Origin: Gammaproteobacteria bacterium
GTDB lineage: Bacteria; Pseudomonadota; Gammaproteobacteria; Xanthomonadales; Xanthomonadaceae
Assembly: GCA_025352045.1 (NCBI GenBank)
Contig: JANXUD010000017.1
Location: forward strand, 1-44,638
Direction of reading: 5' to 3'
Length of the DNA stretch: 44,638 nucleotides
Shown here: positions 1 to 44,638 of the stretch, piece by piece
How the letters are laid out: each line of letters opens with the position of its first letter
How positions within the stretch are numbered: position 1 is the first letter of the stretch
The notes under the pieces: generated by a model
The model's input: only the letters and a program-made list of their open reading frames with translations
Database searches by the model: none
Told to the model about the DNA's origin: nothing
Made by a program: the position numbers and the translations under genes

Positions 1-1309
1 CAATTCCGAACTCGCGACCAATCAAGCCATCGCTTTCACGAACCCCTCGCCTATCCCAAGCAAGTACTTGTTTTACTACTTGCTAGGAAAGCGCGCCGCG
101 TTGGCCAAACTTGGCAAGGGCGCAACCCAACTCAACATCAGCCAAGGGGTGATCAAGGAATTCCCCTTTGTACTGGCTCCATCTGCGGAGCAATCGCGCA
201 TCGTAGCGAAGCTCGACGAACTGTTCTCCGACCTCGACGCCGGCGTGGCCTCGCTGCAGCGCGCGCGCGCGAACCTGAAGCGCTATCGCGCCGCGGTGCT
301 CAAGGCAGCGGTGGAAGGCCGCCTCACCGCCGACTGGCGCGCGCAGAACCCGCCCACCGAAGCCGGCGCCGAGCTGCTAGCGCGCCTGCTGCGCGAGCGC
401 CGACTGCGCTGGGAGGAAACGCAGTTGGCGAAATTCGAGGCCAGCGGCAAGGCACCACCGCAGGGCTGGCGTAGCAGGTACATCGAACCCGTGGCGCCCG
501 ACACCAAAGGACTCCCAAGCCTTCCCACAGATTGGTGCTGGGCAAGCACAGATCAGATTTCGGAAATTCAAAGCGGCATCCAAAAGCAACCCATGCGCAG
601 TCCGGGTGCGAATGCCTATCCGTATCTGCGCGTGGCGAACGTCCATCGCAATCGACTTGACTTGAGTCAGATCGAATATTTCGAGCTTTTCGGATCCGAA
701 CTTGACCGACTCAGGCTGCACGCGGGGGACATGCTCGTCGTCGAGGGCAACGGCAGCAGGACAGAGATCGGCCGCAGCGCATTGTGGATGGGAGAGTTGG
801 CCGATTGCGTGCACCAGAACCACATTATCCGGGTCCGCTTTTCGGGTGGCCTGTCTCGTTTCTTCAACGCGTATTGGAATTCCCCTACGGGTCAATCCGC
901 TTTGGGTTCGGTGGCTGCTTCCACGAGCGGCCTGTACACGTTGAGCGTCTCCAAGGTCGGCCGGATTCCGGTTCCGCTTGCCCCAATGTGCGAGCAGGCC
1001 GAGGTGATGCGTTTGGTCGAAGAAGCTTTGTCTTCAGCCCACCGGGCGGATGCCGACGTATCGCGAGCGCTTGTTCGCGCCACATCACTCCGCCAATCCA
1101 TCCTCAAACGCGCCTTCAGTGGCCGCCTCGTGCCACAGGATCCAAACGATGAACCAGCGTCGATCCTGCTCGAGCGCATCCGTCAGGCACGGGCGGCCGA
1201 GTCGGCCAATCCCCGAAAGCCGGCCCGGAAGCCACCCGCATCGCGGCCTGGCTCCAAAAGCGGGGTAGGCACGGCGGCTCGAGGACGGCCCCGCAAGCCG
1301 CAGGTTTAG
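1..1309 (+). CDS. hsdS: Type I restriction-modification specificity subunit HsdS (5' end outside window)
   Basis: HsdS chooses the DNA target of a type I restriction-modification complex and joins two HsdM subunits. The reading frame is open from the first bases of the window, so the first target-recognition domain is mostly missing; an internal TTG at 68 is not the true start. Visible in order are the end of the first recognition domain (NQAIAF, then KYLFYYLL), the central conserved helix starting near EQSRIVAKLDELFSDLD, a complete second recognition domain, and the C-terminal conserved helix (SILKRAFSGRLVPQDP) followed by a basic Pro/Arg/Lys tail. The gene lies upstream of hsdM and is separated from it by an abiE toxin-antitoxin pair, whereas the common order is hsdM then hsdS. 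Assignment is firm; the specificity cannot be read. Confidence 0.93.
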   Translation, partial: NSELATNQAIAFTNPSPIPSKYLFYYLLGKRAALAKLGKGATQLNISQGVIKEFPFVLAPSAEQSRIVAKLDELFSDLDAGVASLQRARANLKRYRAAVLKAAVEGRLTADWRAQNPPTEAGAELLARLLRERRLRWEETQLAKFEASGKAPPQGWRSRYIEPVAPDTKGLPSLPTDWCWASTDQISEIQSGIQKQPMRSPGANAYPYLRVANVHRNRLDLSQIEYFELFGSELDRLRLHAGDMLVVEGNGSRTEIGRSALWMGELADCVHQNHIIRVRFSGGLSRFFNAYWNSPTGQSALGSVAASTSGLYTLSVSKVGRIPVPLAPMCEQAEVMRLVEEALSSAHRADADVSRALVRATSLRQSILKRAFSGRLVPQDPNDEPASILLERIRQARAAESANPRKPARKPPASRPGSKSGVGTAARGRPRKPQV

Positions 1310-1396
1310 GATTCGCCGATTCTGTCCACTGTGGGTGAGCTAATCGGCCAAAATTCAAACCCGGACGTCGTAGCGGTTCAAAAGCGGGCCAGAATT

Positions 1397-1480
1397 CCTC
1401 ATCTGAGGTGAGGATTTTCATATCTATGACGAACTTGCGTAAGTTCATCAACCGGCCTAAACTCCTCACCATGAGTGAGG
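1397..1480 (+). promoter_or_regulatory. Nested inverted repeats, probable AbiEi operator
   Basis: Two dyads share the same centre (between 1438 and 1439). The outer arms GGTGAGGATTTT (1407-1418) and AAACTCCTCACC (1459-1470) match at 11 of 12 positions. The inner arms TGACGAACTT (1427-1436) and AAGTTCATCA (1441-1450) match at 9 of 10. Smaller CCTCA/TGAGG pairs occur at 1397-1408 and 1464-1480. AbiEi antitoxins are known to repress their own promoters by binding inverted repeats, so this is the likely operator. It lies just upstream of the favoured abiEi start at 1471. The role is inferred from position and symmetry. Confidence 0.6.
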
Positions 1481-2265
1481 AAACTCGCCAATCCCTGAAC
1501 CACCTACTGGCTGATTTCCCGCCGGGGTCCCTGCTGCCCACCCGCTGGCTCACCTCGCACGGCTATGCCGACAACCTGCTGCCCAAGTACGTCGCGGGGG
1601 GCTGGCTGGCCTCGGCGGGCTACGGCGTCTATCGGCGCACCGGCGCAGAACCCGGCTGGGACGAAGCCGTGCACGCGCTGCAGCAATTGCTGGGCCTGCC
1701 GCTGCACGTTGGCGGGCTATCGGCGCTGGACTGGGCCGGATTCGCGCATTACCTGCGGCCGGGCCCGAAACCCGTGCTGCTGTTCGGACCTCGCCGCCCG
1801 CCGCGATGGGCCGCGACGGTGGTGCCGCGGTATCCACTGCAATGGCGCTCCGATCGATTGTTCGTCTTCGAAAGCGGTGCATCGGCGAAGGAACGCTGCC
1901 TGGTCGAGGTACGCCCCGATCGCGCGCGCCACGCCTTGCGCTTTGCCAGTGAAGAACGCGCCTTCCTCGAGTTGCTCGATGAATCGCCCCAGCGCGCCAG
2001 CGTGTACGAGGCCGATGCCATCCTGGCGGGCCTGGTGCGACTGCGGCCGGCGCGACTGCAGTTGCTGCTGGGCTGCTGCACAAGCTTCAAGGTCAAGCGC
2101 CTGTTCCTGGCCCTGGCGCATCGCCACCAGCATCCGTGGCTGAAGCACCTCGACCTCGACGTCGTCGATCTGGGCAAGGGCAAGCGCGTCTTGCTGCCTG
2201 GCGGCAAACTCGACGCACGATTCCAGATTACCTTGCCGGCCGACCTTGATGCCGAGTTTCGATAA
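1471..2265 (+). CDS. abiEi: AbiEi family antitoxin / transcriptional repressor
   Basis: This is the antitoxin of a type IV toxin-antitoxin (AbiE) pair; such proteins counteract the AbiEii nucleotidyltransferase and repress the operon. The N-terminal region (about residues 10-50, including LLPTRWLTSHGY and VAGGWLASAGYGVYRR) looks like the winged-helix domain of AbiEi_3-type proteins, followed by the antitoxin domain. I prefer ATG 1471 (264 aa), which begins where the conserved domain begins and leaves the palindromic operator upstream. In-frame ATG 1426 and GTG 1408 are alternatives; 1426 has a better Shine-Dalgarno-like stretch (GAGGTGAGG) but would place the operator inside the gene. The 3' end overlaps abiEii by 17 bp, the usual coupled arrangement. 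Confidence 0.85.
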   Translation: MSEETRQSLNHLLADFPPGSLLPTRWLTSHGYADNLLPKYVAGGWLASAGYGVYRRTGAEPGWDEAVHALQQLLGLPLHVGGLSALDWAGFAHYLRPGPKPVLLFGPRRPPRWAATVVPRYPLQWRSDRLFVFESGASAKERCLVEVRPDRARHALRFASEERAFLELLDESPQRASVYEADAILAGLVRLRPARLQLLLGCCTSFKVKRLFLALAHRHQHPWLKHLDLDVVDLGKGKRVLLPGGKLDARFQITLPADLDAEFR

Positions 2266-3186
2266 CCAGTACGCGCAGCAGTTGTCGCTGCTCGCCGACG
2301 TGCTGCCGCACGTGGCCGCCGAGCGTGATTTAGCCTTGAAGGGCGGCACGGCGATCAACCTGTTCTATCGCGATCTGCCGCGCTTGTCCGTGGATATCGA
2401 CCTGGCCTGGCTGCCGATGGGAAAGCGTGCCGAAGCCCTGGCCGGGATCGCCGCCGCGCTTGACCGCATCGCCATCACGATCCGCGGTGCATTGGATTGC
2501 CAGGTGCGTCCAAAGACCACCGCCGACGGCGTGCCGACTGGCCTGGCGATCCTGCGACGCGGCGTTCCGATCAAGATCGACGTGACGCCGGTATTGCGCG
2601 GCTCGGTGTTCCCTGCCGAGCTGCGCTCGCTGCAACCGGCCGCCGCCGAACGCTTCGGCCTGCTCGAAGTGCCGTGCCTGGGTTTTGCCGATCTATACGC
2701 CGGCAAGCTGGTCGCGGCCCTGGACCGCCAACATCCACGCGATCTGTTCGACGTGATGCACCTGCTCGCGGCCGAAGGCATCACCGACGCGCTGTGGTCG
2801 GCGTTCGTCGTCTACCTGGTGGCTGCCAACCGACCGATCGCCGAGATGATCGAGCCGCACCGGTTGCCACTCGGCCAGGACTTCGTTGACGAGTTCGCCG
2901 GCATGACCGAGGAAACTGTTGACGTCGCCATGCTGGAGCAGGCGCGCGAAGCCCTGATCGCCGCAGTGCAGGAGCGACTCGACCCGAGGATGCGATCATT
3001 TCTCCTATCGGTCGAGCGCGAGTCGCCAGAATGGGCCTTGCTCGACGTGCCGCACACGTCCCTGACCTGCCGGCCATCCGCTGGAAATTCATCAATCTCG
3101 CCCGACGTTCAACCGCCAAGCGCGACGCCGACTACCGCCAACTCGTTGATGCGCTCGACCGCATCAGCCGCAAGGAAAACCCATGA
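2249..3186 (+). pseudogene. abiEii: AbiEii family nucleotidyltransferase toxin, frameshifted near its 3' end
   Basis: This is the toxin partner of AbiEi, a nucleotidyltransferase-fold protein. Motifs visible from ATG 2249 are KGGTAINLF (about 31-39), SVDID with two acidic residues (49, 51), a third acidic site in IKIDV (111) and the later YAGKL...HPRDLFDV region (about 150-169). The frame is sound to about residue 269 (near 3053-3057). From there the family's C-terminal sequence (VPDLPAIRWKFINLARRS) continues in the -1 frame to a TGA at 3184-3186 that would overlap the hsdM ATG as ATGA. As read, translation stays in the wrong frame to 3397, inside hsdM. One base is therefore missing around 3053-3058 compared with an intact gene of about 312 aa. 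It may be a real mutation or a consensus error; the catalytic core is intact. Confidence 0.82.
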
Positions 3187-4688
3187 ACGCCAGCCTCAGC
3201 CAGCGCATCGTCAACAAGGCCTGGAGCTTCGCCCATGTGCTGCGCGACGACGGCCTGAGCTACATGGCCTATACCGAGCAGATCAGCTTCCTGCTGTTTT
3301 TGAAGATGGCGCACGAACGCACCAAACCCCCGTACAACGAAAAGCCGATCGTGCCGGTGAGCCTGGGCTGGGGCTCGCTGCTCAAGCTCGATGGTGAGGA
3401 TCTGGAAAGCCACTACCGGCACATCCTCGACGAGCTCAGCAAGAAGACCGGCATGCTCGGAGAGGTCTTCCGCAAGGCGCGCCCCGACATCCAGAACCCG
3501 GCCACGCTCAAGCGCCTGATCGTCGACCTGATCGAGCCGGAGCCCTGGCTATCGCTGGATGCCGACATCAAGGGCGACATCTACGAAGGCCTGCTGTCGC
3601 GCTCGGCCGAGGAATCGCCCAAGGGCGCCGGCCAGTACTTCACGCCGCGCGCGCTGATCAAGGCGATCGTCGAAGCGATGCAGCCGCAACCGGATGACAC
3701 CGTGTGCGACCCGGCCTGCGGCACCGGCGGTTTTCTGCTCGCCGCGCATGCATACGTCGTCGGCAAGCATGGCAAGACGCTCGATCCCGAGCAGAAGAAG
3801 CACCTGCGCACCGGCCTGGTGCACGGGCAGGAACTGGTGCCTGGCACCGGCCGCCTTGCGGTGATGAACCTGATGCTGCACGGGATCAACGCCGACCCCT
3901 GCCCGATCCGTTCCGGCCTGGACAGCCTGGCCAGCGAGCCGCGCGAAAAGTACAGCATGGTGCTGACCAATCCGCCCTTCGGGAAGAAGAGCAGCATCAG
4001 CATCGTCAACGAGGAAGGCGACCTGGAGAAGGAGGACCACGCCTACGAGCGGCCCGACTTCTGGGTCACCACCAAGAACAAGCAGCTGAACTTCATGCAG
4101 CACATCAAGTCGCTGTTGAAGGCGCACGGTCGCGCCGCCGTGGTGATTCCAGACAACGTGCTGTTCGAGGGCGGCGCCGGCGAAACCATCCGCCGCAATC
4201 TGCTGCGTCAGTTCGATGTGCACACGCTGCTGCGCCTGCCGACCGGCATCTTCTACGCGCAGGGCGTGAAAGCGAACGTGTTGTTCATGGATGCCAAACC
4301 GGCGCAGGAAGCGCCGTGGACCAAATCCATGTGGGTCTACGACCTGCGCACCAACCAGCACTTCACGCTCAAGACCAATCCGCTCAGGCGCGAGCACCTG
4401 GACGAGTTCATCGCCAGCTACCGTCCGGGCAAGCGCCACCTGCGCAAGCCCACGTGGTCGGAAGGAACTCCCGACGGCCGTTGGCAATCCTTTGACTACG
4501 CGGAACTGGTCAAGCGCGACAAAGCCAACCTCGACATCTTCTGGCTGCGCGACAAGAGCCTGGAGGATTCCGACAACCTGCCCGAGCCGGACATCCTGGC
4601 GCAGGAAATCCTCGATGACCTGCAGTCAGCCATGCAACAGTTCGCCGCGGTGGCGGCGGAACTGTCGTCGCCATCAAAGGACAACTAG
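3183..4688 (+). CDS. hsdM: Type I restriction-modification DNA methyltransferase subunit HsdM
   Basis: HsdM is the N6-adenine methyltransferase subunit of a type I complex; with HsdS it modifies the target DNA using S-adenosylmethionine. The 501-residue protein has the N-terminal HsdM helical domain (about 1-140), the GQYFTPR motif (150-156), the SAM-binding motif I DPACGTGGF (176-184) and the catalytic motif NPPFG (262-266), as in gamma-class N6-adenine methylases. Length is normal for the family. The ATG would overlap the intact toxin stop as ATGA, implying translational coupling with the toxin-antitoxin pair. hsdR is not present here; it may lie to the left of hsdS, or the system may act only as a methylase. 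Confidence 0.95.
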   Translation: MNASLSQRIVNKAWSFAHVLRDDGLSYMAYTEQISFLLFLKMAHERTKPPYNEKPIVPVSLGWGSLLKLDGEDLESHYRHILDELSKKTGMLGEVFRKARPDIQNPATLKRLIVDLIEPEPWLSLDADIKGDIYEGLLSRSAEESPKGAGQYFTPRALIKAIVEAMQPQPDDTVCDPACGTGGFLLAAHAYVVGKHGKTLDPEQKKHLRTGLVHGQELVPGTGRLAVMNLMLHGINADPCPIRSGLDSLASEPREKYSMVLTNPPFGKKSSISIVNEEGDLEKEDHAYERPDFWVTTKNKQLNFMQHIKSLLKAHGRAAVVIPDNVLFEGGAGETIRRNLLRQFDVHTLLRLPTGIFYAQGVKANVLFMDAKPAQEAPWTKSMWVYDLRTNQHFTLKTNPLRREHLDEFIASYRPGKRHLRKPTWSEGTPDGRWQSFDYAELVKRDKANLDIFWLRDKSLEDSDNLPEPDILAQEILDDLQSAMQQFAAVAAELSSPSKDN

Positions 4689-4693
4689 CCCGA

Positions 4694-5269
4694 ATGCCCA
4701 TCGTGCTGCGCTGCACCGCCAAACTACTGAAGCGCCTGCGCCAGCCGGCGAAACCGCCGGAGCCGCCGCCGTCGGCCAATCCGCTTGGCGAGTGGTACGC
4801 CGACGTTGATTTCATCGACCGCGAACCGTTCGTGGTCATGCTCAACGCCGCCACGGGCGCCGGAATGGTGTTGCCCGGGCGCGCCCAGGATCTGCGCCAA
4901 CTGCACCTGTCGGCCGGCCAGCAGTTTTTCAAGCTGCTCAGCCACTACGGATTCGACCTCGATCAACCGCGCGTGACCGCCGAGCTGTTGGCATGGGGCG
5001 AACCACCCATCTACGCCAAGACGCGGGACCGAAGCCTGCTTGGCAGCTTGCGCCGGGTGAAGGAGGATTCCTGGATCCACTTCGCCTATCAGAACCGCTC
5101 GCTGCCGGAAGCAGCCGCGCGCCAATGGGTCAGTCTGTTCAGCCATCCCTCACTGCCGGTCCATCCGCGGATTCGCTCCAAGACCCATCAGCCGATCGAC
5201 CTGGTACGCGCCTGCCTGCTGCCAGCAGCAGAGATCGTCGAGCTGTCTGCGCGTCGCGGAAAGCATTGA
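4694..5269 (+). CDS. DUF6933-like protein of unknown function
   Basis: A 191-residue soluble protein that starts 5 bp after the hsdM stop, with a Shine-Dalgarno-like AAAGGACA at the end of hsdM, so it is probably the last gene of the island operon. The N-terminus ([12 protein letters not shown], then LGEWYADV) and the following region about a catalytic-looking but unassigned core resemble, from memory, the DUF6933 family of short bacterial proteins that often start with an RCT-KLL motif. There is no signal peptide or membrane segment. A role in the restriction island is only suggested by position. I see no sign of damage. Confidence 0.7.
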
Positions 5270-5306
5270 CTGCAAGCGCCTTCATTCCTCCATCGCGGGA
5301 AAGCGA

Positions 5307-5312
5307 TATAAT
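5307..5312 (+). promoter_or_regulatory. Likely -10 element of the ahcY promoter
   Basis: A perfect TATAAT lies about 25-30 bp before the start of the riboswitch fold. No strong -35 box is seen at the standard distance; TTCCTC at 5285-5290 is the nearest candidate with a 16-bp spacer. Confidence 0.6.
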
Positions 5313-5337
5313 CCGGGCTGGCCCGCCAAGGGCCACC

Positions 5338-5423
5338 CCGCCGAGGGGCGCTGCAACCCCGACCCGCGCAACGCGGTCCAGGGACCAGGCTCGGCCCAGG
5401 GTCAAGATCCAACCGCGCCCGTT
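5338..5423 (+). promoter_or_regulatory. S-adenosylhomocysteine (SAH) riboswitch
   Basis: The leader of ahcY carries the conserved blocks of the SAH riboswitch: CCGAGGGGCGCTGCAA (5341-5356), CCAGGCTCGG (5385-5394) and AACCGCGCCCG (5411-5421). Pairings can be drawn by hand: CCGAG (5341-5345) with CTCGG (5390-5394), GGGCGC (5346-5351) with GCGCCC (5415-5420), and a hairpin CCGCG/CGCGG (5364-5368/5372-5376). This class binds SAH and turns on genes that remove it, which fits the ahcY gene about 65 bp downstream. The rest of the leader (5424-5475) probably holds the expression platform. Confidence 0.93.
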
Positions 5424-5487
5424 AACGAGGTCCCTCTCGCGGCCACAGCCGCTTCCCCCGGGTCCTCCTGATAACGGAGCTTCAAAC

Positions 5488-6942
5488 ATGAACGCTGTCA
5501 CCAACCTGGCCTCCCCGGCCAACTACAAGATCGCCGACCTCGCCCTGGCCGACTGGGGCCGCAAGGAAATCGACATCGCCGAGCAGGAAATGCCGGGCCT
5601 GATGTCCATCCGCAAGAAGTACGCCGGCGCCCAGCCGCTCAAGGGCGTGCGCGTCACCGGCTCGCTGCACATGACCATCCAGACGGCCGTGCTGATCGAG
5701 ACGCTCAAGGACATCGGCGCCGACGTGCGCTGGGCCTCCTGCAACATCTTCTCCACCCAGGACCACGCCGCCGCGGCCATCGCCGCCACCGGCACCCCGG
5801 TATTCGCCTGGAAGGGCGAGTCGCTGGAGGAGTACTGGGACTGCACGCTGGACGCGGTCACCTTTCCGGGCGCGAATGGATCACTGCTGGGCCCCGAGCT
5901 GGTCGTCGACGACGGCGGCGACGTCACCCTGCTGATCCACAAGGGTTACGAACTCGAGAAGGGCAGCGACTGGGTCAACGGACCGGCGTCCTCGCACGAG
6001 GAGCAGATCATCAAGAACCTGCTCAAGCGCGTCGCCAAGGAGCGCCCGGGCTTCTGGACCACCGTGGTCAAGGACTGGAAGGGCGTGTCCGAGGAAACCA
6101 CCACTGGCGTGCACCGCCTGTACCAGATGCTGGAGGCCGGCAAGCTGCTGGTGCCGGCGATCAACGTCAACGATTCCGTCACCAAGTCCAAGTTCGACAA
6201 CCTGTATGGCTGCCGCGAGTCGCTGGCCGACGGCCTGAAGCGCGCGATGGACGTGATGCTGGCCGGCAAGTACGCGGTGGTCTGTGGCTACGGCGACGTC
6301 GGCAAGGGCAGCGCGCATTCGCTGCGGGCCTACGGCGCCCGCGTCGTGGTCACCGAGATCGACCCGATCAATGCGCTGCAGGCGGCGATGGAAGGCTTCG
6401 AGGTCAACACGGTCGAGAGCACCCTGGGCCGCGGCGACATCTACGTCACCACCACCGGCAACAAGGATGTGCTGACGCTCGAGCACATGTCGGCGATGAA
6501 GGACCAGGCGATCGTCTGCAACATCGGCCACTTCGACAACGAAATCCAGGTCGACAAGCTCAACGACAGCGGCGCGGTGAAGCTCAACATCAAGCCGCAG
6601 GTGGACAAGTACACGTTCGCTGGCGTTGGTGGGAAGCCGGGCAACGCCATCTTCCTGCTGGCCGAAGGCCGCCTGGTGAACCTGGGCTGCGCGACCGGCC
6701 ATCCGTCGTTCGTCATGTCCAACTCGTTCTCGAACCAGACGCTCGCCCAGATCGACCTGTGGGCCAACAAGGACACGTACGAGAAGAAGGTCTACATCCT
6801 GCCGAAGAAGCTCGACGAGGAAGTCGCGCGCCTGCACCTGGAAAAGATCGGCGTGAAGCTCACGACGCTGACCGACGACCAGGCCGCCTACCTGGGCGTG
6901 TCCAAGGACGGCCCGTACAAGCCGGACCACTACCGCTACTAA
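5488..6942 (+). CDS. ahcY: Adenosylhomocysteinase (S-adenosyl-L-homocysteine hydrolase)
   Basis: AhcY hydrolyses S-adenosylhomocysteine to adenosine and homocysteine in the cytoplasm, relieving product inhibition of methyltransferases and feeding methionine synthesis. The 484-residue protein shows the substrate-domain sequence near [15 protein letters not shown], the NAD-binding glycine motif [10 protein letters not shown] (about 264-273), GHFDNEI, and the C-terminal KPDHYRY whose lysine and tyrosine reach into the NAD site of the partner subunit. I chose ATG 5488, with GGAG 7 bp upstream; a longer open frame from 4993 runs through the riboswitch and is not coding. It is regulated by the SAH riboswitch and closed by the terminator at 7041-7070. 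No damage is seen. Confidence 0.97.
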
Positions 6943-6953
6943 TCGATACCAAT

Positions 6954-6999
6954 CGGGGCCGGTTCTTTCACGTCCCTGAACGGGGCCGGTTCCTTCACG
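6954..6999 (+). repeat. Short direct repeat after ahcY
   Basis: CGGGGCCGGTTCTTTCACG (6954-6972) recurs as CGGGGCCGGTTCCTTCACG (6981-6999) with one mismatch and a 27-bp period. It lies between the ahcY stop and the terminator. Its role is unknown. Confidence 0.6.
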
Positions 7000-7040
7000 G
7001 GGCCCGGCCCCTCGGCAAGCCGGCCACTGAGATGGCAAGC

Positions 7041-7070
7041 GAAGCCCGCGGAGCGATCCGCGGGCTTCTT
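7041..7070 (+). terminator. Rho-independent terminator after ahcY
   Basis: A perfect 12-bp stem, GAAGCCCGCGGA (7041-7052) with TCCGCGGGCTTC (7057-7068), closes on the GCGA tetraloop and is followed by TT. The T-run is short, but the stem is very strong and no other ahcY terminator is visible. Confidence 0.75.
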
Positions 7071-7138
7071 GCTGTCAGCCCGCCGCAGCTTCGCCGCCAC
7101 GATCCGCCGGCGGATGCGGTCCGTCCAGCGCGATCGCG

Positions 7139-7554
7139 CCGTCTCCATCAAGGACTTGAGGTTGGAGATGACCTTGGGCCATCCACCGGACACCGCCTCG
7201 ATCAATTTCGACGGCGTGCAGCCGATCGAGTGGGTGATGGTGAGCTTGACCGCCGTCCCGCTGGGCTACAGCGCCATCGTGCAGGTCGAGTCGCGCTCGG
7301 CGCTGAGCTCGGCGTGTACTGGTGCCCCAGCGGATCACCAGGCATCGTGGCGGTTCGGCTTCCAGGATCTCGCCGCTGTCGTACAGCGTGCCGTCGCCGA
7401 CCACCAGTCTCCAGCGCGAACCCGCCTGGAAGTCGCACTCGCAGTTCATCCCGAACCAGTATGGCCGGATGAACTCCGGATCGGTCAGCGCGGACCACAG
7501 TTTCTCCGGCGTGGTGCGAATGTCGCTCACGTGCATGTAGGTCGATCTATCCAT
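7139..7554 (-). pseudogene. Decayed SRPBCC (AHSA1-type) domain protein
   Basis: SRPBCC/AHSA1 proteins form a helix-grip fold with a hydrophobic pocket. On the minus strand the family sequence starts well (ALTDPEFIRPYWFG, then DSGEILEAEPP and CLVIRWG) and runs to about 7318. It then continues in another frame (ERDSTCTMAL, PSGTAVKLTITHSIG, SGGWPKVISNLKSLMET) to about 7139. That second frame carries an in-frame TAG at 7266-7268, between CTMAL and PSGTAV. A frameshift plus a nonsense codon points to true decay more than to a sequencing slip. ATG 7554 overlaps the stop of an equally decayed upstream partner. Confidence 0.75.
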
Positions 7555-7660
7555 CGGCCTTCTCCAGTCGTCGCTTCAGATTGGCCAGCACCTTGATGCG
7601 CGGTTTCTCGAGCTTGGCGGCCGGCCTGTAACCACGGCCCGCGGAATTCGGCGTAGGCTT
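7547..7660 (-). pseudogene. C-terminal remnant of an upstream partner gene of the SRPBCC protein
   Basis: On the minus strand a frame ending in TAG at 7547-7549 reads KPTPNSAGRGYRPAAKLEKP and continues RIKVLANLKRRLEKADG. Its composition looks like a real protein end, and its stop overlaps the SRPBCC start. No start or N-terminal domain is found upstream; the frame dissolves near 7660, next to the divergent gene at 7684. Such SRPBCC genes often follow a small regulator (ArsR type) or a short partner gene, but the family cannot be named from this fragment. Confidence 0.45.
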
Positions 7661-7683
7661 CGGCCCTTCCCTTCCTTCCCAGG

Positions 7684-8115
7684 ATGCGCCCGATGGCCGC
7701 CACTGCCCGCCCCGCCAAAAAGCGCGCCAAGCGCGCCTCCGCGCCCCGGACCACCATCCAGGCCCTGGCCACGGCCAAGCCGGTCCCGAAGGAAAAAACC
7801 TCCGCCGCCAAGGGCGCGAAAGGAAAGGACTCGAAGGCCACGCGCGTGAAGGCGCCAGGCTCCAGGCCCGCTGCCACCACGCCAGCCCCGACCCAGCCCG
7901 CGTCTCCCAAGCGCGTCCGCGGCGAATTCACCATGCCCGAGGCCGACTACGAACGCATCGTCGCGCTCAAGGCCACCGCCCGACGCGTTGGCCTGAAGGT
8001 CAAGAAGAACGAATTGCTGCGCCTGGGCCTGCAGGCCCTGCAAGGCTTGCACGAGGATGAACTGCGCAGCGCGGTGCTGGCGTTGCGGGCGCCGCCGCCC
8101 AACATCGCCCGCTGA
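7684..8115 (+). CDS. Conserved hypothetical, Lys/Ala/Pro-rich N-terminus with a small helical C-terminal domain
   Basis: A 143-residue protein in two parts. Residues 1-78 are low-complexity and basic (many Lys, Ala, Pro, Thr), resembling a disordered nucleic-acid-binding tail. Residues about 79-143 are regular, with FTMPEADYERIVALKATA followed by KKNELLRLGLQALQGL, a pattern that could be a ribbon-helix-helix-like fold (a short strand, then two helices with KKSELLR-type spacing). I do not recognise the family firmly. The start may be ATG 7684 (AGG directly upstream) or ATG 7696. It stands alone between decayed genes and is followed by a good terminator. Function unknown. Confidence 0.75.
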   Translation: MRPMAATARPAKKRAKRASAPRTTIQALATAKPVPKEKTSAAKGAKGKDSKATRVKAPGSRPAATTPAPTQPASPKRVRGEFTMPEADYERIVALKATARRVGLKVKKNELLRLGLQALQGLHEDELRSAVLALRAPPPNIAR

Positions 8116-8185
8116 GCACTGCGCCGCGCGCAAGCCGGAACACGACCGGGACAATTTCCCACAGGCCGTGGCCTGGCAAGGAATC

Positions 8186-8209
8186 GGGCGCCTCGCGGCG
8201 CCCGTTTTT
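8186..8209 (+). terminator. Rho-independent terminator after the 7684 gene
   Basis: Stem GGGCGCC (8186-8192) with GGCGCCC (8197-8203), loop TCGC, followed by GTTTTTC. This is a classical intrinsic terminator. Confidence 0.88.
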
Positions 8210-8249
8210 CGTTTAGCCTAGCTGCTGGCTCGCCTGGGGAGATCGGCCC

Positions 8250-8570
8250 ATGCCGCTGGCGGATTGGCGCGATTATCGAAAGATCTCCGCCCGCGGCCAG
8301 TCCCCCAGCGCGGCCATTGCCAAATGACATAGGGGCTTCCTGCGTTCGCAAAGCCAGTTCGAATACATCCGGCGCTCGGACGGCGTCCTGGATGCCGATC
8401 AACTCGCGCGCTGGTGCCGGACGCGTCGGGCGGGACCGGTACCGACGACGTCCTGGGCGCGATGGCTGCATACCAGCGCATGCTGCACCGGCCCCGCGCG
8501 ACGCTGCCGCGCCCGCAGCGACTGCGCCAGGACACGCCAGCAACCGACCTGCGCCCTCAGGATGCCGTCG
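8250..8570 (+). pseudogene. Possible decayed small gene of unknown family
   Basis: From ATG 8250 the frame reads MPLADWRDYRKISARGQSPS, meets TGA at 8325-8327, and continues in the same frame with SQSQFEYIRRSDGVLDADQL to about 8415. Natural-looking sequence then appears in the -1 frame (DDVLGAMAAYQRMLHRP). Third codon positions are mostly G or C in these blocks and the amino-acid mix is that of a real protein, unlike the Arg/Ala-rich shadow frames around it. If real, this is a broken gene running toward and slightly into the convergent methyltransferase. I do not recognise it. Confidence 0.4.
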
Positions 8571-9426
8571 CGGTAATCGTCCAGCTGCTCGACTGCATCC
8601 AGACACCGTCCGATTTTACGAATGGCGCGAAGGCCGCGCGCATCGCGGCGATGACTTCGGGCTTCTTCGCCTCGCCCAGCTCGCCGGCCAGGCGCAGGTG
8701 CTCGCCCGCCGGGCCCAGCGCCAGCGCGAAATTGATCGCGTCCTCGATGTCGCTGCCGATCGAAATCAACAACTGGTTGCGCTCGAAGCAGGGATGCGTC
8801 CAGCCCGCGGCCAGCAACTGGTCGCTGACCATGTCGGCGCCCGACATCGAGAACGGTCCCGGCCCGCAGGTGACGGCGTCGCCCTTCTCGACCTTGGGAA
8901 CCAGCGCCTCGACGATCTGTTGCGCGCGATACAGCGCCGGACTGTCCTCGCGCTTGCGCCAGACCACGATGCACAGCCGCCCACCCGGCGCCATCGACCT
9001 GCGGACGTTGCGCAGCGCGGCCACGGGATTGGAGAAGAACATGGTGCCGAAGCGCGCGAAGGCGACGTCATAGGGTCCGCCAAGCGGCTCCTCCTCGACG
9101 TCGCGCACCTCGAACGAGACATTGGGCGCATCCATCGCCGCTGCGTCGGCGCGCGCGCAGTCGATGAAGTTCGCCGCCGCATCCACGCCCACCACGCGGC
9201 CGCTCGGCCCGACCAGCTTGCCGATCACGACACTGGTGTCGCCGAAGCCGCAGCCGACGTCGAGCACGCGGGCGCCGGTGGCGGGCGGGTGCCGCGCCAG
9301 GGCTTCGTTGCCGTGCGAGGCCAGTCCCGCGGTGAGGGTGTTGCGGAAGCGCACGAACTTGTCGAACAGGACGGTATTCCAGGCCTCGATGGCTTCCTGG
9401 TTGGCGCTCGGCGGCAGCGTGTCCAT
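8557..9426 (-). CDS. Class I SAM-dependent methyltransferase
   Basis: A 289-residue cytoplasmic methyltransferase of the UbiE-like Methyltransf_25/11 type. Motif I is VLDVGCGFGD (54-63), followed by VVGVDAA (the acidic residue binding the SAM ribose), a VRDVEEEPLGG loop and the post-motif block VRRSMAPGGRLCIVVWRK. The C-terminus (VKSDGVWMQSSSW) is typical of a family acting on small molecules; the substrate is unknown. I chose ATG 9426 because GGGAG lies 8-10 bp upstream; an ATG at 9492 would extend the frame into the metF control region. It is divergent from metF, in the space between ahcY and metF. Confidence 0.85.
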   Translation of the reverse strand: MDTLPPSANQEAIEAWNTVLFDKFVRFRNTLTAGLASHGNEALARHPPATGARVLDVGCGFGDTSVVIGKLVGPSGRVVGVDAAANFIDCARADAAAMDAPNVSFEVRDVEEEPLGGPYDVAFARFGTMFFSNPVAALRNVRRSMAPGGRLCIVVWRKREDSPALYRAQQIVEALVPKVEKGDAVTCGPGPFSMSGADMVSDQLLAAGWTHPCFERNQLLISIGSDIEDAINFALALGPAGEHLRLAGELGEAKKPEVIAAMRAAFAPFVKSDGVWMQSSSWTITATAS

Positions 9427-9494
9427 CGCAGGTTCTCCCGGGTCGGACGCGCGCACGATGCGCCCGGGCCCGGCGCTTGTCCAGCGATCCATCG

Positions 9495-9519
9495 CTCTAT
9501 CCGCAAATAGAGATATATT
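9495..9519 (+). promoter_or_regulatory. metF promoter region with an inverted repeat
   Basis: CTCTAT (9495-9500) and ATAGAG (9507-9512) form a perfect dyad with a 6-bp spacer, directly before a -10-like TATATT (9514-9519) about 35 bp ahead of the metF ATG. The dyad sits where the -35 box would be, so it may be an operator. It is not a MetR-type TGAA-N5-TTCA box; the regulator is unassigned. Confidence 0.45.
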
Positions 9520-9554
9520 GGCGAAACGAACGAACCGCCCACGATCTCCCCCAC

Positions 9555-10385
9555 ATGCCCGCCATTCCAGTCAGCTTCGAGTTCTACCCGCCCAAGACCG
9601 ACGAGCAGCGCAGCCAGCTCGACCGCACGGTACGCAAGCTCAAGGCGCATGCGCCGGAGTTCGTCTCCGTCACCTTCGGCGCCGGCGGCTCGACCCTGAG
9701 CTACACCCCGGAAACGGTGCGCGAGCTGCGCCAGGCGCACGCGCTGGACGGCGTGCCGCACGTGAGCTGCATGGGCGGTACCCGCGAGGAGATCGGCCAG
9801 CTGCTGCAGCTGTACAAGGCGCTGGGCTGCTCGCGCATCGTGGCCCTGCGCGGCGACCTGCCTTCGGGCATGGCGCGCATGGGCGATTTCCGCCACGCCA
9901 CCGACCTGGTCGAATTCATCCGGGCCGAGCATGGCGGGCACTTCCGCATCGAGGTCGGCTGCTATCCGGAAATCCATCCGCAGGCCGAGGATGCGCACGC
10001 GGACCTGCAGCACTTCAAGTCCAAGATCGACGCCGGCGCGGATTCGGCGATCACCCAGTACTTCTTCAATGCCGACGCCTATTTCCGCTTCGTCGACGAG
10101 GCGCGCAGGCTCGGCGTCAGCGTGCCGATCATCCCGGGCGTCATGCCGATCTCCAACTTCACCCAGCTGCGCCGCTTTTCCGAGGCCTGCGGGGCGGAAA
10201 TCCCGCGCTGGATCGGCAAGCGCATGCAGGCCCTGGGCGACGACGCCGACGGCGTGCGCGAGTTCGCCGCCGACCTGGTCGCCGCGATGTGCCGGCGGCT
10301 GGCGGACGCCGGCGTGCCCGAACTGCATTTCTATACGTTGAACCTCAGCCGTCCCACCGAGGCCGTGCTCGCCCGCCTGGCGTGA
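9555..10385 (+). CDS. metF: 5,10-methylenetetrahydrofolate reductase
   Basis: MetF reduces 5,10-methylene-tetrahydrofolate to 5-methyl-tetrahydrofolate with FAD, supplying the methyl group for methionine synthase. The 276-residue protein starts with the family's FEFYPPKT and shows FVSVTFGAGGS, SCMGG, ALRGDLP (residues contacting FAD) and the late HFYTLN block. Length is normal for bacterial MetF. I chose ATG 9555 because the family begins at PVSFEFYPP; no clear Shine-Dalgarno sequence precedes it. It belongs functionally with ahcY 2.6 kb upstream, from which it is separated by the methyltransferase, the 7684 gene and decayed genes, so it likely has its own promoter. Confidence 0.96.
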   Translation: MPAIPVSFEFYPPKTDEQRSQLDRTVRKLKAHAPEFVSVTFGAGGSTLSYTPETVRELRQAHALDGVPHVSCMGGTREEIGQLLQLYKALGCSRIVALRGDLPSGMARMGDFRHATDLVEFIRAEHGGHFRIEVGCYPEIHPQAEDAHADLQHFKSKIDAGADSAITQYFFNADAYFRFVDEARRLGVSVPIIPGVMPISNFTQLRRFSEACGAEIPRWIGKRMQALGDDADGVREFAADLVAAMCRRLADAGVPELHFYTLNLSRPTEAVLARLA

Positions 10386-10426
10386 GCCACCGGCCGGCGC
10401 CCTGGCGCCGGTGGTATCGTCTGGCG

Positions 10427-11257
10427 ATGAAAATCGCGTTCCTCGCGACCGCGCTTGCCGCCGCCGTCGCGACCACGCCGGCGCCGCCGGCCCTGCCTGC
10501 ACCCGCGCCCGCACCCGCACTTGCGACTGTCCCGCCGGCCTCGCCTGCGCCCGCCGCGGCACCGGTCGCGGCGCGCATGGTCGCGCCGACGGCGTCCACC
10601 GGTTCCGCCACGGACCAGGAAATGGCGCGGCTTGCCCGGCTGTCGGCCGACGACGCGACGCGCAAGTCCCGCGAAACCACCGTCCGCAACGCCCCGGGCC
10701 GGGAAGCCATCGAGGCCAGCGGCATGCGCCGTTGCGTGGACGCCGCCGGCGGCAGCGTGTTCACCGACCGTGCCTGCGCGTCGGTCGATGCCAGCGACGC
10801 GCCAGTCGCCGTCGCTCCGGCCCGCGTCGATGCGCGGCAGATCGCCGTGCGCAGCTGCGCCCGCAGCAAGGAAGACCTGCTCGACGGCGTCCGCGGCGCG
10901 CTGGAAATCCACGACGTCAACCGGTTGGCCGACTACTACCATTGGGTCGGCATGGACGGCGCCGAGGGCTATCGCCTGATGGACCGGCTGGACGCCTTCA
11001 GCAAGCGGCCCTTCGTCGACGCCAGGCTGGTCTCGAGCCGGGCCCCGCCGGTGGTGGATCCCGAGCTCGACAGCACGGGCCTGCTCTCGCGCACGGCCGA
11101 CCTGCCCACGATCGACCCGGCCGCGCAACACCTGGTCCCCCCGCGCCCCGCCGGCCTGTTGCGGATCGACCAGATGCGCAGCGATCGCGATGCGGCGGCC
11201 GAGGTGACATGGTTCCGCCTGCGGGCAAACGCCGGTTGCTGGTGGATGCAGTACTGA
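10427..11257 (+). CDS. Secreted/periplasmic hypothetical protein
   Basis: A 276-residue protein with an N-terminal signal-like stretch (MKIAFLATALAAAVA) followed by an Ala/Pro-rich linker to about residue 55. The central block MRRCVDAAGGSVFTDRACAS resembles the RC-D-G---TDRPC pattern of DUF4124-like periplasmic proteins and holds two cysteines. The C-terminal part ends in WFRLRANAGCWWMQY. I do not recognise the whole family; related proteins with such a tail are familiar from Xanthomonadales as hypotheticals. It is 41 bp after metF in the same direction and could be cotranscribed. Function unknown. Confidence 0.75.
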   Translation: MKIAFLATALAAAVATTPAPPALPAPAPAPALATVPPASPAPAAAPVAARMVAPTASTGSATDQEMARLARLSADDATRKSRETTVRNAPGREAIEASGMRRCVDAAGGSVFTDRACASVDASDAPVAVAPARVDARQIAVRSCARSKEDLLDGVRGALEIHDVNRLADYYHWVGMDGAEGYRLMDRLDAFSKRPFVDARLVSSRAPPVVDPELDSTGLLSRTADLPTIDPAAQHLVPPRPAGLLRIDQMRSDRDAAAEVTWFRLRANAGCWWMQY

Positions 11258-11274
11258 TTCCCGGCGACGTCGGC

Positions 11275-11304
11275 CTGACCCCGGCCATCGCGGCGGGGTA
11301 AAAT
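11275..11304 (+). promoter_or_regulatory. Likely ilvE promoter
   Basis: A -10 TAAAAT (11299-11304) lies 18 bp after a -35-like CTGACC (11275-11280). A CGGAG ribosome site (11315-11319) and the ilvE ATG follow. Confidence 0.5.
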
Positions 11305-11325
11305 GGCGGTTTCCCGGAGCGCGCC

Positions 11326-12236
11326 ATGACCCAAGCCTATCCCGACTACATCTGGCAGAACGGCGCGATCAAGCCCTGGGCCGAGGCGACCGTGCACGTG
11401 ATGGCGCATGCGCTGCACTACGGCTCCTCGATCTTCGAGGGCATCCGCAGTTACGACACGCCCGGCGGCGCGAAGATCTTCCGCCTCACCGACCACCTCA
11501 AGCGGCTCGAGGCCTCGGCCAAGATCTACGAGATGCAATTGCCCTACGACATCGCCGCGATGGCCAAGGCCTGCCGCGACGTGATCGCCGCGAACGGCTT
11601 CGGCGCCGCCTACCTGCGACCGGTCGCGTATCGCGGCCTGGGCGGCTTCGGGCTGTCGGCGGAGACGCCGATCGACGTGGCGGTGGCGAGCTGGAAGATG
11701 GGCAGTTACCTGGGCGCGGGCGTGCTGGAAGCGGGCATCGACGCCTGCGTGTCGAGCTGGCAGCGCTTCGCGCCCAATACGATTCCCGCCGGCGCCAAGG
11801 CCGGCGGCAACTACCTGTCGGGCACGCTGATCGCGCGCGAGGCGCGCCGCCTGGGCTTCGGCGAAGGTATCGCGCTGGCTTCCACCGGCCTGCTGTCCGA
11901 AGGCGCCGGTAGAACCTGTTCCTGGTCTTCGATGGCGCCCTGCACACCACGCCGGTCAGCGCTGCCCTGCTCAATGGCATCACCCGCAACACGATCATGC
12001 GCCTGGCCCGCGACAACGGCATCGAAGTGGTCGAGCGCGACCTGCCCCGCGAATACCTCTACCTGTGCGACGAGCTGTTCATGTGTGGCACGGCCGCCGA
12101 GATCACCCCGATCCGCTCCGTGGACGGCCGCCAGGTCGGCGCCGGCAAGCGCGGACCGCTGACCGAACGCATCCAGGACATGTTCTTTGGCCTGTTCTCC
12201 GGCAAGACGCCGGACACCTACGGCTGGCTGGAGTAG
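11326..12236 (+). pseudogene. ilvE: Branched-chain amino-acid aminotransferase, one-base frameshift
   Basis: IlvE is a PLP enzyme that carries out the last transamination of leucine, isoleucine and valine synthesis. Family sequence runs from ATG 11326 (SSIFEGIRSY, LRPVAYRGLGGFG, KAGGNYLSG around the PLP fold) to STGLLSEGAG. One base is then missing: GGT AGA ACC at 11908-11916 should read as GGT-GAG-AAC, giving the conserved EGAGENLF. The rest (FDGALHTTPVS, FMCGTAAEITP, PDTYGWLE) is intact in the -1 frame to 12236. An undamaged gene would encode about 303 aa. Losing the only IlvE would cause auxotrophy, so a consensus error is a serious possibility. The end overlaps the convergent histidine kinase gene by 19 bp. 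Confidence 0.9.
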
Positions 12237-13531
12237 GAAGGCCCCGGATCCCCGACATTGAACGCGAGCGACGCGACCGCGCCGCGCTCGGGCCGCGGGG
12301 CGATCGACACGGTCCAGCCGTACAGCTCGCACAGCCGGCGCACGATCGACAGGCCGATGCCGCCACCACTGGTACCCCCGGCGCCCGAGCCCCTGTAACC
12401 GCGCTCGAACAGGCGCGCGGCGTCTTCCGGGCTCAGGCCGGGCCCGGTGTCCTCGATCAGCACGCGATCCGCCTCGACGATCACCCGCACCTCGCCTTCG
12501 CTGGTGTACTTGCAGGCATTGCCGAGCAGGTTGCCCAACGCCACCGACAGCACCGCCTCGGGCGCGTCGACCTGGACATCCTCGCGGCCCTGCACGACCA
12601 GCTGGATCGGCCGGCCGCCGAGCTGGGCGCGATTGGCCTCGGCCAACGCATTGCAGAGCTTGAACAGATTGGTGTCGCCATTGCCCCGCTCGTTGCGCGA
12701 GAGCAGCAGCAGGGCCGTGGTCAGGTCGGTGCACTGCAGGGCGGCGCGTTCGATCCGCGCCAGGCGCTGGCGGGTCTTGTCCGGCAGATCCGGGTTGGCC
12801 AGCAGCAGCTCGGCGGCGCCGCGGATCACCGCCAGCGGGGTGCGCAGCTCGTGGCTGACGTCGGCGTTGAACTCCCGGTCGCGGGTGACCAGGCGGGTCA
12901 TGCGCGACGCGTAGTCATCCAGCGTCGAAGCCAGCTCGCCCACCTCGTCCCGGGCGAAGTGCGGCGCCAGCAATTCCGGGTTGTGCCGGCTGGAGAATCC
13001 CTCGACCCGGCGGGCCAGGTCAGTCAGCGGCGACAGCACGCGACGCGACGACCAGAGCCCGACCACGAACGCAAGGCCGGTGAACAGGAACACCGCCGCG
13101 CCCAGGGCGTACAGCATCTGCTGTTCGGTCAGCGCTTCCTGCGAATAGTCGTAGCGCAGGAACGTGACCATGTCGGGCTCGCGCTCGACGGCCAACTTGT
13201 ACTCGCGCATGCGGCCGGAGTCGTCCGGCTCGCGCAGGTCATGCACGCCGCGCGGCAGTCCGCTCCAGCTGAACGGGATTTTCGGGCTGTCCGGGCGGTA
13301 GGCGAAGGCCTCGATCTGCCGGCGGAACTTGAACAGCCCGTTGGGATCGCGGTTCGCCCGCTTGAATTCGAGGAAGTTGGTCGCCTCGCTCTGCAGCCAG
13401 GTGTCGACCAGCGAGCCTTCCAGCCGGTTGCGGAGCATGACCGTGGCGACGGCGAACGCCGCCGTCAGGCCGAAGCCCAGCAGCAGGAAGCTGACGATGA
13501 TTCGGCTGCGGAGGCGGCGCCGATAGTGCAT
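12218..13531 (-). CDS. Two-component sensor histidine kinase
   Basis: A 437-residue inner-membrane kinase. Membrane segments lie at about 11-33 and 139-160, enclosing a periplasmic sensor of about 105 residues with no recognised domain. A HAMP linker follows (about 161-215). The H-box FNADVSHELRTPL has the phospho-accepting His at 227. The ATPase domain shows the N-box GNLLGNAC (333-340), G1 DTGPGLSP (361-368) and G2 GGGIGLSIV (389-397). The start lies 4 bp after the stop of the partner response regulator, so the two are one operon. The signal is unknown; the short sensor and overall plan are like envelope or cation-stress sensors of Xanthomonadales, but I cannot name it. Confidence 0.93.
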   Translation of the reverse strand: MHYRRRLRSRIIVSFLLLGFGLTAAFAVATVMLRNRLEGSLVDTWLQSEATNFLEFKRANRDPNGLFKFRRQIEAFAYRPDSPKIPFSWSGLPRGVHDLREPDDSGRMREYKLAVEREPDMVTFLRYDYSQEALTEQQMLYALGAAVFLFTGLAFVVGLWSSRRVLSPLTDLARRVEGFSSRHNPELLAPHFARDEVGELASTLDDYASRMTRLVTRDREFNADVSHELRTPLAVIRGAAELLLANPDLPDKTRQRLARIERAALQCTDLTTALLLLSRNERGNGDTNLFKLCNALAEANRAQLGGRPIQLVVQGREDVQVDAPEAVLSVALGNLLGNACKYTSEGEVRVIVEADRVLIEDTGPGLSPEDAARLFERGYRGSGAGGTSGGGIGLSIVRRLCELYGWTVSIAPRPERGAVASLAFNVGDPGPSYSSQP

Positions 13532-13535
13532 CGGC

Positions 13536-14216
13536 TCAGGCCGGATCGGAGTCTGCGATGCGGTAGCCGATGCCGTGGCGGGTCTGGATCAGGGCCTTGT
13601 CGAACGGCTTGTCCACGGCGGCGCGCAGGCCGTGGATGTGCACGCGCAGGGAATCCGAATCCGGCAGTTCCTCGCCCCAGACGCGCGTCTCCAGGTCCAT
13701 GCGCGGCACCACGGCGGGCGATGCCTCCATCAGCGACTGGAGGATCTTCAGGGCCGTGGGGTTGAGCTGCAGCAGCTTGCCGCCGCGGCGCACTTCCAGG
13801 GTATCGAGGTTGTATTCCAGGTCGGCCACTTCCAGCACGCGTGGCTGGGCCGCCTTGCCGCGGCGGGCGAGCACGGTCAGGCGCGCCTCCACTTCCTGCA
13901 GGGCGAACGGCTTGACCAGGTAGTCGTCGGCGCCGGACTCGAAGCCGGACAGCTTGCTGTCGAGCGAGTCGCGGGCGGTGAGCATGAGCACGGGCGTCTG
14001 CTTGCGGCCTTCGGCGCGCAGCTTGCGGCAGACCTCCAGGCCGTCCATGCCGGGCAGGTTGAGGTCGAGCACGATGGCGTCGAAGTCGTTGACCACGGCC
14101 AGGTGCAGGCCGGTCACGCCGTCGGCGGCGTAGTCCACGGTGTGGCCACGCTCCTCGAGGTAGTCGCCGAGGTTGGCGGCGATGTCGCGGTTATCTTCGA
14201 CGACGAGGATTCGCAT
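13536..14216 (-). CDS. OmpR/PhoB-family response regulator
   Basis: A 226-residue DNA-binding regulator. The receiver domain (1-120) has the acidic pair E7/D8 in VVEDN, the phosphorylated Asp at 51 (IVLDLNLPGMDG), the switch threonine in MLTARD, and Lys103 in LVKPF. The C-terminal winged helix (about 130-222) has the TALKILQSLM and SLRVHIHGLRAAVDKPF blocks typical of this class. I chose ATG 14216 (AGGATCCA just upstream) because MRILVVEDN is the family's start; the frame stays open further upstream but is not coding there. It is cotranscribed with the kinase gene 4 bp downstream. Confidence 0.95.
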   Translation of the reverse strand: MRILVVEDNRDIAANLGDYLEERGHTVDYAADGVTGLHLAVVNDFDAIVLDLNLPGMDGLEVCRKLRAEGRKQTPVLMLTARDSLDSKLSGFESGADDYLVKPFALQEVEARLTVLARRGKAAQPRVLEVADLEYNLDTLEVRRGGKLLQLNPTALKILQSLMEASPAVVPRMDLETRVWGEELPDSDSLRVHIHGLRAAVDKPFDKALIQTRHGIGYRIADSDPA

Positions 14217-14337
14217 TGGATCCTGGGATGGAGAATGAGTCTGTTCGATTCTGACAGAGCGCTGGAGTTCCGTCGCGGCGGCGCAATGTTCGCATTGTCG
14301 CGCGGTGCAGCAATGGCAGCGCGCAAATCGGCGGCAC

Positions 14338-14385
14338 TGAAAAGAAAATGACCCGGGGACGCGCCATCGGCGCCTCGCCCGGGTC
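14338..14385 (-). terminator. Terminator in the 291-bp gap between rimK and the response regulator
   Basis: Reading the minus strand, GACCCGGG and CCCGGGTC (plus-strand 14378-14385 and 14350-14357) form an 8-bp stem around a GC-rich inner hairpin, followed by ATTTTCTTTTC. It would stop the rimK operon. Apart from this, 14217-14507 shows only the presumed response-regulator promoter and an AT-richer patch at 14473-14515; no gene is visible. Confidence 0.65.
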
Positions 14386-14507
14386 GAAGGTTTACAGATG
14401 CCCCGATTGCCGTAATCGCGGGGTCCACGAGGAGGATCCACGGTTCTGGCCCACCCAGCCTAGGGGCGATCAGATTAAAAATCCGTTAATTCCAGGGCGA
14501 ATTTTGG

Positions 14508-15497
14508 TTATTTCAGCGGCCGGGCCGACCGACGGCTAGCCGGGGGCTTTGCCCGGGCCTTGGGTGGGGTACGGGCGGGCGGCCCGGCGGGGGTCCTGGG
14601 CGCCGTGCGGGCCTTGGCCCGGGCCTGAACCCTGGCCACGACGTGGTCCACGATGGCCCCGGCTACGTCGGCGTTGGTCGTGCCCTCGATCCCTTCCAGC
14701 CCCGGGGAAGAGTTCACCTCCAGGACCAGGGGGCCGCGCCTGGAGCGCAGCAAGTCGACGCCGGCAACCTCCAGGCCCATCACCTGCGCCGCGCGCCGCG
14801 CGGTGTCGACCTCGGCCTTGGACAGGCGCACACGGCTGGCCTGGCCGCCGCGATGCAGGTTGGAACGGAACTCGCCCGGCTCGGCCTGGCGATGCATCGC
14901 CGCGACGACCTGTTCGCCGACGACGAAGCAACGCAGGTCCGCACCCTTGGCCTCGCCGATGAACTCCTGCACCAGGAAGTTGGCGTACAGCCCGCGGAAC
15001 GCCTCGATCACGCTGCGCGAGGCGGACAGCCGTTCGGCCAGCACCACGCCATTGCCCTGGGTGCCTTCGATCAGCTTGATCACGTGCGGCGGCTTGCCGA
15101 GCAGGCCCAGCAGGTCGTCGGTGTCGTCCGGGTTGTCTCCGAACACCGTGGTCGGCAGCCCGATGCCCTCGCCCGCCAGCAACTGGTGGCAACGCAGCTT
15201 GTCGCGGGCGCGCAGGATTGCGTCCGAACTGTTGGGCGTGAACGCGCCCATCAGCTCGAACTGGCGCAGCACGGCCGTGCCATAGCGGGTGATCGAGGCG
15301 CCGATGCGCGGGATCACCGCGTCCACGCCGGTGATCGGGCGGCCCTTGTAGTTGAGCTCGAACTTGCCCGAGGCGATCTTCATGTAGCAGCGCAGCGGGT
15401 CGAGCACGCGCACCGTGTGGCCGCGCTCGCGGGCGGCGGTGACCAGGCGCTGGGTCGAATACAGCTTGGTGTTGCGGGAAAGGATGGCGATCTTCAT
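14508..15497 (-). CDS. rimK: RimK-family ATP-grasp glutamate ligase with a basic C-terminal tail
   Basis: RimK adds glutamate residues to the C-terminus of ribosomal protein S6 using ATP. The 329-residue protein begins [15 protein letters not shown] as in the family, has the pre-ATP-grasp domain (1-95) and the ATP-grasp domain with [14 protein letters not shown] (the lysine binds ATP), [15 protein letters not shown] and [20 protein letters not shown] (metal-binding Glu and Asn). Family members are near 300 aa. The extra C-terminal 35-40 residues here are Ala/Pro/Arg/Lys-rich and probably disordered. The ATG overlaps the stop of the RimB-like gene (ATGA), so the two are coupled. Confidence 0.93.
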
Positions 15498-16006
15498 GTC
15501 GGGATGTCGTGGCCGGGCGTACCCGACGGTGGTGTTTCTGGCCCCGGCTTGCCGAGCAGCCAGGAGCGCCGGGGCGAGACCAGGCAGCCGCGCGGCAGCG
15601 CGGTCCGGCCCAGCAGCATGGGGAACAGCATATTGTGCCGTTCGGTCAGGTTGAGTTCGATCGGCCAGGCCTCGCCCGAGGGCAGGCGCAGCAGGGTGCG
15701 GATGAACACGCGCCGCTGGCGGTGTCCGCCGGAGTCGGTCACCAGTCGGCGGTCGGCGATCGGCGCCTCGACGCTGTGGCGGAACTGCTCGCGCACGCCG
15801 TGCGCCAGTTCGAAGCGGATCCAGTCGGCGCCGTCGCGGCGGAATTCAGCGGAGCCATGCACGTGGAGGGACGAACTGCGCGCCCCGCTGTCCACCTTCG
15901 CGCGCAGGCAGTCCACGCCCAGGTCCGGCAAGCCCACGCATTCCCGCCAGCCCAGCAGCAGGCGCGCCGCGGCGGGCCGCCGGGGCGCCTTCTGCGCGGT
16001 GCTCAC
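15494..16006 (-). CDS. rimB: RimB-like retropepsin-fold protease (ATP-dependent zinc protease family, PF05618)
   Basis: A 170-residue member of the family that sits beside rimK in many gammaproteobacteria; in Pseudomonas the RimB protein modulates RimK activity. Visible features are [12 protein letters not shown], the aspartic-protease-like [13 protein letters not shown] with Asp39, and the C-terminal block [10 protein letters not shown]. The start is GTG 16006, set by the GTGA overlap with the upstream methyltransferase stop; an open frame continues far upstream but is a shadow. Both ends overlap neighbours, so RimB is made in step with the methyltransferase before it and RimK after it. No signal peptide is seen; cytoplasmic. 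Confidence 0.85.
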
Positions 16007-16761
16007 TTGCGCAGCACCCACAAATGGGTCGGCAGGGCGAACCCGACGACGCGCGCAAGCGGCAGCGGCAACAGCACCGCGAAAACCGATTCGAGCCAGC
16101 GTGGCCCCAGTCCGTAGCGGTGGCAGCGGTGCAGCGCGTCGCCGGTGACATCGCGCGCCGAGGCGAATCGCTTGAACAAAGTCGGCAGGGCCCACGGCGC
16201 GACGAACTGCTCGCCATAGCTGCGCCCGCGGCCGGCGGCGCGCAGGTAGCGATCGGCCCAGGACCGTGGCAGCCAGGACAGGAAGGGCAGCCGGTAATGC
16301 GGCTCGACCAGCTGCAGGCGATGCCCGCCGGCGAAGTAGCAGGCGCCACCGGGCCGCAGCACGCGGGCGATCTCCTGCATCAGCGCATTCGCATCGGGCA
16401 CGTGTTCGTACACATGGTTGCAGACCACCAGGTCCATGCATTCGTCCTTGAACGGCAGGCGCATGCCCGAGCCCAGCGCCAGGTCGAGCCGGCCACGGGC
16501 AGGGACTTCCAGGCGCGCGGCAGCCAGCGCCGCAACGTCCAGGTCGATCCCGATCGTCCACTCTACGCGCTCGGCCAGCGCCACGGCGATCAACCCGTGC
16601 GAGGCGCCGACGTCGAGCAGCGTCGCGGTCGGCAGCGGCACGCCGGAGAAATCCTCCAGCACGGCGGCGATACGCGCCGCGATGGCACGACGACCGGCGC
16701 GATCGCGCAGGCGTTGCGCGGCCGGGTAGTCGTTGCGGGTGCTGGCCGCGGCGGCGGTCAC
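16003..16761 (-). CDS. Class I SAM-dependent methyltransferase
   Basis: A 252-residue methyltransferase. Motif I is LLDVGASHG (48-56), followed by WTIGIDLD (ribose-binding acid), DLVVCNHVYEHVPD (motif around the family's typical HVLEH) and IARVLRPGGACYFAGGHR. The region after about 165 (HYRLPFLSWLPRSWADRYLR) is characteristic of glycan- or lipid-linked methylases. The start is GTG 16761, from the GTGA overlap with the flippase-like gene. It is the fifth gene of the 20406-14508 operon. The substrate is unknown; a lipid-linked sugar is reasonable given its neighbours. Confidence 0.85.
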   Translation of the reverse strand: MTAAAASTRNDYPAAQRLRDRAGRRAIAARIAAVLEDFSGVPLPTATLLDVGASHGLIAVALAERVEWTIGIDLDVAALAAARLEVPARGRLDLALGSGMRLPFKDECMDLVVCNHVYEHVPDANALMQEIARVLRPGGACYFAGGHRLQLVEPHYRLPFLSWLPRSWADRYLRAAGRGRSYGEQFVAPWALPTLFKRFASARDVTGDALHRCHRYGLGPRWLESVFAVLLPLPLARVVGFALPTHLWVLRK

Positions 16762-17660
16762 GGGCGCTCCATGCGCATCCGCGCCAGGCCGATGGCGATG
16801 GCGAGCCCTTCGGCCAGGGTCAGGCACAGCCGCGCGGCGATCGCCAGCAAGGCCGCCGGGCCCGCCGGCAGCCAGGCCGCGAGGTACCAGGCCAGTGCCG
16901 CCTCGCGGACGCCGATGCCGGCCGGGACGACGAATGCGGCGACGCCGGCCACGCCGGCAAAGCACAGGCCACCGACGGCGGCGAGCAATCCGGGCGCGTG
17001 CGCGGGCGCGATGGCGCGCGCCAGCAACCAGACGGCGAGGCCGAGCAGGAAATAGCCGGCCAGTTGCAGCAGCCAGGCGGACGCAAGATGGGCCGGCGCG
17101 AGCGGCGTGGGATGGTCGTCCCGTCGCGGCATCACGCGTGCAAGCAGCCAGGCCAGCGGCCGCGCGGCCACGGGCAGGGCCGCGACGCCCAACAGCACCG
17201 CGCCCGCAACCATCGGCCAGAGCAGGCCGCGCGGCCCGGCCGATGACAGCGACAAGTGCAGTGCCACCCAGGCGCAGGCGGCGCCGACGCTGAGCGACAT
17301 CTCGCGCAGCAGGGCCGGGGCAACGCGCGCACCAGCAGGCGAACCACGATACGCACCCAGGCGCAGCACCGCCTGGAACACCTTGCCTGGCAAGTACTTG
17401 CCCGCCAGCGACAGCGACCAGCGGGCAGCGTCGTGGGCCCAGGTCCCGGCCGCGCCGCGCGCGAGCAGCGCATGCCAGGCGGTGGCGAACGCCAGTTGCG
17501 CGGCGCAGGCGCAGGCCAGCGCGCCTGCAAGCAGGGGCCAGGACAGCGTCCGCCAATCGAGCGTGAGTTGCGCGCGGAACTGGACCAGGCGCCAGGCCAC
17601 CAGGGCCAGCAACGCGATGCCCAGCACGGCACCGAGCCAGCGCCAGGACCTAGCGGCCAT
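16758..17660 (-). CDS. LPG-synthase-like flippase-domain membrane protein
   Basis: A 300-residue polytopic inner-membrane protein with about eight hydrophobic segments, matching the integral-membrane domain family of lysylphosphatidylglycerol synthases (UPF0104 / flippase-like). The conserved GKYLPGKVFQ block (about 90-99) and the late FVVPAGIGVREAALA motif are visible. Proteins of this type stand alone in many glycan and lipid operons and are thought to move lipid-linked intermediates across the membrane; this role is not proven for this one. ATG 17660 overlaps the upstream GT4 stop by 11 bp. Confidence 0.85.
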   Translation of the reverse strand: MAARSWRWLGAVLGIALLALVAWRLVQFRAQLTLDWRTLSWPLLAGALACACAAQLAFATAWHALLARGAAGTWAHDAARWSLSLAGKYLPGKVFQAVLRLGAYRGSPAGARVAPALLREMSLSVGAACAWVALHLSLSSAGPRGLLWPMVAGAVLLGVAALPVAARPLAWLLARVMPRRDDHPTPLAPAHLASAWLLQLAGYFLLGLAVWLLARAIAPAHAPGLLAAVGGLCFAGVAGVAAFVVPAGIGVREAALAWYLAAWLPAGPAALLAIAARLCLTLAEGLAIAIGLARMRMERP

Positions 17661-18732
17661 GCGCGAGCTTCCCCTGCGCCAATGCATCGGCCAGGCCGGC
17701 GTAGTGCGCCACGATGGCGCTCCAGCCGAAGCGTCCGGCGACCGCATCACGCGCCGCGGCGCCACGCGCATGCAAGGCGGCCGGATCGGCGCAGAGCAGG
17801 TCGAGCGCCTCGCTCCATGCCCGCGCATCGCCCGAGGCGACGCGGTTGCCGTTCTCGCCCTCGACCACGGCATCACGCAGGCCCTCGATGTCGGCCGCCA
17901 GCACCCAGGCCCCGCTGGCCCCGGCCTCCAGGCAGACCAGCCCGAATCCTTCCGCGTCACCGACGATGGACAGGTTTGGCATCAGCACGAGGTCGGCGCC
18001 TGCCATCAGCGCGCGTTTGGTCGCCTCGTCCACCGCGCCGAGCACCTGCACGCGGTCGCCCGGCGCGGCGCTGCCGGCGAGCGCGGTGATGCGGGTGCGT
18101 TCCGGTCCGTCGCCGGCGATGCGAAGCCGCGCCTGCGGATGGCGCGCCAGCCAGGCCGGCGCCACCGCCTCGAGCAGCCAGGCCACGCCCTTGCGTTCCA
18201 CCAGGCGCCCGAGGCAAAGCAATTCCAGTCCGCGGCCGGCATCCCTGGCGGACGGGCGTTCCGGGAAATCCGACACCTCGATTCCCACCGGGATCACCGG
18301 TGCGATGTCCGCGCCGACGCCGCGCGCGAGCACCAGGGACTGCACGTGGCGGCTGATGCAGGCATAGGCCTGCATCCGGCCCCAGAAGAAGCGGTCGAGG
18401 TAGGCCTGGTACCAGCGCGACGGATGGGTGATGTCCAGGCCATGCACCGTGGCGAACACCGGCACCCCGGCCAGGCGCGGCAGCCAGGCCAGCGCCGCGA
18501 GCGCGGGATCGCCCAGGTGCAGCACGGCAATGCGGCCGAGCGCGAGTCCCCAGGCCAGGCGCAACTGCGCCCAGGCAAAGAACAGCGGCAATCCCCAGGC
18601 ATCGCCGCCCCAGGTGACGGCCGTGACCGGGCGGCAGTCCGACAGCCCGCGCACCAGCCGCCAGCTCAGTTGCTGCATGCCGCCGACGCTGGGCGGATGC
18701 TTGCGGCTGAGCATCCACAGGCGTGCGCTCAC
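17650..18732 (-). CDS. Glycosyltransferase family 4 protein
   Basis: A 360-residue GT-B fold glycosyltransferase. The N-terminal half has the acceptor-side opening with GGMQQLSWRL and FATVHGLDITHP; the C-terminal half shows LLCLGRLVERKGV (family 4 nucleotide-sugar domain) and GDAEGFGLVCLEAGA, which contains the E-x7-E catalytic/donor motif. The protein is a retaining enzyme class that transfers a sugar from a nucleotide donor; donor and acceptor are unknown. The start is GTG 18732 and overlaps the GT2 stop (GTGA). It belongs to the seven-gene operon. Confidence 0.9.
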   Translation of the reverse strand: MSARLWMLSRKHPPSVGGMQQLSWRLVRGLSDCRPVTAVTWGGDAWGLPLFFAWAQLRLAWGLALGRIAVLHLGDPALAALAWLPRLAGVPVFATVHGLDITHPSRWYQAYLDRFFWGRMQAYACISRHVQSLVLARGVGADIAPVIPVGIEVSDFPERPSARDAGRGLELLCLGRLVERKGVAWLLEAVAPAWLARHPQARLRIAGDGPERTRITALAGSAAPGDRVQVLGAVDEATKRALMAGADLVLMPNLSIVGDAEGFGLVCLEAGASGAWVLAADIEGLRDAVVEGENGNRVASGDARAWSEALDLLCADPAALHARGAAARDAVAGRFGWSAIVAHYAGLADALAQGKLAHGR

Positions 18733-19670
18733 GGGCGCCAGTCGCGTCGCCGCTGGCTGGCCTGGATGTCTTCTAGCAGGCGCCGGTTCACCGAAAGCAG
18801 GTCGGCGACCAGGCCGATCGCCAGGCAGATCGCGCCCAGGATGATCAGGATCGCCGCGAGGATCAGCGACTGCACGTTGCCAGTGCCTTCGCCGGCCAGC
18901 CAGTGCGCCAGGAAGCGCAGGCCGATGGCGCCGCCCGCCAACGTTGCCAATGCGGACGGCACCAGGAAGAAGCGCAGCGGCCGGTAGATGACGAAGCTGC
19001 GCGCCATCGTCAGCAGGGATCGGCGCAGGTATTCGGCAGTGCTGCGCATCAGTCGCGAAGGCCGCGTCGGCGGGTTCACTTCGACCGGCACGCTATGCAC
19101 CCGCAGGCCGGCCTGTCCCGCCTGCACCAGGGTCTCGAGCGTGTAGGTGTAGCGCGAGTACACATTCAGTGCCATCGCCGCGTCGCGCGTGTAGGCGCGG
19201 AAGCCGCTGGTGGCGTCGGCCACGTCCGCGCCCGAGACCATGCGCACGACGGCGCTGCCCAGGCGCTGGAGGAATTTCTTCAACGCGGAGAAATGCGCGA
19301 TGCGCCCGATCGGCCGGCAGCCGACCGCGATGTCGGCGCGGCCTGCCAGCAGGGGCGCGCACAGCGCGCCGATGAAGTCGCTGCGGTACTGGTCGTCGCC
19401 GTCCACGTTGACGATCACGTCCGCACCCAGCCGGCAGCTCGCCTCCAGGCCGCTGGCGAAGGCGCGGGCGAGGCCGCGGTTCTCCGGCAGGCGCAGCACG
19501 TGGTCGGCGCCGTTGGCGAGCGCCACGTCGGCGGTGCCGTCGGTAGAGCCGTCGTCCACCACCAGCCAGTGCACCACGTCGAAGCCGGCGACCGCGCGCG
19601 GCAGGCCGGCGAGCGTGCCTCGCAGTTGGCCGGCTTCGTTGTAGCAGGGCAACTGCAGGACGAGCTTCAA
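18729..19670 (-). CDS. Family 2 glycosyltransferase with two C-terminal membrane helices
   Basis: A 313-residue GT-A enzyme of the dolichyl/undecaprenyl-phosphate sugar synthase type (DPM1/GtrB/ArnC-like). It starts KLVLQLPCYNEAG, has VVDDGSTDGT (37-46) and the metal-binding NVDGDDQY (88-95), and ends with two hydrophobic segments (about 233-257 and 263-290). Such proteins attach a sugar to undecaprenyl phosphate at the inner face of the membrane. It is followed by the GT4 with a GTGA overlap and preceded 10 bp upstream by a methyltransferase. Confidence in class is high, in substrate none. Confidence 0.92.
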   Translation of the reverse strand: MKLVLQLPCYNEAGQLRGTLAGLPRAVAGFDVVHWLVVDDGSTDGTADVALANGADHVLRLPENRGLARAFASGLEASCRLGADVIVNVDGDDQYRSDFIGALCAPLLAGRADIAVGCRPIGRIAHFSALKKFLQRLGSAVVRMVSGADVADATSGFRAYTRDAAMALNVYSRYTYTLETLVQAGQAGLRVHSVPVEVNPPTRPSRLMRSTAEYLRRSLLTMARSFVIYRPLRFFLVPSALATLAGGAIGLRFLAHWLAGEGTGNVQSLILAAILIILGAICLAIGLVADLLSVNRRLLEDIQASQRRRDWRP

Positions 19671-19680
19671 GGACGGGGCC

Positions 19681-20406
19681 TCACTTGGTCGCCAGGATCA
19701 GGATACGGAAACGGAACAGGCCCCCGACCAGCGGCACGCGCATCAGCCAGCGCTCGACCCGCCCGATCAGCGGATAGCTCGATGGCAGGTACTCGATCCG
19801 CAGGGACGACCAGGGCTGGGCCGACAGCAGCGCACCATACGCGGCGCCATCGCGCACGGCAATGTGGCCAGGCAACTGGCGCAGCACGAAGTTGCGCGCC
19901 TTCATGCGCTCGACGTAGTGCGAGGCGCTTGGCGTGTACACCACCAGGCGGCCGCCGGGGCGCAGCACCCGGTGCATCTCGAGCAGCGCGGCGCGCAGGG
20001 CGTCGTCCTCGACGTGCTCGAACAGGTCCAGCGCGAGCAGCTTGTCCACCGACGCATTGGCGAACGCGGACAAGTCGCGCACGTCGCCCTGCACGAACTC
20101 GGCCCGGCTGCCCTGCGCCTGCGCCGCGACGCGGGCGAGGCGGATCGCATCCGGCGAAAAATCCAGGCCCACGGCACGGCCCACCAGCCGCGCAAGCTGC
20201 AACGTGTGCTCGCCGGCGGCGCAGCCCAGTTCGAGCACCGTGTCGCCGGCGCCCGGCTGGAGGAGGCGCAAGGCATTGTCCCAGCGCGACTGGAACTTGG
20301 CCGGGTTGTTGCGGAACCAGTGCCGCGCATGGAGCTGCCGCGCGTAGTAGTCCGCCCCATAGAAGCGGGGGTCGGTGGGCGGCGGCGCAGGGTCGGTGCG
20401 TTGCAT
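19681..20406 (-). CDS. Class I SAM-dependent methyltransferase
   Basis: First gene of the minus-strand operon; 241 residues. Motif I is VLELGCAAGEH (57-67), then VGLDFSPDAI, the acidic DKLLALDLFEHVEDD block and MHRVLRPGGRLVVYTPS. The C-terminal third ends in a hydrophobic/basic stretch (RVERWLMRVPLVGGLFRFRI) that could touch the membrane. I chose ATG 20406, with GGAG about 10 bp upstream; ATG 20415 is the alternative. The open frame continues far upstream with no coding character. The substrate is unknown; the neighbours suggest a lipid-linked glycan intermediate. Confidence 0.85.
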   Translation of the reverse strand: MQRTDPAPPPTDPRFYGADYYARQLHARHWFRNNPAKFQSRWDNALRLLQPGAGDTVLELGCAAGEHTLQLARLVGRAVGLDFSPDAIRLARVAAQAQGSRAEFVQGDVRDLSAFANASVDKLLALDLFEHVEDDALRAALLEMHRVLRPGGRLVVYTPSASHYVERMKARNFVLRQLPGHIAVRDGAAYGALLSAQPWSSLRIEYLPSSYPLIGRVERWLMRVPLVGGLFRFRILILATK

Positions 20407-20743
20407 CGCTGGCATTCTCCATGGCCCGGGCGGCGGCAGCCAGTTGCGGGGCGAGCCGATCACGTCCCCGCAGGCGGCCTCCCGCGCTGACCTCATGCTG
20501 CGTTGCAGCGTACCGGCAGTTGGGGCGCAGCGCGCGTTCCGATCGCGAGAGCGGGGCAGCCGGGGCCGAGCGCAGGCCGGTCCGGATTGGCCGCTTTGCC
20601 CCGCGACACGCGTTAGAGGATTGCAAGTGTTCCCTGCCCCCCCCCCAGGCTGCGGGATGCTTCGTGCGACGACACGGCTCCCGGCAGCGCGGAGTGCGCG
20701 GCCGCAGCGGTTACACCACGCATCCACACTCAAGGAGAAGTCA
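20407..20743. other. Divergent intergenic region with a 10-C homopolymer
   Basis: This 337-bp gap separates the minus-strand glycan/rimK operon from the first secreted paralog and should hold promoters for both. A run of ten C lies at 20637-20646, about 98 bp before the GTG start of the plus-strand gene. No RNA gene, repeat family or convincing promoter pair is seen. Confidence 0.5.
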
Positions 20744-22063
20744 GTGACCACGTTCAGAAAACTTGCCACCGCCCTCGGCCTCTGCGCCACCGCGGCGCTG
20801 GGCACCGGGACAGCGATGGCCCAAAGCACCGACGGCTACCACACCATCCAGGTCTTCCCGGTGGTGGTCGACAGCGCGAGCTTCACCCAGCGCTTCTCGT
20901 TCCGGAACCCGAATTCCTCCGTCCTGACGATTTCGCCAAGCTACTACCCGGGCACGGGCACCTCGCAGGGCGTTGCGATCGGATGCCCTTCGTTCAACGT
21001 CGCCGCGAACTCGGTGGCCACCTTCGCCAGCTTGCGCGCCATCTGCCCGGCCCTGGTGGCCGGTTCGCAGTTCGGCACGCTCTACACCTACGAAATCAAT
21101 ATCACCAACGAGCCCTATGCAGCGTTTTCGCGTGTGGCCAATCCGCAGGGCAACGGTTTCTCGGTTGAGTCCTTCCCCGCCCACACCTTCACCTCGGGCG
21201 ACGGCGTCGTCATCGGCGTTCGCCGGATCGCGGCGACGGTCAGCAATCCCGCGTTCCAGACCAACTGTTTCGTCGGCAACCTCGTCGACTACACCGCGCC
21301 CGTCACCCCGGTGACCTCGACCGTGGACGTCACCGTGACCAACAGCGCGGGCACCACCATCGGCGCCCCCACCAGCGTCCTGCTGACGCCCGGGAAGCTG
21401 ACTCGCCTGCTCGACGTGTTCGCCTTCGTCGGCGCCCCGGCCGGGGACTACAACGATGCGCGCGTGAGCTTCGTCGAGAGCGGCACCGGCGAGCCGGGCA
21501 TCTTCTCGTTCTGCACGGTGCAGGACAACACCAGCTTCGGCGCGGACTTCCGCATCGCAAAGCGCGAACAGGGTTACTCGCACTTCCTTGGCACCTACGA
21601 CGTCGGTGGCCAGGACGACCACACCAATCGCTTCTCCCTGGTGAGCAGCGACCTGCCGACCACCTACTTCCCGGCGGGCCGGCCGTTCACGCTCCTCACC
21701 GGTGGCAGCCGCCACAACGTGCATGCGATGTACTTCCGCCATCCGGACTGGATCCAGTGCGAGTTGATCGACCCGGCGACCGGCGTGCGGGCGCTGACCG
21801 GCTATGGCCTCGAGATGCGCATGATCGCGTCTGACGGCGTGACCGTGGTTGCCGGCGGCAACGATTCCACCGGCTGGGGCGAAACCTACCTCGGCGACAA
21901 GACCGACCGCGACGACGGCAACAACACCCGCTACACGATCGAAGTCGAGAACAACGCCGGCAATACCGGTGCCGATATCCCGTACCGGCTGCACTGCCAG
22001 AGCGGCAGCGGCCACACGCTGGGCGAGATCACCGAGTACAACGTGGGCACCGAACACTTCTGA
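20744..22063 (+). CDS. Secreted Cys-conserved protein, paralog 1 of 3
   Basis: A 439-residue exported protein of a family I do not recognise. A signal peptide (about 1-26, ending AMA) precedes QSTDGYHTIQVFP. Blocks shared with the two paralogs are FTQRFSFRNP, a C-P pair in the first third (IGCPSF, AICPAL), FPAHTFTSGDGVV, QTNCFVGN, SFCTVQDNTSFGADFR, FRHPDWIQCEL and the end YRLHCQSGSGHTLGE. Six cysteines line up across the three copies, fitting three disulfides in a secreted beta-rich protein. The start is GTG 20744 with a strong AAGGAGAAG site; the frame stays open upstream but is not coding there. It ends at a strong terminator, so it is its own transcription unit. Confidence 0.88.
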   Translation: MTTFRKLATALGLCATAALGTGTAMAQSTDGYHTIQVFPVVVDSASFTQRFSFRNPNSSVLTISPSYYPGTGTSQGVAIGCPSFNVAANSVATFASLRAICPALVAGSQFGTLYTYEINITNEPYAAFSRVANPQGNGFSVESFPAHTFTSGDGVVIGVRRIAATVSNPAFQTNCFVGNLVDYTAPVTPVTSTVDVTVTNSAGTTIGAPTSVLLTPGKLTRLLDVFAFVGAPAGDYNDARVSFVESGTGEPGIFSFCTVQDNTSFGADFRIAKREQGYSHFLGTYDVGGQDDHTNRFSLVSSDLPTTYFPAGRPFTLLTGGSRHNVHAMYFRHPDWIQCELIDPATGVRALTGYGLEMRMIASDGVTVVAGGNDSTGWGETYLGDKTDRDDGNNTRYTIEVENNAGNTGADIPYRLHCQSGSGHTLGEITEYNVGTEHF

Positions 22064-22085
22064 TCGGGCCAGCGGCTACACTCAC

Positions 22086-22113
22086 GGGGCGGAGCTGGTC
22101 TCCGCCCCGTTTT
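22086..22113 (+). terminator. Rho-independent terminator after paralog 1
   Basis: Stem GGGGCGGAG (22086-22094) with CTCCGCCCC (22100-22108), a 5-base loop, then GTTTT. A -10-like TACACT just before it (22076-22081) may serve the next gene. Confidence 0.85.
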
Positions 22114-22135
22114 CATTCCAGGAGCCGATTCGGAC

Positions 22136-22690
22136 ATGAACGACGCAGTCCCCGCCCGCGCCCGCATGGGCACCGGAACCTTCTTGCTGGCCATCGCGGT
22201 GGTGGCGCTGGTCGGCTATTACCTCTGGTCGCGGCCCTCCGCCGCGCCACCGGCGGTAACCGCCGTTGCAACGCCGGACGCGGTCAGCGCCGCGCCACGG
22301 GCGCCTGCCACGGCCGATGCCGGCCTGCCTCCCGGCGCGCATGAAGAGGACGGCATCCTGGTCGATGCGCAGGGCCAGCGCATCCTGAACGCCGCGGGGC
22401 TACCGCCCGGTCCTCCGCTTCCCCCGGCCAAACCGATCCCGATCAAGGCCGCCCCCGGCGAAATCGTGGGCTACAGCACCGACGCCAAGGGCGTCAGCCA
22501 TCCCATGCGCGCCGGCGACATCAAGACCGCGGCGAATACGCCGGGGACGTACGCCGTCGTGGACATGTGGGCCAACGGTGGCCCGACCGTGGTGGCGCCG
22601 ACCCAGGGCCAGCACCTGACCGAGGCCGAAGTGGCCAAGCGCCGCGCCGCCGAAGCGGCACGCGACGCAGCAAGCTCGCGGAAACCCTGA
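22136..22690 (+). CDS. Small membrane-anchored Ala/Pro-rich hypothetical
   Basis: A 184-residue protein with one N-terminal membrane helix (about residues 13-31, FLLAIAVVALVGYYLW) and then an Ala/Pro-rich exported region; the short, positive N-terminus predicts the bulk faces the periplasm. Later segments such as GEIVGYSTDAKGVSHPM and TYAVVDMWANGGPTVV look structured but match no family I know. ATG 22136 follows CAGGAGCC. It lies between paralogs 1 and 2 in the same direction, but the terminators on either side make it a separate unit. Function unknown. Confidence 0.75.
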   Translation: MNDAVPARARMGTGTFLLAIAVVALVGYYLWSRPSAAPPAVTAVATPDAVSAAPRAPATADAGLPPGAHEEDGILVDAQGQRILNAAGLPPGPPLPPAKPIPIKAAPGEIVGYSTDAKGVSHPMRAGDIKTAANTPGTYAVVDMWANGGPTVVAPTQGQHLTEAEVAKRRAAEAARDAASSRKP

Positions 22691-22851
22691 GGGCCACCGG
22701 CCGGGCCAGTCGGCCGTGCCGGGGGAAGCTGTTCATCGATGGGTAGGCGCCGGGGCATGGGTGGATCGTGCCTTTTGTGCAACCATACGCGCCTGGCCGG
22801 ACCGGGCGCGCATTGGCGTCCCTGCGTCGAGCCGCAACCGAGGAGAGAGCT

Positions 22852-24165
22852 TTGAGCAACTTCAAGACCCTGGCCGTGGCGGGACTTTTCCTTGCCTGTG
22901 CCGCGGGCGCGGGCACGGCGCACGCGCAGTCCACCGATGGCTACCACGCGATCCAGGTGTTCCCGATCGCGGTTGATTCGGCGGCATTCACCCAGCGCTT
23001 CACCTTCCGCAATCCCGATGCCGCCGCGGCGATCACGCTCGCCGTGAAGTACTTCCCGGGCACCGGCACCTCGCAGGCGACGGCGATCGCCTGTCCCGCG
23101 GTCGTGGTCCCGATCAATGGACAGGTGGTGTTCGCGAGCCTGCGCGATCTGTGCCCGACGCTGGCTGCCGGCAGCCAGTACGGCTTCGTCTACACCAATG
23201 ATTCCAACGCAACGCGCAAGCGGCCCTACGCCGCCTACTCGCGGGTGAGCAATGCCCAGGGCATCGGCTTCTCCGTCGAAGGCTTCCCGGCGCATACCTT
23301 CACCTCGGCCGACGGCGTGGTCACCGGCGTGCGCCGGATCGCAGCCTCGGCCGGCGCGCCGGCGTACCAGACCAATTGCTTCGTCGGCAAGATGAACGAC
23401 GTCAATCCGGGCGTGCTGGTGACCAGCCAGGTGTTGGTGACGGTGCGTGACAGCGCCGGCAATACCCTCGGCGCGACGACGACCTTCGACGTGGTCCCGG
23501 GCACCCTGACCCGCCTGCTCGACGTGTTCGGCGCGGTCGGTGCGCCGGCCGGCAACTACAACGACGCCCGCGTCAGCTTCGAGGAAAGCGGTACCGGGGA
23601 GCCTGGCATCATCAGCTTCTGCACGGTCCAGGACAACACCAGCTTCGGTGCGGATTTCCGCGTGTCCAAGCAGGAGCGGGGCTTCAGCCAGATCGCCCTG
23701 ACCCAGACGCCGGCCGCGCAGGACGAGCATGTGCTGCGCGACTCCACCATCGGCAGCGACGTGCCCATGAGCGGCATCGCCGGTGGCCGTCCCTTCACCA
23801 TCCCGGCAGCGGCCACGGGTTCGAACACGCACGTGGTGTACTTCCGCCATCCCGACTACGTGCAATGCGAGATCATCGACCCGGCCACCAGCGTGCGTGC
23901 GCTGCTGGCCTACGGGCTGGAGATGCGCATGTTCGGTCCGGACGGGGTCCTGATCGCCGGCGGCAACGACGTCACCGGCTTCGACTCGGTGTACCTGGGT
24001 GACAAGGCCCAGCGCAACAGCGGCGCCAACACGCGTTACACGATCGAGGTCGAGTCCACCGGCGCGAACAACAACGCCAAGCCCTACAAGCTGCATTGCA
24101 TCAGCGGCAGCGGCCACAGCGACGGCGACATCCTGCGCTACCAGGAAGCGATCGACCGGTTCTGA
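22852..24165 (+). CDS. Secreted Cys-conserved protein, paralog 2 of 3
   Basis: A 437-residue relative of the 20744 and 24376 products. The predicted signal peptide is about 1-25 (ending AHA) before QSTDGYHAIQVFP. The same blocks occur: FTQRFTFRNP, AIACPA, LCPTLAAGSQYGF, FPAHTFTSADGVV, QTNCFVGK, SFCTVQDNTSFGADFR, YFRHPDYVQCEI and LHCISGSGHSDGD, with all six cysteines kept. The start is TTG 22852, directly after a long GAGGAGAGAG ribosome site; an ATG at 22768 lies upstream in frame but would spoil the signal peptide. It ends at a terminator with nine T. Compared with paralog 1 the middle region has small length differences. Confidence 0.87.
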   Translation: MSNFKTLAVAGLFLACAAGAGTAHAQSTDGYHAIQVFPIAVDSAAFTQRFTFRNPDAAAAITLAVKYFPGTGTSQATAIACPAVVVPINGQVVFASLRDLCPTLAAGSQYGFVYTNDSNATRKRPYAAYSRVSNAQGIGFSVEGFPAHTFTSADGVVTGVRRIAASAGAPAYQTNCFVGKMNDVNPGVLVTSQVLVTVRDSAGNTLGATTTFDVVPGTLTRLLDVFGAVGAPAGNYNDARVSFEESGTGEPGIISFCTVQDNTSFGADFRVSKQERGFSQIALTQTPAAQDEHVLRDSTIGSDVPMSGIAGGRPFTIPAAATGSNTHVVYFRHPDYVQCEIIDPATSVRALLAYGLEMRMFGPDGVLIAGGNDVTGFDSVYLGDKAQRNSGANTRYTIEVESTGANNNAKPYKLHCISGSGHSDGDILRYQEAIDRF

Positions 24166-24187
24166 CCGGCCCGGCCAAGCCCCGAAG

Positions 24188-24216
24188 GCGCCCTCTCCGG
24201 AGGGCGCTTTTTTTTT
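24188..24216 (+). terminator. Rho-independent terminator after paralog 2
   Basis: Stem GCGCCCTC (24188-24195) with GAGGGCGC (24200-24207), loop TCCG, followed by nine T (24208-24216). Confidence 0.93.
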
Positions 24217-24375
24217 GCGCGGTGCATCGCGCTTCGAACCGGCGGTTCCGGGCCCGCGGCCCGGCGGATGCCCGGACTGTGACCGACGGCATGCCGGATG
24301 GGGGCCAATGGGTGCTCGCGTCGCCGGTTCTATGCAACCATTGCGGTCCCCCAGCGCGCCAAACCCGGAGTTCAC

Positions 24376-25668
24376 GTGAACGCGATCAAGACCCTCGGCA
24401 TCCTCGGCGGCTGCCTCGTCGCGGCCCTTGCCTGCGGTCGGGCCTCGGCCCAGACCACGGACGGCTACCACTCCATCCAGATCTTCCCGGTGGTGGTCGA
24501 TACCGCCTCGTTTGCGCAGCGCTTCAGCTTCCGCAACCCGAATCCCTCCCCGGTGACCATCACGCCGAAGTACTTCCCGGCGAACGGCACCACGGCCACG
24601 ATCCTCACCTGCCCGGACATCGTCATCGCGGCGGGCAAGACGGCGACCGTCACCAGCCTGCGCACGATGTGCCCCGCGCTGCCGACGGGCAGCCAGTTCG
24701 GCTTCCTGTACACCAGCGAGACCACGGCCAACAACCTGCCGTACGCCGGCTTTTCCCGGGTGGCCAACCCGCAGGGCAACGGCTTCGCGGTCGAGGCATT
24801 CCCGGCGCATACCTTCACCTCCGCCGACAGCGTTGTGAATGGCATCCGCCGCCTCGCCGCCGCCGCCGGCCAGCCGACCTTCCAGACCAACTGCTTCGTC
24901 GGCAACCTCAATGACGTCACGCCGGCCGGCTCCCCGGTCAGCACCCCGATCCACTACACGCTGTATGACAGCGCGGGCAACACCATCGGCACCGGCGGCG
25001 ACCTCTCCCTGGTCCCGGGCCAGGTGGTCCGCCTGCTGGATGTGTTCGCCACCGGCGGCGCGCCCGCCGGCGACTTCAACGATGCGTCGGTGAAGTTCGA
25101 GGAACTGGGTCCCGACGAGCCGGCCCTGATGGCGTTTTGCACCGTGCAGGACAACACCAGCTTCGGCGCGGACTTCCGCGTTGCCAAGCAGGAACTCGGC
25201 GCCGGCGGCCAGGCCTTCCCGGGTGACGTGATCGGTTCGCAGGACAACCATGTCACCCGCAATACCCTGACCACGGTGGACTCGGTCGGCCGCAGCTTCA
25301 CCATCGCAGCCGGCGCCAACGTCAACACGCACATGGTCTATTTCCGCCACCCCGACTACGTGCAGTGCGAAATCATCGACCCGGGCACCAACGTGCGCGC
25401 GCTCGCCGCCTACGGCCTGGAGATCCGCATGCTCGACCAGGACGGGCTGGTGGTGGCCGGCGGCAACAACATCACCGGCTTCCCCGAGATCTACCTTGGT
25501 GACAAGACCGATCGCAATGGCGGCTCCAATACCCGTTACCGCATCGAGGTCGAGGACTCCGGCGTCAACTCCGCCGCCAGCCGCTCGTACAAGCTGCACT
25601 GCCAGAGCGGCAGCGGCCATACGCTGGGCGACCTGATCAAGTACCAGGTGGCCGGCGACCTGTTCTAA
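24376..25668 (+). CDS. Secreted Cys-conserved protein, paralog 3 of 3
   Basis: A 430-residue member of the same tandem family. Signal peptide about 1-25 (ending ASA) before QTTDGYHSIQIFP; then FAQRFSFRNPNPSP, LTCPDI, MCPALPTGSQFGF, FPAHTFTSADSVV, QTNCFVGN, AFCTVQDNTSFGADFR, YFRHPDYVQCEI and LHCQSGSGHTLGD. The six cysteines are again conserved. The start is GTG 24376, with CGGAG 5 bp upstream; ATG 24298 is in frame but lies before the signal peptide. All three copies thus use non-ATG starts. Downstream there is only a weak hairpin (25670-25689) before the convergent membrane-protein gene. Confidence 0.87.
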   Translation: MNAIKTLGILGGCLVAALACGRASAQTTDGYHSIQIFPVVVDTASFAQRFSFRNPNPSPVTITPKYFPANGTTATILTCPDIVIAAGKTATVTSLRTMCPALPTGSQFGFLYTSETTANNLPYAGFSRVANPQGNGFAVEAFPAHTFTSADSVVNGIRRLAAAAGQPTFQTNCFVGNLNDVTPAGSPVSTPIHYTLYDSAGNTIGTGGDLSLVPGQVVRLLDVFATGGAPAGDFNDASVKFEELGPDEPALMAFCTVQDNTSFGADFRVAKQELGAGGQAFPGDVIGSQDNHVTRNTLTTVDSVGRSFTIAAGANVNTHMVYFRHPDYVQCEIIDPGTNVRALAAYGLEIRMLDQDGLVVAGGNNITGFPEIYLGDKTDRNGGSNTRYRIEVEDSGVNSAASRSYKLHCQSGSGHTLGDLIKYQVAGDLF

Positions 25669-25701
25669 ACCGGCACCCGCCTTTGCCGGACGGCCCCCTG
25701 C

Positions 25702-28179
25702 TCAGCGCAGGCGCCGGATCGTGTAGTCGTGCAGCGAGGTCCCCGCCCCGGCGGGGACCATGACCCGCACCTCGAGGTCGCGCGCGCCGGGCGCGGGCAC
25801 GCTGAAGGGAAACGAAGCGAACACGCCATCGGCCCCCGCCGCGTGCGCAACGCTGGCGGCCAGCAACTGCGCGCCGCCCGCCATCGCCACGTCGATTTGC
25901 ACGCCCGCCTCGGCGCGCGCCCCGCGCAGTTGCAACTGGTAGTCGCCCGGCGGCAGCACGGCATAGGGTCCATAGGCGAGGTAGCCGGCGCGCCCGTCGG
26001 CGACCAGTCCGCGGCCAGGCTGGCGCCGACCGACCTGGGACAGCACCCGCGCGTCCTGGCCGACATGCACGCTCAGTCGGCGGCCGGGCGTGAAGTCCAC
26101 GGCATCAAGCCGGTAGATCCGCACCGGTGCATCCATCACCCGGCCATAGGCGGAGGGCGGCCAGGCGCCGCGCAGGAAGCCGTCGGCGCGCAGGCGCACC
26201 GAGCCGACCGGCGAAAATCCGGGCGGCGCGCGCGCCGCGCCGGTGGCCAGGTAGACCTGGTCGTAGGCCCTGGCGACGCCCTCGAGGAAGCCGATGTCGC
26301 CCAGGGCCGAGCCGCCGGCCGTGACCACGTTGCGCCCGAAGGTGTAGGCCAGGGTGGTCTTGATTTCCTTCGGCTCGAAGCCCTGGCCCGGGCTGCCGTC
26401 CACCAGCAGGACATCGCCGTCGCCGGCGACGGCGGCGAGCCGCCCGATGCTCTCGAACGCGCCCGCATTGTCCACTCGCCCCAGTTGCGCGGACGACAGC
26501 ACGGTCGCGTACACGCCCGAGGCCAGCAGCGTGGCGCCGAGCACGCGTCGCGCCGGCGCGCTGTCGAGCCAGGACAGGCAGCAAGTGGTGAACAGCAACG
26601 CGTACGGCACCAGTTCGCTGGCCAGGTAGCGCGCGTAGTAGGGCTGGTAGGGCACCGTCCAGTTCAACAGCGCGGCGTAGACGATGAAGCACAGCACGAA
26701 GGGCAGCAACAGGCGCGCGCCGGGCGCCGCCCAGCGGCGCTGCGCCAGCAGCACGTAGGCGATCGCCACCAGGGGGCACAGGTAGACGGCTGCGACGACC
26801 AGGCTGCCGTGGGCGATCCCGGACCAGCCGCCGCCTGCGACGCCGGGGAATTGCTGCAGCCACGCATCGTGCAGGTAACGCGTGCCGAAGCCGAGCTGCC
26901 ACAGCTTCCATCCGCCCAGCGCGAGCACGAGCAACAAGGCCGGTCCGAGCAGCGCTTCCCCGCGCAGGACCAGTCCACGCAGGCGGCCGACGCTGGCGCC
27001 GTTTCCGGGCAGGCGGGAGAGCAGGAGCGACGCGACGGCAGCGGCGCCGGCGATCGCCAGGAGCACCGCCGGCCAGCGCGGCCCGGCCGCGAGCGCGAAG
27101 CTCTGTTCGTACACCTTCAACGAATACGGCCGCGAAAACGCCAGGCCATAGGCGATCGACGCGGCATACAGTGCCATCGTCGCGTAGGCCCAGCGGCTGA
27201 TCGCGCGCACGCGTTCGACATCGGCATCGAACAGGCGCGGCAGCCAGGCCAGGGCGCACAGGATCGGCAGGTACATGAAACCCGACAGCCGGGTCAGGAA
27301 CAGGCAGGCGAAGGCGGCTGCGGACAGCCAGAGCCAGCGCGCGCGCCGCGCGCCCGGCGCCGATTGCGCGTAGCGCGCCAACCACGCGAAGCCGGCCAGG
27401 GAAAACGCCAGGGTCGGGATTTCGGTGAGCGGGAACTTGGAGAAGAACGCCAGCAGGGGATTGACCGCGAACAGCAGGGCGGCGGCGAGCCCCACGCGCT
27501 CGCTACCGCTGATCGCGATCGCCAGGCGCTGGAAGAACAGCACCGATAGCAACGACAAGAAGCTCAGTCCGTACGCCGCCGCGCCGACGCCGAACAGTCC
27601 GCCGAAGATCGCCAGCCAGACCGGGAACAGGTGGTAGAACTGGAACACGAAGGTCGGGTTCCTGCCGGGCAGCGTGTACACGCCCGGAAGGAAGGGGTCG
27701 GTGTAGTTGTCGACGATGTAGGACGCGCGCGCCGTGCCGGCGGCAAGCCGCGCCCAGGCCGGATCGTCCACGGCAATGCCATGGCTGTGCACCAGGTGCG
27801 CGGCGACATTGGTGTACACGCCCTGATCCTGGCCGCCCTGCACATAGGGAAAGGGCACGAGCCGGAACAGCAGCGCCAGCAACAGGACGGGGAGCAGGTG
27901 GCGCCAGCGCAGCGCGGGCGCGCCGGCGTCGGGCACGCGCCCCGGGCCGCGCCCTGCCTCGCCCGCCTGCACCGCCGCATGGAAGAGCAGCGTGGCAAGC
28001 AGGCCGAGCAGCACGGCCGACACCGCGACGAATCGGCCGGCCAGGGCGAGGCCAAGCCCGGACAGGCCGGTGGCTGCCACGAAGACAGTCAGGCGTTCGA
28101 GCCAGGCGTCAATGCCGGCGTCCCCGCCAGCCAAGGCGCCGACGGCTTGCCCGGCTTCCCCGGGCGCGTGCTGGCTCAC
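25702..28179 (-). CDS. GT-C-like polytopic membrane protein with a C-terminal shared module
   Basis: An 825-residue inner-membrane protein. After a first helix near residue 30-55, the first large loop holds PYVQGGQDQGVYTN, an acidic motif placed as in GT-C transferases (PMT/ArnT type) that use polyprenyl-phosphate sugars outside the membrane. About a dozen hydrophobic segments follow to near residue 570. A soluble region comes next, and the last 115 residues (about 711-825) begin SQVGRR and contain AGYLAYGPYAVLPPGDYQL, a module shared with the two upstream gene products. The start is GTG 28179, overlapping the lipoprotein stop (GTGA); the frame runs on upstream but that is a shadow. Likely transfers a sugar in the periplasm; donor and acceptor unknown. 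Confidence 0.85.
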   Translation of the reverse strand: MSQHAPGEAGQAVGALAGGDAGIDAWLERLTVFVAATGLSGLGLALAGRFVAVSAVLLGLLATLLFHAAVQAGEAGRGPGRVPDAGAPALRWRHLLPVLLLALLFRLVPFPYVQGGQDQGVYTNVAAHLVHSHGIAVDDPAWARLAAGTARASYIVDNYTDPFLPGVYTLPGRNPTFVFQFYHLFPVWLAIFGGLFGVGAAAYGLSFLSLLSVLFFQRLAIAISGSERVGLAAALLFAVNPLLAFFSKFPLTEIPTLAFSLAGFAWLARYAQSAPGARRARWLWLSAAAFACLFLTRLSGFMYLPILCALAWLPRLFDADVERVRAISRWAYATMALYAASIAYGLAFSRPYSLKVYEQSFALAAGPRWPAVLLAIAGAAAVASLLLSRLPGNGASVGRLRGLVLRGEALLGPALLLVLALGGWKLWQLGFGTRYLHDAWLQQFPGVAGGGWSGIAHGSLVVAAVYLCPLVAIAYVLLAQRRWAAPGARLLLPFVLCFIVYAALLNWTVPYQPYYARYLASELVPYALLFTTCCLSWLDSAPARRVLGATLLASGVYATVLSSAQLGRVDNAGAFESIGRLAAVAGDGDVLLVDGSPGQGFEPKEIKTTLAYTFGRNVVTAGGSALGDIGFLEGVARAYDQVYLATGAARAPPGFSPVGSVRLRADGFLRGAWPPSAYGRVMDAPVRIYRLDAVDFTPGRRLSVHVGQDARVLSQVGRRQPGRGLVADGRAGYLAYGPYAVLPPGDYQLQLRGARAEAGVQIDVAMAGGAQLLAASVAHAAGADGVFASFPFSVPAPGARDLEVRVMVPAGAGTSLHDYTIRRLR

Positions 28180-28766
28180 GGCCGCGAACGGATCTCGTAG
28201 CCCGACACCGTCACCCGCGATTTTTCGACGACGCGCACGCGTACTTCGATATCGTTCGCCGCCGTGGCAAGTTCGAACGGCAGCAGCGCGAGCGCGCCGC
28301 CGGCCGCGGGATCGAGCAGCGCCGCCGGTTCCAGCTCGCGCGCGGCGACCACGGTGGCGCCCTTGTCGCGGGCGATGTCCACGTGCAGGGGACCGGCATG
28401 GCCCGTCTGCACGATGCCCTGGATCGCCACCTCGTACTTGCCGGCATCGAGGTGCGCATACGGGCCGAACACCAGCCAGCCGGCGCGACCGTCGGCGACG
28501 AGGCCGAGGCCGGGCGTGCGCACGCCTACCTGGCTGCCGATGCCCGGATCGTCGATGGTCCAGGACTTGGCCATCGCCGCGCTGGGCGCAGCCGCGGCAC
28601 GGGGTGCGGCAGCAGCAGCCGGACCGGCCGGCGCTTGCGTCGCGGCATCCTCGTCGGTCACCGGCGTGGCGGGCGCGACGTTGGCTGGTCGTTCGCCGCA
28701 ACCGGCAACGCACAGGCAGAAGGCCAGCGCGAACAGGCGCGGGGCACGGGGGCGGCGATCGGGCAT
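28176..28766 (-). CDS. Lipoprotein carrying the shared C-terminal module
   Basis: A 196-residue predicted lipoprotein. A basic N-terminus and hydrophobic stretch lead to the lipobox CVAGC, with the acylated Cys at 23. Residues 24-73 are an Ala/Pro-rich linker. From about 74 to the end the protein is one module (SQVGVRTPG, AGWLVFGPYAHLDAGKYEV, NDIEVRVRVV, SGYEIRSRP) nearly the same in layout as the C-termini of the flanking gene products. The module is thus exported by itself and tethered to a membrane. I chose ATG 28766, because the upstream part of the open frame is not signal-like. Stop and next start overlap (GTGA). No family name is known to me. Confidence 0.85.
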   Translation of the reverse strand: MPDRRPRAPRLFALAFCLCVAGCGERPANVAPATPVTDEDAATQAPAGPAAAAAPRAAAAPSAAMAKSWTIDDPGIGSQVGVRTPGLGLVADGRAGWLVFGPYAHLDAGKYEVAIQGIVQTGHAGPLHVDIARDKGATVVAARELEPAALLDPAAGGALALLPFELATAANDIEVRVRVVEKSRVTVSGYEIRSRP

Positions 28767-28841
28767 GTCGGGATTCCGGTGAGAGGCGTCGAAAGTATAG
28801 AACGCGCACGGAGGCGGCCCGCAGGCCATCGGCGCGCGCAG

Positions 28842-31800
28842 TCAGTGGGTGGAGTCGATCCGGTGCAGTTCGATTGCGTCGAGGGCAAGGCTTGCCGTGT
28901 CCGAGACCCAGAGCCGTACCTCCAGGTCCGTGGCATCGGCATCCAGCGACAGCAAGGCCGACGCGAGCTGGCCCTGGCCGCCGGCGCCCGGATCGAGGTC
29001 CTGGTGCGCCAGCCGGACGCGGCCCTGGTCGACGACCACGTCGCACCAGGCCTGGCCGTCGCCCGCCCAGGCGCCGCGCAGTTCCAGCCGATAGCGGCCC
29101 GCTGGCAACCTGGCGTATGGCCCGTAGGAAAGGAAGCCGGCGTGGCCATTGCTGCGCCAGGATTCGCGCTCGCGCTGCCCGACCTGGTGCGAGAGCCGGG
29201 GATCGTTGGCGGGAAAGAGATGGCGCGGACCGGGAAGCCACTGCGCATCCCATTGGCCATCCAGCACCAGGGCCAGCAGTTCGCCCGCGCTCTTGGCCCA
29301 GTCCAGCAAGCGCACGCCCGACGATTGCGGGGCCGCGCCGTGGCGATGCAGGTCCAGCCAGGCCTGGATGGACGCCGCCAGGTCGCCGGCCGCGTGGCCG
29401 GAAAACCAGTGTGCGTGCGCGCCTGCGACTTCGCGGAACACCGGCAGGTCGCGGGCGATCACCGGCAGCCCGTGGCGCGCGGCCTCGATGATCGGAAGCC
29501 CGAAGCCTTCGCCCTCGGACGCCGTGAGCAGGGCGGCGCTGCCGGCGTAGAGCGCGCGCAGCTCCGCGTCACTGGCCGCGTCGAGCCAGTGCAGGCGGCG
29601 GCCATGCTCGGGATGTGCGCGCAGTCCCGCGGCGAATTCCTCCATCAGCCAGCCCGGCTTGCCGACGATGGCGAGGTTCGCGTCGCCGCCATCCGCCCAC
29701 ACCTGTTCGAAGGCCGCGAGCGCCTGCGCATAGCCCTTGCGCGGCTCCAGCGTGCCGACCATCAGGATGGTGGGCGCGCTCGACAGCCACGCCGGCGCGG
29801 CCGCAGATGCGGGCGCAGCCGCGTCGGACGCCTGCGGGTCAAGGTCGGCGCCCAGGTGGAAGTGGCCGATGTGCAGCGGGCGCAACCGCGGCGGACGCGC
29901 CTGGTCGCACCACTCCAGCAACTGGTCGGCTACCGCGCGCGAAATGCAGCACAGCCCGTCGGCAAGCCGCCCGATCGCCGGGTACCAGCGTTCGAAATGC
30001 GGCAGGGCGCCGGGATTGACCACGTCGGGCCGCAGCAAGGGGATCAGGTCGTAGACGACGAAATACAGGGCCACGCCCCGCGCGCGCCAGCGTTCGAACT
30101 GCGCCTGCTGTCCGGGAACGATGTGCGCGGACAGGTCGAGCCCGAGGAAGACGTCGCCGGGGCGCGGATCGGCCACCGTGTCGGCAGGCGCCGCACCGTC
30201 GCGCCCGAGCAGGCGGTGCACGAAGCCGCGCGCGAGGCGCCAGGCGCCGCCATCGAAGTACAACGGTGTCACGTCCAGGCCGGGCGGCGGCGTAGCCAGC
30301 AGCTCGCGCAGGATGTTGCGCACTACGCGCTGGATGCCGGTGCGCGCGTCGTGGCTGGCGAGGTTCGATACGTCCACCAGCAATTGCCGGCCGCGGCCGG
30401 GCGGCGGGGCGTTGGCCGACTGTGCCGCGGCCAGCCGGCGCGGCATGTCGCGGCCCGCATCGCGGCTGGCATCGCGGCCGGCGACCAGGCGCGATAGTGC
30501 ACGCGACTGCTGGCGCAGCATGCGCAGCCGCGCCGCATCGGCGGCAGTCGCATCGGCGGCAGTCGCATCGGCGGCCGTCGCATCGGCGACAGTCTCGTCG
30601 GCGGCCGCTGCACTGGCGGCAGTCGCATCGCGCGCAGCCACGTCGTCGCGCGCGCGGGCAGCAGCCTTGTCTGGCCCGGCATGCCAGCGCGCGATCGCAT
30701 CCAGGGCGCGCGTCGCGCTGGTCTCCCAGGAAAACAGGCGCACGCGTTCGTCGCCATGGGCAAGCAGCCGCGCGCGCAGCGCACCGTCGCCAAGCGCGTC
30801 CGCGATCTTCGCCGACATGGCCGAGTCCGACAGCGGGTCGAACATCGCTTCCGGATAACCGATCACTTCCGGCAGGCTGCTGGCGTCGGCCCCGATCACC
30901 GGCGCGCCGCAGGCCATCGCTTCAAGCGCTGGCAGGCCGAAGCCCTCGCAGCGTGACGGGAAGACATACAGCTCGCAGGCGTTGTACATCGCCACCAGGT
31001 CGGCATCCGGCACGAAGCCGACGAAGCGCACGTCGCCGGCGTCCAGGCCCTGCGCCCGCACCAGTGCATCGAGCTCGGCGCGGATCGGCGCCGGCGGCTC
31101 GCCCACCACCACGAGTTGGCGCGACCTGCGCAGCGCCCCGGGCAGCGCGGCCCAGGCGCGGACCAGCCCGGCGACGTTCTTGCGCGGGTCGAAGCCGCCC
31201 GTGTACATCGTGAATGGCCGCCACAGCGCATGCCGCGCGCGCAACGCGGCATCGCGCGCAGGTTCGGCGGGAAGCCGGCGGAACACCGGGTCGCAGGCGC
31301 CGGAGATGTTCGCCACACGGTCCGCCGGCAGACCCAGCAGGTCGATGCCCTGGCGCCGGCTGAAATCGGAGATCGCCAGGCAAAGGTCGGCGCGACGCAG
31401 GTCCTCGAGCTTGCGCTCGTACCAGCGCCGGGTCGGCGGGTCCTGCAGGTACTGCGCCTGCATGGCCAGCGGGATCAGGTCATAGAGCGTCACCGCCGTG
31501 GGCAGCGCGGGTGCGCTGCCATGGCCGATGGACGTGGCGACGGCGTCGTCCCAGCCTTCGAACAGCGAACTGACATGGACCAGGTCGGGCCGCAGCCCGC
31601 GCAGGAAATCCTCGCGCAGCAATTCGGCGATGCGGTTGCGCCAGGGATCGGGCGCCAGGTGTTCGACCGCGGGGAAGGGGTTGTCCCAGACCACGATGCG
31701 ATCCTGCGGCAGGAGTGCATCGAAGCCCGCGCGGATCTCCTCGATCGCGTCCGGCAGCCCGCCATTGAGGGCGATCCAGAATTCGTGCCCGCGGTCCTGG

Positions 31801-31898
31801 CGCAGCATCGCCTCGGCCAGGCTGCGCGAGTAGCGGCCGATGCCGCGGAAGCGGCTGCCGGCGCTCTGGCAGGCCTGCAGGTCGATGACGATGCGCAT
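28842..31898 (-). CDS. Double GT4 glycosyltransferase with the shared C-terminal module
   Basis: A 1018-residue protein with two complete GT-B glycosyltransferase domains. Domain 1 (about 1-390) has FRGIGRYSRSL, TMYTGGFDPRKNV and SRCEGFGLPALEAMA (E-x7-E). A low-complexity linker (about 395-495) holds repeated ATAAD units. Domain 2 (about 500-860) has GIQRVVRNIL, VGTLEPRKGYAQAL and SEGEGFGLPIIEAAR and is clearly related to the GT4 encoded at 35636. The last 120 residues carry HAGFLSYGPYARLPAGRYRL, the module also found in the next two gene products. Two active sites suggest it builds two linkages of a repeat unit or polymerises a chain in the cytoplasm. ATG 31898 overlaps no gene; the methyltransferase ends 3 bp upstream. 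Confidence 0.9.
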   Translation of the reverse strand: MRIVIDLQACQSAGSRFRGIGRYSRSLAEAMLRQDRGHEFWIALNGGLPDAIEEIRAGFDALLPQDRIVVWDNPFPAVEHLAPDPWRNRIAELLREDFLRGLRPDLVHVSSLFEGWDDAVATSIGHGSAPALPTAVTLYDLIPLAMQAQYLQDPPTRRWYERKLEDLRRADLCLAISDFSRRQGIDLLGLPADRVANISGACDPVFRRLPAEPARDAALRARHALWRPFTMYTGGFDPRKNVAGLVRAWAALPGALRRSRQLVVVGEPPAPIRAELDALVRAQGLDAGDVRFVGFVPDADLVAMYNACELYVFPSRCEGFGLPALEAMACGAPVIGADASSLPEVIGYPEAMFDPLSDSAMSAKIADALGDGALRARLLAHGDERVRLFSWETSATRALDAIARWHAGPDKAAARARDDVAARDATAASAAAADETVADATAADATAADATAADAARLRMLRQQSRALSRLVAGRDASRDAGRDMPRRLAAAQSANAPPPGRGRQLLVDVSNLASHDARTGIQRVVRNILRELLATPPPGLDVTPLYFDGGAWRLARGFVHRLLGRDGAAPADTVADPRPGDVFLGLDLSAHIVPGQQAQFERWRARGVALYFVVYDLIPLLRPDVVNPGALPHFERWYPAIGRLADGLCCISRAVADQLLEWCDQARPPRLRPLHIGHFHLGADLDPQASDAAAPASAAAPAWLSSAPTILMVGTLEPRKGYAQALAAFEQVWADGGDANLAIVGKPGWLMEEFAAGLRAHPEHGRRLHWLDAASDAELRALYAGSAALLTASEGEGFGLPIIEAARHGLPVIARDLPVFREVAGAHAHWFSGHAAGDLAASIQAWLDLHRHGAAPQSSGVRLLDWAKSAGELLALVLDGQWDAQWLPGPRHLFPANDPRLSHQVGQRERESWRSNGHAGFLSYGPYARLPAGRYRLELRGAWAGDGQAWCDVVVDQGRVRLAHQDLDPGAGGQGQLASALLSLDADATDLEVRLWVSDTASLALDAIELHRIDSTH
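30535..30632 (-). repeat. 15-bp tandem repeats coding the inter-domain linker
   Basis: Units close to GCATCGGCGGCAGTC follow one another several times on the plus strand, in frame with the minus-strand gene, giving repeats of five residues (ATAAD) between the two GT4 domains. Degenerate copies flank the perfect ones, suggesting copy number changes by slippage. Confidence 0.8.
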
Positions 31899-31901
31899 GG
31901 C

Positions 31902-33605
31902 TCAGTCCGCGCCGCGCGCGTCGGTCGGTTCGACCACCGGCGCCAGCGCGAGGATCCGCTCTGCGTCCTCGCTGAGCGGCAAGGGCGGCAGCGACGGCGT
32001 CGCGTCAGCCGCGGGCGGCGGACCATAGAGGCGGCGCTTGACCCGCGCCGCGAGGCCGGGGAACGGGCGCAGCGCCAGGGCCGCCGCGGTACGCGCGAAC
32101 GGCCGCCGGGCCAGTGCGCGGGCCAGGCCCGAGGCGCGCGCAACGACACCGGCCAGCAGCGCGTTCGCGCCGCGCAGGGGTGCGGTCAGGCGCCAGGACC
32201 GGCTGGCGAGGATGCGCGCCTGTTCGCCGCGCAGGCCATCGATCAGGCCGACGTGGCGCAGCAATTCGCCGTGGGCGGCGGCATGGGCATCGGTCGAGGC
32301 ACGCAACGACGCCTCCAGGTCGGGCACCCGGCGCGCGAGCACAGCCAGGTCGCGCTCAAGCTGGGCGATCCGCAGGGCGCGGACCTGCAGTTCGACGGAC
32401 TGCGTGTCGAGCATGGCGGACTGGGTGTCGAGCAAGGCGGACTGGGTGTCGAGCTTGGCGGCCTGCGTGTCGAGCTTGGCAGACTGGGTGTCGAGCTTGG
32501 CGGCCTGCGTGTCAAGCAAGGCGGCCTGCGTGCCGAGTGTTGCGGCCTGGGTGGCGAGCATTGCGGCTTGCGCGCCGATCTCGGCGGCGCGGGCGCGCTC
32601 GCGCGCCCCGCTCTCCGCCAGCGCGGCCTGCAATGCCGCCGCCTCGCGGTGCATCCGGTCCAGTTCATTGCCCAGGTCCGCCGCGCGCCGCGCGGCTTCG
32701 GCCGCCTGCACCTGCAGCGCCTGTTCGCGGCCGGCAGCATGGCCCAGCTCGCCGCGCAGTCGCCCGGCGGCCTCGGCCTGCGCGGTCCAGCGTCCGTGCC
32801 AGTCGGCCAGTTCGGCATCCTTGTCGTCGATGCGTGCGACCAGGGCCAGGATTTCCGCGGCACGTCGCTGCGAAAGCGCGTCCACCGCGGCCAGCCGCCC
32901 TTCGATCTCCGCCGCCAGGTCCACCTGCTCGCGGCGCACGAAATCGTCCAGCACGGTCGGCGGACCGAAGCGCGATGCCAGTGCGGCGTGCTCGTCGGCC
33001 AGGTAATAGCGGTTGATGCCGTCGCCATAGGCAAAGCCATAGCCGCGATCGAGCAGCAGCGCCTCCCACTGGTCGTGGCGGGAGACGCGGGAATTGGGCT
33101 CGGTGGCCTCCACCAGCACGACCCAGGGGCGTAGTCGCTGCAGCGAGATGCCACGCAACACGTCGGCCTCCGCGCCTTCGACGTCGATCTTGAGGAAGTG
33201 CGCTTCGCGCAGGCGTGCGTCGGCGCAGATCGCATCCAGGGTGCGCACGCGCACCTCGCGCTCGTGCAGGCTGAAGCCGGCGGCCCGGTGCCGCGCGGCG
33301 AACTCCGCGCTGGCGGTGGACAGGCCGCTGTCGGCCACCTCGAAGAAGTGCAGCCTGCCCTCGCCCGCACCGGCGGCAACCCCGACGTTGACGTCCGCCG
33401 GCCGTGCCTGCGCGAGCAGGGCATGCCAGTGCGCCACTGGCTCGATGTTGATGCCGCGCCAGCCGCGCTCGTAGAAGGCGCAGGTCACCGAGTCCATGCG
33501 CGGGTCCTGGGCACCGACGTCGATGTACGCGCCGACGGGGACGTCGGCCAGCACGCGGGCAAGCACCACGTCCTCGTAGTTCTGCGCGTAGGACACCCAG
33601 GTCAC
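31902..33605 (-). CDS. FkbM-family methyltransferase fused to a long coiled coil
   Basis: A 567-residue protein. Residues 1-220 are an FkbM-type SAM methyltransferase (YIDVGAQDPRMDSVT as motif I, FLKIDVEGAEADVLRG). About 225-465 is predicted coiled coil, rich in Ala, Leu, Gln and Glu, and includes nine perfect-register heptads of the type LDTQAAK (344-406). The end has SRSWRLTAPLR followed by a basic, membrane-friendly tail. A methyltransferase plus coiled coil next to wzm/wzt is the plan of O-antigen chain terminators such as WbdD, in which the coiled coil sets chain length. The capping role here is inference. The start is GTG 33605, 13 bp after the wzt stop; expressed in the same operon. 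Confidence 0.85.
   Translation of the reverse strand: MTWVSYAQNYEDVVLARVLADVPVGAYIDVGAQDPRMDSVTCAFYERGWRGINIEPVAHWHALLAQARPADVNVGVAAGAGEGRLHFFEVADSGLSTASAEFAARHRAAGFSLHEREVRVRTLDAICADARLREAHFLKIDVEGAEADVLRGISLQRLRPWVVLVEATEPNSRVSRHDQWEALLLDRGYGFAYGDGINRYYLADEHAALASRFGPPTVLDDFVRREQVDLAAEIEGRLAAVDALSQRRAAEILALVARIDDKDAELADWHGRWTAQAEAAGRLRGELGHAAGREQALQVQAAEAARRAADLGNELDRMHREAAALQAALAESGARERARAAEIGAQAAMLATQAATLGTQAALLDTQAAKLDTQSAKLDTQAAKLDTQSALLDTQSAMLDTQSVELQVRALRIAQLERDLAVLARRVPDLEASLRASTDAHAAAHGELLRHVGLIDGLRGEQARILASRSWRLTAPLRGANALLAGVVARASGLARALARRPFARTAAALALRPFPGLAARVKRRLYGPPPAADATPSLPPLPLSEDAERILALAPVVEPTDARGAD
32388..32576 (-). repeat. Nine 21-bp tandem repeats inside the coiled coil
   Basis: Units of the form GGCGGCCTGCGTGTCGAGCTT repeat with small changes over 189 bp, each coding one heptad (D-T-Q-x-A-x-L). 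The 21-bp length keeps coiled-coil register, so gain or loss of units would lengthen or shorten the rod without breaking it. Confidence 0.85.
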
Positions 33606-33618
33606 GGCGCGATCCGGG

Positions 33619-34845
33619 TCATGCGGCCGGCGTCTCGATACGCGGCGGCACCCAGGCAGTCCCCACGAACATGGGCTTGTCCAGGTTGGCGACAGTGAAC
33701 ACCAGGGCCAGGTCGCGCCATTCGTAATTGCGCTCGAGGTGGGTGTCGCTGCTCACCAGTGCGGTGGACACGGAATACGTGCCCGGCCCGAGGTTCATCG
33801 GGAAGCGGATGCGGAAATCCAGGCGCGATCCCGCCACCTGCGGGCCCAGCGCCTGGCCGGTATGGTGCGTGTTGGTGCCGTACACCGCCTGGCCCAGGCG
33901 ATCCTTGATCATGTAGCCCAGCACCAGTCGCGGCAGCGGGGCCAGCACGCGCACGCCCACCCGCAGTTCCACGTCGTCGCCGACGTTGACGAACTCCACC
34001 GGCTGGCCGCCCACGTCGCACAGCGCCAGTTCCTCGACCGTCGCCTCGCCGGTGCCGGACACCGTGCGCGCGCGGCCATCGTCGGCGCGGGTGACGGTGA
34101 CCGTGGAGTTTTCGCGCGCGGCGATCAGCGCGTTGTACAGGTCCATCACTTCCTCGACCGCGCCATCCTTCACCAGCCGCCCGTCCTCGAGCAACAGCGC
34201 GCGGTCGCACAGCTGCTGCACCGCCGAGCGGTCGTGCGAGACGATCAGCAGGGCGGTGCCCTGCTCGCGGAATTCACGGATGCGCGCGAAGCTCTTGTGC
34301 TGGAAGTAGGCGTCGCCCACCGACAGTGCCTCGTCCACGATCAGCAGGTCCGGGCGCACCGCGGTGGCGATGGCGAAGGCGATGCGCATGTTCATGCCGC
34401 TGGAATAGGTACGCACGGGCTGGTCGAAGTAGTCGCCGACTTCGGCGAAGGCCTCGACGGCCGGCAGCATGGCTTCGATCTCGCCCCCATGGTGGCCCAT
34501 CAGGCCGGCGGCGTGCCGGCAGTTATCGCGCCCGCTCAGTTCCGGGTCGAAACCCATGCCCAGCTCGAGGATGGCCGACACCCGCCCGGCCACGGCGACG
34601 CGGCCTTCGTTGGCGCGCGCCGTGCCGGTCACAAGTTTCAGCAGCGTGCTCTTGCCCGCGCCGTTCTGGCCGACGATGCCCAGCGCTTCGCCTGGGGCGA
34701 CGCGGAAACTCACGTGGCGCAGCGCCCAGTGCTCGGACTGCGCGCGCACGGGCGCGCCGAGCCAGCCAAGGACGCGCTGCCATTCGGCGCGATAGGCGCG
34801 ATAGACCTTGCCAAGGTCCTCGGCAACCAGAAGGGGCGCGCTCAC
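33619..34845 (-). CDS. wzt: ABC transporter ATP-binding protein with carbohydrate-binding C-terminus (Wzt type)
   Basis: Wzt drives export of a finished polysaccharide chain with Wzm. The 408-residue protein has Walker A GQNGAGKST (59-67), signature YSSGM (147-151), Walker B LLIVDEAL (167-174) and the switch His204. Residues about 265-400 form the beta-sandwich Wzt C-terminal domain (GYMIKDRLGQAVYGTNT, PGTYSVSTALV) that in homologues binds the chain end, making export specific to the capped glycan. The start is GTG 34845, overlapping the wzm stop (GTGA); longer frames upstream run through wzm and are shadows. A chain-binding Wzt implies a terminator enzyme, and the adjacent FkbM gene is the candidate. 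Confidence 0.94.
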   Translation of the reverse strand: MSAPLLVAEDLGKVYRAYRAEWQRVLGWLGAPVRAQSEHWALRHVSFRVAPGEALGIVGQNGAGKSTLLKLVTGTARANEGRVAVAGRVSAILELGMGFDPELSGRDNCRHAAGLMGHHGGEIEAMLPAVEAFAEVGDYFDQPVRTYSSGMNMRIAFAIATAVRPDLLIVDEALSVGDAYFQHKSFARIREFREQGTALLIVSHDRSAVQQLCDRALLLEDGRLVKDGAVEEVMDLYNALIAARENSTVTVTRADDGRARTVSGTGEATVEELALCDVGGQPVEFVNVGDDVELRVGVRVLAPLPRLVLGYMIKDRLGQAVYGTNTHHTGQALGPQVAGSRLDFRIRFPMNLGPGTYSVSTALVSSDTHLERNYEWRDLALVFTVANLDKPMFVGTAWVPPRIETPAA

Positions 34846-35639
34846 AGGACGTCCACCATGTCGGGGGCCGAGCGCCGGAACAGCGCGAACGCGGCGACCA
34901 GCAGCACGGCCGCGACGATCACCGTATAGGCCAGGCCACTGCCCGGAAAGGGCGAATGTCCATACAGGATCACCTGCTGGTAGGCGCGCACCAGCGGCGC
35001 CAGGGGGTTGAGCGCCAGCCAGCCCGCATAGCGCGCCGGCACGATGTCCGGCATGTAGACGATCGGCGTCAGCCAGAACAGCAACTGCAGCACGATGGTC
35101 ATCACCTGCCCGACGTCGCGCACGAACACGTTGACCACGCCCAGCAGCAGGCCCAGCCCCAGCGCCAGCGCGGTCGTGACTAGGGTCAGCAACGGCAACC
35201 AGGCGAAGGCGAGCGAGGGCGGATGCCCCATCAACGCGAAGATCGCCACCATGGCAAGGAACAGCAGCAGGTTGTTGAGCAGGGACGCCCCGACCGCGAT
35301 GATCGGAAGGCAGATCCGCGGGAAGGCGATTTTCTTCAGCAGGGCGGCATTGCCCACGAAGATGCCGAGGCAGCGCGTGGTGATCTCCAGGAACAGGGCC
35401 CACGCCATCGAGCCGGCCATCAGGTAGATCGCGTAGGCATGCTTGCTGGTGGTACCCGGCAGGCGCGCGGCAAGGACCTCGGACAGGACCAGGCTGAAGA
35501 TCGCCACCTGCGCCAGCGGCTGCAACACCACCCAGGCGGCGCCAAGCTGGCTGCGCGCGACCCGGGCGCGCAGGTCGTTGCGCACCGAGGACACGATGAA
35601 GAACCGGTAGCGCCAGACTGCGCGCAACAACTCGATCAC
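34842..35639 (-). CDS. wzm: Polysaccharide ABC transporter permease (Wzm type)
   Basis: A 265-residue inner-membrane protein with about six hydrophobic helices, of the ABC-2 type used for O-antigen, teichoic acid and capsule export. The early RYRFFIVSSVRNDLRARVARS motif and SQLGAAWVVLQPL are typical, as is the later LTPIVYMPDIVPARYAGWLALNPL. It forms the channel through which the undecaprenyl-linked chain is moved to the periplasm. The start is GTG 35639, overlapping the upstream GT4 stop (GTGA). Length is normal; no damage is seen. Confidence 0.94.
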   Translation of the reverse strand: MIELLRAVWRYRFFIVSSVRNDLRARVARSQLGAAWVVLQPLAQVAIFSLVLSEVLAARLPGTTSKHAYAIYLMAGSMAWALFLEITTRCLGIFVGNAALLKKIAFPRICLPIIAVGASLLNNLLLFLAMVAIFALMGHPPSLAFAWLPLLTLVTTALALGLGLLLGVVNVFVRDVGQVMTIVLQLLFWLTPIVYMPDIVPARYAGWLALNPLAPLVRAYQQVILYGHSPFPGSGLAYTVIVAAVLLVAAFALFRRSAPDMVDVL

Positions 35640-37120
35640 GGCATTCCAGGCGCCGACTGCCCGACGGCGTCGATCGTCAGCAGCAGCGCGCGCGCGCTGT
35701 CGCGCCAGGTGCGTGCGGCGACCACCTCGGGGACGGCGATGCCGCCGGTCTCCCAGCGCCGCAACCAGTCCTCGATCGCCGCCTGCAACTCGGCGGGCGA
35801 CTCGCCGCTGAAGTAGTCCACCCCGGCGCCGCCGACTTCGTGGAAGACGGGCAGGTCACGCGCCAGGACGGGCAGGCCGTGCGCCGCGGCTTCGACCAGG
35901 GGCAGGCCGAATCCTTCGCCCCGCGATGGCGCGAGCAGGGCCGTGCTCTCCCGGTAGGCGGCGGCCAGGTCGGCATCGTCGGCGGCATCGATCCACAGCA
36001 GGCGCTTGCCGCATTCGGGGTGGCTGCGCAACCGGTTCGCGAGGTCCCCGAGGCCCCAGCCGTAGCGCCCGGCGATCAGCAACTGCGCCTGGCTGCCCCG
36101 GGCCCACAGCCCCTCGAAGGCCGCCAGGGCCTGGGCATGCCCCTTGCGCGGCTCGATGGTGCCGACCACGACGAAGCGCGGCTGGTCGGTTGCCAGCAGG
36201 GGCAGGCGGCGCACCGGCAACAGCCAGCCCTCGAGGTCGGCGCCAAGCCCGAAACTGCGGATCTCCGGATGGCGTGGGCCACCGCGGGCCAGGCTGCGGT
36301 CACGGACTTCGCCGGCCACGGTGCGCGAAATGCACAGCGCCTGGTCGGCAACCTCGAGCACCAGGTCGAGCCAGGACTCGAAGCGCGCGGGCACGCCGTC
36401 GGGGAACCATTGGGGATTGCTCAGCGGCAACAGGTCGTAGACCACGACGCTGATGCGTACGCCGCGGGAGCGCAATTCTCGCCAGGCTGCCGATGCCTCG
36501 GGCACGCGGTCGCGGATCAGGTCCAGGGCCAGCAGGCGGTCGCCTGGCCCGGCAAGGACAGGCGTGTCATCGCCTGCGTCGTCTGCATCCATGCCCAGCA
36601 TGCGGGCCAGGAAGGCGCGGGCGTGGACATAGCCACCCGTGGCGGCCAGGCGCACCGGCTCCGTGCGCATGCCGGACGAAGGCGCGAGCAGGAGTTCGAC
36701 CAGCAGGCGGCGGACGACGCGCTGGATCCCGGCCCCGTGGTCGACCAGCGCCAGTTCCGTCACGTCCACCAACAGCCGTGGTCCCGGGCCGGCGTCGGTG
36801 GCGCGGCGCGAGGTGGGTACCTCCACGCCCGCGCGCTGCATCAACAACCGGGTGGGATCGGCAAGTACCCGACCCTTGCCGGGGATCGCCGGCTCCAGCG
36901 GCGGCGGGCCGGGCGGCGCGGGGCGCAGCCAGGCGCGCAATGCGCGCAGGGACGCGGTGAGCCGCCAGCTGCGGCTGCGCTTGATGGCAGCAAGCTCGGC
37001 GAGCAGGTCGCCGTTGCGCTGCTGCTGCGCCTGCAGGGCGAGCAGGGCCAGCGCAAGCCGTCGGGCAACTTCGCCCGATGCTTCCTCGCTCACTCCGGTC
37101 CGCCGTTCCACGTCCTGCAT
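35636..37120 (-). CDS. Glycosyltransferase family 4 protein with an N-terminal coiled coil
   Basis: A 494-residue protein that opens the minus-strand glycan operon. Residues about 10-45 are helical/coiled-coil (ARRLALALLALQAQQQRN), then SRSWRLTASLRALRAWL, a motif also found in the FkbM protein. From about 110 the GT-B fold has GAGIQRVVRRLL, VGTIEPRKGHAQAL and SRGEGFGLPLVEAAA (E-x7-E), closely matching the second domain of the 1018-residue enzyme; the two probably arose by duplication. It transfers a sugar in the cytoplasm from an unknown nucleotide donor. It begins just downstream (minus strand) of tRNA-Gly, so the operon promoter must lie in the 55 bp before it or further upstream past the tRNA. 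Confidence 0.88.
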   Translation of the reverse strand: MQDVERRTGVSEEASGEVARRLALALLALQAQQQRNGDLLAELAAIKRSRSWRLTASLRALRAWLRPAPPGPPPLEPAIPGKGRVLADPTRLLMQRAGVEVPTSRRATDAGPGPRLLVDVTELALVDHGAGIQRVVRRLLVELLLAPSSGMRTEPVRLAATGGYVHARAFLARMLGMDADDAGDDTPVLAGPGDRLLALDLIRDRVPEASAAWRELRSRGVRISVVVYDLLPLSNPQWFPDGVPARFESWLDLVLEVADQALCISRTVAGEVRDRSLARGGPRHPEIRSFGLGADLEGWLLPVRRLPLLATDQPRFVVVGTIEPRKGHAQALAAFEGLWARGSQAQLLIAGRYGWGLGDLANRLRSHPECGKRLLWIDAADDADLAAAYRESTALLAPSRGEGFGLPLVEAAAHGLPVLARDLPVFHEVGGAGVDYFSGESPAELQAAIEDWLRRWETGGIAVPEVVAARTWRDSARALLLTIDAVGQSAPGMP

Positions 37121-37175
37121 GGGGGCTCGCGATGCATGGGGAACAGCGAACGGCAGCCGGCCGCGGATGCCTGGT

Positions 37176-37249
37176 TGGAGCGGGTGAAGGGAATCGAACC
37201 CTCGTCAGTTGCTTGGGAAGCAACAGCTCTACCATTGAGCTACACCCGC
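37176..37249 (-). tRNA. tRNA-Gly (anticodon CCC)
   Basis: Read on the minus strand: acceptor GCGGGTG pairs with CACCCGC, D-loop AGCTCAATGGTAGAGCT, anticodon stem GTTGC/GCAAC around the loop TTCCCAA (anticodon CCC), T-loop GGTTCGATTCC, discriminator T and an encoded CCA. Total 74 bases. Confidence 0.96.
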
Positions 37250-37293
37250 CGGTGGCAGGATTATGGCCCCGGCCCCGGGTTGCCGCAACGCGA

Positions 37294-37299
37294 TATCCT
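37294..37299 (+). promoter_or_regulatory. -10-like element 6 bp before thiS ATG (possible leaderless start)
   Basis: TATCCT lies so close to the thiS start codon that transcription would begin at or next to the ATG. No Shine-Dalgarno sequence precedes the gene. Leaderless mRNAs are known in Xanthomonads. Confidence 0.35.
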
Positions 37300-37305
37300 G
37301 CGTCG

Positions 37306-37506
37306 ATGAAAGTGATCGTCAACGGCAATCCGCGCGACCTGCCCGCGCCGCAGACCGTCGCCAGCCTGCTCGCCGCCGAAGGCCAGGCCGGGCGTCGGGT
37401 CGCGGTCGAGGTCAACCTCGAGATCGTCCCGCGCAGCCGCCACGCCGACCACGCGCTTGCAGAGGGCGACCGCGTCGAGATCATCCAGGCGATCGGCGGA
37501 GGCTGA
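37306..37506 (+). CDS. thiS: Sulfur carrier protein ThiS
   Basis: ThiS carries sulfur as a C-terminal thiocarboxylate for the thiazole half of thiamine. The 66-residue protein has a ubiquitin-like beta-grasp pattern ([20 protein letters not shown]...) and ends in the required Gly-Gly (AIGGG). The gene precedes thiG by 110 bp. The start at ATG 37306 matches the family's first strand. The adenylating enzyme ThiF and the other thiazole genes are not in the window. Confidence 0.95.
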
Positions 37507-37604
37507 TCGGCCGCGCTTGCGGCATGGACGGTTTGTTGCAAGCTCGCCCTGCTGCGCGCAGCGCAGCCCCACGCAAAACCTTGGGTCCAACCCCCAATCC
37601 GCGC

Positions 37605-37610
37605 CATAAT
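37605..37610 (+). promoter_or_regulatory. -10-like element 6 bp before thiG ATG (possible leaderless start)
   Basis: CATAAT at 37605-37610, with TTGGGT 18 bp upstream (37581-37586) as a -35 candidate, places the transcription start at or next to ATG 37617. There is no ribosome-binding site before thiG. This also suggests thiG has its own promoter, separate from thiS. Confidence 0.4.
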
Positions 37611-37616
37611 TGCCCC

Positions 37617-38414
37617 ATGCAGTCCCCCGCCCCAAACTCCGACCCGCTGATCATCGCGGGCAAGTCCTATCGTTCGCGCCTGTTGACCGGCACCGGAAAG
37701 TTCAGCGACTTCGAGCAGACCCGCCTGGCCACCGAGGCCGCGGGCGCACAGATCGTCACCGTCGCGCTGCGCCGCATGAACCTGGGCCAGGACCCGGGGG
37801 CGCCGAACCTGCTCGAGATCCTGCCGCCCGACCGCTACACCATCCTGCCCAACACCGCCGGCTGCTACACCGCCGACGACGCCGTGCGCACCTGCCGGCT
37901 GGCGCGCGAACTGCTCGACGGCCACAAGCTGGTGAAACTCGAAGTGCTGGGTGATCCCAAGACCCTGTATCCGGATGTCGTGCAGACCCTGCAGGCCGCC
38001 GAGATCCTGGTGGCCGAAGGCTTCGACGTGATGGTCTACACGTCCGATGACCCGATCCTTGCGCGCCGCCTGGAAGCGATCGGCTGCGTCGCGGTCATGC
38101 CCCTGGCGGCACCGATTGGCTCCGGGCTGGGCGTGCAGAACCGCTGGAACCTGCTGGAGATCGTCGAGAACGCAAAGGTGCCCGTGCTGGTGGACGCCGG
38201 CGTCGGCACCGCTTCCGATGCCGCGATCGCGATGGAGCTGGGTTGCGATGGCGTGCTGATGAACACCGCGATCGCCGGCGCGAAGGACCCGATCATGATG
38301 GCCGGCGCGATGCGCAAGGCCGTGGAAGCGGGGCGCGAGGCCTTCCTGGCCGGGCGGATCCCGCGGCGGCGCCACGCCAATGCGTCCTCGCCCGCGGACG
38401 GATTGTTCTTCTGA
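37617..38414 (+). CDS. thiG: Thiazole synthase ThiG
   Basis: ThiG joins deoxyxylulose phosphate, dehydroglycine (or iminoglycine) and ThiS-bound sulfur to form the thiamine thiazole. The 265-residue TIM barrel shows [42 protein letters not shown] with the Schiff-base Lys107, and [14 protein letters not shown] plus [14 protein letters not shown] for phosphate binding. The start at ATG 37617 is chosen because upstream frame has no family sequence. It stands in the thiS-thiG-trmB order common in Xanthomonadales; the trmB start is 5 bp after its stop. Confidence 0.96.
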
Positions 38415-38419
38415 GCGGC

Positions 38420-39124
38420 ATGCACGCCGACCGGCCTACAGACGGCGCGCCGGTCCGGCGTCCGATCCGGAGCTTCGTGCTGCGCCAGGGACGGATGACG
38501 GAAGCGCAGCGGCGCGCGTTTGCGCTGCACTGGCCGGTGTACGGGCTGGAGCATGCCGGTGCGGTCCGCGATTTCGACGCGGTGTTCGCGCGGCAAGCCG
38601 GGCGCGTGTTTGAAATTGGCTTCGGCAATGGCGAGCAACTGGAATTCGCCGCGCGCAACGAGCCGGCCCGCGATTTCATCGGCGTCGAAGTCCACGGCCC
38701 CGGCGTCGGCCGGTTGCTCAACGCACTCGCCGATGGCGAACTGCGCAACGTGCGCGTCTACCAGCACGACGCGGTCGAGGTCCTGCGGGACGAAGTCGCC
38801 GACGGGGCGCTGGATGAGATCCGGATCTATTTCCCCGATCCCTGGCACAAGTCCAGGCACAACAAGCGGCGCATGGTGCAGCCGGCCTTCGTCGCGATGG
38901 CCTGCAACAAGCTGCGCAGCGGTGGCCTGCTGCACTTGGCCACCGACTGGGCGCCCTACGCCGGGCATATGTGGGACGTGCTCGAGCCCGAGCCCCGCCT
39001 GCGCAACCTGGCCGGCCCGCGCGGTGCGGTGCCGCGGCCCGACTGGCGGCGCCAGACCCATTTCGAGACGCGGGGCCTGAAGCTCGGCCACGGTACCTGG
39101 GACCTGCTCTACCGCCGCGAATGA
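38420..39124 (+). CDS. trmB: tRNA (guanine-N7)-methyltransferase
   Basis: TrmB makes m7G46 in the variable loop of tRNAs using SAM. The 234-residue protein has [16 protein letters not shown] at the N-terminus, motif [24 protein letters not shown], and the family signature [14 protein letters not shown] in the catalytic region, with [13 protein letters not shown] later. ATG 38420 is 5 bp after thiG, and the stop overlaps the permease ATG (ATGA), so translation is coupled. Length and motifs are normal. Confidence 0.96.
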
Positions 39125-40983
39125 CCAGCCACCTCGACATCGGCACCGACCTGACCTTCACCCGCGACATGGCGCTGGTGCTCGGCCTGGTGGTCTTCAC
39201 GATGGCGATGTTCATGTTCGAGCGCATCCGCAGCGATGCCACCGCGCTGGTGGTGCTGGTCGCGCTGGGCGTCACCCGCCTGGTGCCGGGCAACGAACTG
39301 TTCGCCGGCTTCTCGGGCAACGCGGTGATCTCGATCATCGCCACCATGATCCTGGGCGCGGGCCTTGACCACACCGGCGCCCTGCATCGCCTGGCCTCGT
39401 GGTTGTTGCGGCGCTCGAAAGGCGTCGAGGACCGGCTGGTGTTGTGGACCTCGGCCGTGGCGGGACTGATGTCGGGCTTCATGCAGAATCCCTCGGTCAC
39501 CGCGCTGTTCCTGCCGGTCGCCTCGCGCCTGTCCGCGCGCACCGGCGTCAGCCTGTCGCGCCTGCTGCTGCCGCTGGCGGCGGCGATCGTCATGGGCGGC
39601 GGCCTGACCATGGTCGGCAACTCGCCCCTGCTCCTGCTCAACGACCTGGTGCTGTCGGCCAACCGCAACTTGCCGTCCGGCGCCGCCACCCTCACCGCCT
39701 TCCCGATGTTCCGGCCGCTGCCGATCGGCCTCGCCCTGCTGGTCGCCAGCCTGCTGTACTACCGCTACCCCGGCCGCAAGTGGCTGCGCGACACCGAGGA
39801 AGGCAAGGACCCGGTGACGCCGGGCCGCACCGAGAGTTACTTCGCCCAGGCCTATGGCATCGAGGGCGAGGTGTACGAGCTCACGGTCGGCGCCGAAAGC
39901 CCGCTGGTCGGCATGTCCATCGGCGAGGCGGAAGCACAGCGCGAGGCGCCGGTGTTCCTGGCACTGCTCACCGGCAGCGAGGCGCGCCTGGCGCCACCCG
40001 CCGACGCGATGCTCTGGGTCGGCAGCGTGATCGGCGTGATGGGCGGGCGCGACGCCGTGCAGGCCTACGCGCAGGCGAACCAGCTCAGGCTGTCGGCGCG
40101 GCTGCGCAATTTCGCCGACCTGTTCGACCCGGGCCGCGCCGGGATCTCGGAGGCGGTGGTGCCGTCGACCTCGCAATTCATCGGACGCACCCAGGCCCAG
40201 CTGCAACTTCGCAAGCGGCATGGCATCAGCGTGCTGGCGATCAACCGCGACAAGAAGGTGTTCCGCGCCGACATCCGCCAGCTTCCCCTGCGCGCCGGCG
40301 ACATGCTGGTCTTCCACAGCATCTGGACCGACCTGGCGCAGGCGGGCGCGAGCCGCGACTTCGTGGTGGTCACCGACTACCCCAAGCAGGAACAGCGGCC
40401 GCACAAGCTGCGCTGGGCGATCGGGATCTTCGTCACCGCCATGGCGCTGGCGCTGAGCACGCTGTTGCCGGTGCCGCTGGCACTGATGGGCGGCGCCGCG
40501 GCGATGATCGCGTCCGGGGTGATCAACATGGACGAGGCCTATGCGGCGGTGAACTGGAAGACCGTCTTCCTGATGGCCTGCCTGATCCCGCTCGGCTATG
40601 CGATGGACTCGACCGGCGCCGCCAACTGGGTGGCGCAGAAAACGCTGGAGCATTTCGGCAGCGGCGTGCCGATCTGGATCCTGCAGGCCTCGATCGGCCT
40701 GCTCACGATCGCCTTCAGCCTGGTGATCGGCAACGTCGGGGCGACCGTGGTCATGGTGCCGATGGCGATCAACATCGCGCTGGCGGCGGAAGGCAAGCCG
40801 CTCGCTTTCGCCATGCTGGTGGCGCTGTCGGCCTCGAACAACTTCCTCAGCCAGTCCAATCCGGTGCTGTCCATGATCGTCGGCCCGGCCGGTTACCGGC
40901 CGCGCGACCTCTGGCGCACCGGCGCACCGCTGACCCTGTTCTACCTGGCCATCACCCTGGTCGCGGTCAACCTGATGTTCTAG
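39121..40983 (+). CDS. SLC13-type (DASS/ArsB-like) anion permease with two RCK-C domains
   Basis: A 620-residue inner-membrane transporter. Hydrophobic halves at about 15-220 and 430-620 enclose a soluble region (about 240-400) made of two TrkA-C/RCK-C domains ([19 protein letters not shown] and [21 protein letters not shown]...RAGDMLVF). The [11 protein letters not shown] loop near the end and [15 protein letters not shown] in the first half are the paired substrate-binding motifs of the family (SNT-like). Substrates in the family are dicarboxylates, sulfate or similar anions; which one cannot be told. It starts within the trmB stop and ends overlapping the Rieske gene by 4 bp. Confidence 0.88.
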
Positions 40984-41366
40984 GCGTCGGTGGCATCGGT
41001 CGGGTCCGGGAACGCGATGGCCACGAAGCGCAGCCGGCCGCCGCCCGCGTCCTCCGCGGCGACGCGGCGCAGGCTGGCCCCCAGGCAGGGCCCGGACACG
41101 CAGCGTCCGTCCTCCAGCCGGAAACTGGCGCCATGGGCGGCGCAAACAAGCCGGTCGCGGTCGATCAGGAACTTGCCGGGCGCGTAGTCCAGTCGCCGGC
41201 CCTGGTGCGGGCAGATATTGAGCCAGGCATCCACCTGGATGCCGACACGATGGACGATGATCGACTCGCGTTCGCCACCGATGTGCACATCCAGCGCACT
41301 GACATGACCCTCCGGCAAGTCCGCCAGGCGGATTAACGAAGCATTGACACTTTCGTCCGGGGCCAT
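40980..41366 (-). CDS. Rieske [2Fe-2S] domain protein
   Basis: A 128-residue small iron-sulfur protein. The two Rieske cluster motifs are NICPHQGRRLDY (C-x-H) and VCAAHGASF (C-x2-H), with the usual spacing. The N-terminus (LIRLADLPEGHVSALDV) and the end are those of a bare Rieske ferredoxin, with no signal peptide or membrane helix. I chose ATG 41366 with GGAG 7 bp upstream; ATG 41372 is an alternative two codons earlier. It may feed electrons to an oxygenase, but no partner lies here. Its stop overlaps the convergent permease end by 4 bp. Confidence 0.9.
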   Translation of the reverse strand: MAPDESVNASLIRLADLPEGHVSALDVHIGGERESIIVHRVGIQVDAWLNICPHQGRRLDYAPGKFLIDRDRLVCAAHGASFRLEDGRCVSGPCLGASLRRVAAEDAGGGRLRFVAIAFPDPTDATDA

Positions 41367-41405
41367 GGCCATACTCCGATTCCCCGGCAGTCTGACACGA
41401 CCCCC

Positions 41406-41678
41406 ATGCCCCTTTTCGTGCATCGCATTTTCCACTACGCGCCGAGCAAGCCGCGCCACCCGCTGATGCGTTTGGTGATCGGCGCGCTTGGCCTGGTGCT
41501 GTTGGCGGTGCTGGTCGCCGGCGGACTGTTCGTCGGCCTTGGCATGCTGTTGTTCGCGGCCACCCGCCGCATGCTGCGCGGTCCGGCGCAGCCGCAGCGC
41601 GTCGAGTCCGTGGAGCGGATCATCGACGGCGAATACTCGGTGGTCAGTAAGCCGCGGGCCCAGCTGGGCGCGCGTTGA
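41406..41678 (+). CDS. Small membrane protein of unknown function
   Basis: A 90-residue protein with one long or two closely packed hydrophobic segments (about 21-52, GALGLVLLAVLVAGGLFVGLGM) between a basic N-terminal piece and a basic C-terminal tail with VERIIDGEYSVV. It is divergent from the Rieske gene with a 39-bp gap. I do not recognise a family beyond small conserved membrane proteins of Xanthomonadales. There is no clear Shine-Dalgarno sequence before ATG 41406. Confidence 0.75.
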   Translation: MPLFVHRIFHYAPSKPRHPLMRLVIGALGLVLLAVLVAGGLFVGLGMLLFAATRRMLRGPAQPQRVESVERIIDGEYSVVSKPRAQLGAR

Positions 41679-41739
41679 ACCGCGCGATCCACGCGCAGCC
41701 CTGAAACGCTAGACTCGGGTTTTCGCCCCCCGAGCTCCC

Positions 41740-42432
41740 ATGCCTGACTTCGTGTTCCCGCCCGCCGCGATCGCCTCGGTGCCCGTTGCGGGATCCAGCG
41801 CGCGCTTTCCGGTGCACCGCATCTATTGCGTGGGACGCAACTTCGCCGAGCACGCGCGCGAGATGGGCGCCGAGGTGGAGCGCGGCTCGCCGATGTTCTT
41901 CATGAAACCTGCCGATGCCGTGGTGACGGACGGAATCGTTCCCTACCCCAGCGCGACCGAAGACCTGCACCACGAGGTGGAACTGGTGGTCGCGATCGGA
42001 CGCGACTGCGAGGGCGAGGTGGCGAAGGCGCGGGCCCTGGAGCTTGTGTACGGGTACACCGTGGGCCTCGACCTGACCAGGCGCGACCTGCAGGCGCGCG
42101 CCAAGGACAGGCGCCATCCCTGGGACACGGCCAAGGGCTTCGACGCCTCCGCGCCGCTGGCGCCGATCGTGCCGGTGGCGCTTGCCGGGCATGATTTCTC
42201 GCGCCGGCTCTGGCTCGAGGTCAACGGGGCGATGCGCCAGCAGGCACCGCTGTCCGACATGATCTTCAGCGTGGCCGACGTCCTGCACGAACTGTCCGTC
42301 CTGTTCGCCTTGCGCGCGGGCGACCTGGTGTTCATGGGCACGCCCTCGGGCGTCGCGGCGCTGGCGCGCGGCGACCGCTTCCGTGCCGGCATCGACGGAC
42401 TCGCCGAATTTTCGGGCCGCATCCTGGACTAG
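41740..42432 (+). CDS. Fumarylacetoacetate hydrolase family protein
   Basis: A 230-residue enzyme of the FAH family, in the size class of fumarylpyruvate hydrolases and acylpyruvases. Visible are IYCVGRNFAEHA, MFFMKPADAV, the metal-binding HHEVELVVAIG (glutamates), GYTVGLDLTRRDLQ with a metal Asp, and GTPSGVAAL near the end. It would split a C-C bond in a 1,3-diketo acid using Mg or Mn; the true substrate is open. A -10-like TAGACT (41710-41715) lies 25 bp upstream. No aromatic-degradation genes are near, so a housekeeping oxaloacetate-tautomer or acylpyruvate role is plausible. Confidence 0.9.
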   Translation: MPDFVFPPAAIASVPVAGSSARFPVHRIYCVGRNFAEHAREMGAEVERGSPMFFMKPADAVVTDGIVPYPSATEDLHHEVELVVAIGRDCEGEVAKARALELVYGYTVGLDLTRRDLQARAKDRRHPWDTAKGFDASAPLAPIVPVALAGHDFSRRLWLEVNGAMRQQAPLSDMIFSVADVLHELSVLFALRAGDLVFMGTPSGVAALARGDRFRAGIDGLAEFSGRILD

Positions 42433-42473
42433 GGGCTGTGGCGTTAGCTTCACCAACCTGAGGGAGGGGTGCC

Positions 42474-42893
42474 ATGGGAATGCTGTCGGAGTTCAGGGAA
42501 TTCGCGATGAAGGGCAACGTCGTCGACCTGGCGGTCGCCGTGGTGATCGGTGCGGCCTTCGGCAAGATCGTCACCTCGCTGGTGGATGACATCGTCATGC
42601 CGGTGGTCGGCAAACTCGTGGGCGGGGTGGACTTCACCACCCTGTCGGTCATGCTCTCGCCTGCGGTGATCGGGCCGGATGGAAAGGAAACCACCGCCGC
42701 GGTGCTGCTGCGCTACGGCGCCTTCATCCAGAGCATCGTCAATTTCATGATCATCGCCTTCGCGATCTTCATGGTGGTCAAGGCGATCAACCGCATGCAC
42801 CGCCCGGCGCCGGCCGCTCCGGCGGCGCCCGCCGCGCCCGCCGAGGACATCGTCCTGCTCACCCAGATCCGCGACGCACTGCGATCGCGCTAA
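42474..42893 (+). CDS. mscL: Large-conductance mechanosensitive channel MscL
   Basis: MscL is the pentameric inner-membrane safety valve that opens under osmotic downshock. The 139-residue protein begins MGMLSEFREFAMKGNVVDLAVAVVIGAAFGKIVTSLV (amphipathic helix and TM1, with the pore residues in the AVAVVIGAAFG segment), has a periplasmic loop (GGVDFTTLS...), TM2 (FIQSIVNFMIIAFAIFMVVKAIN) and a C-terminal bundle after an Ala/Pro linker (PAAPAAPAAP). ATG 42474 follows GGGAGGGG. Its own terminator is at 42915. Confidence 0.97.
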   Translation: MGMLSEFREFAMKGNVVDLAVAVVIGAAFGKIVTSLVDDIVMPVVGKLVGGVDFTTLSVMLSPAVIGPDGKETTAAVLLRYGAFIQSIVNFMIIAFAIFMVVKAINRMHRPAPAAPAAPAAPAEDIVLLTQIRDALRSR

Positions 42894-42914
42894 GATTTCG
42901 CACCGCCCATCGAC

Positions 42915-42945
42915 CAGGCGCCGGTTCCCCCGGCGCCTGTTTTTT
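42915..42945 (+). terminator. Rho-independent terminator after mscL
   Basis: Perfect 10-bp stem CAGGCGCCGG (42915-42924) with CCGGCGCCTG (42930-42939), 5-base loop, then six T. Confidence 0.93.
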
Positions 42946-42960
42946 CGCCCGGAGTCCCGC

Positions 42961-44427
42961 ATGCATCCGTCCCGCCGCCTTTCGCTCGTCCTTGCCTGCT
43001 GCCTGGGCATCAGCTCCGCACAGGCGGGCACGCCCGCCACGGCCGCCGCGCCCGCATCCGCATCCGCATCCGCATCCGGCGGCACGCTCGATGCGCACAG
43101 CCTGGCCAATGCACGCAAGCTGGTGGCGGCGGGGGATGCCGATACCGGCGCCTACGCGATCGTCGAAGGCCTGACCACGGAAATCGGCCCGCGCCTGGCC
43201 GGCTCGACCGCCTTCGACCACGCGATGGACTGGGCCGAAGCGCGCTTCAAGTCGCTGGGCTACGACCGGGTCTATCGCGAGCCGGTCAGTTTCCCGCAGT
43301 GGGAACGCCACCACGAGACGGCTGAAGTGATCTCTCCCTTCCCGCAGCGCCTGGTGATCACCGCCCTGGGCGGCAGCGTCGGCACAGGCGGCAAGCCGCT
43401 CGATGCGGAAGTGGTCGAGTTCGCGACGCTCGATGCATTGAAGGCGGCTCCGGCCGGCTCGCTCGCCGGCAAGATCGCCTTCATTTCCAATCGCATGGAG
43501 CGCTTCAAGGATGGCCACGGCTACGGGCCGGCGGTAGCCGCGCGCAGTGGCGCCTCCGACGCCTCCCGCAAGGGCGCGGTCGCCCTGGTGATCCGCTCGA
43601 TCGGCACCGACCATGACCGCATGCCGCACACCGGCATGCAGCGCTACGCCGACGGCGTGGCCAAGATCCCGGCTGCGGCGCTGTCCAATCCCGACGCCGA
43701 CCTGCTGGCGAACATGCTCAAGCGCGGCAAGCCCGTGCGCCTGCGCCTGGACATCGACGCGGGCTGGACCGGCAAGACCACGCAGGCCTGGAACGTGATC
43801 GGTGAAATCCGCGGCCGCGGCAAGCTGGCCAACGAGGTCGTGGTGATCGGCGGCCACCTGGACTCCTGGGACCTGGGCACCGGCGCGATCGACGACGGCG
43901 CCGGCGTCGCCATCACCATGGCCGCGGGTGCGCTGATCGGCAAGCTCGACAAGCGGCCCATGCGGACGATCCGGGTGATCGCCTTCGCCAACGAGGAGCA
44001 GGGACTGTATGGCGGCCGCGCCTATGCGGAAACGCACAAGGCCGAACTCGACGCGCAGCAACTCGGCGCCGAGAGCGATTTCGGCGGCGGCCGCGTCTAT
44101 CGATTCAGCGCGAACGTCGCGCCCGAAGCGCGCCCGGTGGTGGACCAGATCGCCACCCTGCTCGCTCCGCTGGGCATCGGGTACGGCGGCGACAAGGGCG
44201 GGGCCGGCCCCGACATCGGGCCGTTCGCCCAGGGCGGCATGCCCTGGGCGCAGCTGGCGCAGGACGGCACCGACTACTTCGACTACCACCATACGGCCAA
44301 CGACACCCTCGACAAGCTCGACGCCCGCGCGCTGGACCAGCAGGCTGCCGCGTACGCGGCGATGGCCTACGCGGCTGCGCAATCGCCGATCGACTTCGGG
44401 CACTCCACCGGCGCCGGCGCCGAATAG
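42961..44427 (+). CDS. Secreted M28-family metallopeptidase (with PA-like insert)
   Basis: A 488-residue exported di-zinc aminopeptidase. Signal peptide about 1-22 (ending AQA), then a short Ala/Ser linker from four GCATCC DNA repeats. A PA-like insert covers about 130-270. The M28 zinc ligands are visible: H299 and D301 in GGHLDSWD, Asp in AIDDGAG (about 311), the Glu pair in ANEEQG (catalytic and ligand), an Asp in ESDFGGG and a His in YHHTANDT. The start at ATG 42961 follows CCGGAG. Similar enzymes in Xanthomonadales release N-terminal residues from peptides outside the cytoplasm; exact specificity is unknown. Its last codons are duplicated 177 bp downstream (see findings). Confidence 0.93.
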   Translation: MHPSRRLSLVLACCLGISSAQAGTPATAAAPASASASASGGTLDAHSLANARKLVAAGDADTGAYAIVEGLTTEIGPRLAGSTAFDHAMDWAEARFKSLGYDRVYREPVSFPQWERHHETAEVISPFPQRLVITALGGSVGTGGKPLDAEVVEFATLDALKAAPAGSLAGKIAFISNRMERFKDGHGYGPAVAARSGASDASRKGAVALVIRSIGTDHDRMPHTGMQRYADGVAKIPAAALSNPDADLLANMLKRGKPVRLRLDIDAGWTGKTTQAWNVIGEIRGRGKLANEVVVIGGHLDSWDLGTGAIDDGAGVAITMAAGALIGKLDKRPMRTIRVIAFANEEQGLYGGRAYAETHKAELDAQQLGAESDFGGGRVYRFSANVAPEARPVVDQIATLLAPLGIGYGGDKGGAGPDIGPFAQGGMPWAQLAQDGTDYFDYHHTANDTLDKLDARALDQQAAAYAAMAYAAAQSPIDFGHSTGAGAE

Positions 44428-44452
44428 CCTCCTCGAATCGACGCCGCTGACC

Positions 44453-44580
44453 GTGGCCTGGACGGCTCGGTGGAGGGGTCTTGGCGGGACACGCCGCAAG
44501 TACGTCCATGTAGGCTAATCGGCGCCGTCCATGGCGCCGATTGTCCCGCCAAGACCCCTGCTCCGAGCCGCCCAGGCCAC
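44453..44580. repeat. Large inverted-repeat element with 39-bp arms
   Basis: Left arm 44453-44491 (from GTGGCCTGG to CGGGACA) and right arm 44542-44580 (from TGTCCCG to CCAGGCCAC) match at 36 of 39 positions. Inside, AATCGGCGCC (44517-44526) and GGCGCCGATT (44533-44542) form a further perfect 10-bp hairpin. The element follows the M28 gene and has no gene of its own; it looks like a REP/MITE-type hairpin, but it could also be a structured 3' region. The remaining bases to 44638 show nothing else. Confidence 0.75.
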
Positions 44581-44600
44581 TCCACCATCGGCGCCGAATA
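44574..44600 (+). repeat. Duplicate of the M28 gene's 3' end
   Basis: Bases here read in frame as GHSTIGAE plus stop (TAA), almost the same as the real gene end GHSTGAGAE plus stop at 44398-44427. The copies share CACTCCACC and GGCGCCGAATA. The duplicate overlaps the end of the right hairpin arm. Confidence 0.6.
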
Positions 44601-44638
44601 ACGCTGCCCGGCGCGCTGCACCAGCCGAAGCCTGCGTC

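Follow-up and report, generated by a model that had tools for sequence, protein, structure and literature searches.

Genes of the locus and their common C-terminal module

The window, the whole 44,638-nucleotide stretch of DNA that was analysed, carries on its minus strand a Wzt protein in which an ABC ATPase is joined to a Wzt_C carbohydrate-binding domain (33619..34845; Pfam Wzt_C E 3.1e-37, ABC_tran E 3.2e-20), a Wzm-type permease (34842..35639), and an FkbM-type methyltransferase with a coiled coil (31902..33605; Pfam Methyltransf_21 E 2.3e-27). The permease, which we take to be Wzm, has homologues that adjoin Wzt in the fetched loci L022, L071, L072, L082, and L083. All other features given here by coordinates are also on the minus strand unless stated. 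A double GT4 glycosyltransferase of 1018 residues (28842..31898) contains two Glycos_transf_1 stretches according to Pfam, has no transmembrane segment predicted by hydropathy, and is a probable polymerase; a single-domain GT4 (35636..37120) is 46% similar to its second GT4 domain. Two further genes lie at some distance. The first encodes a GT2 (18729..19670; Pfam Glycos_transf_2 E 1.6e-17) whose homologues are found near GT-C-like genes that carry the module described below, and which is possibly the polyprenyl-phosphate sugar synthase for a GT-C step, and the second encodes an LPG_synthase_TM-like protein (16758..17627; 32.2 bits, under the Pfam cut-off of 33.4) that is a possible flippase. 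This resembles three-component systems described in PMC11127046, in which side branches are attached outside the cytoplasm.

The double GT4 ends in a module of about 125 residues (28845..29228), and two neighboring proteins end in homologous modules. One is a predicted lipoprotein of 196 residues (28176..28766, start ATG 28766), which consists of a VAGC lipobox, a linker, and then the module (28179..28568). The other is a GT-C-like membrane protein of 825 residues (25702..28179), matched by Pfam PMT at E 9.6e-7 in an 813-residue version, with the module at residues 696-824 (25705..26082). The most likely start of this last frame is GTG 28179, which overlaps the lipoprotein stop and yields the same residue numbering as a preliminary description of this DNA. 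The GT-C-like protein has about 10 transmembrane segments by hydropathy, the last of which ends at residue 505; since a charge count does not separate the two membrane sides, it is membership in the GT-C family that would place its module in the periplasm.

The preliminary description held that three adjacent genes share one C-terminal plan with the same motifs in the same order, and homology scores far above those of shuffled sequences bear this out. Smith-Waterman scores were 135 for GT4 against lipoprotein, 157 for GT4 against GT-C, and 192 for lipoprotein against GT-C, with maxima of 52, 56, and 68, respectively, in 500 shuffles each. The three copies are 30-38% identical, and 29 of the 137 columns in their alignment are invariant. 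The invariant residues G-x-L, GPY, and E-x-R of the module may be purely structural. The motifs [SH]QVG, AG[FWY]L-x-[YF]GPYA, a D-[VI] strand, and D[LI]EVR were confirmed in order, though not to the letter as first quoted, because the GT4 copy reads DLEVRL rather than DLEVRV and its last strand is AIELHRI. A profile built from the three copies, as had been proposed, matches exactly these three places in a search of the 3.0 Mb genome, the fourth match being at chance level (E 0.3). In a control at E <= 1e-3, a 24-row profile matched 55 of 648 pooled proteins and none of the same 648 reversed. Among the pooled proteins are those from which the profile was built, the window lipoprotein with two start sites, and one gene twice.

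Predicted fold and sequence relatives

The lipoprotein module is well predicted by AlphaFold2 as a jelly-roll-like domain of ten strands and one short helix (24 sequences; mean pLDDT 92.4, pTM 0.86). When the GT4 copy was modelled in context with the second GT4 domain (532 residues, 17 sequences; pLDDT 88.4, pTM 0.82), its strand order was the same as that of the lipoprotein copy, with one strand split. The earlier proposal of a single beta-sandwich on three scaffolds is thus supported by models for the lipoprotein and GT4 copies, and for the GT-C copy by sequence.

The only Foldseek match in the PDB at E <= 0.001 was Gap123 (6oyc_B, E 6.5e-4, TMq 0.58). The next matches were CBM36 (7ay3), CBM6 (5fui, 1gmm, 2cdp), a porphyran-binding protein (8xmz), and Xyn30D (4qaw), and among these CBM matches rank unrelated jelly-rolls such as IBDV VP2. 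The CBM6 and CBM36 chains are similar to the module model in overall predicted fold, with TM-scores of about 0.5, but they are only 8-9% identical to it, belong to other hosts, and have no counterpart in a Pfam CBM match. The models therefore only suggest a jelly-roll of the carbohydrate-binding type.

The preliminary description knew of no named family for the domain, and none appeared in either library scanned. Across 24 module members the best Pfam match was to GH3_C at E 0.014, with no match to any CBM family, and an NCBIfam scan of the three window proteins and of a set of GT-C-like proteins gave no match over the module. Assignment to DUF4397 (PF14344) was rejected at 14.9-16.2 bits against a curated cut-off of 30.6. 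The Wzt_C domain (PF14524) is comparable in being a beta-sandwich of a same-locus protein that reads the same polymer, but it is fused to an ABC ATPase, and membership of the module in Wzt_C was rejected at an hhalign probability of 1.9% and with no Pfam match. A profile search of PDB sequences gave a weak match to the C-termini of GH98 enzymes (E 0.0025); Tenascin, the best PDB-sequence match of the three-copy profile at E 0.028, was judged to be chance. Searches of plasmids for the module returned 2 records and 1 record, and a search of phages returned no match.

A distant relative is the C-terminus of OpgB, phosphoglycerol transferase I, which aligned to the module at an hhalign probability of 96.2% (E 2.4e-9) over 83 columns only, with the GPY part unaligned. 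OpgB is an enzyme of the sulfatase type that modifies periplasmic glucan. Domains distantly related to the module end the OpgB-type phosphoglycerol transferases of loci L025-L029 and L081, and the host in L026 was identified as phosphoglycerol transferase I by NCBIfam at 1086.7 bits.

Recurrence of the scaffolds, hosts, and gene context

With an 8-row profile at E <= 1e-4, the order yielded at least 35 matching genomes among 299, of which 12 had a match of the full type and 23 the partial OpgB type only. Samples from the class and from the phylum yielded at least 6 of 369 (3 of them from beyond the order) and at least 7 of 398 (2 from beyond the class), respectively; all these counts are lower bounds and include the source genome each time. 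When named genomes were scanned, 19 of the 93 pattern matches proved to be relatives, and in 18 of these 19 loci the module lies in a called gene, L099 being the exception. The relatives include Desulfosporosinus, Advenella, a Holosporales MAG, Noviherbaspirillum, three Pseudomonas, Sphingomonas, Paenibacillus, Pelosinus, a Bacteroidetes MAG, and an Elusimicrobia MAG, and GT-C-like proteins ending in the module occur in several phyla. Genes in the fetched loci were called with a codon-usage script, so that their starts are approximate.

The module is a solid, widespread, and unnamed domain. The 51 module-bearing proteins in the fetched stretches comprise 22 polytopic membrane proteins with a C-terminal module, one of which has two copies, 10 GT4s (9 with the module C-terminal), 4 OpgB-type proteins, 3 lipoproteins, 2 rows for one methyltransferase gene, and 10 others; two lipoproteins and one GT4 were added later. 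The description of the module as always C-terminal holds for the window and for most of these hosts, but in some it is internal, N-terminal, or in tandem (L078, L090, L091, L096, and L098, for example). For most of the membrane hosts the term GT-C-like denotes length, a hydropathy count of transmembrane segments, and context. Among the hosts scanned, Pfam PMT matched the window protein and that of L083, and DUF6311 was the sole match for a single protein in L093 and another in L101. No family exceeded the cut-off for the hosts in L022, L024, L067, L068 (a 663-residue protein), L073, L074, L075, L084, L085, and L086.

Several hosts have architectures of their own. A 647-residue protein of Paenibacillus taiwanensis (L091:8996-10939) consists largely of four tandem modules, a Desulfobacteraceae GT-C-like protein (L086:6366-8909) has two tandem modules at its C-terminus, and a SAM-dependent methyltransferase with a C-terminal module is encoded at L088:9071-10378 (the same gene as L069:8081-9388). 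The Pseudomonas loci L093, L097, and L101 each encode two GT-C-like proteins, both ending in the module, and these pairs flank GT2, methyltransferase-like, and GtrA-type genes.

A search with the second GT4 domain gave matches in 23 of the 299 genomes of the order. The module was present in all seven of the closest places outside the window (396-408 bits), the nearest orthologues of the polymerase, and absent within 1.5 kb in the 22 remaining fetched GT4 loci (<=324 bits, including window positions 35636-37120), where the fetched sequence reaches 1.5 kb beyond the matched domain and a module farther away would be missed. A lipoprotein with the module was found in 5 of 198 genomes of the family, representing five genera with that of the window included; the four homologues in other genera are in L022, L023, L143, and L144. 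In E. coli, an Asp at position +2 after the lipobox cysteine governs the sorting of lipoproteins. The residue at this position is G in the window protein, K in L022, S in L023, Q in L143, and E in L144, with Asp in none, and by the E. coli rule the window lipoprotein is probably in the outer membrane. The lipoprotein gene adjoins a GT2 gene in L022 and L144, is one gene away from it in L143, and is three genes away in L023, and genes that by eye encode electron-transfer flavoproteins are present in all four stretches.

All three scaffolds recur in genome G117 (L022), which belongs to another genus, in a cluster with the order wzm-wzt-FkbM-GT4-gmd-rmd-GT-C-lipoprotein (gmd and rmd by eye). Locus L083 has a module-bearing GT4 and a syntenic orthologue of the window GT-C protein that also carries the module, but the lipoprotein is missing, so that the trio is a recurrent combination and not an obligate unit. 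The module is on both the GT4 and the GT-C-like proteins in the window, L083, L022, and L068, and on the GT-C-like protein but not the GT4 in L024, L067, L084, L085, and L086. Within a single pathway it thus shifts from scaffold to scaffold, independently of any particular catalytic fold. In two orthologues of the window GT-C protein that are 38% identical to it (L068:9429-12008 and L070:11093-13588), a different C-terminal domain with the pattern GWS-x-PE...G-x-W occupies the place of the module, a domain swap at one position, and homology of the two domains was rejected at an hhalign probability of 0.3%.

It had been asked whether the module always lies next to wzm/wzt or glycosyltransferase genes. 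There is a clear link to both types of locus, but not a dependence on wzm/wzt, because GT-C-like proteins carry the module in stretches where no Wzm or Wzt homologue was found, and it is also present on the methyltransferase, distantly on OpgB, and as tandem copies in the Paenibacillus protein. Of the 19 loci in which a GT-C-like protein bears the module, 16 have a GT2 gene within the fetched stretch (the exceptions being L068, L075, and L087), as do none of the 6 OpgB loci; eight of these 19 loci supplied the GT2 profile itself, and 8 of the remaining 11 have the gene. In the four loci where a candidate chosen by eye was tested, it proved to be a GtrA gene (L085, L093, and L097) or an EamA gene (L073). 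Genes of the gmd/rmd type, judged by eye from N-termini, are present in L022, L024, L067, L068, L070, L071, L072, L082, and L145, and none was seen among the called genes of L083. When the window genome was searched with 60 residues from the N-terminus of a Gmd, it gave only a weak match that covers about 48 of them at 48%. D-rhamnan was rejected as a general ligand because the module family occurs in loci both with and without such genes.

Proposed role of the module

The role that we propose is well motivated but unproven. We favor, with somewhat more confidence than doubt, the reading that the module represents an unnamed CBM-like family of jelly-rolls that holds the polysaccharide made by the locus. 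The closest experimental precedent is the C-terminal Ig-like CBM of ORF12 (residues 503-652), a GT136 enzyme of the GT-C type from Citrobacter youngae O1, which, according to PMC11127046, binds unmodified O-polysaccharide and is dispensable for activity. It resembles the window GT-C copy in being a beta-rich domain placed after the last transmembrane segment, and in belonging to an O-polysaccharide locus of the ABC-transporter type. The ORF12 locus also encodes a lipid-donor synthase and a flippase, roles for which the GT2 and the possible flippase of the window are candidates. It differs in being Ig-like and, in what was available of that source, in not being reported on a GT4 or a lipoprotein, and the comparison is by description and not by sequence. 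A second Ig-like CBM is predicted on ORF6, the Klebsiella pneumoniae O7 terminator; PMC11231755 states that no CBMs had so far been identified in other terminators. This protein is similar in carrying a predicted CBM on an O-polysaccharide assembly enzyme and different in being a chain terminator with an Ig-like domain, again compared by description and not by sequence. In the partial coverage offered by PMC, neither the module itself, nor a CBM on a GT4 polymerase of the ABC pathway, nor a stand-alone O-antigen-binding lipoprotein was found.

In the sequence of events that we envisage, the GT4 copy would keep the growing chain at the cytoplasmic polymerase, and after export by Wzm/Wzt the polymer, still linked to its lipid, would be held in the periplasm by the GT-C copy, so that the membrane enzyme could use a lipid-linked donor to attach side branches to it. 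The finished chain or LPS would then be bound by the lipoprotein copy, whose probable location is the outer membrane. If the module holds polymer, each enzyme would be able to keep its long substrate, which is an economical reading of its distribution. Polymer holding draws support from the jelly-roll-like model, the CBM6 and CBM36 structures among the Foldseek matches, the weak match to GH98, the predominance of glycan enzymes among the hosts, the GT2 genes near GT-C-like hosts, the GtrA or EamA genes of four loci, the presence of the module on all seven of the closest polymerase orthologues, and the ORF12 precedent. Counting against it are the single Foldseek match at E <= 0.001, the unrelated jelly-rolls among the matches, the lack of a profile link to Wzt_C, the other domain in L068 and L070, the missing lipoprotein in L083, the dispensability of the CBM in ORF12, the possibly structural nature of the invariant residues, and a charge count that does not separate the two sides of the membrane. 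The stronger version, that one polysaccharide is read in three compartments by the polymerase, the periplasmic branching enzyme, and the outer-membrane lipoprotein, is possible but doubtful; were it true, a single recognition module would link the making of an O-antigen-type polymer to its decoration and display.

It is rather unlikely that the module is instead a docking or oligomerization domain that does not bind sugar but brings the polymerase together with the GT-C protein and further partners. Jelly-rolls often mediate protein contacts, and a docking function would suit a domain found at the ends of dissimilar proteins within a single pathway and shifting from one to another, but with the GT4 copy in the cytoplasm and the lipoprotein copy exported the three could not share one complex, and hosts of unrelated context, such as the Paenibacillus protein with its four tandem copies, would not be expected. 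We consider it quite unlikely that the copies are all CBM-like but bind different glycans or different portions of what the pathway makes, so that they have a common fold and not a common ligand. That two genera, represented by the window and by G117, have all three scaffolds together argues against this, although their modest identity of 30-38%, the presence of the family in loci with and without gmd/rmd-type genes, and the lack of grouping by locus in a 25-row tree (poorly resolved, with 4 of 22 inner branches starred) would all be compatible with it. That the module has no ligand and serves as a structural cap or spacer is very improbable. Its conserved residues do look like beta-sandwich core residues, and some related enzymes lack it or have another domain in its place, but a spacer role would leave unexplained the lipoproteins of five genera in which it makes up nearly the whole of the mature protein.

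The profile now available describes a domain that ends many GT-C-like proteins of unknown specificity and covers a clade of O-polysaccharide polymerases as well. If polymer binding is correct, the module could help to explain by what means polymerases and branching enzymes retain their acceptor, which the dispensable CBM of ORF12 does not answer. The stand-alone lipoprotein is a candidate O-antigen-binding envelope factor.

The plus strand of the window also encodes three similar secreted-looking proteins of 430-439 residues (20744-22063, 22852-24165, and 24376-25668), which have in common the motif TDGYH...IFPVVVD... and form a tandem row with a small gene between. Their counterparts in L083 have the same arrangement and are 59-64% identical.
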